Source: Diprion similis
Lineage: Eukaryota; Arthropoda; Insecta; Hymenoptera; Diprionidae
Direction of reading: 5' to 3'
DNA length: 64,000 nt
Assembly (NCBI RefSeq): GCF_021155765.1
Contig: NC_060112.1
Coordinates: forward strand, 25,944,001-26,008,000
Shown: positions 1 to 64,000 of the stretch, piece after piece
Layout: each line of letters starts with the position of its first letter
Position numbering within the stretch: position 1 is the stretch's first letter
Position numbers and translations under genes: made by a program
The notes under the pieces: generated by a model
What the model was told of the DNA's origin: nothing
The model's input: the letters and a program-made list of their open reading frames with translations, nothing else
Databases searched by the model: none

Positions 1-1451
1 CTGGCTGCATGATATTAATGGACAGAGCCCACGACTTACCGTCCGCTCTTCTCACCCCTGTTACATACTTGGGCCTAATGGGAGAAATTTTGGAAATTAA
101 TGCTGGCACTGCATACTCAAAAGGCTCTCAGACCAAATTAAATCCAAAAACTGATCATGTGTACGGGGAAGTTAGAGACAGACACTTTAGTGACGTTTTT
201 CCGTACCTTCGTAATAAGGCAAAACGGTTAAAGTGTAAGATGCATCTTGCGCAATAGTTTATTACAATTATCAAGTATTTACAATTTTATTTACATCTAT
301 TCACAATTACATTGACTCGAGACTTTCATAACACTGCTGTAATGTTATTTAGTTCAGAGTTTGCAAACCCTTTCGACCATTTACAATCTACTTAAGTTGG
401 ATGTTAGGTTCAAAATGTAAATTCGAGCAGAATATAACTGGTTTTTAAAATTGGATATCGCATTTTCAGCGGAGCAAGAAGCTACTCAAACTATGCAGTT
501 AGCAGAAATGAAACGCTATGTCGCAACCAAGCTCCCGAAAGTGACAGAAGCCAAGAGACAGTTGGGGTTTCACATTGCTGTATGTGAGACTATAGTTGGA
601 GAGCTTGGCCCAGACTTTGAGGCCTTGCAGTCGGTTGAAAAGTCAATACTTGAGTGTCGCAGGAGGAAGGAGTGTTTAGAATACATCGAAACAAACATAG
701 GTAGCATTGAGGTCGTTTCTTGAGGCGACAAGACCGACGTGGAATTCTACATTCTCGTTTTCAGATAAGCATCCTCTGCGCAGCCTCAGGCTTCTAGCTT
801 TGCTATCTGTCATCAGCGACGGAGTTACCCAAAGTGAAGTGAAGCCGATTCAGGCGGCTTACCTACATGCTCACGGTTATCACAACATCCCCCTGTTCTG
901 GAAGATGGAACAGGCGGGGCTCATCGTTTACCGAACCGATAACGTTCTCCAAAAACTTCCCAAGTGGAGCAGCGAATGGGCCACTGCTGCTCAAAAGCTA
1001 AAACAACTTCCAAATCATGCAAAACCTCTAGATCTGAAGTCTCCGACGTGCTCGAGCTATGTTTTTGGCGGCTCCTATATTCCGACAATAGTTAGTGATC
1101 CATGATATACGAATTTATTGATATATTATCAAAGTTTCAAGAAGACTCGACGATCACGAATCCGATCATTAATTTTCTGATTTTCAGGCACAGCTGGCAA
1201 GGCTTATTCTCAATCAAGAAACCGACGCGAAATGTTTGAACTATTTACACAGTTTGTCGGACTTTTCGCTAACCGGGCAACAGGATGCCGTGCAAACGGG
1301 GCCCGTGACCATTTGCATTATCGGCGGAATTACATACGCCGAAATAGCGGCTTGCAGGCTGATAGAACAGTCAACTGGAAGCCGTTTCATATTTGCCTCG
1401 GACACGACCTTCACGGGAAATCAACTTCTCGAAAGCATTAAGAATATCTAA
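1..1451 (+). CDS. Vps33B: Vps33B (Sec1/Munc18-family tethering protein), 3' part
   Basis: C-terminal part of the vacuolar sorting protein Vps33B; the 5' part lies before the window. Exons: 1-234, 470-700, 765-1090, 1188-1451 (TAA), all with GT-AG introns (64-235 nt) and consistent phases, giving about 350 of the roughly 600 residues usual for the family. Recognised from the order of conserved pieces: EVRDRHFSDVFPYL, then the helical HIAVCETIV segment, LRSLRLLALLSVISDG, SSYVFGGSYIP, and the C-terminal VTICIIGGITYAEIAACRL followed by SRFIFASD. In animals Vps33B works with VIPAS39/Vps16B in endosome and lysosome-related organelle trafficking. VPS33A is the alternative; the IDKHPLRSLRL and YVFGGSYIP segments look closer to the B paralogue. 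The AATAAA at 1511 is a likely poly(A) signal. Confidence 0.87.
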
Positions 1452-1510
1452 GTATAATCTAGGTATAGAATATAACATCGTACAGTTGCACTGTAGGTAT
1501 TGTATCATCG

Positions 1511-1516
1511 AATAAA
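1511..1516 (+). terminator. Poly(A) signal of Vps33B
   Basis: AATAAA lies 60 bp after the Vps33B stop codon, the usual position for a short insect 3' UTR. No other gene on this strand ends here. Confidence 0.5.
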
Positions 1517-2929
1517 ATTGAGGTTTTCTTATTGTTTCTTTATTTTTGTTTTCTCTTTACATAGGTATATGGATAATATATTTGACGCATGCAATCGTAG
1601 TCATAAAAAGACGTCGATTACTTTTAGATGAGACTTCGAGATTCTTGTACACACGGCTTCATTGTGTTCGGCTGATCCTAGAAACTCGCCCACGTGTTTC
1701 CAGCGCAGGTATGTACATACATGTAACAGCCTTGATGTATGTACATACATACGTGGGGCATGAATCGGGGATTAGAATGCGCGTCTCTATGCGGCACAAG
1801 ATACGATGTCAACGTATAATAATAGCCGGCATTCGGACGAAACGGTTATTGATTTTTCTCGTTAGTTCTATCGTAGTGCGCATATGCACGTGCCTCCTAC
1901 TCGAACGAAGGGAGTGATCAACCCGGTCGGCGGGAGGGACAAGAGGGTGCAGCCTTACATTCATCTGGAAAAATTGACTGTCAATCGAGTTTTGCTGACT
2001 AAAATTCAACTCGCCATCTAATCGCCCTGTAATACGCAATTTGCATAACAATAAAACCGACCGGCGATACCATCATACTAAATTGTAATTATACTGCAGT
2101 GAGAACGCACTTTATTCTCCTGCGCACGTCCGTTTCGTAGCCGTCGTTTATGCTCCGTCGATAGACAGCGAGGGAGAAAATAAGCGAACGACAAGCCAAC
2201 GGGTTACCGTTCAACGAATTAAACCTCCGATAGTAATCATATGACGCAAGTGTGTTGAATATTGTGGTGTCGCGTCGGGGTGTTTGTTATGCTCTCAAAT
2301 TACGGAAATTATAATTAGGCGGGAAATATAATTGTATTGTTAGTTTTGTTCCGCAGTGTCGCGCATTGATCCTCATCAGACGTGTCTGCTCGCTTATTCG
2401 GGTTAAATTGAAAAAGAAATAAGGGTGTAAATAGAAAAAGTTGCGAGGATCAGCTGCTAAAAGTATTAATTACCTCACATATGCGACGTTTCTTTCTCTG
2501 CGAAACTCGGCCAACACACGTTTATTATCCGTATATATATATATATAATAATAAATTTTTATCTGCATACAGAAAGTGTGAATGAACGAGCGCCGTGACG
2601 TACGTACATCGATCGATTGCCTTAAAATAACCGCGGCGTGTTTTGAACCCTGCCAATCGCACTGCGTGTATACATAATTCGCGTCATAGCGACGTCGCTG
2701 AATCGGGGTTGAGGCAGGTCTTTTCGTTCTCCCCGAAAATCCTCGGCTACGACGCCGCCGGCGAAGAGGACGAGGACAGCCGGCTTTTTGCTCACTTCGA
2801 GACCGGTCCCGGGGCTTCGGAGGGCTTGGAAGCTGCGCATGAGGAGCCGGCATCCGGTCGGCTCAAGTAAAACATCCCAAAGCGACCCCGTACGCCGGGG
2901 GTAAATCCGTCACGACGGCCGATGTCAGG
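1517..2929. other. Intergenic region and probable promoter/5' UTR of Di-Ras
   Basis: There is no credible protein gene. Reading frames here lack family resemblance and are interrupted. Around 1713-1752 two copies of a GTATGTACATACAT-type palindromic repeat occur. Base composition becomes GC-rich from about 2690 to 2930, immediately before the Di-Ras start codon, which fits a 5' UTR or promoter region. The transcription start cannot be fixed from sequence alone. Confidence 0.5.
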
Positions 2930-5489
2930 ATGCCGGAGCAAAGCAACGACTACAGGGTGGTCGTCTTCGGGGCCGGTGGGGTCGGCAAGAGTTCCTTAGT
3001 ATTGCGTTTCGTCAAGGGGACATTCCGGGAGTCGTACATACCCACCATCGAGGACACCTACAGACAGGTACTGGCATACAATTATACATATTAAGAAAAT
3101 TTCATCGCCAATGCAGTTGCCATTGCCATTTTCCTGCCGTTTCGCAATGTGATACAATACAGTATACGTACATGGGGCATTCCATGTGAAATTAGCAATC
3201 CATGTACCTCCCCCCCCCCCCCCCCCCCCCCGCTTTGATTGTTATCATTTTTTTTAGGATGATGCTGCAACTCACTCGAAAGGGTTTCTGAGTTTTTTCC
3301 AGAAATTTTTTAGCCACCAATTCCGAAAACGCCATTTTTAAAGATTTGAAAATATTTACACAGATTCAATATTTACTACTTTTAAGTTTTTAGTTTTTCC
3401 ACGTCGGAATTGGAGTTTTTTTTTTTTGTTCCTATCCCCGATCTAAATAGATCACGGTATTAGAAAGATACTTTAATTCTGCAATCTATTTAGATTGAGG
3501 CGCGTAAAAGAAGTAAAATAAATAAATGAAAAAATAAAAACAAACCAATTCCGATATGGAAGAATTGAAAACTTGCGAAAAAACTAGTGAATGTTCAAAA
3601 CTTTTTTTTTCGGAATTGGTTGTTCATTTTTTTTTTTTTTCATTTCACTGGTGGCTAAGAAAAATGTGAAAAAAAATCCGAGACCCGATTCGACCGTTCA
3701 ACTGATAGAAATGAAACGAACAATCTGAAATTCGCTAGGGATTTTTGATTTCGTTTAAAATCAAATATACTGAAAATGTCTTACCGCGGTCGGTTCGATT
3801 TCAATTCTTTATAGGGCTAAACAATTGATTGAGGGATTGTCGAGTGAAGGACTAATGAAAAATGTTTTTTCAATAAAAAACATCGATGCATTCAATGTTA
3901 CACTTCGATTTATCACATTTTTTATTCGATGCAAATTATTCGAAAAGTTAGTATTCGAGATTTTCACGAGATTGAAGTTGGTAACGTTATCGTAACGAAA
4001 AACTGGACAAAAAAAAATCACTGTTTTCCAATTTTAGAGTAAATAAAAAGCTGCATTTTAAAAATACGAGCGTGTCTTGCTTTGTTATACGGTTTTTCGA
4101 ATTTCAGCACAGTTAAAAACTCGTGAAATAACGGTTTTCCTCAGTTCCCCATCGTTTACAATAACGCTACTAACTTCAACGTGATAAATTTTCTCATTAT
4201 CATAGCTTCGTATGAAATGACGGTAGTTCGAGGTTTCTTCGGAATATTTTTTCTTATCCGCCATTTTCGGTCGAACATAATATTTTGATTTTCATATGAA
4301 TAAGGCTTAGGTATGATCGTTTAATTCTTGCGTACGTACAATACATAGTGTATAAACAGAGACGAAAATCGAATCTACCGTTTTATGATAATAATTTTAG
4401 AAATTTGCACATACTGGTATACGTAGCGTCGATTTAGACTCTCGTACCATTCACATCGACCCAAGATCTATCTGTCAGCTAAATTGTATCCAATCCAAGC
4501 GTAATTTAGTCGTATAACGTAATTTACGACTGTTGGCACGGCTGACCCGACAAAATCCTTTACTACTGCTGGATGGCGATGCCGGCTTTTCTAATATCCC
4601 TGCTTCTTTATCGTCGTAGGGTTCACGGATTCGAAGTATAACTATAACTAACGTAGGTGACCTTAAGGTTTTTTTTTGCCTATTTAGCAAGTTGGCGAAG
4701 AGTGTTGGAAGTAATTACAAATAGTTATCGAAGTAGCTGATATAATGGTGTTGCAAGATTGGCGAAAAACTGTTCTCTTTTTGAAAACTCATTTTTCTGA
4801 CGTCACAAAATTACACTTATGTCAATATTAACGAGTGTGAAAACGATTAAAAAGCGTTAAACGAAACATGAGGTAAATAAGAAAAATGATTAATTTTTTC
4901 TTATCTATTTACAGGTGATAAGCTGCAACAAAAACATTTGCACGTTACAAATCACAGACACGACTGGATCACATCAGTTTCCAGCAATGCAGCGGCTCTC
5001 CATAAGCAAAGGTCACGCCTTCATCCTCGTTTACTCAGTTTGTTCGAGGCAAAGTCTCGAGGAGCTGCGACCAATCTGGGCAGTGATCCGCGAGCTGAAG
5101 GGTCAGGACGTGTCTCAGATACCGATTATGCTGGTGAGTATACATGTGACGTTGCATAATATCGTAGATTGCTGTATATAATCGCCAGGAACTCGCATCG
5201 ATTGATTATCAAAAACTGAAACGCTAACTTTTCTTCGTCCTCCGGTGAAATCCAGGTGGGAAATAAGTGCGACGAGAGTCCTTCGGTCCGCGAGGTGTCG
5301 ATGAGCGAGGGGGCAGCGGAGGCGGCAAATTGGGGTTGCGGCTTCCTCGAGACCTCGGCGAAGACGAATCACAACGTGAACGCGCTCTTTCGGGACTTGT
5401 TGACGTTGGAAAAAAATCGCACGGTATCCCTGCAGCCGGTTCAGAGCAACAACGCGATAAGCCTTAAGGAGAAATGTGCCGTTATGTAA
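2930..5489 (+). CDS. Di-Ras2-like: Di-Ras family small GTPase
   Basis: Complete Ras-superfamily GTPase of 196 aa from three exons: 2930-3067, 4915-5133, 5256-5489. All introns are GT-AG and phase 0. The start ATG opens [14 protein letters not shown], the conserved Di-Ras N-terminus. Visible nucleotide-binding motifs: P-loop GAGGVGKS (14-21), switch I around YIPT (36-39), G3 DTTGSH (61-66), NKCD (122-125) and ETSAK (151-155). The C-terminus is a CAAX box, CAVM, predicting farnesylation and membrane attachment. As in other Di-Ras proteins, G3 has Thr-Gly-Ser where Ras has Ala-Gly-Gln, so the catalytic glutamine is absent and GTP hydrolysis is expected to be slow; that functional statement comes from the family. 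Intron 1 (1.85 kb) holds a degenerate inverted-repeat element and a poly-C run. Confidence 0.95.
3205..3735. repeat. Poly-C tract plus degenerate foldback (inverted-repeat) element in Di-Ras intron 1
   Basis: A run of about 20 C residues at 3210-3231 is followed by two arms in inverted orientation. The left arm, about 3232-3420, contains TTTTTAGCCACCA and CGGAATTGG. The right arm, about 3530-3735, contains the complements TGGTGGCTAAGAAAAA and CCAATTCCG. The arms are interrupted by A/T runs and mismatches, so the element looks old. There is no coding capacity. It resembles a decayed MITE, but I could not define its ends or a target-site duplication. Confidence 0.55.
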
Positions 5490-8400
5490 TTAAGTTGTAA
5501 ATCGCATTGCAATGATTATACGCAAACGTTAGACACACATGAAAAACCGCCGTGCGTATATGTATGCGTAAAACGCGTTGCAACGAAGAAACGAACCCTG
5601 CGATCCACCCCCGGATCATCGGTTACCGAAGCCGTTTTCTTCGCCGTCTAGTTTATAACTGTATAAATTATTTCATTTACCCCGCGGATTTAAATAACAC
5701 TTCGAATCTCGCGAGCTTCGCGACTAATCGTAAGCAGCGAATAACTATAAGTATAGTCTAGGTTGAGGTAGGCTCGCGACTTTATAGGTATACACAAAGG
5801 ATGAATTATTCATGGGCAAAAGTCCTGTGTATCATATCTTTGCCAAACCATGTAGATATTGGATAAGAAAAGTGGGATCATATTAGCGTTTTTTTTTTTT
5901 TCTTATTTTTGCAAAATTGCAAATAATCCCCTTGTCTAATAACTTTTTTTCTTCGCATCTATAGTTCTTTCCTGTAATTTTTAACGAATACAAATTGTTT
6001 TCGGGGGCGCGAATGCAGAGCGAAGGATAGGCGAAGGAAATGAAGAAAAGAGCGACTAGATAAAGATTTAGGTATAATGTTATGCGTATATTATATAACA
6101 GTAATCGGTAGGATAACAGAAAAAATACAACAATAATAACAATAGTAATAACAATAATGATACTATCAGTAACAATAGTGATAATAATATGTAAGGTAAT
6201 GGGACATATATAATATAGTAGGTCACTCGACATATTACGTAACGTTTAATTATATCATAATTAATTACGTTATATAGACACCCATCTACGAACTTATATA
6301 ATTAGAAACTATCGGACCCAGGTTTGGACAAATGTTCTTATAACTCATTTATGAATTATTAATTATTGTGATCTCCGCGTTTTTGATATGACTAAACGAT
6401 TTTTAATTAATAGTCCCTCAACATTGGGTTAATAATGTTTTTTTTTTTTTTTGAAAACTAATCAACAACTCGCGTATTGGAATCCAACATAATATCATCT
6501 TGTTGACTAAGTAATATGATGGTGCCGAAAAAAGTGTCAGCTGATCGTTTAGCATAAATTACGCTAACGTCAAGGCATAGAATACACAATACGCAAGATA
6601 TCAGATCTTAATTTAATCACATCGAGTTGGAGTGGATTAAATAATGTGACTGAAAATTATTACATTTACAATTAAATTCGATTTCTTATAGCTTGAGTAG
6701 TGCAGTATTTCGATATATGTTGCATTTCACCATTTTCTAAAGTATATTCGTCGAGTAAATAATTTATCGGTGTATTATAGAATAATCGATATTATAACAC
6801 GTAGCATATTCGAGTTCAGAGACGACACGACTGGATGCGGGTAAATCATCATACATGTGTGTCGCATGGTAAAAATTAGTAGTTCTTAAAATTAAAAATT
6901 CCATTCGGAAACGCTGCATCATTCTAGTTTAATCATTTATAACTTTAAACGTAGTAATGCATTTTACCCTCGGTCTTTTTCAAGGAAAGACTCGCTTAAA
7001 AGTTTGAGTGTAAACTTGTCTATAATTGTAGTTGATATATACATATTATATTTATCTAGCGTCACGTTATAAAAAAAAGAAGGATAAATAAATAAGCAAA
7101 AATAGCGATGCAATGTTTTCGGGTAAATTGCAGCAAAAAGATGATAAAATTGTTACAAGATTGGTTTTTGTTGAATAGTTGTAAGGTTTTTGTATAATAA
7201 ATAACGCGCTATTAGGGGTTTCTTATATAATTATGTAAAGTACATTAACAATAACATTAACAATAATAATAGTATCAATAACAAAATAGTATAAATATAG
7301 TTTATGTATTACGTCATAGAATAGAAATTTATAACATACATCATTACTACTTATTATGTATTGTAAACGCCATTCGAACGCAATAGAAGTATGTAATACA
7401 CATATATAGAGCGAATTAGCAGAGTGCAGTATAATAGATTCTTGAATAGAGCACTGTACCTATATAAATACGGACTTAGCGGGCTGTTACGGATATTTAA
7501 AAAATTTACAATCTCTATCACATGCAGTTATTATAGTTTATAAACTAGTCGCGAAGAGCTTCTGTGCGGTCATATTAGTCGCTATATACATACACGAAGG
7601 TTTACATAACATGTGGCTTATACGTGTATGTTAGGTTTCTCATCATTTTCTCGTATGTATATAATAATAATAATAATAGAAATAATAACAATAATAATAA
7701 TAAGATACTTACGAGAAAATGACGCTAATATATGTGATTTTTTAAATCTATATTATATATATATATATAGGTATAATATTATAGATGATGTAGGATATTT
7801 TTAAAGAGCGGAATTCACTAATAATGTGATTGAGATTTATTTTTATCAATTCCTGCGCTGTATCTACGCTTTGATTCTTTGCACATTTTTTTTTCATCTT
7901 TACTTCTTTATACCTATATATAATATAAAATATTATTGTATAACTATAACATATACATTATGGATTAGAATATGAAAGTGAAACACGCGCGATGTCTTGT
8001 ACATCGTTATAAGTGCATATTTGAAATCCTGAATTTATTAACAACGACGAACTCGTTATATTACATACTGTTTTCGTGATATCAGTTAATTCTGAAATTT
8101 ACAAGCGATGCTATCATATCTTATTATACATATACAGGTATAGCTCTTTATATATACAACGTATATTATGTTATTATACACGAACTCTTGGTGAAAACAA
8201 TATTAAATTGAATTTTCATTATTTGTTCATACGTGATGCACATTTTTCCAACGATATTTTTATGGTTATAAATTTTATACAGTATACGCGAGTTACAATA
8301 TCTACAGAGTCGATAATTTCGATCCGCCGAATGTTGAACACTATAATTAATAGTTATTATGAGAACAAGCGAAGGAATGGAAGAACGAAAAAGCGTACAT

Positions 8401-9240
8401 TATAGCTGTGAAAAAGAATTAACGATAAAACATAACGAAGCAAAAATGAATTTAAAAACAAAATACGAAGATGTTATATCTATTGCATACATGCATAGAT
8501 ATGATAAATTATACCTTACAAATATAACGCAATTAAATATCACTAAATAATGAATTCTAATGATTACGATACTATTATAGCAAGTGAACGAGTAATACAT
8601 ATCTGATAATATTCCGTACCCATTGTCTGGTACAGCTGACAAGTGTGCCATCGTACAATTATAGTATTTACTGTACTAAATGCACAAAAGAATTAAGAGA
8701 ACAAAAGAGAAGGAGCACCAGAATTCCGAAGAAGCGATGAGGGTGAAGATGAGAGTAAAAACGAGTTGCACATGCAAAGAATGAAATTAATTTAAAATAT
8801 ACAGATGTTCTGATCTCGGGGCCAATTGAGAGTAAGGAGATGACGTGAAAAAAAAAATATATATATACATATTTATATATATGTATATATGTATATACTC
8901 TCGACATATCCAAGGGAGGACCTGCACTATGATATACATATAATATATGGATAGGTATGAGAAATCGCGTGCGCGTGAAATATATAATGTCTATATAACT
9001 ATATATAAATTATTATTATTATACTTATAAATTCACAATATCAATATATATTTATACATAATATGAGTGATTATATTATTATTTTATAACTGGTTTCTTT
9101 CGAAAATTATTTATACATATATAAATAATGTATGTATTTTCAGTTTATCGTCAATCTGTGCATAACTACAATATTTGTGTATTATATTATTTCCTCAAAG
9201 TCAATGCATCCGAATTAATATATCGGATTATTTCGTGGAA
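5490..9240. other. AT-rich region after Di-Ras; possible long 3' UTR
   Basis: Very AT-rich sequence with many AATAAA/ATTAAA-like sites, AAT trinucleotide runs (for example 7659-7703) and TA dinucleotide runs (7754-7770, 8860-8900). Open frames here are short, compositionally biased and show no family motif. Since Di-Ras is the last + strand gene before it and the next gene starts at 13 kb, part may be its 3' UTR, but the cleavage site is not clear. Confidence 0.4.
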
Positions 9241-9249
9241 ATGTAGACA

Positions 9250-9720
9250 GACTTGAAAATGAGAAAAAATAATCGATTATTTTTACAGAGTAATCGAATA
9301 TACAATCGATTATTTTTCAAACTCGATCAATCCATCGACTTGATTATTTTTCCTGACAATCGGTTTTTGTTTTTTACTCCCATAAACGATGCCATACAAT
9401 ATCAATTTATGTGATTAAAGTATTAATTATTATCAATGTACTACTTACCAAGTACCTATTTCATATTTGAAGTGAAAGAAAATATGAATATTTTCACCTG
9501 AAATTGAAAAATATTTTGAATGAAACTGTATATCATTAAAAAAGCTTTTTCGCTCTTAACACTGTATACTGAAATTTACGAAATTTTGGTTTCAAATGCA
9601 CCGTAGAAAAAAAAAAAAAACAATCGATTAATCGATTAATTTTCACGGATTCAATCGAGTCGTGATCGATTATTTCTTCGGACTCGATTAATCGATGTAT
9701 CGATTATTTTTAGGTTAAAG
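9250..9720. repeat. Inverted-repeat element with clustered ATCGATTA motifs
   Basis: Two AT-rich arms, about 9262-9370 and 9605-9715, are related as inverted repeats. Both carry multiple ATCGATTA or ATCGATCA copies (around 9271, 9304, 9622, 9630, 9675, 9686, 9700) flanked by TATTTTT. The spacer has no coding potential. It could be a decayed foldback transposon or a cluster of homeodomain/Onecut-type binding sites; the inverted arrangement favours the first. Confidence 0.45.
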
Positions 9721-9732
9721 GTCATCGCTTAA

Positions 9733-9871
9733 TGTGGGCGGTTAATCCGCCTGTGTTTATGCAATTCGAGATCGTCCCACCGGAATCCGTCTAAACTCAT
9801 GCAATTCAGGGTGCATTTCACACAAATGTACTTCAGGTTGCATAAATGTAGGCGGATTACCCCCATGTTGA
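9733..9871. repeat. Short inverted repeat (GGCGGATTA arms)
   Basis: The left arm at 9736-9762 reads GGTTAATCCGCC then TTTATGCAA. The right arm at 9838-9866 carries TTGCATAAA then GGCGGATTACC, its approximate complement. The 75-nt spacer has another ATGCAATTC copy, which repeats part of the left arm. It is non-coding and could be a small MITE or a hairpin-forming transcript segment. Confidence 0.45.
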
Positions 9872-12130
9872 ATTACCTCTACCTGTGACATTTCCACGAA
9901 ATAAACCCCGGTATGGGGTATGCATATAATTTATGCTACGCACTCTTGCACATCCTCTTCCCGTCTCTAAGGTATTCTTATAAATTTCGAGCTGCGCTGC
10001 ACAGCGTATAATCCCCCCCTTCGCGAATCTCGTTAGCGATTATCCCGTTCATCGCTCCGATATCTAAAATGTATCAGTTCCGCTTGAACAACATAAAACG
10101 AATATACATAGAATATACATAATGCTAAAGCATCACCGTCAAAGACCGTCGCACACGCAAGTGCGAGGCATTGGTCGATCAACTCTGAAGGAAATTTATA
10201 TCTCATAGTTGAAAGATTATAGAACATTGTTATAGTCAACAGATAGCTGCTGAATATAGTAGAGGTGAAAAATAACGAAAATGGAAAAAAAAAATAATAA
10301 AACAAACGAATAAATAAACAATTCTTCGATCGAATCATTGTATTACTATGTATTATACAATATAAACACATATTGTTGACACATATATTATCAATTGTTT
10401 CTTAAATGTTAGTACATACCTATACAATAGTACAACTCATACCTTATTATACGACGCGCGAAATTTTCAAAAGCACAGAGAATTTATCGAAAAATATATG
10501 TATAAGGTATAGAAATTACAGTATGATTATACGTATTATATCTCTATGTAGAAATCTTAATTGCACTCGGTTATTCGTGCACTTGACAAAAAGTAATTAA
10601 AAATAAAACAAAAAAAAAAAAAAAAAAAGAAATCTTAATAATAACTAAATGAAAAAATAACGTTACGGAAAAATTGAAGATGGGAAATCAATTTAGAGAT
10701 GAAATGGAATAAGAAAAAAAAAAAATTATACACCATAAATATTTCTCTCTCACGGTCGTTTGGGACGATTTTTTTTTACATTAACTCCGAGTATACGAGC
10801 GTGTGTTTTTTTTTTTTTTTTTTTGGTTTTTTTGTACATACATTCGATTATATATTTATATGGATTTGTACATATCATATGTATAATGAAGACGAATAGT
10901 ATGTTCGTTTATTTAACGTTGATTTATACCTCGAACCGCGATGCATCTGTGAAAAGTGATGTAACAACATCGAAGAAAAGTAAAAGCTTATACTTGAATG
11001 ACTATCATTATAATGCTTTCTTACACATATCGATATACATCATGATGTTAGAAAATACGTTATACATACATACATGCATGCATGCGTATAATTTTGTTTA
11101 ACGAAACCGTAAACTCACGTAATTTGGATGAAAACATATTATGTAATTATAATTATGTAAGATATAAAGTTTTTAAAAAAAAATTTTGTAATTGCGATTA
11201 AATTTTCTATATACTTTCATTGTTATTCCTCGTGAGAAATTGTAATGTGTTAAATGATGATACGATATAATACGATTGTGAATCGCAGAGGGATTACATA
11301 TTATATATATTCTCATGAATTCGATGTTATGCGCTGTTTGAATTATTATCTTATATAATATATAATACATGTATAATAATTATACTTATGCTGCGTTACT
11401 TTTTCAACATTTAATGCTTATTATCTATTATAATTTTGCATTGGCGTGATATATAGGTGTATCAATGGGTATACGTATATGTATTATGTATAGGTATATT
11501 ATATATACATGGTTCGAATATTATATCAACTATGTAAATAAAAATATATATGCAGATACATATACGGCTGAAAAGTTAACATTTATGTGTACCTCATGTG
11601 TCTCTCTTAATCTTGCATCGTAAATTTTATTGCATACCGCAGGTGTTTTTGAAAAGTTTTTTAACAAAAATTATTGTATACTTCTCCAAGTTATAATAAA
11701 TAGGAAGAAAAATATAACGAAGATGGAAACGCTCACTGCTATCGCATTGTCATATATTGAGAATAATATACGTAGTAGAATCGAAGAAACACATATCACT
11801 ACAACAAATTGATGTACATATACATACTAAATGTATATTATATATTCTAGTATATTCCATACATGAATGTAAAGATTGAGCGTCACATGAAGTTACACTA
11901 CCTATACCTATGCCTATACCTATTACATGTTATAAATAAACAAACCTCTTACATTAGAAAAACTCACTTATATAAATACATACATATATTAAACCATTAC
12001 GGATTGTTATTCGCCACGTTCTGTAACGTTGTAAAGTATTCACATTATATAATAACATATTATCTCTTGGTTCTTGGCAAAATCTTTATTCCACCATTCT
12101 TGAATTTCCCATATAACAACAGTAACTGAA
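9872..12130. other. AT-rich intergenic sequence
   Basis: No gene recognised. There are long A and T homopolymers (10606-10629, 10807-10825) and TA-rich runs. Short open frames are phenylalanine/tyrosine/isoleucine-rich translations of AT-rich DNA and show no domain. Confidence 0.4.
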
Positions 12131-12760
12131 AAAAGTACTTCTGCCTAAAATTAAAGCCTGCTGCTGCTGCTGCATAAGGTTCAGTAACAGAGGTGTAAGT
12201 TGACGATGATTGCAAAATCCAAAGCAGAGTTGGAGGGATGTTGGAGGGATGGACCAGATCATATGGGAGGAAGTGAAGGTAAACACGCCGGAGCCAATCC
12301 GCCAGCGAAAGGGTGGTTCGCCTGGGAATTCCCCCAGACTTTTGATTGCCGCGGGAAAAACGGCGGGACGAACCAGACAAGGATTGGTCGATCTCGGGGG
12401 CCAATTCTTCGGGACTTCGGTGGAGGTATCGAAAATTACACGCGCAGGATCGGTGCCTTGACACGGCGATGATACCCTCGGATTTAACTTAATGTCGTCG
12501 AGTCGAGCGGCGGAAGCTGAAAGTCGAAGAACAGAGCGAAATATTTATAATACAATAGATCTCTCGTTTCGTTATCATACTGTCGGTCTTGCAGACGATA
12601 CTCATTTCAGAAAGTGCTGTGAGTACAAAAGTTTGTCTCCTTTTTCCGTCTATATAATGAGTCAAAATTCCCGTTCTTACAACAAACGCAGTGAATAAGT
12701 CTAACTGTATAAAGAGACAAAAACTATAAACATTTACCGAAGTGTATTCTAACGATGTGC
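12131..12760 (+). promoter_or_regulatory. GC-richer island, candidate promoter/5' UTR exon of Dmrt93B
   Basis: Composition switches abruptly from AT-rich to GC-rich at about 12,150-12,480. The island has a CTG/CAG run near 12,155-12,172 and splice-donor-like sites such as GAAG|GTAAAC at 12,280 and GCT|GTGAGT near 12,619. The first coding exon of Dmrt93B begins one base after an acceptor (TTTAATTCACAG, ending 13044), so an upstream untranslated exon is expected and this island is a candidate. A frame starting at 12492 (MSSSRAAEAE) cannot be spliced in phase at the 12,619 donor without making a stop, so I treat it as non-coding. Confidence 0.35.
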
Positions 12761-13045
12761 GCATTTTTCAGTGCGACGATTTTTCATTTTCGATGTAATT
12801 AATGCGTGAGCGTTGAATGTTTTTCAGGCAATTTCAAATTTTCATGACGTGTTGCTGTTTCTTTTAAAATATATAAGTTGTTCGCGCTTTTTTTTCCTTC
12901 GAAGATTCAGATTCTTGCAGATGGTTTTCAATCGGAATTGAATTTCTTCCGAAATTTGATTGCTGAAAGGGATTGACCATTGCGAGTTTTCATTTACCAG
13001 GATTAATCTGCTTGTGGAATATTTGTTCTTTTTTTAATTCACAGA

Positions 13046-15906
13046 ATGCTCCGTGGCAAGACGAAACGTCTTGACGAAGAGACGTGCGATTCTGAAAATA
13101 AGCAGAGGAGACCTAAATGCGCCCGGTGCAGAAACCATGGATTGATATCCTGGCTTCGGGGTCACAAACGTGAATGTCGTTATCGGGAGTGCGTGTGTCC
13201 AAAATGCGCCCTGATTGCCGAAAGGCAACGAGTGATGGCTGCCCAGGTATTTCGCTTTTCCGTTTCTCTGCCATATAAGTACAGCGTTAACGTTTGCTCG
13301 CAAGTAGATTCTGCACCGATTTTTACCGTCATTAAAAAATCAGACGGCCGATCAGACATTTTACGTTGATTCCTGTAGAAATTTTCCATTCCATTTCAAA
13401 ACAGGACAGGCTTGTGTACGCGGTAAAGCTTTGAAAGCATCTGAAGAGCTTGTCAGAAAGTTGAGAGTTGAATCCATTAAGCGTGGTGTAGCATTTCGTA
13501 GGAATATTACACTGCGTGTCAGTCAGGGGTTTGTGTACCGATAACATTACGACGATACTTGATACTGGATCAACAGATAGACGCGTGAATTATGAAAGGT
13601 TGGATGCAGGAGTTTCACTCGGCCAGGTTATTGATACTATTTAACTGGTATACTGCGCCAATTCTCATCCTACTATTAGCTCTCATTTATATTGCACCCT
13701 GCTTTTCAAAACGTTCACAGATATCGTTTACAACTAACACGATGTTATCAATGCCTGTTTGACATTTCTGCAACTTTCGAAGTTCGAATTCGGTTTCAAG
13801 AGGGGGGGGGGGGGGGGGTGTTACAGCTTGGATGATCTAAAATCATACCTATTTTTAGGAGTTTTTTTTTTCAAAAAAATAGAAACACTTAGAGAAATTT
13901 GAATTTGAGGGCTGTATTATTTTTAGTTTTAAGAACATTCTTGAATTTTTTCATTCAAATTAATAACAAAATGGCAGCATGGCACACATAAGTAGCGAGC
14001 GACAACGTTTTCAATCCGGTGGCGCAGAATCCTCGGTCAATTTTTATCCAATCAACTTGAAATTTTCACACAATCTTTAAAACTTGTTTATCGATTCGAA
14101 CTCGTGGTTAGATTGTTCGAAAATTCAATTTCTTGTTCTTAATCGTATATATATTTGAAAAGGAATTTTTTTTTAACATTCGGTCTACAAGCTCTACTCA
14201 AAAAGGTCTTTTTAACTCAAAAAATTTATTCTATCTGTTACAAGTTGGACAGTGATGTCAGGAGATGTACCACCGCAAAAGCCATCGAGTTCGGCGCCGT
14301 TCACTACTTATATCCGCTATGGTTCCATTTTGTTATTAATTTCAATGAAAAAATTCTAAGATGTTCTTGAAACTATAAATAATAAAACTTTCGAACTCAA
14401 ATTGCTCAAAGTATTTTCATTTTCTTTAAAAAAAAATCTCCTAAAAATAGGTATGATTTTACACCGTCCAAGCTGTACCCCCCTTAAATGTATTTAAAGA
14501 ATCGGTCGTGTGTTCTTGTACAAAATGGTCACTACACGTAACAATTACAAACAAGCTTTCGAATTTGTTAGTAAAAAATGTTTGCTAGGTTGGATTTTTG
14601 GAAAATAAAATAAGTTATTGTTTGCAAAGCTGCCAATCTCTAAGGCATTCACTTTTATTTTGTCAATTGTATGAATAAGCAATTGATAGAGTTGCACGGA
14701 TTACGTGCAATGTAATGAGTTATGAGAAAAATAAAATTAATAATCTCAGAGCTTTATTGGCGAATGTATGTTTGAATGAAGGTAGCGCTGAAGCGACAAC
14801 AGGCAGCGGAGGACGCCATCGCGCTGAGCATGGCGAAGGTGGCAACGGGTCAGAAACTGAACCGTCTCCCGCCGGGAAAAATATTTGGAATGGCTGTGAC
14901 GGAGCCTGATGCTACGGACTCGATATCGAACAGCAATTCTATCGTGTCCAGTAACGGAGCAGAGAAAGACAGAAGTCGTCAGAACGCCATAGAAAGTACA
15001 GAGAGAAAGACGAGCCCTACGGAAGAACCTGCAGGCCAGTGTGGAGTCCTTCCAACCATCGGCGAGAAGTTAGTAACGAAAGCTTCGCGGTCTTCGAGTA
15101 CCTCGGAATTAGTCTGCCCTGAAGTTGGCTCTCCGTCTGTTGGCGAACGTTCGAATTCACAGCGGTACAGAACGCTGCTGTTCAACGTAAACAAAACGCA
15201 CGGAATTGAGAGGAATGACACAATGGATAATTCGGGGAAGAAGCTGGAGGATGGAAATGATTCGGGATCCATTGTTTCTCAGGCGTCCGTTCAGACTCTC
15301 GCCAATTTATTCCCCAGCACAAAGCTCTCGGTATTGCAGTTGGTGCTTCAGCGATGTGGCCAGGACCTGTTAAAGGCCATCGAGTACTTTGCCGCCCAAA
15401 CGGCTCTCGGGGCTGGCACCGCTTCCGGTTCCGCTTTCAGGCCCGTGCAGAACCTTAACGGCGGTATTAATCAGCCCACGCAAAGCGTCACTCTGCAGGG
15501 AATCCAAGGCGTGAACCACGGCCTTCAGGGCAACGTGCAGCAGCAGACGCCCCCGGAAGTCCCGAATTTCTTCGCCTTTCCGCCGACGTACTCGAGCTTT
15601 CCCCGAAATATTTATGGCGATAGTTACTGTCTGCTCAATATCGTGCCGGAACAGTTGCAGCCGAAGAGCTCGGGTGCGGAAACGGCGAACTTGACCCTCG
15701 CTAAAACCGGAAGTCCGCAGGAGGATAGCGTTGCGCTTAACGTTCAGTACAACAACTACTTCAATTCCAATATTCAGCACCTTCGAGAACACATGTGCAA
15801 TCAAATGATCGACCCCCACAGACAAGGCCTGCTTCACCTACCTCCGATTTTACCCGGAATACCTTGCGTGCAACCCAACTGTGCGCAGTGCTGCAAATTC
15901 CCATGA
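13046..15906 (+). CDS. Dmrt93B: Dmrt93B-like DM-domain transcription factor
   Basis: Two coding exons, 13046-13246 and 14782-15906 (TGA stop? no: TGA at 15904-15906), give 441 aa; the 1.5-kb intron is GT-AG, phase 0. The DM zinc-binding domain fills residues 21-67, with C25, C28, H40, C44 as one expected site and H31, C49, C51, C54 as the other. It runs straight into the recognition helix [19 protein letters not shown] across the splice junction. LPPGKIFGM follows, typical of the Dmrt93B branch. A DMA domain ([20 protein letters not shown]) lies near residues 250-270. DM proteins bind DNA in the minor groove and act in sex-related and neural development; the specific role here is inferred. 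The start is the first ATG after an acceptor, so upstream exons are probably untranslated. The intron carries a foldback element. Confidence 0.87.
13800..14483. mobile_element. Foldback (MITE-like) element in the Dmrt93B intron
   Basis: Nearly the whole 684-bp segment is an inverted repeat. The left end begins with a run of 17-18 G, then TACAGCTTGGATG and AAATCATACCTATTTTTAGG. The right end carries the complement, CCTAAAAATAGGTATGATTT, then CCAAGCTGTACCCCCC. Similarity continues inward through GAACATTCTTGAATTTTTTCA versus its counterpart near 14340-14365, and the ATAAGTAG motif near the centre of each arm. The right end abuts TTAA (14484-14487) and the left end TCAA (13796-13799), possibly a decayed TTAA target duplication. 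No transposase is encoded, so it is non-autonomous. Arms diverge moderately, so it is older than the element at 57.7 kb. Confidence 0.75.
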
Positions 15907-18134
15907 GTCCACCGGTGACAGTGTGATATGAACTAGACTTAAGAATAAGAGTTATTATTAGTATGAACAGACGGAAAAGAGCGTGAATCGTTCCTATTAT
16001 ACATATACAATTGATATATCATTGTATACATCATTCCGGTCACATATTCTGTAGCTTTATCACCGGTAATGAAGAATTGTTTGTCTTTAATGCTGATGGG
16101 TTAAATTGTTGCGAATAATTGCTTCATTGATGGACGTTACGTGATTCAGAAAAATTGTTTTGCATCATAGAAATTATTGTTATAATACTTGACACTCACC
16201 ACGGTTGATATTACATTTCATTTATATTTGTTTCGTGAATTCACGAATGTTAATAAACAAGTATGGAAATAGAATAGACCAATTTTTTTACCCAATCAAG
16301 CTACGGTGAATACGTTTTTTTTAAAACTGTCCAGCTGAAGCTGTTGTGTCATTAACTCCCAAAGTTGGAAGTAAGAATTTCTTTTTCCGTTGAATTAATT
16401 TTTTTAGCTAAAAATTTCATTGAAACTTCTCTACGGATGATGAAATTTCTGGATTAATTTTTTTATCTATCTCGCGAGGAAATCTTTTTCCATAGTCGAG
16501 TTAGCTCGGCAGCAATAATCAACGCTGGGCACAAGGCGCAGCTTATACGGTAAATCCCATCTGTTAGAAATATCGGACTACTGCAGCACACACATATACG
16601 GGTCCAGAAGTTCCACGATAGAAGATTCTCCACAAACATAAGAGTAGATCGCGTTGTCCCCTCGGGCGGTATCGGCTTTCGTATGTTTAGTAATTCAAAG
16701 CACACCGTAGAGCGATGCCCACCCGGAGGGTTGACTGGGGCTACGGCGTTTTCTCTCTTCCAAAACAAACCCCTTCGGCCATCTATCACTTGATATCACT
16801 TGATATGGGTTACTAACTGTATTTACCCGATCAATTGAACTTTTCTAACTCGATTATTTCTGCTCTATTACTTTTACAAACAGCAGCTTTGCTTTGGATT
16901 GGCACCGAGCGCCGGAACGCGGATTCGAACCTCGACGTGTTTCGTTTACCTTATCTGCAGATCATGTTATTTCATTCATATAATTGGACTGAAACGCATT
17001 GCTCCGTAGAAAATGCAGACTTCGGATAAAACGACATCATTCGACTGATCCTAATATTCAACTTCACCTACTTTTTAAACGAATTAAAGCATTTTAATCC
17101 ACGTTACATCAAATAATGACAATACAATATCATTATGCATCATGTATTGTGTACGCAAGCTGAAACTTAAGCTATATATTTTTAAAACTACTTACGATGT
17201 ATAGTCACTATCTGATATACTATTTTTCATATTCTGCTTAAGACACTATACTGTACTGTACGCCTATCTCCTCGTACTATAATAAGACATGTTGTGTAAT
17301 GTTTAATCATATTTTTGCATTTCTTTTTGTCTTTCGCGTTAATTCTATTCGTCAACTCGTTCAATTGCCTGTACACACTGTGAAATTCAACAATTGTACT
17401 AGAATTAAGACATATTGAATAAACTGTACTGTACTGAGTCTGAAGCTGTGCGGCTACGACTATTCGATGCAAATTGTGTGCAGATTTTGTGTGTTTTGGA
17501 TGTCACTTCTGATCCGTTCCTCGCAGAGTGTTCGCACGGCACGCAATAGATTCCTCTCGCAAAATTACGTCTATATTGTGCATTAGCAAATAGATTCCAG
17601 CATCATCCAAAATCGCTAAAATTTTCACTGAAAATCTAAAGGGGTTAGCCTTACTTTTTTGAGGCAAAAATTTTTGGTCTCAAAAAGAATTAGTATCAAA
17701 AGAAACAATTATTTTAAATTTGTATCAATGATTTATTTTTAACGTTCAAGAATACACTGTTTAGTGTGAAATTGTTTGTGATCACAGCGAGATAAGCAAT
17801 GACGAATTGTTGACTGAAGAATATACAACGGATGAACGAAGATAGTAGTTTTCAAATTAGGCGGTAGAAGCTAGTGGCTCTTTCGACGGTACGCCTACGA
17901 ACTACTTTTCGGTGATATTACGATGTTTTAAAAGCTGATTGGTAGATGGAATTGCGCGCGAATTGCAGAAGATATATAATTTTTCATTGGTCGTTGGATT
18001 GCGCGCCCAATTTTCGCGCCATTCGTCAGCATTCCTTGCGTTGACTGCTGTACGCTTGTCTTGTTACCAAGTCCGCCTCGCCGACGTCGGTTTCTTATTA
18101 CAACTCCAGTTGATCCTACGAAATACAGATAATC
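15907..18134. other. Dmrt93B 3' UTR and intergenic region before dUTPase
   Basis: AATAAA at 16252-16257 is a plausible poly(A) signal for Dmrt93B. A minus-strand open frame at 16463-16789 has no recognisable domain and no supporting signals. On the minus strand at 16927-16937 the sequence GGTTCGAATCC matches a tRNA/SINE B box, but no tRNA fold or A box is evident nearby. The last few hundred bases hold the dUTPase promoter and 5' UTR. Confidence 0.4.
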
Positions 18135-18840
18135 ATGCCACCGAGCGGACCAGACGTCATAAACAGCGTTTTACGCTTTGTCAAATTATCCGACAAGGCG
18201 TTCGCACCTATGAAGGGTTCCTCTGCTGCTGCCGGCTACGATCTACGCAGGTTAGCCGAGCGTATTTGTGCATCAATAATATCCAATTTTCTTCTCTACC
18301 GTCAGACCAGTCGATCTGATTCTGCTCTGCAACAATTTTTGGGTAATCATTTAACTCAAATCTGCTACATTCTTGTCGCTGCAGCGCCTACGAATACGTC
18401 ATACCGCCTAACGGGAAGGAGCTGATAAAGACGGACCTACAAGTCGAAGTGCCAATAGGAACGTACGGCAGAGTTGCACCTCGCTCAGGCTTGGCGTGGA
18501 AGCATCACATCGACGTTGGTGCCGGTGTGATAGACGCTGACTATCGGTGAGTGTGTTGAAGATTTCCAGACCTCAAACTCTACAACGTTGAAATGTAATG
18601 CAATTTTGGCGGGGCGACGACTAGCAGCCTTGTATTAATATATATTTATATTTTTATTACAGGGGAAACGTTGGCGTAGTACTCTTCAATCACAGCAACA
18701 CAGAGTTCAAAGTTCTACCTGGAGATCGAGTAGCACAGCTCATCTGTGAACGAATTGTTTATCCTGAATTGGAAGAAGTCAGCAGTCTAGAGTCAACTGA
18801 AAGAGGAAACAACGGTTTTGGATCGACTGGAGTGAACTAA
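18135..18840 (+). CDS. dUTPase: Deoxyuridine 5'-triphosphate nucleotidohydrolase (dUTPase)
   Basis: Three exons, 18135-18250, 18385-18546 and 18663-18840 (TAA), encode 151 aa, the normal length for a trimeric dUTPase subunit. All five family motifs are present in order: AAGYDLRSA (32-40, split by intron 1), PRSGLA (71-76), [13 protein letters not shown] (86-98, split by intron 2), GDRVAQLI (113-120) and the C-terminal P-loop-like [10 protein letters not shown] (140-149). The aspartate of motif 3 (D89) and tyrosine D-Y pair expected for uracil discrimination are in place. The enzyme hydrolyses dUTP to dUMP and pyrophosphate, keeping uracil out of DNA and feeding thymidylate synthesis. There is no obvious N-terminal mitochondrial signal, so this isoform is probably nuclear/cytosolic. 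AATAAA at 19383 may end the transcript. Confidence 0.96.
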
Positions 18841-19762
18841 GAAAAAGATGTCCTATATTTATGATCTAAACTTTAGATATAATATTCGTTGATAAGATTG
18901 TGCTACATTACAACTAGACTCGTGTCATATTGTCATTATTCTTAAACTTTCATCTTGCATTAGATTTTTCGCGTTTTTCTGACAATGGCTTTGTTTTAGA
19001 TGCTTCATATACTGATTCATTATTGACAATCATTTCATTAGTATAGTCTCGTCCAGAGCAGCTACGTTTCAGTAATTCCTTATTAGTGTTATACTATGTG
19101 TAGCTGCAGAGTACTTTACATTCAGCCTCTGACAGATCAATTAGCTCCTAAGCATTGTGTCTTATACCTAAGTTGATGTAATTTTTTTCTGTAAATGTTT
19201 GACCAGTTAACCACTGTTAGATATCAAACGCTATGTCTGATTAGTCGAATCGGTAATCGAATGATCAAACAATCTATCTCTTCAACATCATTGTAGTAAA
19301 AATACATAATTCAAAGTGATAAACTAATTGTCTTTAAGGATATATTATATTTAGAGGAATGTTTATAGTAGGTACAGTACAAAATAAAGTTTAACGTAAT
19401 TCTCAGCGTAATTCATAAACAATGTGTTTAATTCATATTATACCCGATCTTATAAAAAATCTGTCAATTGAGCATACGAGAATACAAGTCCAAATCTATG
19501 AAACGATGTAATGGCGAATGAACAAACACAATGCTAACCTAACCTAACATAGCTTTAGCCCGTTTTAGGTTAAGTTGCCCGTTGTGGTGCCCACGTGCTT
19601 TGGTCAAAAGTGGTCTCAGCATTAGATTAGTAGTTTAGTTTTGCGAAAACCGGTAATCCAATCCCAGTGGAAATATGGGAGAATCAAACTGATCCTCCGG
19701 TTTGTGGATCTCAGCTGTTCTTCTGGATAAAATCATTGTCGTTTATAATCCCGGGATAAAAA
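18841..19762. other. dUTPase 3' UTR and intergenic region before the PELP1-like gene
   Basis: AATAAA at 19383-19388 is a candidate poly(A) signal. A short CTAACCTAACCTAAC segment at 19532-19546 resembles two to three units of the insect telomeric repeat, here interstitial and probably trivial. No coding frame is supported. Confidence 0.4.
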
Positions 19763-22700
19763 ATGGCTGATATTTTGAACTTGATCTCAACATCTAACCA
19801 GAACAACGACGAGCGCTACAAATTCATCCAGGATTTGCTAGTCTACAAGTCTGATGTGCCGTTCGACAAGGAGGAAGTGAGAACGGTTTTTTTTACCCAA
19901 GGTTCGTCACTTTAAAGGCGTGTAACTAAATTTCCGTGCTTTTGATTTTCTCAGATCAATGTTATTCAAAATAGTCTGCTGTCGTTGATCAACAACCAGT
20001 TGAACCATGCAGCGACACGTCATGAAGGCCTGAATCTGCTATTGAAAACATTACCAAGATGCTCGAGAGACGTTCTGCTCAAACATGCCATGCTGTGGAT
20101 GACAAAGGCACTGCAGAGTCTTGAGACGGTCCAGAATGACCAGCTGCAGGTCACCACTGCAGCTAAAGTCGCTGCTACTTTGGCTATTTCTTGTAAAGAG
20201 ATTCCTGAACTCCAGAAGCAGATATCCATGCAGAACGTCAAACAGATCATAACTCATGCCAATAACTTACCTGACGCAAGGCGATTCGGTGCTATATTTT
20301 ATTTAGTTGCTGTACTCCTCTACCATTATCCTGAACCATGTGAAAGACTACAGGTTTGGTTTTTCCTTAACAGCATTATCTAGGATTTTACATTTTTACA
20401 GAATTATTATAGTATTGCAACACTGGTTTATTATATACCTTCCATAAGCATGATAAGATTTCACTTGTAATCCACATCTTTGTTTTCTAGGTGACCATAA
20501 GGAAGTTAATTCTGCCCTTGGTTGATTCTGGACAAGATAACTTGGTGAATGCCGGGGCAAGATGCTTTGCACTGTTGACCTCCGCGACTGAGCGTTCGTT
20601 TCAGCCTGTAGCAGGAAAGGCAAATCAAACTGCATGGACTTACAGCCAATGTTTGATCTGCAATAGTCTCCACGAAACAATGGATGATTTGTTCAGCGGA
20701 GTTGCCGAAATAGAGAACATCGATATCGGGGATAAACTCACGTTGCCAATCATTCCTCAAGCAGACATGATGTTACATTACTTGGGACTAGAGCGGCGGT
20801 TCAATAATCTGTGCATATACCTCGGCACGACACTACGGTGAGCAATCCCACCAAATATTAATGGCACAGAATTTCATAGTCCGATGAAAAGAGCGTAGAT
20901 ATATCATCGTTTGATTACTGGGTGACAAATTTGGTCTTATTCTTACAGTGGATGTGGAACTAAGAACTCAGTTTCTCCTTCAAATATATTCAAGGTCCTA
21001 TCTCGAGGCCTTTTTATTACTCCTGCTGGACTGGGTAATGAGAATGCGTTCAGAAAGCAAATTTTGCATTTGATTCTGCCAAATCTACATTCCAGCTTGT
21101 TACACGTATTGGATGCCTTTGTTTTGGGGTAAGTGAAATTCTATTCCAATCATACATTACCGTTAAGACACAAATTTTTATGAGTATTGATTAATTAATT
21201 AAGAATCTATTACATTCTCGCAGTTTTGGAAAAGAATTAGTGCCTTATGCTCAAACTATACTTCAATTGTTGCATCAAATCTTAACATGGACGGAAAAAA
21301 CAACCGAAAATACAAGCACTTTGAGTGGGACCAGGCCATTCAAAAACATTAGAATACGTGTCTACGAATCCCTTTCGACATGGTTAAGGCATGCAGGAGT
21401 ACTGTCAGGAGTTGAAAATGTTTGCGAAGAACTTCTATCACATATTTTGAGAGATATTGTTCCAGAAAAGGATCGAGTTGTATTGTCTGTAAGTACAAGT
21501 GATCTCGATTTAATTTAGTATTCAAATGTTTTTCAATGGTAGAGCATTTCTCGATATATTCAGCCGACGTCCATAATCATTTTCCTAGTAATTCATGGCT
21601 TTCAGGTACAAAAAACACACAACATGTCTAAACGAGCTTTGAAACGGCACAGGGAAAGTCAGTTTGACAATAACATGACTCAGACGAACACACTTCATGT
21701 TTCTAATCCATTGGTAAATGCAGAGTTAGCCGACGAATCTTTGGTGGCTTTACAAAATATCTTCTTAAATACAGGATGCAGGCTGAAAGCGTCGTTCTAT
21801 GAGGTAACACTGCATATTTCAATGTATTTTGCTTGGGTTTGCTCGCTAAATAGATATTCGTTTCTCTAATGTGCAATGTTTTTCTCTGTGTTCCACTGTG
21901 GCTATAGTATCACGATACTGTATTAAATCTTTGAATATTTTCAGAGTTCTCAGACCACATTGGTCGCTCTTCTCAACGATTGTTATCTGGAGACTCACGA
22001 AGAAACGTTCTACAAACGGAGTGCGAGCTGTCGTCTAAACCTCGTAAAGACACTAAAAATGATACAGCTGAATCCGCATCCTTTGGTACCACCGCCCACT
22101 CAATACTGTTTAGAGATATTCCAAATGGCGCAAAATGACGCAGACACGAATGTGAGCCACGAAGCTAAGATCGCTTTGGCTGAAATTGAGAAAATTGCAC
22201 ATCCCGCTGCCCCAACTTTGAGGCTACCGATTGTAGTCGATTCGAATGATAAGGACGATGAACCAATCGAACTTGATTTTGCGATGGACTCAAACACGGG
22301 CCCAAAAACCGCTCATCCCTCCGGTGCGAATAACGAAGACAGGGCTGGACACAGCCCTAGTCCCATTCTCGAGGATCCAGAAGACGAGAGTCCTGATACT
22401 GGAGTGAATCTTCCGTCTCGTGATGAGACAAATCCCGATACTAACAACGAGAATCAGGAAAACGTCGCCGAGCCAGACAGCGCTAAGGAAAAAAGAATGA
22501 GTGATTCGACTGTGGTAGAAATTATTTTACTCAGCATTACGGAGCAAGTGGATGATTCTCGCTCTGATGATGATAGCGAAGAAAACATTCTGGACGCTTC
22601 GACGAAGACTCAGGGCGACTTTAGTTACGATACTGCTGAAGCAGCGGACGCAGATGAGCCGCAAGTTAAACGGCAGAATATTCAAACTACAGAAAGTGTT

Positions 22701-22799
22701 GCTACGGCGACTGCTGATCAACCTCAGGCTCATATCGATAGCGACGATGATGCCGCGATGCTTGATTTATTCTGTGATACTGTGCAGGATGAGAAATAG
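19763..22799 (+). CDS. PELP1: PELP1/RIX1-like ribosome biogenesis protein
   Basis: Seven exons: 19763-19876, 19955-20353, 20491-20837, 20949-21128, 21224-21488, 21606-21803, 21945-22799 (TAG), 785 aa, all junctions GT-AG with matching phases. The first two-thirds is helical and repeat-like (LLSLINNQLNHAATRHEGLNL, ARRFGAIFYLVAVLL), the pattern of the RIX1 domain. LPNLHSSLLHVLDAFVLG and VYESLSTWLRHAGVLSG belong to the central helical part. A basic stretch, SKRALKRHRES, comes next and could be a nuclear signal. The last ~200 residues are low-complexity and rich in Asp/Glu (SDDDSEEN, DSDDDAAMLD), matching the acidic tail of PELP1. Family role: with WDR18/TEX10 and SENP3 it acts in late 60S pre-ribosome processing in the nucleolus. 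The assignment rests on N-terminal similarity and architecture; sequence divergence in this family is high. Confidence 0.8.
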
Positions 22800-23394
22800 G
22801 TATCAGCTATGCAGCAGGAATATACGTTATGCAGTTATACTATATGTTCATACGCCTGTGTATAAGTATATAAGTAAATTGGATTACAAAAGTACAGAAA
22901 TATCTTGTCATATTTTCGCCCTGTTTATCATTTATAACAACTAAACATAGCATATCTAATCTCTTTGTCGTAATTGCTTGTACGTAAAGTAAGCGCTTAA
23001 AGAAGTTTGGCATAATTGAATGCAATGAAATCGAATAAACTTCTTTTACTTATTTAATGAACGGATAATACCGCAAGCTGCAAAGTAGTTTGAAGGTAAT
23101 TTGTGTCCCAAAAGCTACTGTATCCCTCAGAAATGTGGGCCATAGCATCCCCCTGAAGACAATCGGTTAGTATGTTGTCTGCAGTACCGACATGATCAAC
23201 TGATATACCGACAGATATTTGCTTCTTTGTTCTTCCTGCAGATGACAAGGGCCCAACCCTTCATGAGAAACGTCAAAATATCTCACGTGTGGTCGAGGGC
23301 GAGTAGTGCCGAAGTAGAAATGAGTACAAAAATCGTTTGAAAAAAAAAGTTTTATCGTCTTGACTATTTACTCAAAGTACTGAACAGACCAGAG
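22800..23394. other. Short intergenic region between PELP1-like gene and ICMT
   Basis: AATAAA at 23034-23039 is the likely PELP1 poly(A) signal. The remaining 350 bp must hold the ICMT promoter and 5' UTR. An ATG at 23320 opens a six-codon upstream frame (MSTKIV, then TGA) that could modestly reduce ICMT translation if transcribed. Confidence 0.45.
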
Positions 23395-24676
23395 ATGTTG
23401 TGCTACGAGGGAAAAATCAGCGTCTTCACATTTTCGACTGGCGTGATTTTTGCGCTATTACCTAAGTTCCTGTTTAGGTTACAATTCGAGGCGTACTCTC
23501 TCTATTTTCAGAATGTTTGGTTGACTTATGTCGTATTATACATACTTCTCAATTTCTTGATCATCATCGCTTTTCGTGGTTTCATTTATCAAGTAAGTAT
23601 CTCCAAATACGGTTACGCTACAGCCGAATATATTTTCAATGTTAGGTTATGTTTAGTTAGAAAGGGCAACGTTTTATAATATTGATATTTCAAATAAAGA
23701 TCTTCTTAATTCGTTATTAAGATGCAATTAATTTTTTTTCTGACATTGAAAAGCCTCGGCTAATCTCATTGGCAATTTTATATCCAAATCGTCACATAGA
23801 TAATATTTTTGAACTGATATCAGCTTCCTTCCACTTAGGTTGCGGTGAGAGCGACGTCGCTGGGTTATGCATTTGGGATCGGCATATTGATATATTTGAC
23901 AGCGCCATTGTCATGGCAAATGTTTGGAATTTATATGTCAGTAATGGCGACATTTCACTATTCAGAATTCTTGGCTATTACTTGGACAAATCCAAGCGCC
24001 TTATCCCTCAATTCCTTCATACTAAATCACAGCATCGAGTATGGAATAGCTGCATTTGTGTGCTGGACGGAATTTATCATTGAAAGATATTTTTTCCCTG
24101 AAATGAAAGAACCGCACTTTGTTTCTTGGATCGGACTAACGTTATGCGTTTGCGGAGAGATACTCAGGAAGCTTGCCATGTTCACGGCAAGAAAGAATTT
24201 TAATCACATTATACAAAGCACCAAAGCTGACGGGCACGAACTTGTCACGCACGGTGTCTACAGTTTATCACGACATCCCAGTTATGTCGGATGGTTCTAT
24301 TGGTCGATTGGAACACAGGTATGTCTTCTGAAATTTTTCCAAAAATCAGAAACAAGATCTTAGCAAGAAAAACATATTTTAACTCGAAAGCTGCTAAAGG
24401 CGGTAACTTGAAACAGGAGAAAAAGTAATTTAATTATCATATAGTCAAATCAGGTAACTCAGCAAAAATTACCTGACTTGTGTTATTTTCCAGCTGATTC
24501 TTCAGAATCCTATCTGTGCTGTGTGTTACACACTGATTACATGGAGATTCTTCCAGCAGCGGGTATTACTTGAAGAGATGACGTTGATCAACTTTTTTGG
24601 ACAAGACTATGTCGACTATCAAAAGCAAGTAGGCACTGGACTGCCTCTGATTTCAGGGTACAAATTTGACTTGTAG
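23395..24676 (+). CDS. ste14: Protein-S-isoprenylcysteine O-methyltransferase (ICMT/ste14)
   Basis: Three exons, 23395-23592, 23839-24318, 24494-24676 (TAG), encode 286 aa, close to the vertebrate length (about 284). The protein is strongly hydrophobic with several membrane spans (for example VVLYILLNFLIIIAF and YAFGIGILIYL). The catalytic C-terminal region is present: MATFHYSEFLA, TARKNFNHIIQ, HGVYSLSRHPSYVGWFYW and the cofactor/substrate loop EEMTLINFFGQDYVDYQ near the end. ICMT sits in the endoplasmic reticulum and methylates the prenylated cysteine exposed after CAAX processing, using S-adenosylmethionine. It is 18 kb downstream of Di-Ras, a CAAX protein and possible substrate, on the same strand; the proximity may be coincidence. 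AATAAA at 25279 may be the poly(A) signal. Confidence 0.95.
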
Positions 24677-25754
24677 TATAGTACCGCAGTGTGATTTAAA
24701 TTATAATTATATGATATTATAATTGTGAGATATATGACAATACTTTAAAATGTGCACATCATGTACTTAAGCTAGAAGATATTTTCTAAAAGATTTCACA
24801 CTGATCAAAATGATTCGAAGAAAAAGTTTCACAGACTTCATCTATAGGTTCTGGACATTTAGTCAAATTTGTAAAAAGTTAGTGATTATTCGATTTGAGT
24901 AGGCATACATTGAAACGATTTTTTTCCGTTTTTTTTTAGCGAAAATTCCTCCCATCACAACAGGAAAAGTAAATAGTGTTCAGGTGTAGAAAATAGTAAG
25001 TTTGCCCAATCGACATCTTGAAAACATTAACTTTACTCTGATTATCGATGCACGCAAAATCGTGAGTCACTTGTCTAGTCAAAAAAAACTATATTTGATT
25101 TTTAATCAGAGATAGTATGACTGCCACACCAGTTGTGAAAACCGGTTGTGTGATGCTAAACATTAGAATAGGAATATGAATTTGGATAGCAAATATCTGT
25201 TGAACAGTGAATTATGAATTATCTTGAGAAGATTATCGTTACTTAAGAACCGTGTTATTATGCATCATTACAATTAAGAATAAAAAATTGAATTTTTTGT
25301 ATAATACATCATTTTTATGAAAATCGTACAAGCCTTTACTCCATTAATATCAAAATTCGATCACGAGGATATTAACAGCGCTTTCCGTCCGACATCCAGC
25401 TGACGAACTCGCCAACACCCTAATGACCTTTCGGCAACACCATAATTCCGAAAAATCTCAACCAAACTCGGGATACAAAATTTCTAAAAATCCAGTTTAC
25501 GACGCGCAATGGCCAGCACTAGAGTGAATTAAAAAATTAATCGACCTGCCGTAACACCGATCTCGATACGCTGCGCACTACGTGATGTAATACACGCAAG
25601 ATTACGCGACAATTGATCCGTCGTCGATTTCGTAGATCATGCAACTCGATGATTATTCTTGACGATTATTATCTCTAAATTCCTAAGTTTGGGTTCCGCC
25701 TAGAGTTCAGAGAGCCGTTTGTCATGCGCATTAAAAATGCCACGTTACAGTAAG
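24677..25754. other. Intergenic sequence after ICMT
   Basis: No gene recognised. AATAAA at 25279-25284 is the first good poly(A) hexamer after the ICMT stop, implying a 3' UTR of about 600 bp if used. Confidence 0.4.
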
Positions 25755-25911
25755 AACATGTTACTCAAATTCAATTGGAATTCAATCTATTTCGTAAATA
25801 TATGCTAGTTTTCATTTAACATTTAAATGTTTATGTAATGCTACCGCGCCATATTATTCCGATATAGTTATGTGCAACTGATGTAGCAGTGGTTTGATCT
25901 TATCTAACTTA

Positions 25912-25945
<34 letters not shown>

Positions 25946-26295
25946 AATGCATTAAAATGCATTAATTTAAAAGTTGCACAAAACGTTGATTGACAATCAG
26001 TAAACTGATCGAGGTTTTTTCATTAGGTACATTTATTCAGCACCGTAGAATAGTTTGTTGTAGTGAGAAATTATTTTCGCGACACGGATGTGAATCTTTC
26101 GAGTACAGAAACAGTGAATTGAGTTGAAAGATGTCAAGGTACTCATGGTATCCCGAAATACAAACAACAGGCGTGTATAAAATTCTAACACTGGATTCAG
26201 TGCATCCATGATACGAGGGCGAGATCCATTTCGTACTCTTGCCGGTGAATATGCGTACATCGCGTTAAAGTGTGTCGTCGGGTAATTTGTTACTG
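25755..26295. repeat. Dispersed repeat, copy A (partner at 33365-33949)
   Basis: This segment is closely similar, in the same orientation, to 33365-33949 inside a perlecan intron. Shared landmarks include GTTTTCATTTAACATTTAAATG, GTAATGCTACCGCGCCATA, GCAGTGGTTTGATC and the long stretch 26,040-26,295 around GATGTGAATCTTTCGAGTACA. An AAC microsatellite (25913-25943) in copy A corresponds to an AAT run in copy B. The shared open frame on the minus strand ([20 protein letters not shown]) has no known domain; its conservation may only reflect recent copying. Confidence 0.8.
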
Positions 26296-26297
26296 GC

Positions 26298-26387
26298 CCT
26301 GACAAACTCCTCCATTGCTTCACGAGTTTTCCGCGCAAGTTTCACAGGTGGTAGTGCCGACTGTACACTACCGTATCTGTCGATTCG
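26298..26387 (-). pseudogene. Chimeric fragment of perlecan exons
   Basis: Bases 26298-26361 match perlecan exon sequence 34993-35056 (EGF module after LG1) at 62 of 64 positions. After a 3-nt gap, 26365-26385 is identical over 21 nt to perlecan exon 42802-42822 (laminin EGF). The two exon pieces, 7.7 kb apart in the gene, are adjacent here, in the same order and orientation, and directly follow repeat copy A. There is no splice site, start or longer frame, so this is a dead fragment. Confidence 0.8.
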
Positions 26388-26395
26388 ACGAAAGT

Positions 26396-27835
26396 ACATT
26401 CTAAGACAGGCTTCCAATATCAAGCACTATCTTTTCTAGATTTTCTCTCCTTTTTCTTTACATCAATATTTACGAGTCAAAATTCAAATGCGGAAAAAAG
26501 TTTGCTGAAACTGCGTCTTCATAGATAGTCTATACAGGGTGCTTCTTTTTAATCGTCGCAGGTCGATTACTCCGACATTGAGCAACAAACGGACAAATGT
26601 TTCGCATAAACTATTCAAAGTCCGAAAGGAGAAAGAACACGACAGCATCGGATGTTTTGTGAATGAAGCTACCAATTTCAGCTGAAGGTCAACTCGGTTT
26701 TCGTCAAATTTAACACTGCATTTTATCTATTGTCATCTGAAAGAGCATCAAATTCATCATCAAAGAGCATCAACGTACTTAGCACCGAAATTCGACCGGT
26801 GATGAGACACGAGCCGGTCAAGTTGCCACGGAACAATTAGGTACCGGTAACTCGTCGGTTCCCTGTAAATACAAACAAATCAATGTCTTGTCTTACCCAA
26901 CTTTTTATAAACAACTGCCGCGGATTTAAGGTAGTTGCGAATGACTTGTTCGCGGTCGTTAGAGTCAGTAAGTTGTCATCTTTATTTTTGATGGTCGACT
27001 ATATACAACACTTGCCGTGTTTGAACCTTCAATATTTCGTACGAAACATTTTCTTCGTATCTTGCTTATTTTCGGAGTAATCGGCCTCGGGCGATTCAAA
27101 TAAAATACTTTGTATCAGCTGTTGCCTAATGAAGATAAGAACGAGCTTGAATAATATTCCGTATACAAACTTTTTCCTATTTTCGTCATTGATACGATTC
27201 TTTAAGGTCACGTGTCCCGGCTTCTTGACCCAAGATAGTATATGTATACTTCTTTCGTTTCATCGGCTTTGGAATGATTTTTCTGCTAGGATAAATGCAG
27301 CGCTATACTTCTTCGGTAACTGTATTCACTTTCGATAAACTTGACTTACTTATAGATAGATTTTTTGAACCGTTACCAGAGAATCCAGAACAGTGTTAAG
27401 TTGATTCGAAAAGAAAGAAAGCCGAAAAAACAGTTTTCCCGCCATTCCTTACATTGGATAAGTAGGTTTTTATGAGGAAGAAAGAAAGATATAAACAAAA
27501 TTAGCCATTCCTACGTGGCGCAGTATAGATTGAAAAGTCGAATAAGTTATTCGACATTCGAGTCGAGACTCACTGAAGCAAAGGGTCCATATTCCGATTG
27601 GAAATATTCCTATTTGATGAGTGATACATGGTTCATACCAGTATCGACAAGTCTGCTTAGGATACGATATCTTTTAACATGCACACCAATATTTTACAAT
27701 CGGGATAAAATATTTCTAACGGAACTCATAATGTTTAGCAAAATTATATTTATTGTCTCATTTGATGTCGGAAATTATTATATATTTATTTATACCTAGA
27801 TATATATTATATGTATGTTAATATTTATTATTATC

Positions 27836-27882
<47 letters not shown>

Positions 27883-29719
27883 TAATAATAATAATAATAT
27901 GTAACAGTACTTTCAAACATTGCCATAGTAATTGATATTTACGTACTTTCTTACAGTTCACGGTTATACGGTACGATACACGTCAGATTGAGATTTATTT
28001 CGGGCGTTGTTGGTTCGTCATTCGTCGTCACCCGTCGAAGGCATCATATCAGATAATGTGATTTTGGGAGTAAAGTTGCTTTCGCTTGTAGCGCAACAAC
28101 TGAATAACCGAGCAAACTCTGTGAAACGACAAAGAATGGAAGAAGAATTGTCCGGCGTAAAGATAATCCCTTTGAAACTTCGATAAATTGCTCTGTTATT
28201 CATTTGTGTACGGAGAGAAAATTTATGCCTACTGTTGAAGTATAACTTGTATAATTTCATCTGCCGTCCGATTTGATTCTTACATCGTGTAATTGTCGGT
28301 TGCACAAACCGCGTACATCTAATTCATTGGTACTAACCGGGAAATGGGGAAGGAAGCGGAAGACTCGTTTCCCCGTGTCTCAGTTCTGAGTTCGAGTGAT
28401 TTCGTTGATCAACACGGTAGCACAAATGGATAAGGTTCAGGTCGATGTAAAAAGCGAGAGATCGAGGTAAGAATTCTAGCTACATGAAAAAGTACGTGAT
28501 GCGCATTGCCTATAATAAATGACGGCTCGTTAGCGCCTGTTTCACAAGTGAAAAAATATAATTATGCGACGCTGCGTATACTCGGAGCTTATTGAAAGCT
28601 GTTGTAATCTGTCAGCGTCACGACGTATCCTTAATCCGTAAACTTACTACTCGATAATAGTAACAACATCTGCACGTAGCACCAAGCTAATTCAGTCCCG
28701 CGATTTTTTTAACAAAAACTTTGCCGATTTGTATCAGGCGTTTCATGCGGTAACCAGTAATTAAACAACTAAATACCATTCATTATTTCATGATTTCACT
28801 TCCGAACCATATCAATTATCGCATCGCGCTGTTATACGACTGCACGAGGTTCACAAATTATTCCCACAACAAGATTAGTTTTCAAAGTTACACTTCTGTA
28901 CGGTTTTCTTGAAGTTCGTCAGGTGAAATAATTGAAGTCAGCGTTGGCATGACACGATTACAGATTACACTTGGTCGCTTAGAAGCACGCTATCCTTGGT
29001 AAAGCTGTTGTATGACATACAGTGGAAATGCGTCAAGTTGAACGAAAATGAAAACGCAATCGGTAACCGAATAGTACTATTACGTCGTAAACAAGATGGT
29101 ACAAAAAGACTATAATAATACAAAATTACAATGCTATAGGTATATGGTATTACATTAGTATAACTATATACATGTCGTACATGCAAGTATCGTGTATGTG
29201 TGTATAAAGCCTTCATTTATATTTATTTGTTTCTTAACACTAACTGATCTTCGCTCCTCGAGAGCAAGAGAATCCGAATCAGTTTCTTCCCTTCGCCACG
29301 TAGAAGACGAATACCACGAATATTCTTTCGCTTCTCATACGGTTTCTCGACTCACACCTTGCGACTCGGAGTTCGGATCCTTCGGCTCTCAATCACGAAG
29401 ACTTACTTTCATTCATCTTTGGACGCGAACTTTTAGATATCACCTCTTTTCGGAACGCTGTCAGGATCGCTGAAAAATGAGTAATTCGGAAAATGATGAG
29501 ACCGAAGACACCTTCACGCAACGATAATCTAGTCCATAATTGTACGTAGCGATATTCCGGGAATTACCTCAGTCTAATCTTGCAGCTCCAGCCACGAGTG
29601 AAGCATTAAATCGTGAGGAAATTTATTTAGTTATTGACAATATTAGGATCAAGGTCCAAGTTGCACATTCCTCGACTTTGGAATTTCGAAAAACGTGCAA
29701 CCTATAGGGGAATCTATAA
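26396..29719. other. Gene-poor region downstream of perlecan
   Basis: Holds an AAT microsatellite (27834-27899) and no recognised gene. Open frames at 27515-27799 (+) and 28018-28305 (-) show no domain. At 28426-28466 a short + frame starts with a good context (CACAAATGG), reads MDKVQVDVKSERS and runs into a strong donor (GAG|GTAAGA). It could be a first coding exon, but I find no partner exon. Candidate minus-strand poly(A) signals for perlecan are TTTATT (AATAAA on the minus strand) at 29622 and 29222. Confidence 0.4.
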
Positions 29720-30005
29720 TTACTGGCACTGAGATTCGATTTCGTAAAATGGTCTAACGTTAACGGGAGTAACAAGCGCATTTCGAAACAACGTAACGAC
29801 AAGTCTGCGCAGCAATCTCACGTCCATTGCGAACAGAATCAGGTTCTGGGCAAATATGAGTAAATTGAGATTTCGAGAATGGACGGAAGCCACGTTAAAG
29901 CTCGGCTTTGGGTGGATGATATTTACGGGCGGCGGTGGTACGAAGGCATCGAATATGTCCGCGTCGGCGTCCGTGAACACCAGGGAAGAGGGAATCCACC
30001 TTGCT
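29720..30005 (-). CDS. trol: Candidate last exon of perlecan (alternative ends possible)
   Basis: LG3 ends at a strong donor (CCAG|GTGAGC at 30100/30099). Skipping it would give a stop one codon later (PCTR, stop). The next acceptor, CTATAG ending 30006, joins in frame to [20 protein letters not shown] and then FVPPPPVN. Reading through gives a stop at 29720, and AATAAA (minus strand) follows at 29622. The distal 50 residues look non-coding, so a splice at 29926 (CCGCCC|GTAAAT) to an exon near 29473 is an alternative ending shortly after. Confidence 0.45.
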
Positions 30006-33000
30006 CTATAGGCAGCGTGTAAAAGATGGACGAACTGTATGAGCCTCGGTGAAAACGGGGCCGTTTCTCTCGCCGTCGAACGGCCGAAAATGGGCTCACC
30101 TGGTACACGGGTAAACGTTTATCCCCCTGATAGCCAAGTCGCCGATGTATATCGCCCCCGAATCCTGGACCTCGAGGGTGTAGATGCACCCGGAGAACCC
30201 CTCCCGGTACCGGCCGAAGCTCATCATGTAGTCCGGCAGGCCTCCGAGATAAACGCTGCCTCTGGCGTTGAGGAGCTGCTGAAGACCTTCGCTCGCCCCG
30301 CTTTCCGTGTGCTCGCCGTTCAGCTCGATGCTGCCTTCGCTACCCTGACGCTTCAGGACGATCCTGTGACGTTCCCCGTCGTCCACCCGCTGGGCCGTCA
30401 CCCTGATCACCGCGGGTCCCGAGCCCAGGTTGTACTGGTACTCGACGTACCTGAAATCGAAGGGAATTAGTCGCAGCCTTGCTCGGCGTCGACTTTCGTC
30501 CGGGTTTCGTCGACGGACGTGTCGACAGCTGGTAACCGAAACAGGGTAACTCGCGGTTTTCAGAAATTGACCGGATTTAGCCTGCAAGCCGGAGAACAGT
30601 GGGATATACTCTTTTGGTTCTCAGCTCTCGACGTGTATCCGACTGTTTGACGAAATTTGGAAGATACATAAAACACTAGTCGTACTCCTCGTTGTGAGTA
30701 TTCTGGTTACTTTTACGTCATTCGAGAAGTTACAGAGATTTTATAAATATTTACGGAGTTTTAGAAAAATTCACGGAGAATGACGAAATTTAGATTCTTC
30801 TTTCGGAGCGTTCGAATCAGTTAAGATGTCCGATTTCATAAAATTTCAACCAAGTGAAGTATGTACGAGTCTGTAAGAGGTTTGCGGGCATTTTTCACAC
30901 GTTTCTGAAAAAGAGTATCGACAATGTTCTTCCAGTAGGAAGTGTTGCCGGAAATTACCCGTCGACTACAGCAAGAGATATGAAATCATCGGCGCTGAGA
31001 TCCTTCGGAGTCTGTCCGTGCCACATGATCAAGCCGTTGCTTTTGTTCGTGGAGATTTCGAATCCCAGGACTTCCTTCTCTTCTTCGTGCGTCATCAACG
31101 ATCTCTCGAGTTCGAGCCATCCGTCGCCGCGGAAAGCCACGTCCGATGCTATTTCAACGGCTGAAAGAACGATGGTTTTGTAACGGCGAAGCCAGTACTG
31201 CCAGCATCGGTTGTTCAAACGTGAACACATAAATAAATAAATAAATAAATAAATAAATATGCGACAATGTACTCACGAATTTCGCATCTGAGTCCGTTGA
31301 AACCGAGCAGGCAGTCGCATTTGAATCCCCCGGGAAGATCGGTGCATATTCCCTTGTTTGTGCAGGGTTTCAGCAATTCGCACTGCTTCAAAACGTTCTC
31401 GCAGTTCCTACCAACGTATCCGTATTCGCAGACGCAGGAATAGTCGAGGTTCTCCGTCACTTGACAAGCTCCGTGAACGCACGGATTCGAGACGCAGGGA
31501 TTGAACTGCGTCGTTGACGGCGAGGTTGGCGGCCTTGTTGGAGCCGGCGTCGTTTCGTAAGGCGGGAAATCGGTATGATTTGAATATTTCCCCACGCAAT
31601 CTTGGATGTTGGACGATTCGATGACTGACTTGAGGATGTCGATGTTTTGCCCCGCGACGTCGAACTGTTATCGAAACATTTCACGTTATTCGTTGTTCAC
31701 GTCATTCGTTATCGGCGGAAGTACCTTGCTTATGCAGCCCCGGAAGTTCTCGACGATTCCCACGTTCCTGTTGACCGTAACCCTGCGGCTGTTCACCCCG
31801 CCGATGTACAACAGAGTGTCGAGGTTCATGGTTTTCGAAGAACCGGGCGACCTTCCTTCCACTTGGGCCTCTCCGTTCACGGACAATTTTCCTTCTTTGA
31901 AATCTCTGCTCGCCCTCACGTGGAGCCACGTTCCTGGTTGCACAACGTGGTTCGATCTTACGACCGCCATTCCTGAGCCCAAGTCGAATCGCAACTCCAC
32001 GTGTCTGTCCTTTATCACGAGGGCGATAAAGTCGCCCAGACCTTCGTTGTTCTGAGCACAGTACATCAGAATTCCGTCGCCCGAGTCCGATGGTTTAAAT
32101 GTCATAGCTAGTTTAATCCTGAGATATGCGGGGTACAAATGTCAATTAGTAAAACAGTGATTTCAGTCTAATACAGTGAATTTTTTGAAATGGATCAATC
32201 ACGAGTGTGTATGTGTATGTGTGTAAAGTACTTCGGACTTTTGCAACTGTTTTTCGTTTCTTTTTACAGTACAAGCCGAAATTCCATCTTGAATCATTGA
32301 TTTTAGATGTCATACTCACGTTATGCTTGCCGGGACGATGTGAATATTCGAGGCATCCCTTTCAATATTACATTCATCAGATTCGCACAAGCACTCAATG
32401 GCAATGAAAAATGTTACCCAAGTTCTAAGGGAAGTTGGTAAGGCGATAGTGAAGCAGAACTCAAAAATGTTCAACTGTGAGGATAGGAAAGCAGGCAGCA
32501 AGCTATTTAAACTGTACAAAGTGAATTACTTTTAATACTCGTATGTATATATTTGCTGGCGTCTCCCTCCGCGAAGGGCAGTTTTCTTGCTACACATTTG
32601 AAACTGGTTTGGTCTTCGCATTCATTTCTTATCTATCTAGAATATAATAGAACCTCGAGTTCGCCAAATTGTGAAAAAGTGAACGTGAACGATTACTAGT
32701 TTCGTAAGATAAGACATTGCGTTACATCGCGTAGCTCGCGTTTGTGCAGAACGATGTATGCCAAGATGGAAGAAAGTGTGATTGAAAGCAATATAACCGC
32801 CATAATTTGTGCCTGGCGTGATTCGAACCAAGTGCTGTCATTTCTCGTCGTCCGATCGCTCGAAGCTTGGTTTCTCGTAATAAGTTTTATCCAGTCACAC
32901 GTAATTATACGCTGACAGAGATATTCACCAACCAACGAATATGAAGTGTTCGGAATTATGCTACAGCTTCGCCGGGAGATTTTGTTACGAGGCCGATTCT

Positions 33001-36000
33001 AACTTCTCCGACAGCTTCGAAAACGGGCACTCAGCAGAAGCAACAAACCAGAGTTCAACCAGGATAAATTTATTCTAAACAACTGATGTATAGAATAAAC
33101 CAAATTCAACAAAAAAAAAAAAAAAAAACGAACAAACAAATGAAACAACAAAATCAAAATACGTCAACTTGTCACATGAATTTTTATTTTGCTCGTAGAT
33201 TATTTCTGTGCATGTATAGATGTATGTATTGTAAAGTAGGCTTGGCCGAGTGAGTATATATGTATATATATATATATAGATATTTTTGAATTCATTTCAA
33301 TGCGTCAACAAGTATATATATTTATATATATTTTATACATGTAGATTCTTATGCATATAAGTACAAACATATTATTCAAATTCAATTTGACTCAATTTAC
33401 TTCGTAAATGTAAGCTAGTTTTCATTTAACATTTAAATGCTCATGTAATGCTACCGCGCCATACTATTACAGTTTTTCAATCACTAAGCCTCGTACGATG
33501 TAGTTAAATGCAACTGGTGTGGCAGTGGTTTGATCGTGTCTAACTTAAAAAGAAAACAATAATAATAATAATAATAAGAATAACAGAAGTAAGTAGCTTA
33601 CAGCGACGCGTTAAATGCATTAATTAGAAAGCTGTACAAAATATTATTTATTAATTAGTAAACTGACCGAAGATTTTTTATTACATTTATTCAGCACCGT
33701 ATAATAGTTTTTTGTAGTGAGAAATTGATTTCGCGACACGGATGTGAATCTTTCGAGTACAGAAACAGTTAATTGAGTTGAAAGATGTCAAGGTACTCAT
33801 GGTCTCCCGAAGTACAAACAACAGGCGTGTATAAAATTCTAACACTGGATTCAGTGCATCCACGATACGAGGGCGAGATCCATTTCGTACTCTTGCCGGT
33901 GAATACGCGTACATCGCGTTAAAGTGTGTCGTCGGGTAATTTGTTACTGCAACCAAATATTTTCTGTACTGCTAGTTTCGTGTGCGTCGGATTGGTGTCA
34001 ATTTCACAATTTAGTGTGTCGCTTTAGTTGGTTGTGGTGTTGATGAGCACGTGGTCGGGTTCTGATTTTTTTGAATGAGCGTGTTCGCAACTTGGACCCA
34101 TATTTTTTAGTTGGGAATCTTTTACCATTCCTGAAAATAATTTTAGCTAGTTAGGTTCATGTCACGATATTATTTGGAAGAATTTCGACAGCGAACAAAT
34201 CGGACGATGTTACGATTGTTTTTTAATCTTAGCTGAACATTGTTGTTGGATTGGGTGCAATTTTTTCACCTGATCAATATTGTTTATCGAAAGTCGTCGA
34301 GATCTCCCGTCATCTTCGAATCCGGAATGATTGAACAATTTGCGACTTCATTAATCAAGTACGTGTTGTGAATGGATTTTAAGTTATGTTAAAGATTCGT
34401 AAAAAAATATAAAATAATAAAATCAATGCGATAAAAAGGCCTGGCACACCCTGTTAAAGATGTAGCAAAAAGCAAAAAATCAGAATAGAAATTAACGGTG
34501 GATTGCTGTCTAAGCGGCATAATAGAATCGAAAAATAATGTAAATCAAAATGTACATTCAATCAAAATATAGGGGATTTCCACACTGTTTTAAACTCAGT
34601 TATTCTTGTGCACAAACGTATACTTACTTTCGTAGTGCCTTGGGCGTTCGGTATGCTAAATATGCATTCCTATCCAAGAACGCTGGCTCTTCAACGCTCA
34701 CGTCTAATTCGCATTTGAGACCACCCTTGTCGATAGGACAGTCACAAGTGAAGCCATCTCCTAGATCGTTGCACGTACCGTTACCGCAGGCACCTGGGAG
34801 GAAAAGATTCACACGGGATGATGGAGTTTGCCGATATAAAAATTCGGCACTGACTCATACACAGCAAATGTAGAAACGATATGGATTCCTGGTTCCACTT
34901 ACCTGGATAACATGCCTGCCCAACGTTGTCGCAGCGGTTTCCGGTGTATCCTGCAGGGCAGAGGCACCTGTATCCTTCCTCGGTGGCGGCTTCCTGACAA
35001 ACTCCTCCATTGCTGCACGAGTTTTCGGCGCAAGTTTCACAGGTGGTAGTGCCGACACTTTCCAACTGGTCGGTGATTAAGTTAAGTTCGTTTGATCCGA
35101 CGACCAGCCTACTGACGCAACCCACAAAGCCGGAGGATGCCGCTTCTTGCGGGTTAATACTTGAGTAATCGGGAACACCTCCTACGTACAATGGCTCCTT
35201 CAAATCCAACGTTTGTAGCCTGCCCGGAGCGGTACCTGAGTAGGGACTTTGCGGATCGCCGACTACCGTCATTCTTCCCTCTTTACGGTTACGATGGAGC
35301 TTAATTGTGTGCCATTTTCCGAGCGTGACGGGAGTTCGTGCCCGGATCACGGCTTGACGAAATCCGAGGTTGAACCTATGCAACGCGAATAATTGAATAA
35401 AGATGGTCACTGGGTTGCGAATTCTGGGCTTCGTAATCGGAAACAAAACCGATCCAAGCTTGATGAAACGTTACGACTGTATACCTGAATTCCGGATATC
35501 CTCCAATGAGGGATAGAGCAATGAAATCTCCACCGCCGTCGCTCCTCTCACCGTTGTAGAGAATAAGACCGTCGTACATTTCAGGCCTGAACGATACTTC
35601 GATATCGAATTCGTAAGCTGCATCTTGCAGGGGCGGGAAGGATATGTAACTCTCGGGAGCCTGACTGAAGTAAGGCACCACGCCAGTCACAACCAGGGTT
35701 TGCAGTACTTCCACGCTCCTTTGGCCGTTGCTCGCGGTACAGATATACGTGCCCGCATCTTCGGCATTCACGTCCAGCAGTTTTATTTCACTCTGATGAA
35801 AAGTATAAAGTGCTCCGTCAGACTTACCCGCCTTGGCATTATTGGACTAGTCTCACTAATCATCATCAGCTATTTTATACGTACGTCCTGTATTCTACTG
35901 TGGTTCGGCAAAAGTCCTCCAAGCTTAGCCCACTTGAATGTAACCGGAGGTTCTATGTCAACCTTGCAATTCATCGAAAATACCGCTCCATACGGTACAG

Positions 36001-39000
36001 GATTCGTTTGTACAGCTGGCGCATCATTGTTCCCACCTGGTTTAGTTATCAACTCATGATACAGATATTCAAGTAAACAGGAAGGCAAAGTTCGGAAACA
36101 TCTTATCAGATATTTAAGATCGAGCACTGCGACGTTTGTGACATAAGAATGTAATCGGTGTCTTCGAGAGCGTGACAAGATCGATTTTACTCACCCAGTG
36201 AAAATCCGTTAGCAGAGACAGAAAAATATGAGCGACCCTGTTAGTAGGTTTCGTAAACTGGACATGTCTTGTCCCATGAGTGAATTTTTGCACAGTAGAA
36301 TTGATAAAAAAAAGTTTCGTGAATTTACGCTACCTTCAATTATAAGATTGTAGTCCGTTTCGGTGCTCGCTTCTCTCGTTTCGGCTATACAACGATAAAC
36401 TCCGCTGTCACCGTACCCGACATTCGTGAGTCTCAGCACGGATCCGACCGCTCTTGCATTTGGCGGCAGTGATGAGTACGTAGGTCGGGTCCATCGGAAG
36501 CGTACGTCTTGGCCTCCGAAGCTTTCACACCGTAAATCGACGTTATCTCCAATATTAACGAGGTCACTAGAAGCTCGTATGCGGAGGGAGATCTGTGGTG
36601 CTTCAGCTAGGTATTCAGAAGTTCGTTAGTTATGACGCACAACGTTGGGCAGAAAATCTGTTTGTCCATGAACTTAAGAGAATCTGCCAGAATCTACTGA
36701 TGTAGATTTTGGTAACACTTTAGACAAAACCTTTTTAGACTTTTGGGGCTGTTTTCGCCACCAATTCGTGTAATAGTAAGTCTGAGTTGCACAATTTTCG
36801 GAATGGACTAATAGATTTCTGTCTTCAATCGTCACGTATGGATACATAAAGTTGAGACAATGAGACCTGCCATGACATGTGAGGTAAGATGCGAGTGGAT
36901 AAAAAAAGCAGTACAAAGGATGCAGAAAAAGTGCAGCAGAGCATGTTTGACAATCGGAAATAGGAATTCCGATTTATCTGTGATGAACAGAACGTGTATG
37001 TATCGCGATTTATAATGTCATGTCTTTTTTCAGATTTTAGTCAACTACTTCTGAATTCTACTACGACAGCGTTCCGGATTGCCGAGCAGATGCTACCGTC
37101 TAAATTTTTCAGTGAATCCGTTGTACAGCTCGTAGAATAATTAGCGGTCTTAAGATTGCACAAGTGTGACGTAACAATAACAAACACGAAAGAATAGCTT
37201 GCTAAGAGGCGAGTGAGTGTCTGATTAAGCTGGAAAAAATGTTAAGATTCGACCACGGACGTCACGGACAAACATATCTGTGAACAAACCGCGTTGCCAT
37301 GGTGGATAGTGGCGATATTGTCTGTTATTGCAGAATCGCTCGTCGCTCCCGTCCGGGCAGTCGATGAAGCCGTCGCAGAGATACTGCTTGTCAATGCATT
37401 CGCTGCTTCTGCATTGGATTTCGGTACCGCTGCACAACGCTCCGTAAACTGGCATGCAATCCGTAAGCAAATTAACTACTAAATTATAATACGAAATGTG
37501 TTGAGGTTTTTAATCTCGGACGCCCTTGGGGTAACTATGGTTGTATGATTTTGTAGTATGATCAGCTGAAACCACTCACAAATACGAGTATGTTAAAGAA
37601 ATAATAAGCTTATTGGCTGATTGATTATGTTGGTTAATGCATGAAATCTTTAGAGAATAACGTAATAAGCATCAGAAGTTTTTTCTACTTTTTTTGATAG
37701 GTTGTAGCGATTTTCATTCCCTGTTAAGAGAGAAAATAACGATAGATACAAGCACTGAATCAGCTACAAATTATAGATTTCTAAATCATATACATGGTTG
37801 TTTATCAGCCTTTTTTTATTTGACTCAGCAGAGTTCACTAAATCAAGGGTTCGGTGGGCAGTACGCAACAAATGACCCTGTAATTCGCTTTCGAATGAAG
37901 GTATCATAGCGATGGCATTTAAGGCAACCCGTAACAAATATTTCCAATATTGGGGAAAGTACGGTTTATTGAACCATCAAATCAATTGGTTATTCTACAA
38001 GAAAGTGATAATGATAGTGCGCACCGATTTGAAAAGTAATGTTTCGCAAGAAAGCAATTCAAATCCTTACATGGTTAAGCTATGTATTCAGAGTATTAAA
38101 CACGCAGCCAATCCATTATAGAAAATGCACACTTCTCCGGAAGGATTATGGTAACAAACAACCGGAACGGGCTACTATTAGTGATTACGATAAAAAAATT
38201 GCAAGGTTACGGTTATCAAGGGATCGTAGTGTGATTTGTGTAACAGAGATGATGAATTGTCTCAAAAAACGGCCGTGTTTCGATTTGAAGTCAGACGAAA
38301 TCTGGATCTGGTGATGAATACTCACATTCGACTCGTAGATTGATGTAATTCTCGCTACTGACTCCGTAAGCATCAGTGACCCGACATACGTATCTTCCGC
38401 TGTCTTCCACCCTAACTTGAGGCAGGTCCAGATAATTTTCGCGTCTGTACGAGTTGGCCGGAAGAACTGATCCTTCCCTCCTCCATTCCACACGTGATCG
38501 ACTCTGGAATGGGGGACAATCGAGGCGTACGTTACTGCCAACCGCTGCAGAAATGTCTCGCTGGTTACTCGTGATGGGAGGCCCGAACTCTGGAACAAAA
38601 GATATGCAAATGTAAGCAAGAGGAAAACAAATTTATCCAGACCCACCAGGGGTGGAATTATGATTTGTACCTGCAGTGACTGAAACTTCGGCGACTGCCT
38701 CGGCACTTCCAGCATTATTTGTTGCTGTGCAAACATATTTTCCAGCGTCATCAAAGGTGATACCGCGGAATTGGAGGACTCCATCAATCTGACTGACTCG
38801 GTTCGAAAAACTCTTCTCAATGGCTTGCCACATGACGGTGATGGGCTGATCTCCAGTAGCAGTGCAATTTACGTACGGGCTGTCACCTGGCCTGACAGTC
38901 TGTCGGATCGGGTCCAACACGATTCTTGGTGGAGCTAAGCAACACGAGTAAAAATTTATATCATCATTGTTTCAACACTGGGGTCAATTTTTGGTTAAAA

Positions 39001-42000
39001 AGATGACGACAATGTGACCACCTGCATGCACACGAGTTGTCCGACAACTTACTAATGATTTCCAAATACGTCTTTGCTCTGAATTCGATAATTCCGGTGT
39101 TGCTCGTTCCTTGGCATACGTATTCTCCAGCTGCTTCGCTCGTCATAAGAGGTATACTCAGAGTGCCGTCACGCACGCTGCTTCCTTCTGGTAAACTTCT
39201 GCCATCACTCCTCTGCCAGTCGAGATAAAGCTTTCGGTCGCCATTAAATATCTGACAGCGTATCTGAGCTCGTCCACCGACGGGAATCTTCATTTTCTCG
39301 CCAGGAATCTCGACGGGGCGGGACTATTTCAAAATAATCCGATCATTTTGCGCAATAACTTTTTCATACTCCGTAGAATTCATAGTCGTACATTAGAGGT
39401 TGGACGGCAGTTTGTTTTCCAACTGGCGCACGTTTTAAAATAGTGAACGAAACTTACCGGGCCGGGTAGCGGTGGGACTGGTCCATTGTCTTTTACAATG
39501 AGTTCGATGCGTTCTTCAGCTATACCCTCGCCATTTGACGCAGTGCACGTGTAGATGCCCTCATCTCCGAAGGAAACTGAGCTTATTTCATGAACAGCAT
39601 CGTACGAGAGGGTTCTGGGGAGCTCCGGACTATAGAAGTAGGCAGAAAAAGTTACTCTTAGCATTTGTTTGCGTAATAAAGGGGAAATCCGATCTGAGAC
39701 TCGACTACTAATAAAATAATAACATACGCAAGTCACTGCGCCGTGAGGACTTCTGTGAGAGAGTACTTATTCAACAAGAAGCATTACGCCACAGATTTAG
39801 AAAATATACATCACGATAGAGCTCCTTATTATGCCGAAAATCCTAAGTTATTTCGTGACTGAGGTTTCACGTTTGAATGAGAATATCAACCCGTTAGGGA
39901 AAACCATAGTCCAAAGCTAATGTTCCTTGGTTTGGTGGGACGTTTTTGAAAGAAGACCCGATTGTCACAAATTAAACTATGACAGTACACTATTAAATTG
40001 GCTCCTTTGTAGAAATCATTGAACGCGATGACAATATAATTTCGCTGTGGACCGTAGAGTATTTGGGGAATTCTCTTCTCTTCGTAGGTCGTACTATACT
40101 GAGCATTCATAGAATAATCACGGTAGACTTACTATCCGGGGCCCTTGTTCCATTCGACCGTGGGCTGCGGATGGCCGGTAGCGCTGCAGGTGAGCCGCAC
40201 TCTCTGGCCAACTTCGACTGTCAGAGGAGTTCGATTGGATGGTGTGATTGTGATGACAGGCTGCGAGTTAATTTCAAGGACGGCAATTATAGAGGTCGAG
40301 CCGACCGCGTTTGACGCCGAACAAGTGAAGCTCCCGCCGTCTTCCAGAGTAACGTTGCTGAATCTTAGCACGCCAGACGAAAGCTGCTCTACGTTCGAGC
40401 TGAACGGTCTGCCATCCTCTCGAGCCCAGATGAGGTCTGGTGTCGGAATTCCCTTTTCAGCACGGCATGCAAACATTGCTGACCCGCCGACGAGAACGCG
40501 TTGCCTCTTCTCTGGGTACAGGGCTACGACTGGCGCCTCTCGAGCTGAAAAAGCGAGATAATACAATAATCGCACGGAGGTTTGTAATCCATTTTGCTTC
40601 ACGTAATGATTCCAGTTGCCTCAAACGATTCCGTGTGATCGTGCACTCACGTTCTACTTCAACCACAGCGCTTCCCTGCGAACTTCCTCCACTGTTGGTA
40701 GCTTGGCAGACGTAAATTCCTCGATCCGAAACGCTCGGTTTAAGGATCCTGAGCGTACTTCCGATAACTTGAATGTGAGCACCAAGAGGTTCTCCACGTT
40801 TCGTCCACGTAACAGAAGGCGCAGGGCTACCTGTCACGACACACTTGACTTCAGCTACTGTTCCTTGGAAGACGGTCTGCCTCGCTGGCTCAATTGTGAC
40901 GGTCGGAGGTCCGTTAGACGCTTGGATTGATATTCTCGCGTTGTTGGAAGTCGTTACTCCTTGGAAGGTGGTCGCCGTGCACACGTATATGCCGGAATCG
41001 GAAGGACTAGGATTGTAGATCGTCAGAACTCCATCTCGTGCGGTAGCAGAATCTGGCAATGGTAGGTTTCCAGCTCTGGTCCAAGTGACTGTGGCGTCAG
41101 GCGTTGCGGTGCACCTCAGTTCAACAAGTTCAGTGGGTCCACCTACCCATTCGACAGGGTCGATAATCGGTCGGTCCACTTGTGGCGGGTTAGGGCGTTC
41201 TGTGGTTAGGCAGAGAAGAAAATATTTACCTCTTCAATGTACAAACTTTCACGAGGATTGCAATTTCTCGATGATAATGTAATCTCTATTTACCAGTGAT
41301 GTAGAGAATCGTTCGTTGTTCGGTGGTACCGGCACTGTTTCGCGCGATACACTTGTACTCATCTTCGTCGCTTAATCTGGCGGAGGGTAGTCTCCAAATA
41401 CCATTTTCAAAGGTTGCGCTGGGATTCATTTCACCTCGGACACGAATCCATGATAGTTCCGGCTGTGGGACACCCGATGAGTCACAACGGAATTCGACGG
41501 GATTTCCTTCTTCGACCGTTAAGTAATTTGGCACGATTGTTATTGTCGGTTTCGAACCTACGACTCCTGAAGAAAAAATTTTTTTCATTGCATTAAATGA
41601 GACTCAGCAGTCAAATTCTTTACGTGACATTAAATTCTTTTCGCGAGAAGAAAAATGTTAATTCTGCGAGTACGAGTTACGAAACCGTCCGTATCCTACA
41701 TTTTTTGATACGTAATAATTCTACGTGACTGCAGCTTCTACGATGCGGATAACTTTTACGAAACATAAGTCACAGAAATACCTTTTCTCCGTAGCAGACT
41801 ATTCCGAAATGCTGCATCCGAGAGAAAATCGATGTCACTCAATAACGTGTTATTTCAGTCAAATATCAAGTAAAAATACATCATTGTGATTAAAGAGTTT
41901 TTCCACAAGCTAGCTCACCTTCAACAGTCAGAGAGACGGTCTCGGTGGCTAAATTGATTCCGTCGCTGACTTGGCAAACGTATACACCGCTGTCGGAGAT

Positions 42001-45000
42001 CTTGACGTCTCTGATAACGAGAACACCACGGGTGTCATCGTAGCTTCGACCAGGCGGCAATTCACCTCCCTGCTTCCGCCACTCGATGTCGATTGCGTCC
42101 TGTTCGATTGAAGAAAAACTTCAGTGCGATTCCGTCATCGGAATAATTTTAATACTCATTACAGCTACGACAATTTAGGCAAAAAATTACGCAGCAGGTA
42201 CTCACGCTGTCCTGTGACCTTCCGGAGCAGTAATATCTGACTGTGGTGCCAGCCTCGACGATTTCAAGGCCGGTCTGACGGATCGTGACGATGATTCTCG
42301 GCGGGGGATTCGTCGGCAAAGGCGTGGGCTCCGTGGGTTCGGGGACTAAAACGTGATTGAGTCAAATTTGTTCACCCAGTCCGTCGCTTCGATTTAGTAT
42401 TTTTCATGTACATCGTTACTCGTCAATATGTCTGTTCAATTTTATGATCAAGCAAATGCATTCATATACGTTGTGACTCAAGTGAAGTGAAAGTGATTTT
42501 AAAAATTGCGTATTGTGGAATTCTTGCAAAGTCGTTATACGAGTGTTCTTCGCCGTGGAAGATCTAGAACCACAGTGGCAGTGAAATTATTTAGTATCTT
42601 CCACATACCGATAACCTAGTGCATGCTATAATCGAACGCCCATGATCTCACGGACATTTTATAGTAGAAATGTGTTGCATTTCCGATTTACGAATCTGCG
42701 ATTCAAGGTGGAATCCACGATCGTTATACAATGAATACGCAATCTACTTACCGTCGTATTCGCAGGATGGTCCACTGAATTCCGGCCGGCAGTAACATTT
42801 AACACTACCGTATCTGTCGATTTCGCAGCTTTCTTCGTTTCCATTGCACGGGCAAAGGTTGCAGGCTCCTAGAATACTGCGAGATCTGTCAAACTCGTTC
42901 CTGTAATATCCAGGGGCGCAGCTTTCGCAGGAACTTCCTGTGTATCCCGACGGGCATCGACAGGCTTCGACTTGAGTAGCGCGTCTGCTTGATGCCACGT
43001 GTTGCACAGCTGTGTCGAGACTGACGTCGCTGATGTAAGTTGCAATCATTTCCTGACTGTGCGTTGCACGAACCAGGATAGCCTCCAAGTTTGCAAGGAC
43101 GGTCATGAGGTCTACACGAGAAGCGCTGCGCGGACCATCCGTCGTCAGTCGTTTCCATGCTGATTCAACTAACGGCACGCTGTACGTCTGTGAACGAAGT
43201 TTATTGCAGAAATTTATGAAAACCTTGAAAAATTTCACCCTTTCTAGTCTAATTAATGCTGCTACGCCAGCTGAAAATATACGATGACGATACACACCAG
43301 CGAGTAGTCTGATTCGATTTCTTCAGGATTGACCCAGAAGAGAGTTATGCCGTTACCGGTAAGAACAACATCTTGATCTTTGTTAATCGGTGCACCGGGA
43401 CGGGCTACGATTCGCTGTGTCAAAATTAGATTTCCACCATAGCTCTTTATCTGGTTACCCGTTATGGAAGATGGCAATGACCAGTAAAGTCGCTGGCTAC
43501 GAGAGTCCAGATATCGGTAACCAATCTCATTTCTAGAAGTTTGAACTTCGAATCCTTCCGTTATCACATGGCTTCGTCCGCTGTCGACAGATAAACTAGA
43601 TACATTTTGTTCGAAATATAAAAAACATAGATCAGTAATTACGTTGCAGCCTATGCCAATTTCACTCCGTGCATTTCGAGTTGAGTTTGATAATTGAAGT
43701 TCAAACCTTCGTTTATAGAATTCTATATTTGCTAAGGAAACCAAAAAAAAAGAAGCTTGGCACCATAACGGATTGAGAATAAAATCTTACGAGTCTGTGA
43801 GAGTGAATCCGTGATTGGCATCAAGAATAGGCATTGGCCTCTGAGTAACATAAAGAGAGCTTTCGTGACACTCCTGGGTCACTCCGCTACAGAAACATTC
43901 ATTGCAACCATCTGGGTTATTGGTGGACAGTCCGAAAGTCGATGCACGGCAGCGATCACATTTTGGACCCACGACGTTAGGCTTACACCGACACTGTTCG
44001 TTGTAACAATTAGTTCCAAGAGATCCTGCAGGGTTACAATCGCACGACGGATTTGTTGCGTTTCCGGGTGGTGTGTATCTTGGCCGACAATCTTCAGGAG
44101 TTCCGCGAGTTGCATCGCCTTCATAACCATATTCGCAGGATTCGCATTTTTCTCCGGTTGTATGGTCACGACAATACTGGAATGGACGAAAGAAAACCGC
44201 TATATTTCAGACGCGTCGAAAGCAAATGAAACGTAAGTTACTCCAGCAGTGTTCGAGATCTGGCCAGAATGGACATGTCTGGTTATCATAGGGGTTACGT
44301 TATATTATTCCAACAAACCTCGCAGACTCCGGTTTCTGGATGGCACTGGGTTGCGTGTCCGTTGCATTCGCAGGGCTCACACAAACCGAGATACAATCCC
44401 TCACCAGCTCTGGTGTATCCGACGTCACAGTCCTCGCAAGACAAGCCTTTGTATCCGAAGGGGCAGGTACACTGTTCAACTTCAACCGCACGTGCTCTGC
44501 CGTTGTTTATGCTCACCGCGGTATCCAGATATACGGATGAGAGTCTGTAAGGTTGTCACGTCAGAGATTTTTCCAAGCGTTTGAGACTTTTTTTTCTGAT
44601 CGAGGTTATCCTACTCCTTAATACTTACGCGGCTTCATCGGTATGTGTGGTGTACGTTGCCTTAATGCGGATCGCCTGTACGTCAGCTAACGCCATAAGA
44701 AGATTCTCTCGATTAACGGTAGTTCCATCGATTCGCTGCCAATGATCCTCGTGTATCGGCACTGTGAATGTCACCGAATCATTCGGCTCTACTTGTACCG
44801 AAGAATAATATCGAAGTTCGATATCGTTTGACTGAAAAAATCATGTGGTCGAGATGTCATTACAAAAATGTTGCATACAAAGCGAACAAACTTATCAAAT
44901 CAGTGAAAATTTGTGTGTTTTAGTCTCGTGAAAGGCAACGTAAATAGTCATGTTGCTTACACTAATCAGTTCGACATCGGCAGCATTGTTTCTGGATCTT

Positions 45001-48000
45001 CCACCCCCTGGGGACGGAACGTATCTCGCTGTGTACACGAGGTTACCGCCGTAGGAGCCGAGCTGGTCACCTAAGAAGTCGCTAGGCAATTGCCAATAGT
45101 AAACTTCGTTGTTGTCACTGTTGGGAAAAGAGTTGTAAACGATTTCTCGGCTTATCGTATTCAGCCGGATTCCGTCAACAATTGGCGATGGCTGATTACC
45201 ATATCGCGACGATTCTACTAAAGAGAAATCACGGATGGAGCTGGTAAACTCTACGCGGATCTGAAAAGGACGATTCAATTGTGCGGTATTGTTGGAGAAA
45301 AATCAACGTCAGACATTCGAAATAAACCAAAAAAACATTATCTGTGACTTACCTCACTTCTGTACAAGTTGGAAGAAGTACATTTTTCGGTGATGCCCAT
45401 ACAGAAGCAGCTAGTGCATCCAAATTCGTTGTTCTTGGCCAAGTTGAACGTGTTGGCCTTGCATTTGTTGCAGGTACGACCAGTTGCAGACGGCTGAAAT
45501 AGGTGTACAATATTACGTTTAACATGTTTACGTTTTGCAGATGAATTTCTACAAATAAGTAACAACTTCGATTTGCATGTATTACGATCAATCAACTGTG
45601 ACACTGCACTTTGGTATACTCACATTATACATAAATCAATCCAAGTCCATCAGGAAAGGTGGTATGAACAACAAGAGAAGTGAAATCAACGATATTGCAT
45701 CAAAATTATAAACACTGACCATGAATATGAATTTGAATCGAGCCATGGTTAGACGAATGTAATGAATTCGTCAAATCATTAATGCGATAAGTAAAACGTG
45801 GTTAGAAGGTGTAATGACTAGTCAGTTGTATACCTTGCATTCACATTGTCCGGTTGCGGGGTCCACATACGGGCTAATACTGCCATTAGGGTCACATTCA
45901 CTGACTTTAACGCATTTGTCACCAGCGATGGAGGGATTGCCCTGATATCCGGGAGCGCACTGTTCGCATCTACGTCCAAGGTATCCTTGGGCACAATCAC
46001 AGGTCGGTCGTCCGTCCGAGTCGAGGTGACAGGTTCGAGCGAATCTGTTTTTATCCAAAAATCAATCCGTCATAAAAATCATGCAAGGACCGTAAAGAAA
46101 CTAGTATTATTTCGGCTTTTTCACACTGACTCACACTGTAATCAGAGTACAAATCAGCAACGCCAATGAGTTTGAAGCTTGCATGGCTGAAGTGACTTGC
46201 AGGATTCCAACAAAATGTGATACTATGGATTTCGTTATAGATTTTCATCTTGTACTCACTGATTCGAAGGCGAAGTCAGCGGGCAGGGGCAAGTCTGGCA
46301 TGGAATGCCTCTTGATGGGTCACCGTAGGTGCCAGGCGGGCAGGTCGCTGGTTCTTCTTTGTAGCACTGCCCTAGCCATGGACCACTATCTCGTCTCGCA
46401 AAGCCGGATGCACAATTTTCACAGGAGAGACCCGTGTAGCCTGAACACACAAGTACAGAAGAACGATGGAGATGAGCGGAAGGATGAAATCGTCATCAAC
46501 GGCATGTACATTTTTGGACCCAAGTTCAACTTACCAGCTGGACAACGACATTCCTCAACGAACGATGCAGCACCCAAGTCTGTGTTACCCACGTCAGCTG
46601 TGTCCATTATCACGTTTGTGATGGTGGTATCTAACCGTCCATCATCATATCTGAGCCTGGAGATGGAAATGCGAAGCTTTAAACTTACGGATGACTCGAG
46701 GGTTATAGTCATATTAACTATAGCAGGCAGATACCTTATTTTTTTTTTAGTAATATTGAAGTTGTTCATTATAGTAAGATTAGTAAGATTTAGTCTGTAT
46801 CTGAAAGCATAGCATAACGGACTGATTGAAAGAATTATGACTATGATTGTCCAGAGTATAACTCATTTATGACCATTTTCACGAATCATCTCACAGTTAT
46901 CAGACACTATGCGTTAGTTTTTGCTGAATTGAAGTACTTACTTAATTAAGATGTTATCGACGTTTGCAAGCGCCATCATGATCTCCTCTCTTGACGCCAA
47001 TCTCAACTGATCGTTTGCTGCCAGTTGCCACTCTCCGTAGAAGAATCGCACCGTTTGGTCCGTCTCATAGTCTGGTTGTACACCCTTGTCCTCGTGTACG
47101 AGAAGGTAATTGTTACCACTGAGTATGACCGAGGGCGCGCCATTGAGTTTCTCTCCTCGGCCAGCACGCCGCACGGTGTACTTGAGGTATCCACCGTATG
47201 ACTTCAGCTGATTGCCATGGTAGCTTTCCGGCAGTGCAAAGTAGGGTAACGAGGCATAAGCATTGCTTTCAGGGTTGGGGTCATAGACATAAAAACCGTT
47301 TTGCCCGACTGGACGAATGACAGGCTCTCGAGCGGTTATTCGACCTTGGATCTTCAGGCTTCTGTAAGTGTTCACAGAGAACAGGTCGAACTGGTCCAAA
47401 GGCGTTCGAAGCTGGTAGGTGAAGAGGTCGGCGCTTGAACAACTGGTAGCAACACCGAAGCAGAAACAGGAGATGCACTCTTCGGCGGATCGAGCGAGGG
47501 AGTTGAACTGTCCAGCAGGACAAACGCCCGTGGGAAGCTTAACGACAAGAATGGTATCGGGAACTGCGAAGACCCATCCTGGTCCATCTGATCCCCTGAT
47601 ACCGTTCATCGCTTCGCACGAGTAAGCGCCTTGGTCTTCGGTTGCAATATCAGGGCACGTCAGAGTTCCGACACCGTTTACAGAGGTGGTCTTGCACTTG
47701 TCCGGTATGTGTCCCCAGTTCAATCGCCAGTTGATTTCTGGCACCGGAATACCAACGGCGATACAAGTTATCGTAAAAGTCTCGCCTATGTTCAGCTCGA
47801 CTATCGGCGGCGGGGGTGTCTGGATGGTTACCGGGGCTGGGGATTGGCAAGCATCGCACGTTAATGAGTGAATGTGATCAAATGATATGGTAAAACGTGA
47901 TTATATAATATTATATATATACGATATTACTCACAGCAGCCCAGCTCGTCACTTCCGTCCATACAGTCTGACTCCGTGTCGCAGTGGAATGTCTTCGGAA

Positions 48001-51000
48001 TGCACTGATCGAAACGTGTGCACTTGAACTCGCTGTACTTGCAGGGCGACCCCGGTGGTGAAGGCGTGCAATTTTCTTCATCACTGCCATCGGTGCAGTC
48101 TCTCTCGCCGTCGCATCTCCATAATTTGCTTACACATTCCTTGCTCGCACACCTAAACTGGTTGGGCTCGCAACCGAGTGGATCTGTAAAATAAATTACA
48201 GGGTGAAACGAGCGCAGTCTTTCCTGCTTGTTGAGTCTCGAACGACATCACCGCCAACGCTGCGAGTGATTGTGTTATGTATGCCTTAAAAAATGACTCA
48301 CTGCATCGACTTTCATCGCTACCGTCTGTACAATCCGTCTTCTTGTCACACACCCACTGTTTCGGTATGCACTCGCCGTTGCTGCAGGTAGCTTCATCGT
48401 ATTTACAAGCCTCCTTCGGTCGTGTGATATTTTCATCTGTAAATACCCCGGAATAATTTATAAGTGAGCTGGGCGCAACAGCGTATGAAGGAGAACCTGA
48501 CAAATTCGCAGATCGAGCTTCGGTCTCGAGCAACAATCATTTCACACAGATTTCGCAACAGTTCTTATACAAATCAGAGCTCGAGGTTGTGATTCGCGTG
48601 ATCTTCTAAGCCGATCGATCGATGAAAAGTATTCATACTCACACTTTTCAACCGTCACATGAGCGCTGGCTGTTCGACCCGGTGTATCCACGGATACTCC
48701 GAGCGCTTCGCAGATGTAGTCACCACTGTGGCTGACCTGGATGTTGGGCATCGTCAAACGACCGTTTTGAACAGTGCTTCCAAGCGGCAGCGAAGCGCCA
48801 CCCTGGCGGACCCAGCGGACCGGAGCTCGACGTGGACCTTCGTCTCGACATTGAATGACGACTTCTTGACCTAGCGTCAGGTTTATAAAATCAGTTAGAT
48901 TTGATCCGTCATATATTCAGATCGTGATCGTTTTGGTACCCGTAAAAGTAAAGCAATCCCAATTAGCTCACGTACAAGTAGGTAGATCGGCAAAAACGAT
49001 ACCGATAATATATTGCGATTTTCTTTTTCGGGAAACGATTGCTTCGTTTGAAATGTTCTTTTCATTCTGTTGGTACAAAGAGTACGTATTTTTGTATGTA
49101 TGTGAATTTATTTCACGAAAATTTACAAACAATAAAGAGCGAACCACGTTTTAAAAAATGTCGTCACCGGTGTTCGTGATTTTGGTTGACAATTCATTCG
49201 AAAGAAAATAAGGCACTGAATTCCTATTTCATCAAATACAACTGATTTAGCTACAAGCCGAAAAAGAAATCGCAAAATGGCGGCTGCTTAAAGTAAGCCC
49301 CTGAATTTTTCGAGTGTAAATTTAAGACATTAGCAAAAATTTGTCGCGTGCGCGATTTGGTGTATGTGTCCGCCTGTATCGTCGAAAGCTTGATCGTGAC
49401 GTTTGATGGTATTTTGTACATTTGTTATCATAATAACGGCACATACGTTACTCAGAAATACTCACGTATCAACTATTTTTCTGTTATTAATATCGGTTTA
49501 CGCGGAAAAAAATTGGCAAGTTCTGGTGATTTTTTACGCCGACTAGACTGCCGAAGGAAGATGGAGTCTGTCGATACATGGAACCGCGCATTTCGCGTTA
49601 AATGCAGGCTCCATAGAAATTGATTAATAAGAATTTCAAAACCATGTCTATGATGTCATGCGAATTAACGCGAAAGTTGTTCGAATTGGTTTTACGATTC
49701 AAGAATAAAAACCGACGTAAATTAGACGTTTCTTTGTTATGAAGGTATTAGAATTTTGTTTAACAATTATATCAATATCATGCAATTTGATCACGTGCCC
49801 TCATTTGATTTATCTCCATTAAATATAATCCCACGGGTTAAGAGAAATCTTTTAGTATAACATTTGGATTAATTTTTACTAAATTACCGCCCATTATGGT
49901 ATATATTACATGAGTTTATGTGTGGCTGAGTCTTAACTGTATGATCAACGAATTGATGTTTGTGTTCTATATATGCAATTGTACATTAAGCGCCCAGAAA
50001 GATATTCTGGTACCTATAATCATGAGCACTGCGCCGTTTATAATAAAAATTGTTATACGACGTGCAGGAGTCCCCGTAAAGTAGCAGACATTTTTTGTAC
50101 ATACGTACATGTGCCTGATGCTCATGACAATAGTAATTAGCAAATCAAATTCCCGAATTAATGCGGTTTAGTCAGTTGCAACTGGTCGTTACATTGATGA
50201 GTTCTTCTTAATAATATTATTTCATTGATATTCGTGGGTGAATTATGTGTGTCGAGTTTGCACCAAAATACAAAATTATCCAATAACTCGTGAAATTCGT
50301 GCATTGATTACGGTAATCACGAGATGTAGACAAACAGAAACAAATTGCTTGAACCTGTAAATTTTGAATTCTGTTGCAATAAATATTTAACCGAGTGTGG
50401 AATATGGATACAAATGTAAAACAAATCTGTCCATGAAAATGTGATCGTGAAATCTAAATGAGCCCATATAGCGTGATGTCAGGCTGCTCTTTGATCAAAT
50501 CTTACCTTCAGGTGGCGGTTCTGGCCAGAGCAATAAGGAAACAAAGAATAATACATGTGTATTAGTATTCTTGAAAAATTTTCAACATTGTTCTAATAGT
50601 ATCTCAGTGCTGCACTCGATGTGCTAATTTTGACTAGTCAAATTTCGACAAGTCGGAGCAACACGCCGGTATCATAGTTTCTCAAAAACTTTCTCTCGCG
50701 TTAAATGAGACGAAAGAAGTAAAAAAGAAAAATTTTCAATTTAAATACAAGTATATACTCACTTTCTTTGATCACTTGGTCCACCGGACGCACTACGAGT
50801 TTCAGCGATTCTTGTGCTGTAACAGTTTTTTTCTTATTAATATTGTAATGAATTCATTAGAGCGAGACTTATACATTACAGAAGAGATACAAGAAAAGAA
50901 AAAGAAACTTTAGCCACGCATATTAATTTTGCGAAATACACTCCGAAATAAGATAGTGTTTCATCTCTAGATTCATTGGTAAGGCAATTTTGCATGTTTC

Positions 51001-54000
51001 CAGCTTTAGTTTGATTGACTAGGAAATATTTTTTATTCGCTGATTTTAGAGCGGGATTATATTTCTTCAAGCCGATAATTAATATATTATTTTTATTATT
51101 AATACCGTCGTTATTACTGTCAGTCAATTTGCGCAAGCTAGAATGATATAAAGATAGCGAGTTTAATTTGAAAGAGAGTAAAACTTGTCTCTGAAAATAA
51201 TCACCTCGACGAAAATGTTAAGGTATAATATTTTCGAATTAGGCGACATAATTCTCAAACGCAATCGATAAAGAAAAAAAAAGCAAAGAATAAAAGATAA
51301 ACATATGCATTTCTGATTGCATAATTAAAAAAATGCAATCCGTATATAATTTAGATAATTTAAATAATCAAAAATTATCAGATGCTGATTGATTATAGGT
51401 TAGGTAACGTAAATGATTATATGCGGGGGAAAAGTTTGATTAACGCTCGCGGGTAACGGATGAATATTTAGTCTGTTCGTTGGTTAAAATTTTTTAGTGC
51501 AGATGTTCGTGGGTGAGGAGGGTAAAAAAAAAAAAAAAAAAGATGGCGAGGCAGTAACAGGCGTGATTCTCTGCAGCAGCTCGAACCCTCGTAGCAAGAA
51601 TCCGCGTGCAAGAATAACTCAAGCAAACTGAAAAGGGGCCCGTTTTTTTCTGGACTCACGGAAGGGAGGATAAGTGGGTCTGGGGCAGTCTAACTCGTCC
51701 GAATTATCCAGAGGACAGTCGCGTTGTCCGTTGCACCGTTGGCCCAGGGGGATGCAGGGTCCGTTTTCGCACCGCCATTGCCAAGGCTGGCAATCCGTCA
51801 GGTTGCAATCCAGCTCGTCAGAGTTGTCCAGAGGACAGTCGCGTCGGCCGTTGCATCGCTGGTTGATCGAGATGCAGGGACCATTTTCGCACCGCCATTC
51901 GCTTTTCGAGCAAAGGATCTCGGAGGGATCTTTGAAGGGCGTTTCGTTTACAAGGGGAAGTTCCGGAGAATATTATATATATCCTGTCGTTTTGGTATTT
52001 CGAGATCGTCGGATCTTAAAATCGACCATCTGCCTACCTCACATCCACTAGTTCCATCCACCAATCCAATCATCAATCAATCATCTACCACTTTCCTATT
52101 CCAACCAATTTCTATTATGCACTTTAATAACTCTCGTCTAATTTTAAGCTTACCGCAGTTTTCTTCGTCGGAATAGTCACCGCAGTCGTCGTATCCGTTG
52201 CATCTAACTCCTTCGCTGACGCAGACGCGGTTTCTGCATTGGAATTCGCCCCGACTGCAACCTGGGGATTATTGAAAATCGAGGATTTAGCTGATCGGCT
52301 GAAACGATCGGGAATGTGACGTGACGGATCAACCGTCACAACGATTACGTTGACAGAACACAGAGATCCAAAATCTAATTACGATCCATATATATATATA
52401 TAGAAATTCTTGTTGCGATATACAGACATATACCTACTAGTTATAAAATATATGTTTAACGATCTAACATTTACGGTACGATGATAAACATGTTGTTACG
52501 TCATCGCCCGTGACCTTATTCTTTGGACGCACGCTAGTCTCTCTGGTGGAAAAGGAAACATTCTACAGCTGTTGAATGATTTGTACAAATTGTGAGAAAA
52601 TGTATAATAATTATGAAGCTACGTTCGCAAAGAATAACGTAGTGTGAGGTGTAGGCGGGGCGTATGAGGGCGGGTAAATTGACAATAAAGGGAAGAAAGA
52701 TTGGGTGGAATTTGCGAGAAAGAGAAATGGTCCAGTTTAATTTTTTATCTTTTTCTTTTCTTCTGCATCGTTCATAAGACACGCCCGTAAGGTACGAACT
52801 TCCAAAAAATGATATTCACACAATACTCTACAAACATCTAGATAATTCTCGTTCACGTTAACTAGATCCTATCGCGATACCATCGATTACTCTTACTGTA
52901 ACAATGATTGCCATTCATGTATTGAATCGGATGATGTTTAAACCGCGGTGGAAACAAATGCTCAGGGATCAATTTATCGTGAACGATTGGAGGAATTTGT
53001 GAAACGTATATACAATCAAAAAATCATTGGGGAGAAAACTAGATCGAGATTAAGATGCAAGGTTTGGTAAAGAGTCAAGGTGGAGTGGTTGAGATTTTTC
53101 ACACAGTAGCGAGGTTCGCTCGTTCGCCGTTAAATACCAATGTGTCATAAAATTGTAGTTCAGAGTTTCAGTAATTTTGGCAGTGACGAGCGGATCTCGC
53201 TATTCGTTCATCAAATGATATGCAGGGAAAATAGTCTAGCTACGATATTCATAGAACAGTGTATTAACGCATGTTACATATTGACTACGAATGTAACGGC
53301 GATACTGCAGGCAGAGATGCACTATCGATCAAACCGTCGAATGACCAGCCAATTAACCGACCAATTATTTGACGTTTATCGATCAATCAGTGATAAATTG
53401 GTACGTTGCATTGGTTTAGTTAGCCTGGAATACAATGTATACGAGGTACGCCGTTTATCGTTGGTTCCTTGGCTGAAGTACGTTTATAATCGTCTAATGA
53501 TGAAAAATTGCATTGCATGTAAAAGTCGATCAACTGGCTACGGAAAGTCAAGCGTATGATACCTTACAAACCTAAACATAAAACTTGTATATCTATATAT
53601 ATTCGACAGCTAACACCGACTGATATTGTGACAGGTAACGAGCTCTGTTCGTAAATTTGGCATTCCAGCTCGGCTCAAACTCACCCACCGATGCTCAACT
53701 CCATTCATTCTTCATCTATATTCTTTTTTTTTTACTGGGTCAACTTCTCCGTATACATATAAATCTGCGTGTAATAAGCGAATTTTTCGATATCCGATCG
53801 TTTTAGTTTAGTCTGATACCTCGTAACTTGAGGTCCAGAATCAGGTTATTGATATTTTTTTAATTGATCAAATTTTTTATCTCAAATTTGAGCCAAATAT
53901 ATGTGCAACTCAATTTATTGACGGAGCAAAAATAATTTCCTCCGATGTAAAATGCTAAAATTGGTTTTCATTTCAATGAAATCTTGATTCAGGAATGCGT

Positions 54001-57000
54001 TTGGGTCAGTTTGAGTTAAACCCGAATGCCGAGTTTTACTTGTAAGTGTAGGTGTGAGTAAGTGCCTGAGACCTTATTCTGAAATTTTATTACCTACTTG
54101 TGTTACAGCGAAACGGTATTAATAATAGAGCATAATATTTTTGGATTGGGTAATATATTTGCGTCCATTTTTCGTGTAACATAACCTTGCTGATTAAAAA
54201 GCAAAACGAGTATATACGTAATGAAACTTTCAATGGACCGAATTATCAGTTACCTATTCTGTGAACTGGTGAAAAATCGTCCACATAATATGAAAGGATT
54301 GCTAAAATCTGATATAATAAAAAATCCACAGTCTGGAAAGTTCCAGATAGAAACTATGGGATATTTGACTGGAATCACCTACGATTAAGAAATGCCGTTT
54401 ACGTTTCTAAAACAATGTGGAAAGTCTAAAAATAATAATAATCAAGTTCACGTGTTTGGAACAGCTGAAAATCAATTTCGAGGTTATGTTACTTCGGTAA
54501 AAAATAAAAAAAAAAATGGCGTGGATCCTGAAGTTACTGTCTAACCTAAAAACGTTTCACTGGAGTAAAAGTTCCAGCGTAACACGAGTGACAAAAGTTT
54601 CCGAATCAGGCCTCTGGGTGGTGATGGGTAATTGAAAGAGTGAATAAATGATCAGAGTCTGACTATGAAACGAGCCTGCCTGACCGAAGCAGTATTGTTC
54701 GTCGGTAAAATCACGACAGTCGTAGAAATGGTCGCAGTGGTGAGCCGCGGGGATGCAAGCACCGTCATCGCAAACAAAGTCACCCGCGGCACAACTCCTC
54801 GAAGATACGGGAACGGTCGCGAATGTCGTTCTCTCTGGCGGCCTCTCAGCAGAAGAGGTCTTATCCAAAGCTTCTACACCTAGAAGTAACCCAATCTGAA
54901 CCACAGTGTTATCCGTTCTTCGTTTTCGTTTCCCATCGTTCCTCCACATTTCCGGTTTACCGACAATTGCTCTTTCAATGCATCGCGATTCTTTGGTCGA
55001 AATATTCCTTATATGACTATGTTTTCGTTATTAGTAAATTACTACATAGATTCCATGAAAGACTCTGATTATTTCTTATTGTGTTACGATTATTTCCACG
55101 TAAAATTCTAAGAATAATTTAGAAATTGTGTAGCAAATTTTGGAGCGGAAAAATAGTAACTTTATCCAATTTCTTTGACGAATTTTACAAAGAAGTTTTT
55201 CATTTTTTCATTAATTTTTTTTCTTTGCTGATTGGAATTCTGAAAAAATCGAGAAAAAATCTTTGCCGAAATGTCTATAAAAACCGTGAAAGGGTTCGGA
55301 ATTACATGAAACTTGGGGGTGTAAATCGGAATAAAGTCAGAGATGATCACAGTTAATATAGAAGTTTTGTAATAATTATCGGACACTTGTTGAAAGTTGG
55401 TCATAAATATATTTCCACCACCGAAGATGTACGCGATAAAACGAGATAAAAAAAAAAAAAAAAGAAAAGTGGTTATCTCCGGCTGGTTGTTGACAGTGTT
55501 TGGGATACTTTTAAGATTCTATAGGTAATTAAATGTAACGCTTCTATAAGGTGTTCGTCTGTTTTATATTGATCTCTTGCTCTTGCCCATCTATGAATAC
55601 TTCGACGCAGACGTGCGGTGCTGACTAACAAGGAACTGTTTCGTATGCCCTTAGAATGAGGATTCGAACATTAATCTCTCCACGCTGTTTGAACTGCTAA
55701 TGAAAATCGATCGTGTCTGGATTTTAAAATCGCCAAACACATGATGGAATAGGACTTTAAAAAACAGCGTCTGTTTCAGCTGAATTAACCACCTTTATAA
55801 ATCCACATTACCAAGGCATTATTCGACAAAATTCCTCGTACAAATCTATGGGACAAGTGTTTCGTGAACGCGACAGATTAGGAGGTGAACTTACATGACC
55901 GAGTGTGTTAAAAAATTGCGAAAACGTCATGCCAAAATTATAAAACTCACGCTGTGTCGAACAGTTCTCTTCGTCGCTGGCATCCCTGCAGTCAGTAGCC
56001 CTGTTACATACGGCGGTACTCGGAATGCACTCTCCACTATTGCACTGGAATTCATCTCGTCGACAAGACACCGGACTCGGTCTTTCCGTTGGTGGCGGAA
56101 CGGGCTCTGCGTAAAGTCGAAAAACCGATTAGATTATCCGTCGCGCTTGTTTAGTTTCGCTGTTTCTCTACACAGCTGTAAATCATCCATTCTACATACA
56201 TACATAAATACATATAATACATTATATATATACATATATATACATCGCGCCCAGGGTGGCTCGTAACCATGACTTACGTTTAGCTGAACCGATTGTGAGG
56301 CAGTTAAATATGTCGCGAATAATACGGGGATATTGGATCGCTCGCTTTGGAGTAAAATTTGACGAAGCCACCCTGAGGTGAAAGCTCGTCTAAGTGAGCT
56401 TAATTTTTTTACGAGTGATGTGAAAAACGGTTTGGAAAATCTTACGGCAGTTAATCTCGTCACTTCCGTCGTGACAGTCCGTGTGCCCGTCGCATCGGAA
56501 TTTCTGATAAATGCAGTTTCCGTTTGCACACGGCCACTTGCCGGCAGGGCAGGCTAGAATTCAGAGAATCTGATGAAGTCTCCAAATCACACCGTAGCCC
56601 TACTTGGCATGAGATTTTGGCAAGAAAGATCAATGAGGATATGAACTCAGGTGACACGTACGATTAAACTCCTCACGTCGCAATATGCACGGCTAATCTA
56701 TCTCTGCATGAATTTGGACCAGCAATCGTTACTCGTGTTTTTTTTTTAATACTTTTCTTTCTTCTTTTGCCTGGACAAACGTGCCTCATGCGATGTGCGA
56801 TTTTACGCGTACGTGTCGTTAGATATTTCATGCAATTCCATTTGCGGTAATGGACGTAGATATTCACACGATATAAACAGACGTTTTTATGAGAAAAGGG
56901 GTATATGTACAGAAATATATATATAACAATAATAATAATAATATGTAACGTCACATCAGACGACTGATGTATAGGTGCATAGGTATATATATACCTACAA

Positions 57001-60000
57001 TTATATATATATATACACGATTAGCTGTAAGTGAAAATAAGTGAATAACAAGAGATAATATTTATATATATATATAGACACTTATACGTATAAAAGACGT
57101 AGAAAAAAATAGTTCAAAAATATATTAGTATACATGTAAATTTACGTAAACAGGCAACCTGTGCTGTAAGAGTAAAATAGACGAAAACGGTTAAGGCCAA
57201 AGTTCTCAGTGCAATTTTACCGAATGAAGATGATTTCGAGCGCTAATATTTCCACCTCAGAAAACGATTGTAGGAAAAAAAGCGTCTCTGTTCTTCATCT
57301 TTATTCAGTTTCAGTTTTGTTCAATGTTATCAACCATTTTCATACTCATTCGTTTTTAGGTTACATCATTAATAAGAACTCACTCTTCAGTCAAGTAAAA
57401 TTCATTCAAGTTAATGATCGTGGTAACTTCAAAGTTCACGTTAGACAGAAAGCATTCCGAAACAGTCAGTACCTACATGATCTAGGATACGCTTCTAGAG
57501 TATCGACGCAGCTACGGAATTGGGGTTAGACGGTATTGATAGACGCGGTTTAGTAAACGATGCAAAAGTTCGGCCGAATAGTACGGACGAGAGAACGTTA
57601 GAGAGTCAGCGAAGAGAGCGAAGGATGTAATTGTGTAGTAAACCACAAAACATACCGGCGGTAGAATAGTTACAGCGAGTAAAGGGAGGCAGCTCTTAAG
57701 GTGCTTATAAAGACGCGTTGTACATCTCGAAAACGCGGGGATGCAAAACTCCTATACCGCTCAAGTGATCAGAGTAAAACTTGGGCAGTTAATGCCTTAT
57801 TTTGGCAAAAAGTGCAGCGTATTTTTAATTTTTCAAAATTTGGAATAAAAATTTACAGATTGGTTACCACCCACAGAAATGGGCCAAATTTTCACAGTTG
57901 GACTGAATGGATCGACCTATCCGGCACAATGCCACTCGGCGGTGACGAAACACACATTTTGAGCCCAGTTTCATGAGATTTGATGGTGAAATGACGAAAT
58001 GGCAGCTGATCTGGTTTTCGCTTACGAAGTACACCGAAATCTCATTTTGGCGACATTTGTTACCGACATTACGCGCATGCCGGTAATGTATGCGTGTAAT
58101 GTCGGTAAAGAATTACCGGCATGCGTGAAAGGTCGGTAACAAATGTCGCCAAAATGAGATTTTGGTGTTCTTCGTAATCGAAAACCAGATCAGCTGCCAT
58201 TTCGTCATTTCACCATCAAATCTCATGGGACTGGGCTCAAAATGTGTGTTTGGTCACCGCCGAGTGGCATCATACGGTAGATTTCGATCCATTCAGTACA
58301 ACTGTGAAAATTTGGCCAATTTCTGTGTGTGCTAACCAATCTGTACATTTTTTTTCTGAATTTTGAAAAAATAAAAATATGCTCCACCTTTTGCCAAAAT
58401 AAGGCATCAACTGCACAAGTTTGACTCTGATCGCTTGAGCGGTATAGGAGTTTTGCATCCCCGCGTTTTCGAGGTGTACAACGCGTCTTTATAAGCACCT
58501 TAAAGGTATTACATGTATGTACATTGCAAGAGCCAGAAGACACTGATTGTGCGAGATAAAAATGCGAGCCAAACAACTGCAGGCAAAAGAAGCTAAAATT
58601 CAATTTCAACAATGATCATACGGCAGTTCCTCTCGTCGGATCCGTCGGGACAGTCGGGTACACCGTCGCAAAACTTATCCCCATCCAGACATACGCCGAT
58701 GTCGCATCTGAACTTTTCCGCCGGGCAGTCGAATACTACAATTGACAAGCAATTTAGTTTTAGCCGCCTAATCTTCGACCGGCAAATATTGCTCCGTTAT
58801 TCCAATCCCTGCCCTTCCATCTCGGATTACGGGTTTGATCGCAGTCGTGCTATGTTACACAGAATCGCGTGAGTGTTTTGACAAGTATTTGCGGATTTCG
58901 TAACGGTGTTGAAACTTTCAATGTTGGTCATTGTTAGCTGTTGGGAAACCTGTTTCAGGTGCAATTGTTGAGGGGATTTTTGAGTATCGATAGAAGTCGT
59001 ATTTTACTGTATATTTCTCTCTCCTGAACAATGAAATCGTTTGAAATTTTTGAACTATTTATGAGGTTGCAATTTTGCTTGAGCGGTTTTTGAGAGCAGT
59101 TCGGAACATCAATGGAAAGACTGCGGCTGGCTGCTGTGCAGCCAAACCCCATATTTTTTGTGTTTTCCATCAATTCTTCGAGCTTTGATCGAAGACCACA
59201 CAACCACGATGATAACCCCCGTAATTTTCCATATTGCTTGAGCGATTTCATCCTTGTGAAGATAAGAATTAGAGTGAAATATAGTAGGATGGATCTGTCG
59301 GTAACACGTAAAATGTAATCAGTAAAAAACTTTTGTTACATTCGCTAAGAGAGGAAATCTCCGAGAAATAAAAGAGTTGAATTTCTAAACTTTGAAATAT
59401 GTCTCGGGGATCAGCAGGTGTAACCGAAACCGTGTCGCTTCGAGGAACACCTTGCACCGTTCTGAATGGTAAACAGCGAATGAGGCAAAACTCTAGTCTA
59501 CAAGATTATTGGGTAATTGGATCAGCGGATCGTTAACATGTGTAACTGGATTACACGCGATTGAAAGAAGTTAGCGAAGAAGGTATTAAGTATAAAGTGG
59601 AGTTCGGAAATCCATAATCGTATATGTATAACACAAGGGACAGGGCTATCGGAAGATTGTGGATTTTAAAAAGACCCTGGCAGTAAACGCGTTGAAGGGG
59701 ACAAAAACACCCGGCAAAGCTCCAAACCGTTGTAAGAGAAAAGGGCAATTGGCGTACATATAGAGACACGTAACATCATCACTAGCAGAGTCTGAAAAAT
59801 AGACAGATAGAATGCAAGAGAACAAACTGATCGAAACAAGGTATAAAATGCGTGTAGAGTGGTAACCCTACTGAAAATGACCATGGAATGAACAATATGA
59901 TGTTATAACCGAAATCAACGTACAATTACAAGATTCGTCTTGCGAACCCAAGAAAACCGTGTAGAAAATCATGTAACGAACTACAAAAGCACGATGCATC

Positions 60001-62808
60001 GTCAAATATACTGGATCAAAAATCACGTACAGTTGATTAAATGATTTTTGGTCTAGTATCTAGGTTTTTTTTTTTTAAGATGGCAGACACTGTTGGACTC
60101 AGAGTCGCACTTGGGTTCGTAGTTGCGGTGCTACGGAAATCAAAACAGTCACATGGCGACACGAACACGGCAGGGCAGGGAAAGACGAAGCAAGCACGAT
60201 TAGCACTAGTTACCGCAGTCCAGCTCATCGGAGGCATCGACGCAGTTGGGAACGTCGTCGCACCTTTCGTTCTCCGGGATGCATTCCGAGCTTCCGCACT
60301 TCCATTGGTCCAGTGAGCATTTTCCTTTGCGCACAAACACAGACAAAGCTGACACAAAGCTCGGATTTACTAGGCGCCCTTGGCACCGGGTGAAAATCAC
60401 GGGAGAGACGGGAGAGACGGGAGAGTCGGGGCAACAGGTGGAAGTCTGGCATAAATTAGAGTGACACGTACGCGACTCCATTCCGGTGGAAAAATGTTTC
60501 TTCATACTTTCGAACAGATGTTTGGAAAACATGCGACGATTTATTTGCAAACTGGATGATTATATCTCAGTTTATTATCCGAGATTGCTCGCGGAGAGTT
60601 CCAACGGTTTTCCAAATTTTATAACAGACTGTACAGAAATTTTTTTCCTTCGATATTTTTGTATAAGAATATCAAAATTAGAACGTTTCTGGTTACTAAG
60701 ATCAAATATTCATTCAGAGAATAAGAAATACGAAAATTTAACCGACAGTTCAATCTAGAATTTTGACGTCCGATTTGTTACCGATATATTTCGTGCGTTG
60801 GGAACGAAGAACGAAAGCTTAGGGATGGGAGGTGGGAGCTTGAAGCTCTTACCGCAATCAGATTCGTCAGAGTCATCGTAGCAGTCGAAAACATCATCGC
60901 ACTTCCTACGAGCTTTGATGCACTGGCCATTCCGGCAGCGAAATTCGGTCTGCGGGTCGCATTCTCGTACTCCGATATCTGAGAATTCGAACCAGGAAAT
61001 ACTGACAAATACTCCCCATTTTTGAGGGTTCAAGAAGGCGTTCTATCTTACCGACTGTTATTGTAACTGTGAATTTAGAGTCAATAGAGTCGATAGAGCA
61101 CGCTGTTTTTGGGCCAGGTAGTATTTTCACATGCTAAGGACTTCTGTTCGGCGCAAGTAACATAACCTCCAAATTTCGTCAGAAATTTTAAATACTATTA
61201 TCGATATATGATCATGATTTGCGTCTTAACAAAATGAGTTTTCAGATATGAACAAGCATTTTTAATCGATCCCGAACCAAATCTTGCAAGGTTTTGTCAC
61301 TTGTAACTTTTCATCCCAAAGAAGTTTCATCGCGTTGTATTCCAACCAACACTTTATTCCATGGATGTTTTTCCAACCTGATAAGTTTTCATCGCGTTTC
61401 ATTACCAGTTTGCTTAGTCTTGAAAAAACCATGAATCCACGTTCAGGTTATGTTAAATACACCGAAAAGATGACGCAAGCGTGTGAGATACTACCTTGTC
61501 CAAAAATATTGAACTTTATCTGTTCTACCGCCGTTTTATTGCGATATTACGGACAATAGTCCAGAATAAGACCTCTGGGACTTTAGCCCAAGCGAAGATC
61601 AAGGACAAGCGGATGAGCTGAGAAGTTGAGTCGTTGTTTGGGCTTTTAGGTCCATTTGCTGATACAAGACTAACATATTCAGCATTGATGAATTCAGAAG
61701 TGATAGACAACGGCGCACCATCACCGCAATTCGGTATATTTGATCATTGGGGTGTAAACAGGGATATTCTATTTGGATTTTAACATCGAATTACGTTGGG
61801 ATTCGTTCAAGCGCTTTAGACACATAAAGCACAATTAGGCTGACATCAGTCACCACAAAGGTAATTGTAGGTTATACAAACCTTGGGAGAAGGAGGGATA
61901 ATTTCAGCTTATACGAATACCGCAAGAGTTAGCGTGACAACAATGAACTATCTTTACAAGCTGAAAACTTGGGTTAACGATTTACGTACTTGAGCAATAA
62001 ATTCTGATCTGAAATTAGCGGAATTAATTCGGTATATCACGTCTGTCGACGATAAACGAGAACACCCATTTTCAGTTAACATTTTTCGTCGTAGACGGAA
62101 TTATCATGCCCATAAAATTTCACCGTAAAAACATTTCGGTTCCTAAGTCACCATTATGATATATATTTTACATCTTGCGTGATGAATATATGGACACCAC
62201 ATTTTTCAACTTGAATCTACAGCAATTCTTACAAAATTTACAAATCTGATAATCAGAGTAAAAAAACCAATAGATCTATCACAATTGACACGTAAACTTG
62301 ACTAAAAAAAAAAATGATGTTCATATATTCACCGCATCAGATGTAAAATCTACGTTACCAAATTGTGAACTTGGGTATTCCCATTGTTTGATGATGTAAT
62401 TTAGAAGTTTTTAAAATTTTTCCTCCACAAATTCTTCAACGAAGAATCTAACAATGCGCGTTGTAGGAATGATTTCAGGGGCGAATGGCCGAAATGCTGT
62501 TAGGCAGTAGCTGCAGTGGACTTGTTAAGTCAGCGCAATGACACAATTAGTATATGTAAAGCAACGAGACACAAAAAGCATACTAGTAGTTTCGGTTTCG
62601 CCCTCAGGGATGGAGTTCCTCTCCGTGGTTCGGTCCAACCCTCCACTTCCGGGACGATTTCCGGCTCCAGTCACGTTTCCGGTCTTAGGTGGGCAGCCCT
62701 CCTCGTCGCTGTGGTCTAAGCAGTCGTTCCTCGAATCGCACCTGTACGTAGCGCTGATGCATTTACGATCCTTGACGCATTTGAATTCCGAACTGGTGCA
62801 GTTTCTCT
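29720..62808 (-). CDS. trol: Perlecan (basement membrane heparan sulfate proteoglycan core protein), 5' end outside window
   Basis: One large minus-strand gene. Coding exons, 5' to 3': 62808-62584, 60978-60853, 60324-60214, 58735-58622, 56553-56446, 56106-55951, 54834-54685, 52261-52154, 51929-51660, 50816-50763, 50520-50506, 48870-48643, 48436-48302, 48183-47935, 47836-46942, 46656-46535, 46440-46260, 46044-45834, 45493-45353, 45260-44961, 44831-44629, 44544-44319, 44176-43791, 43595-43298, 43187-42752, 42345-42206, 42099-41919, 41566-41294, 41199-40651, 40544-40133, 39629-39458, 39323-39053, 38934-38671, 38589-38326, 37448-37290, 36606-36334, 36036-35885, 35792-35485, 35375-34903, 34793-34628, 32118-31725, 31664-31277, 31160-30959, 30450-30100, then a last exon from 30005. 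Each junction is GT-AG and phase-compatible. The LDLa, laminin IV/EGF, Ig, LG/EGF order is that of perlecan, a secreted basement-membrane proteoglycan that binds growth factors and matrix proteins. Some exon ends (54834, 48870, 37290, 62584) rest on weaker sites. Confidence 0.93.
31229..31258. repeat. AAAT tetranucleotide microsatellite
   Basis: About seven uninterrupted AAAT (ATAA) units in the perlecan intron between LG3 and the preceding EGF exon. Confidence 0.9.
32119..34627. other. Large perlecan intron within LG2
   Basis: 2.5-kb intron with no supported exon. It contains an A-run (33111-33128), TA repeats (33256-33278) and repeat copy B at 33365-33949. CACCCTGT at 34448-34455 resembles a transposon end, but no partner is evident. 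Confidence 0.5.
33365..33949. repeat. Dispersed repeat, copy B
   Basis: Same-orientation homologue of 25755-26295, here inside the perlecan LG2 intron. Similarity stops at the identical 3' boundary, TTTGTTACTG; beyond it copy A enters perlecan exon-derived sequence, whereas copy B runs into unrelated intron sequence. Confidence 0.8.
35600..42345 (-). other. trol: Perlecan domain IV: about eleven Ig modules with one embedded LDLa
   Basis: Ig modules recognised by the paired cysteines, the Trp and the DxGxYxC signature: [10 protein letters not shown] (42.0 kb), [10 protein letters not shown] (41.4), [10 protein letters not shown] and [10 protein letters not shown] (both in the 549-nt exon 41199-40651), [10 protein letters not shown] (40.3), [10 protein letters not shown] (39.5), [10 protein letters not shown] (39.1), [10 protein letters not shown] (38.7), [10 protein letters not shown] (38.4), [10 protein letters not shown] (36.4) and [10 protein letters not shown] (35.75). 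The LDLa exon 37448-37290 ([16 protein letters not shown]) sits between the ninth and tenth Ig. The first Ig is introduced by a Pro/Thr-rich linker ([15 protein letters not shown]). Confidence 0.88.
42752..47500 (-). other. trol: Perlecan domain III: three laminin IV-A modules with laminin EGF-like modules
   Basis: Three laminin IV-A (laminin B) modules are visible: 47.4-46.5 kb ([17 protein letters not shown]), 45.26-44.54 kb ([17 protein letters not shown]) and 43.6-42.95 kb ([17 protein letters not shown]). Between and after them are laminin-type EGF modules with eight-cysteine spacing, for example [50 protein letters not shown] and [16 protein letters not shown]. The donor after ELIS at 44961 (AGT|GTAAGC) was preferred to a longer frame because the result aligns with the sister module ([13 protein letters not shown]). 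Three IV-A modules is the perlecan number. Confidence 0.9.
47500..48870 (-). other. trol: Perlecan Ig - three LDLa - Ig segment
   Basis: Exon 48870-48643 is an Ig module ([20 protein letters not shown]). Exon 48436-48302 is one LDLa ([11 protein letters not shown]). Exon 48183-47935 is two LDLa ([11 protein letters not shown] and [11 protein letters not shown]). The start of the long exon 47836-46942 is an Ig module ([21 protein letters not shown]). The acceptor at 48870 (ACGCTAG|GTCAAG) was chosen because an in-frame stop lies further upstream. Confidence 0.85.
48871..50505. other. Perlecan intron between linker microexon and first Ig
   Basis: 1.6 kb with no LDLa or Ig-like coding segment on the minus strand. 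Open frames on the + strand (for example 49348-49623) have no domain support. Confidence 0.5.
50506..50816 (-). other. trol: Perlecan linker exons including a 15-nt microexon
   Basis: Exon 50816-50763 (54 nt) encodes [17 protein letters not shown]. Exon 50520-50506 is only 15 nt and encodes PPPE plus split codons; it is flanked by GGCCAG and GTAAGA. Together they bridge the LDLa array to the first Ig module (GQEVVIQC). Both are phase 1 at each end, so either could be skipped without a frameshift. The evidence is the perfect phase fit and strong splice sites. Confidence 0.65.
52262..54684. other. Perlecan intron in the LDLa array
   Basis: 2.4 kb. TA repeat at 52388-52401. The + frame 53140-53559 lacks any family motif or start context; no additional LDLa exon found. 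Confidence 0.45.
56554..58621. other. Perlecan intron hosting the 800-bp foldback element
   Basis: 2.07 kb intron, AT- and TA-rich at 56880-57080. The right half is the foldback element described separately. No coding exon recognised. Confidence 0.5.
57696..58503. mobile_element. 800-bp foldback element with TTAA target duplications (piggyBac-type MITE)
   Basis: The element spans 57700-58499 between TTAA (57696-57699) and TTAA (58500-58503). It begins GGTGCTTATAAAGACGCG and ends with its exact complement, CGCGTCTTTATAAGCACC. The arms continue as near-complementary copies for about 390 bp each (for example GCGGGGATGCAAAACTCC against its complement at 58443-58463, and GACATTTGTTACCGACATTA near the centre). 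They meet at a short GC-alternating core near 58085-58110. TTAA duplications are the hallmark of piggyBac-superfamily insertion. No transposase frame is present, so movement would need a transposase elsewhere. The high arm identity suggests recent insertion. Confidence 0.88.
58736..60213. other. Perlecan intron in the LDLa array
   Basis: 1.5 kb with no LDLa-like coding on the minus strand and no repeat of note apart from a T-run at 60065-60076. Confidence 0.45.
60979..62583. other. Perlecan intron in the LDLa array
   Basis: 1.6 kb; no coding exon or structured repeat recognised. Confidence 0.45.
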
Positions 62809-64000
62809 CTGCGTTGACGGATTTTGCGGAAATACGAATAAAGCGAAAGCACGTACAAACATTTATGATAATTTCACATGGTCATATAGTTGTATGGTCA
62901 TTAGTTACGTGTACTGGACAGATTGTTAAATCTCGTTTAAGAAACATACGCACATATATGTATGCAATATATGTATATAAAATATAGCGCGTGCAAATTT
63001 CTGTTAGGAATAAAGCCAAGCTGAACACGAAGAAGAAGAGGAAGAGGAAGACGACTTGAAGTAGAGGAAAAGTGAGAGTAAAATTGACCGAGTGCTTTCT
63101 AGGAAATCAGAATGTAGAAATGAGCTTGTAACATGACGGTTACTGAATCAGAGATATCAAAAGCACATGTGTATGTGGGACGTAGGTAGACAAGCATGTA
63201 GCACATGCCTAGGAGGAAGATGTGGGGGCAGAGAAACGTTCCTAGCTGGAACGTGCGAAATTAAACTACAAGAGGCAGGCTATCGATTGCTTGGAAACTC
63301 ATTTAATTACGTGCACAATACCTCGGCATCTCATTGAATCAGCGATGATGATTGGTTCGAGTTATATAAAGCTGTGGCTTGCACAAAGAAACGAGAAGAC
63401 GAGTATCCATCTACTTGTCACAGTTAAAGTAGAATAAATTTAGAATGGCATGTACATTCGTACACCTGCGTACATAGATACACCTAATAGATTTTAGGAA
63501 TATATACCTAAGTTTTTAGAAATAGTATAATAGATATAGTATATATATATACGTTGACAGGGTTTCGAGAAAAATGTGCACCTAAATAGTTGCATATTAT
63601 TTGCAAGGCATGCGAGAGAACGTGTTGCAGTTCATTCAAGGACTCAGAAATCAAGAACGTTTCCTTTCTCAATCATGATTCGTAAAGTATGTGCATTATA
63701 TGTATATAAATAGGTACGTAGACTTCTATAAGTAGATGCAAATCGAAGGTTTACGGGGAGTTTTATATTAGATTTACATAAATAAATTATTTACGCTGTA
63801 TATTAATAGAATTATTTATGTAACAGTTATAACTCGAAATTTCATTGCCGATGTCGTAATCGCACGAACAAAGTAAGAAGAGAAAAAACTGGCATACCGT
63901 CAATTTCTGTTATTTTTCAGAGCAATCGCATTTTGTTGATGCTCTTATGCTGTATAGATTTGTTTCTGCTTTTAATTTGTTTGCTTTTCATTTGTTTTAC
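62809..64000. other. Upstream perlecan intron, continuing beyond the window
   Basis: Since the exon ending at 62808 begins in phase 1 at an acceptor, further coding exons must lie beyond 64 kb. None is seen here. A GAA/GAG-rich purine run sits at about 63,029-63,066. Confidence 0.5.

Follow-up and report, generated by a model that had tools for sequence, protein, structure and literature searches.

How did three separate pieces of the Diprion similis perlecan gene come to lie side by side, in their original order, in the DNA past the 3′ end of that gene? Template-switching repair, which can produce such patchworks, has mostly been studied with induced breaks, disease alleles, and cancer. We analyzed a window of 64,000 nucleotides (contig NC_060112.1, positions 25,944,001 to 26,008,000, forward strand), in which all coordinates below are counted from the first base. 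A preliminary description of this DNA had noted the patchwork and proposed serial template switching during replication, or a tandem duplication followed by large internal deletions, as its origin.

A mosaic of three perlecan pieces

Perlecan is encoded on the minus strand, and a Pfam search placed laminin G, EGF, laminin B, and laminin EGF domains in open reading frames (ORFs) that hold or lie near the three source segments. The mosaic copy sits between the 3′ end of perlecan and an ICMT-like gene, about 3.7 kb past the last laminin G match (ORF 30096-30620). Aligning 25400-26900 to the whole window with BLASTN confirmed that the mosaic consists of three perlecan pieces with order and orientation kept. 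Segment 25749-26295 matches 33360-33949 (81.2% identity over 595 columns, E = 9.7e-172), 26298-26361 matches 34993-35056 (62/64 identical, E = 3.6e-25), and 26365-26385 matches 42802-42822 (21/21 identical, E = 1.6e-4). All three matches are plus/plus, on the same strand and in the same left-to-right order as their sources. The edges reported earlier were correct to within a few bases, the left one lying at 25749/25750 rather than 25755 and the right one at 26385 rather than 26387. The sources, the two short pieces, and the fillers between pieces are as follows.

33360 to 33949, plus strand: source of piece 1, a perlecan intron (gene on the minus strand)
34993 to 35056, plus strand: source of piece 2, the interior of an exon
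42802 to 42822, plus strand: source of piece 3, coding exon sequence
26296 to 26297, plus strand: junction 1 filler, 2 bases
26298 to 26361, plus strand: piece 2, antisense to perlecan; its source exon has laminin G and EGF matches
26362 to 26364, plus strand: junction 2 filler, 3 bases; ACACT is common to both sources there
26365 to 26385, plus strand: piece 3, antisense to perlecan; its source exon also has a laminin-EGF match

The source classes assigned earlier, intronic for piece 1 and coding exon sequence for pieces 2 and 3, agree with the splice sites that we read by eye from the sequence. The source of piece 1 is the intron after an exon ending near 34628; that of piece 2 lies inside an exon with GTAAGT after its 3′ end, and that of piece 3 is coding sequence some 50 bases ahead of a GTAAGT. 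A processed retrocopy is not supported: piece 1 is intronic, and pieces 2 and 3 start within coding sequence and end off the GTAAGT donors of their exons. Inspected by eye, junction 1 has no clear microhomology; at junction 2, ACACT occurs in both sources, yet the copy has added bases.

Similarity searches of the genome (269 Mb in 60 contigs), which skipped simple repeats and scored only the best candidates, placed pieces 1 and 2 at their source and their copy and nowhere else among those candidates. In one search, the remaining 9 of 12 rows were the end of a flanking repeat, and in a second search the remaining 12 of 15 were short stretches of the source region, judged to be of low complexity by eye. 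Further similarity searches did not list the 21-base match in either direction and are thus blind to pieces so short. With no more than one mismatch allowed, the 21-mer of piece 3 has exactly two genomic sites, and its reversed control has none. To gauge the background, 147 segments, each 171 bases long and drawn from 0.5 to 25.7 kb, were compared with 29.7 to 63.2 kb on both strands, and the sole exact match of at least 21 bases was a poly-A run. Given the two genomic sites and the lack of a comparable background match, a chance origin of piece 3 is very unlikely; the mosaic is real and not the work of chance. Its short pieces are templated from separate nearby sites, as expected of serial template switching, and a single gene accounts for every base of 26075-26385 except five.

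A self comparison of the window listed five pairs, of which two are this mosaic and the rest are not multipiece copies. It also listed a direct pair (51685-51779 and 51805-51899, 81% identical) toward the 5′ side of perlecan, within the 5′ half of its region, where the sequence resembles LDL-receptor-type repeats by eye. A 186-bp inverted pair (13816-14001 and 14298-14483, 82% identical) next to a DM-domain (DMRT-like) gene may be a fold-back element.

Flanking repeats and the mobile-element or assembly-error explanation

Repeats lie on both sides of the mosaic, as might be expected if a mobile element of the Helitron or Pack type had captured perlecan pieces. The left one adjoins the mosaic directly.

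25512 to 25749, strand not assigned: interspersed repeat copy, internally deleted relative to loci L010 and L012; the right end of the family (...GCCACGTTACA) adjoins the mosaic

This repeat returned at least 27 rows in the genome search, the window's own included. Its aligned copies lose similarity at the same bases, and its relatives L010 and L012 have several hundred additional internal bases. The right end of the family and the left edge of the mosaic coincide exactly. A search of 23.5 to 26 kb with the first 14 bases of the repeat's end, allowing 4 mismatches, gave no inverted copy, and no second GTAAGAAC was found in 22 to 27.5 kb. The repeat may have inserted into an old duplicate of the intron or may instead mark the site where that duplicate was placed. 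On the right, roughly 26533-27116 is another interspersed repeat, whose inverted ends match imperfectly (26547-26621 and 27025-27100, 75% identical) and which has copies on several contigs.

A mobile element would be expected to leave several copies that have these junctions in common, but no further mosaic copy was found genome-wide among the best candidates scored, and in the loci compared the neighboring repeats occur elsewhere without a match to the mosaic. The copy also carries substitutions of its own. This, together with an assembly that extends into telomere repeats where contig C1 begins, makes an assembly error an unlikely source of the mosaic. The telomere motif there, TTAGG, is consistent with an insect or other arthropod. 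We regard mobile-element capture or assembly error, taken together, as very improbable.

An identity step inside piece 1

Identity is not uniform along piece 1: it is about 83% on the left and steps up near 26030-26074 to about 98% on the right. The best single split falls after 26074, with 53/320 positions substituted on the left versus 5/221 on the right, and none of 5,000 permutations gave a split as good; the point itself is imprecise and could lie anywhere from about 26029 to 26074. With a simple-repeat stretch (25906-26028) masked, the counts are 25/202 versus 5/221, a contrast reached by 4 of 5,000 permutations. All gaps in piece 1 lie left of about 26029. This abrupt change in substitution density indicates that piece 1 contains sequence of two ages, and a sharp identity step between paralogues is what ectopic gene conversion leaves behind.

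25750 to 26074, plus strand: old part of piece 1, a duplicate of the perlecan intron from 33361, with 53/320 substitutions and all of the gaps
26075 to 26295, plus strand: young part of piece 1, a putative conversion tract templated by the perlecan intron as far as 33949, with 5/221 substitutions and no gaps

Pieces 2 and 3 together have 2/85 substitutions. Fisher tests separate them from the old part (P = 2.6e-4) but not from the young part (P = 1.0), although a total of 85 bp bounds their age only loosely.

Could a single event account for the whole mosaic? Replication-based serial template switching of the FoSTeS/MMBIR type could have laid down all three pieces, with the left part of piece 1 changing faster afterward, in either source or copy. 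The pieces are collinear, on the same strand, and joined with small fillers, and the left part is AT rich and contains a simple repeat (GC of 0.30 and 0.29 in the left part versus 0.41). However, a single event must accommodate a seven-fold difference in substitutions within one alignment, and the difference persists without the repeat: with 25906-26028 omitted and the split set at 26028, the counts are 21/156 versus 9/267 (Fisher P = 2.5e-4). A neutral copy made once should not be 17% diverged in one part and 2% in another unless the source changed very unevenly. We therefore consider the single event unlikely. The serial template switching proposed earlier fits the right part (26030/26075-26385) but, as a single event, leaves the age step in piece 1 unexplained.

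Alternatively, both copies could be old, and selection on a functional element, such as regulatory DNA or RNA, could have kept pieces 2 and 3 and the right part of piece 1 alike. The right part is about 97 to 98% identical between copy and source, and it has an open minus-strand frame (102 amino acids in the copy, 94 in the source). Frames 26033-26341 and 33687-33971, both on the minus strand, are common to the copy and its intronic source. In the shared frame, however, 7 of 8 changed codons alter the amino acid, and coding, Rfam, and folding tests were all negative. The frame has no Pfam match at E = 0.001, and with its differences mainly amino acid changing, a coding function was rejected. 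An RNA function was rejected as well, as no Rfam match reached the gathering score in 24 to 36 kb and four RNA folds were no better than shuffled sequences (z from -0.54 to 0.10). Selection on a functional element thus seems to us a very remote explanation; the scar is probably neutral and the locus without function.

Further pieces and the tandem-duplication explanation

A tandem duplication that later lost 1.0 and 7.7 kb through internal deletions would preserve the order and orientation of the pieces. Its unit must cover 26386-42822 (16.4 kb by coordinates), so that 26386-33360 should be present a second time, to the left of 25749. The window self comparison (E = 1e-4) detected no such copy there, although a fully deleted one would escape it. 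Three or more deletions would be needed to reduce the unit to about 0.6 kb, and the age step requires one more event. This second origin offered in the preliminary description is thus poorly supported, and we consider it quite unlikely.

Lenient searches for additional pieces recovered what was already known. A comparison of 24.6 to 29.7 kb with 30 to 64 kb slightly extended two known pieces (piece 1 to 26319 and piece 2 to 26400), and 26361-26532 against the rest of the window returned the 21-mer at E = 0.001. Five other matches of that segment were set aside as weak: one to 12632-12670 (77% identity over 44 columns, E = 0.004) and four with E > 0.5. A minus-strand match between 27596-27819 and 33081-33293 (59%), given by the former comparison, was judged by eye to be low complexity and was also set aside. 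A genome search with 26362-26540 at E up to 10 listed only the segment itself and also missed the known 21-base source, so that short pieces are undetectable by it.

A proposed two-step repair history

We postulate that the mosaic is the scar of a two-step history, in which an old stray duplicate of the perlecan intron was later broken and then repaired from perlecan with two template jumps. On balance we think this history probable, with appreciable room for doubt. In the first step, an intron segment (33361 to at least about 33.7 kb) would have been duplicated long ago into the intergenic region past the 3′ end of the gene, the source and the old duplicate having since diverged by about 17%. 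In the second, a break would have occurred in the old duplicate near 26.03 to 26.07 kb. The left broken end, still some 83% intron-like, could then have invaded the homologous intron as a primer, with rightward synthesis to 33949 (about 220 to 265 bp) before release. A forward jump of 1.0 kb to 34993 would have allowed 64 bp to be copied before a second release, and another of 7.7 kb to 42802 would have added 21 bp. End joining to the right side of the break would complete the repair, with the 2- and 3-base fillers left at junctions 1 and 2. The pieces themselves, their order and rarity, the fillers, and the divergence step are observed directly; the break, the strand invasion, the direction of synthesis, and the origin of all young pieces in one event are what we infer from the sequence.

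Several features fit this order of events. The high-identity tract adjoins the jump junctions on one side and, on the other, the old duplicate, whose diverged sequence offers a natural homology arm; both jumps run in the same direction. An old duplicate with later repair is preferred over a single event because of the sharp age step inside piece 1.

Other observations count against the two-step history. With the changes unpolarized, uneven change in the source intron could also have produced the step. The imprecise split point, the AT-rich left part with its simple repeat, the loosely bounded age of pieces 2 and 3, and the lack of clear microhomology at junction 1 weigh against it as well. In addition, the lenient alignment of piece 2 that reaches 26400 (35092 in the source; 81% over 103 columns, with three gap openings) runs across the place of piece 3, and the extension might represent more of piece 2, since decayed, in place of a separate piece 3. 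That reading is less likely given the unique 21/21 match of piece 3.

DISCUSSION

The mosaic is well explained by known repair processes. The mechanism itself is not new; what we add is the two-step history, which the preliminary description had missed. In the mouse cell experiments described in a 2016 study (PMC5104497), the strand displaced from a conversion tract switches template, and one base is added when it is joined to the second end. As we read it, the mosaic resembles that product in its conversion tract, its jump to another template, and its joining with microhomology or added bases. In contrast, the breaks in PMC5104497 were induced in mouse embryonic stem cells, whereas the mosaic is natural, inherited, deduced from sequence, and shows two forward jumps within one gene. 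Repeated invasion and displacement in fly gap repair appear among the proposals cited in the discussion of the same paper.

As characterized in PMC5104497 and PMC4056370, FoSTeS/MMBIR resembles the mosaic in its serial short templated pieces from nearby sequence. Unlike FoSTeS/MMBIR as portrayed there, the mosaic has a first template homologous to the old duplicate, and its junction 1 has a filler and no clear microhomology. The natural Drosophila copy-number variants treated in PMC4056370 likewise have added bases at their junctions, and complex events occur among them. At those Drosophila breakpoints, 41 of 50 insertions have no genomic match, whereas nearly all of the right part of the mosaic is templated. 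Homology-based pathways account for a minor part of the fly variants according to PMC4056370, and this counts against the two-step repair reading.

We speculate that about 310 bp of this locus are a germline fossil of one failed ectopic gene conversion, with its homology arm, its conversion tract, two jumps (1.0 and 7.7 kb) within one gene, and end joining; we would put this more specific proposal at even chances. A natural example with a visible homology arm ties gene conversion between duplicates to the formation of patchwork sequence. The mosaic could also act as a search template for paralogue pairs in which an identity step ends in a foreign junction. If the proposed history is true, a stray duplicate that is already old can still give rise to fresh mosaic sequence, long after its own formation.
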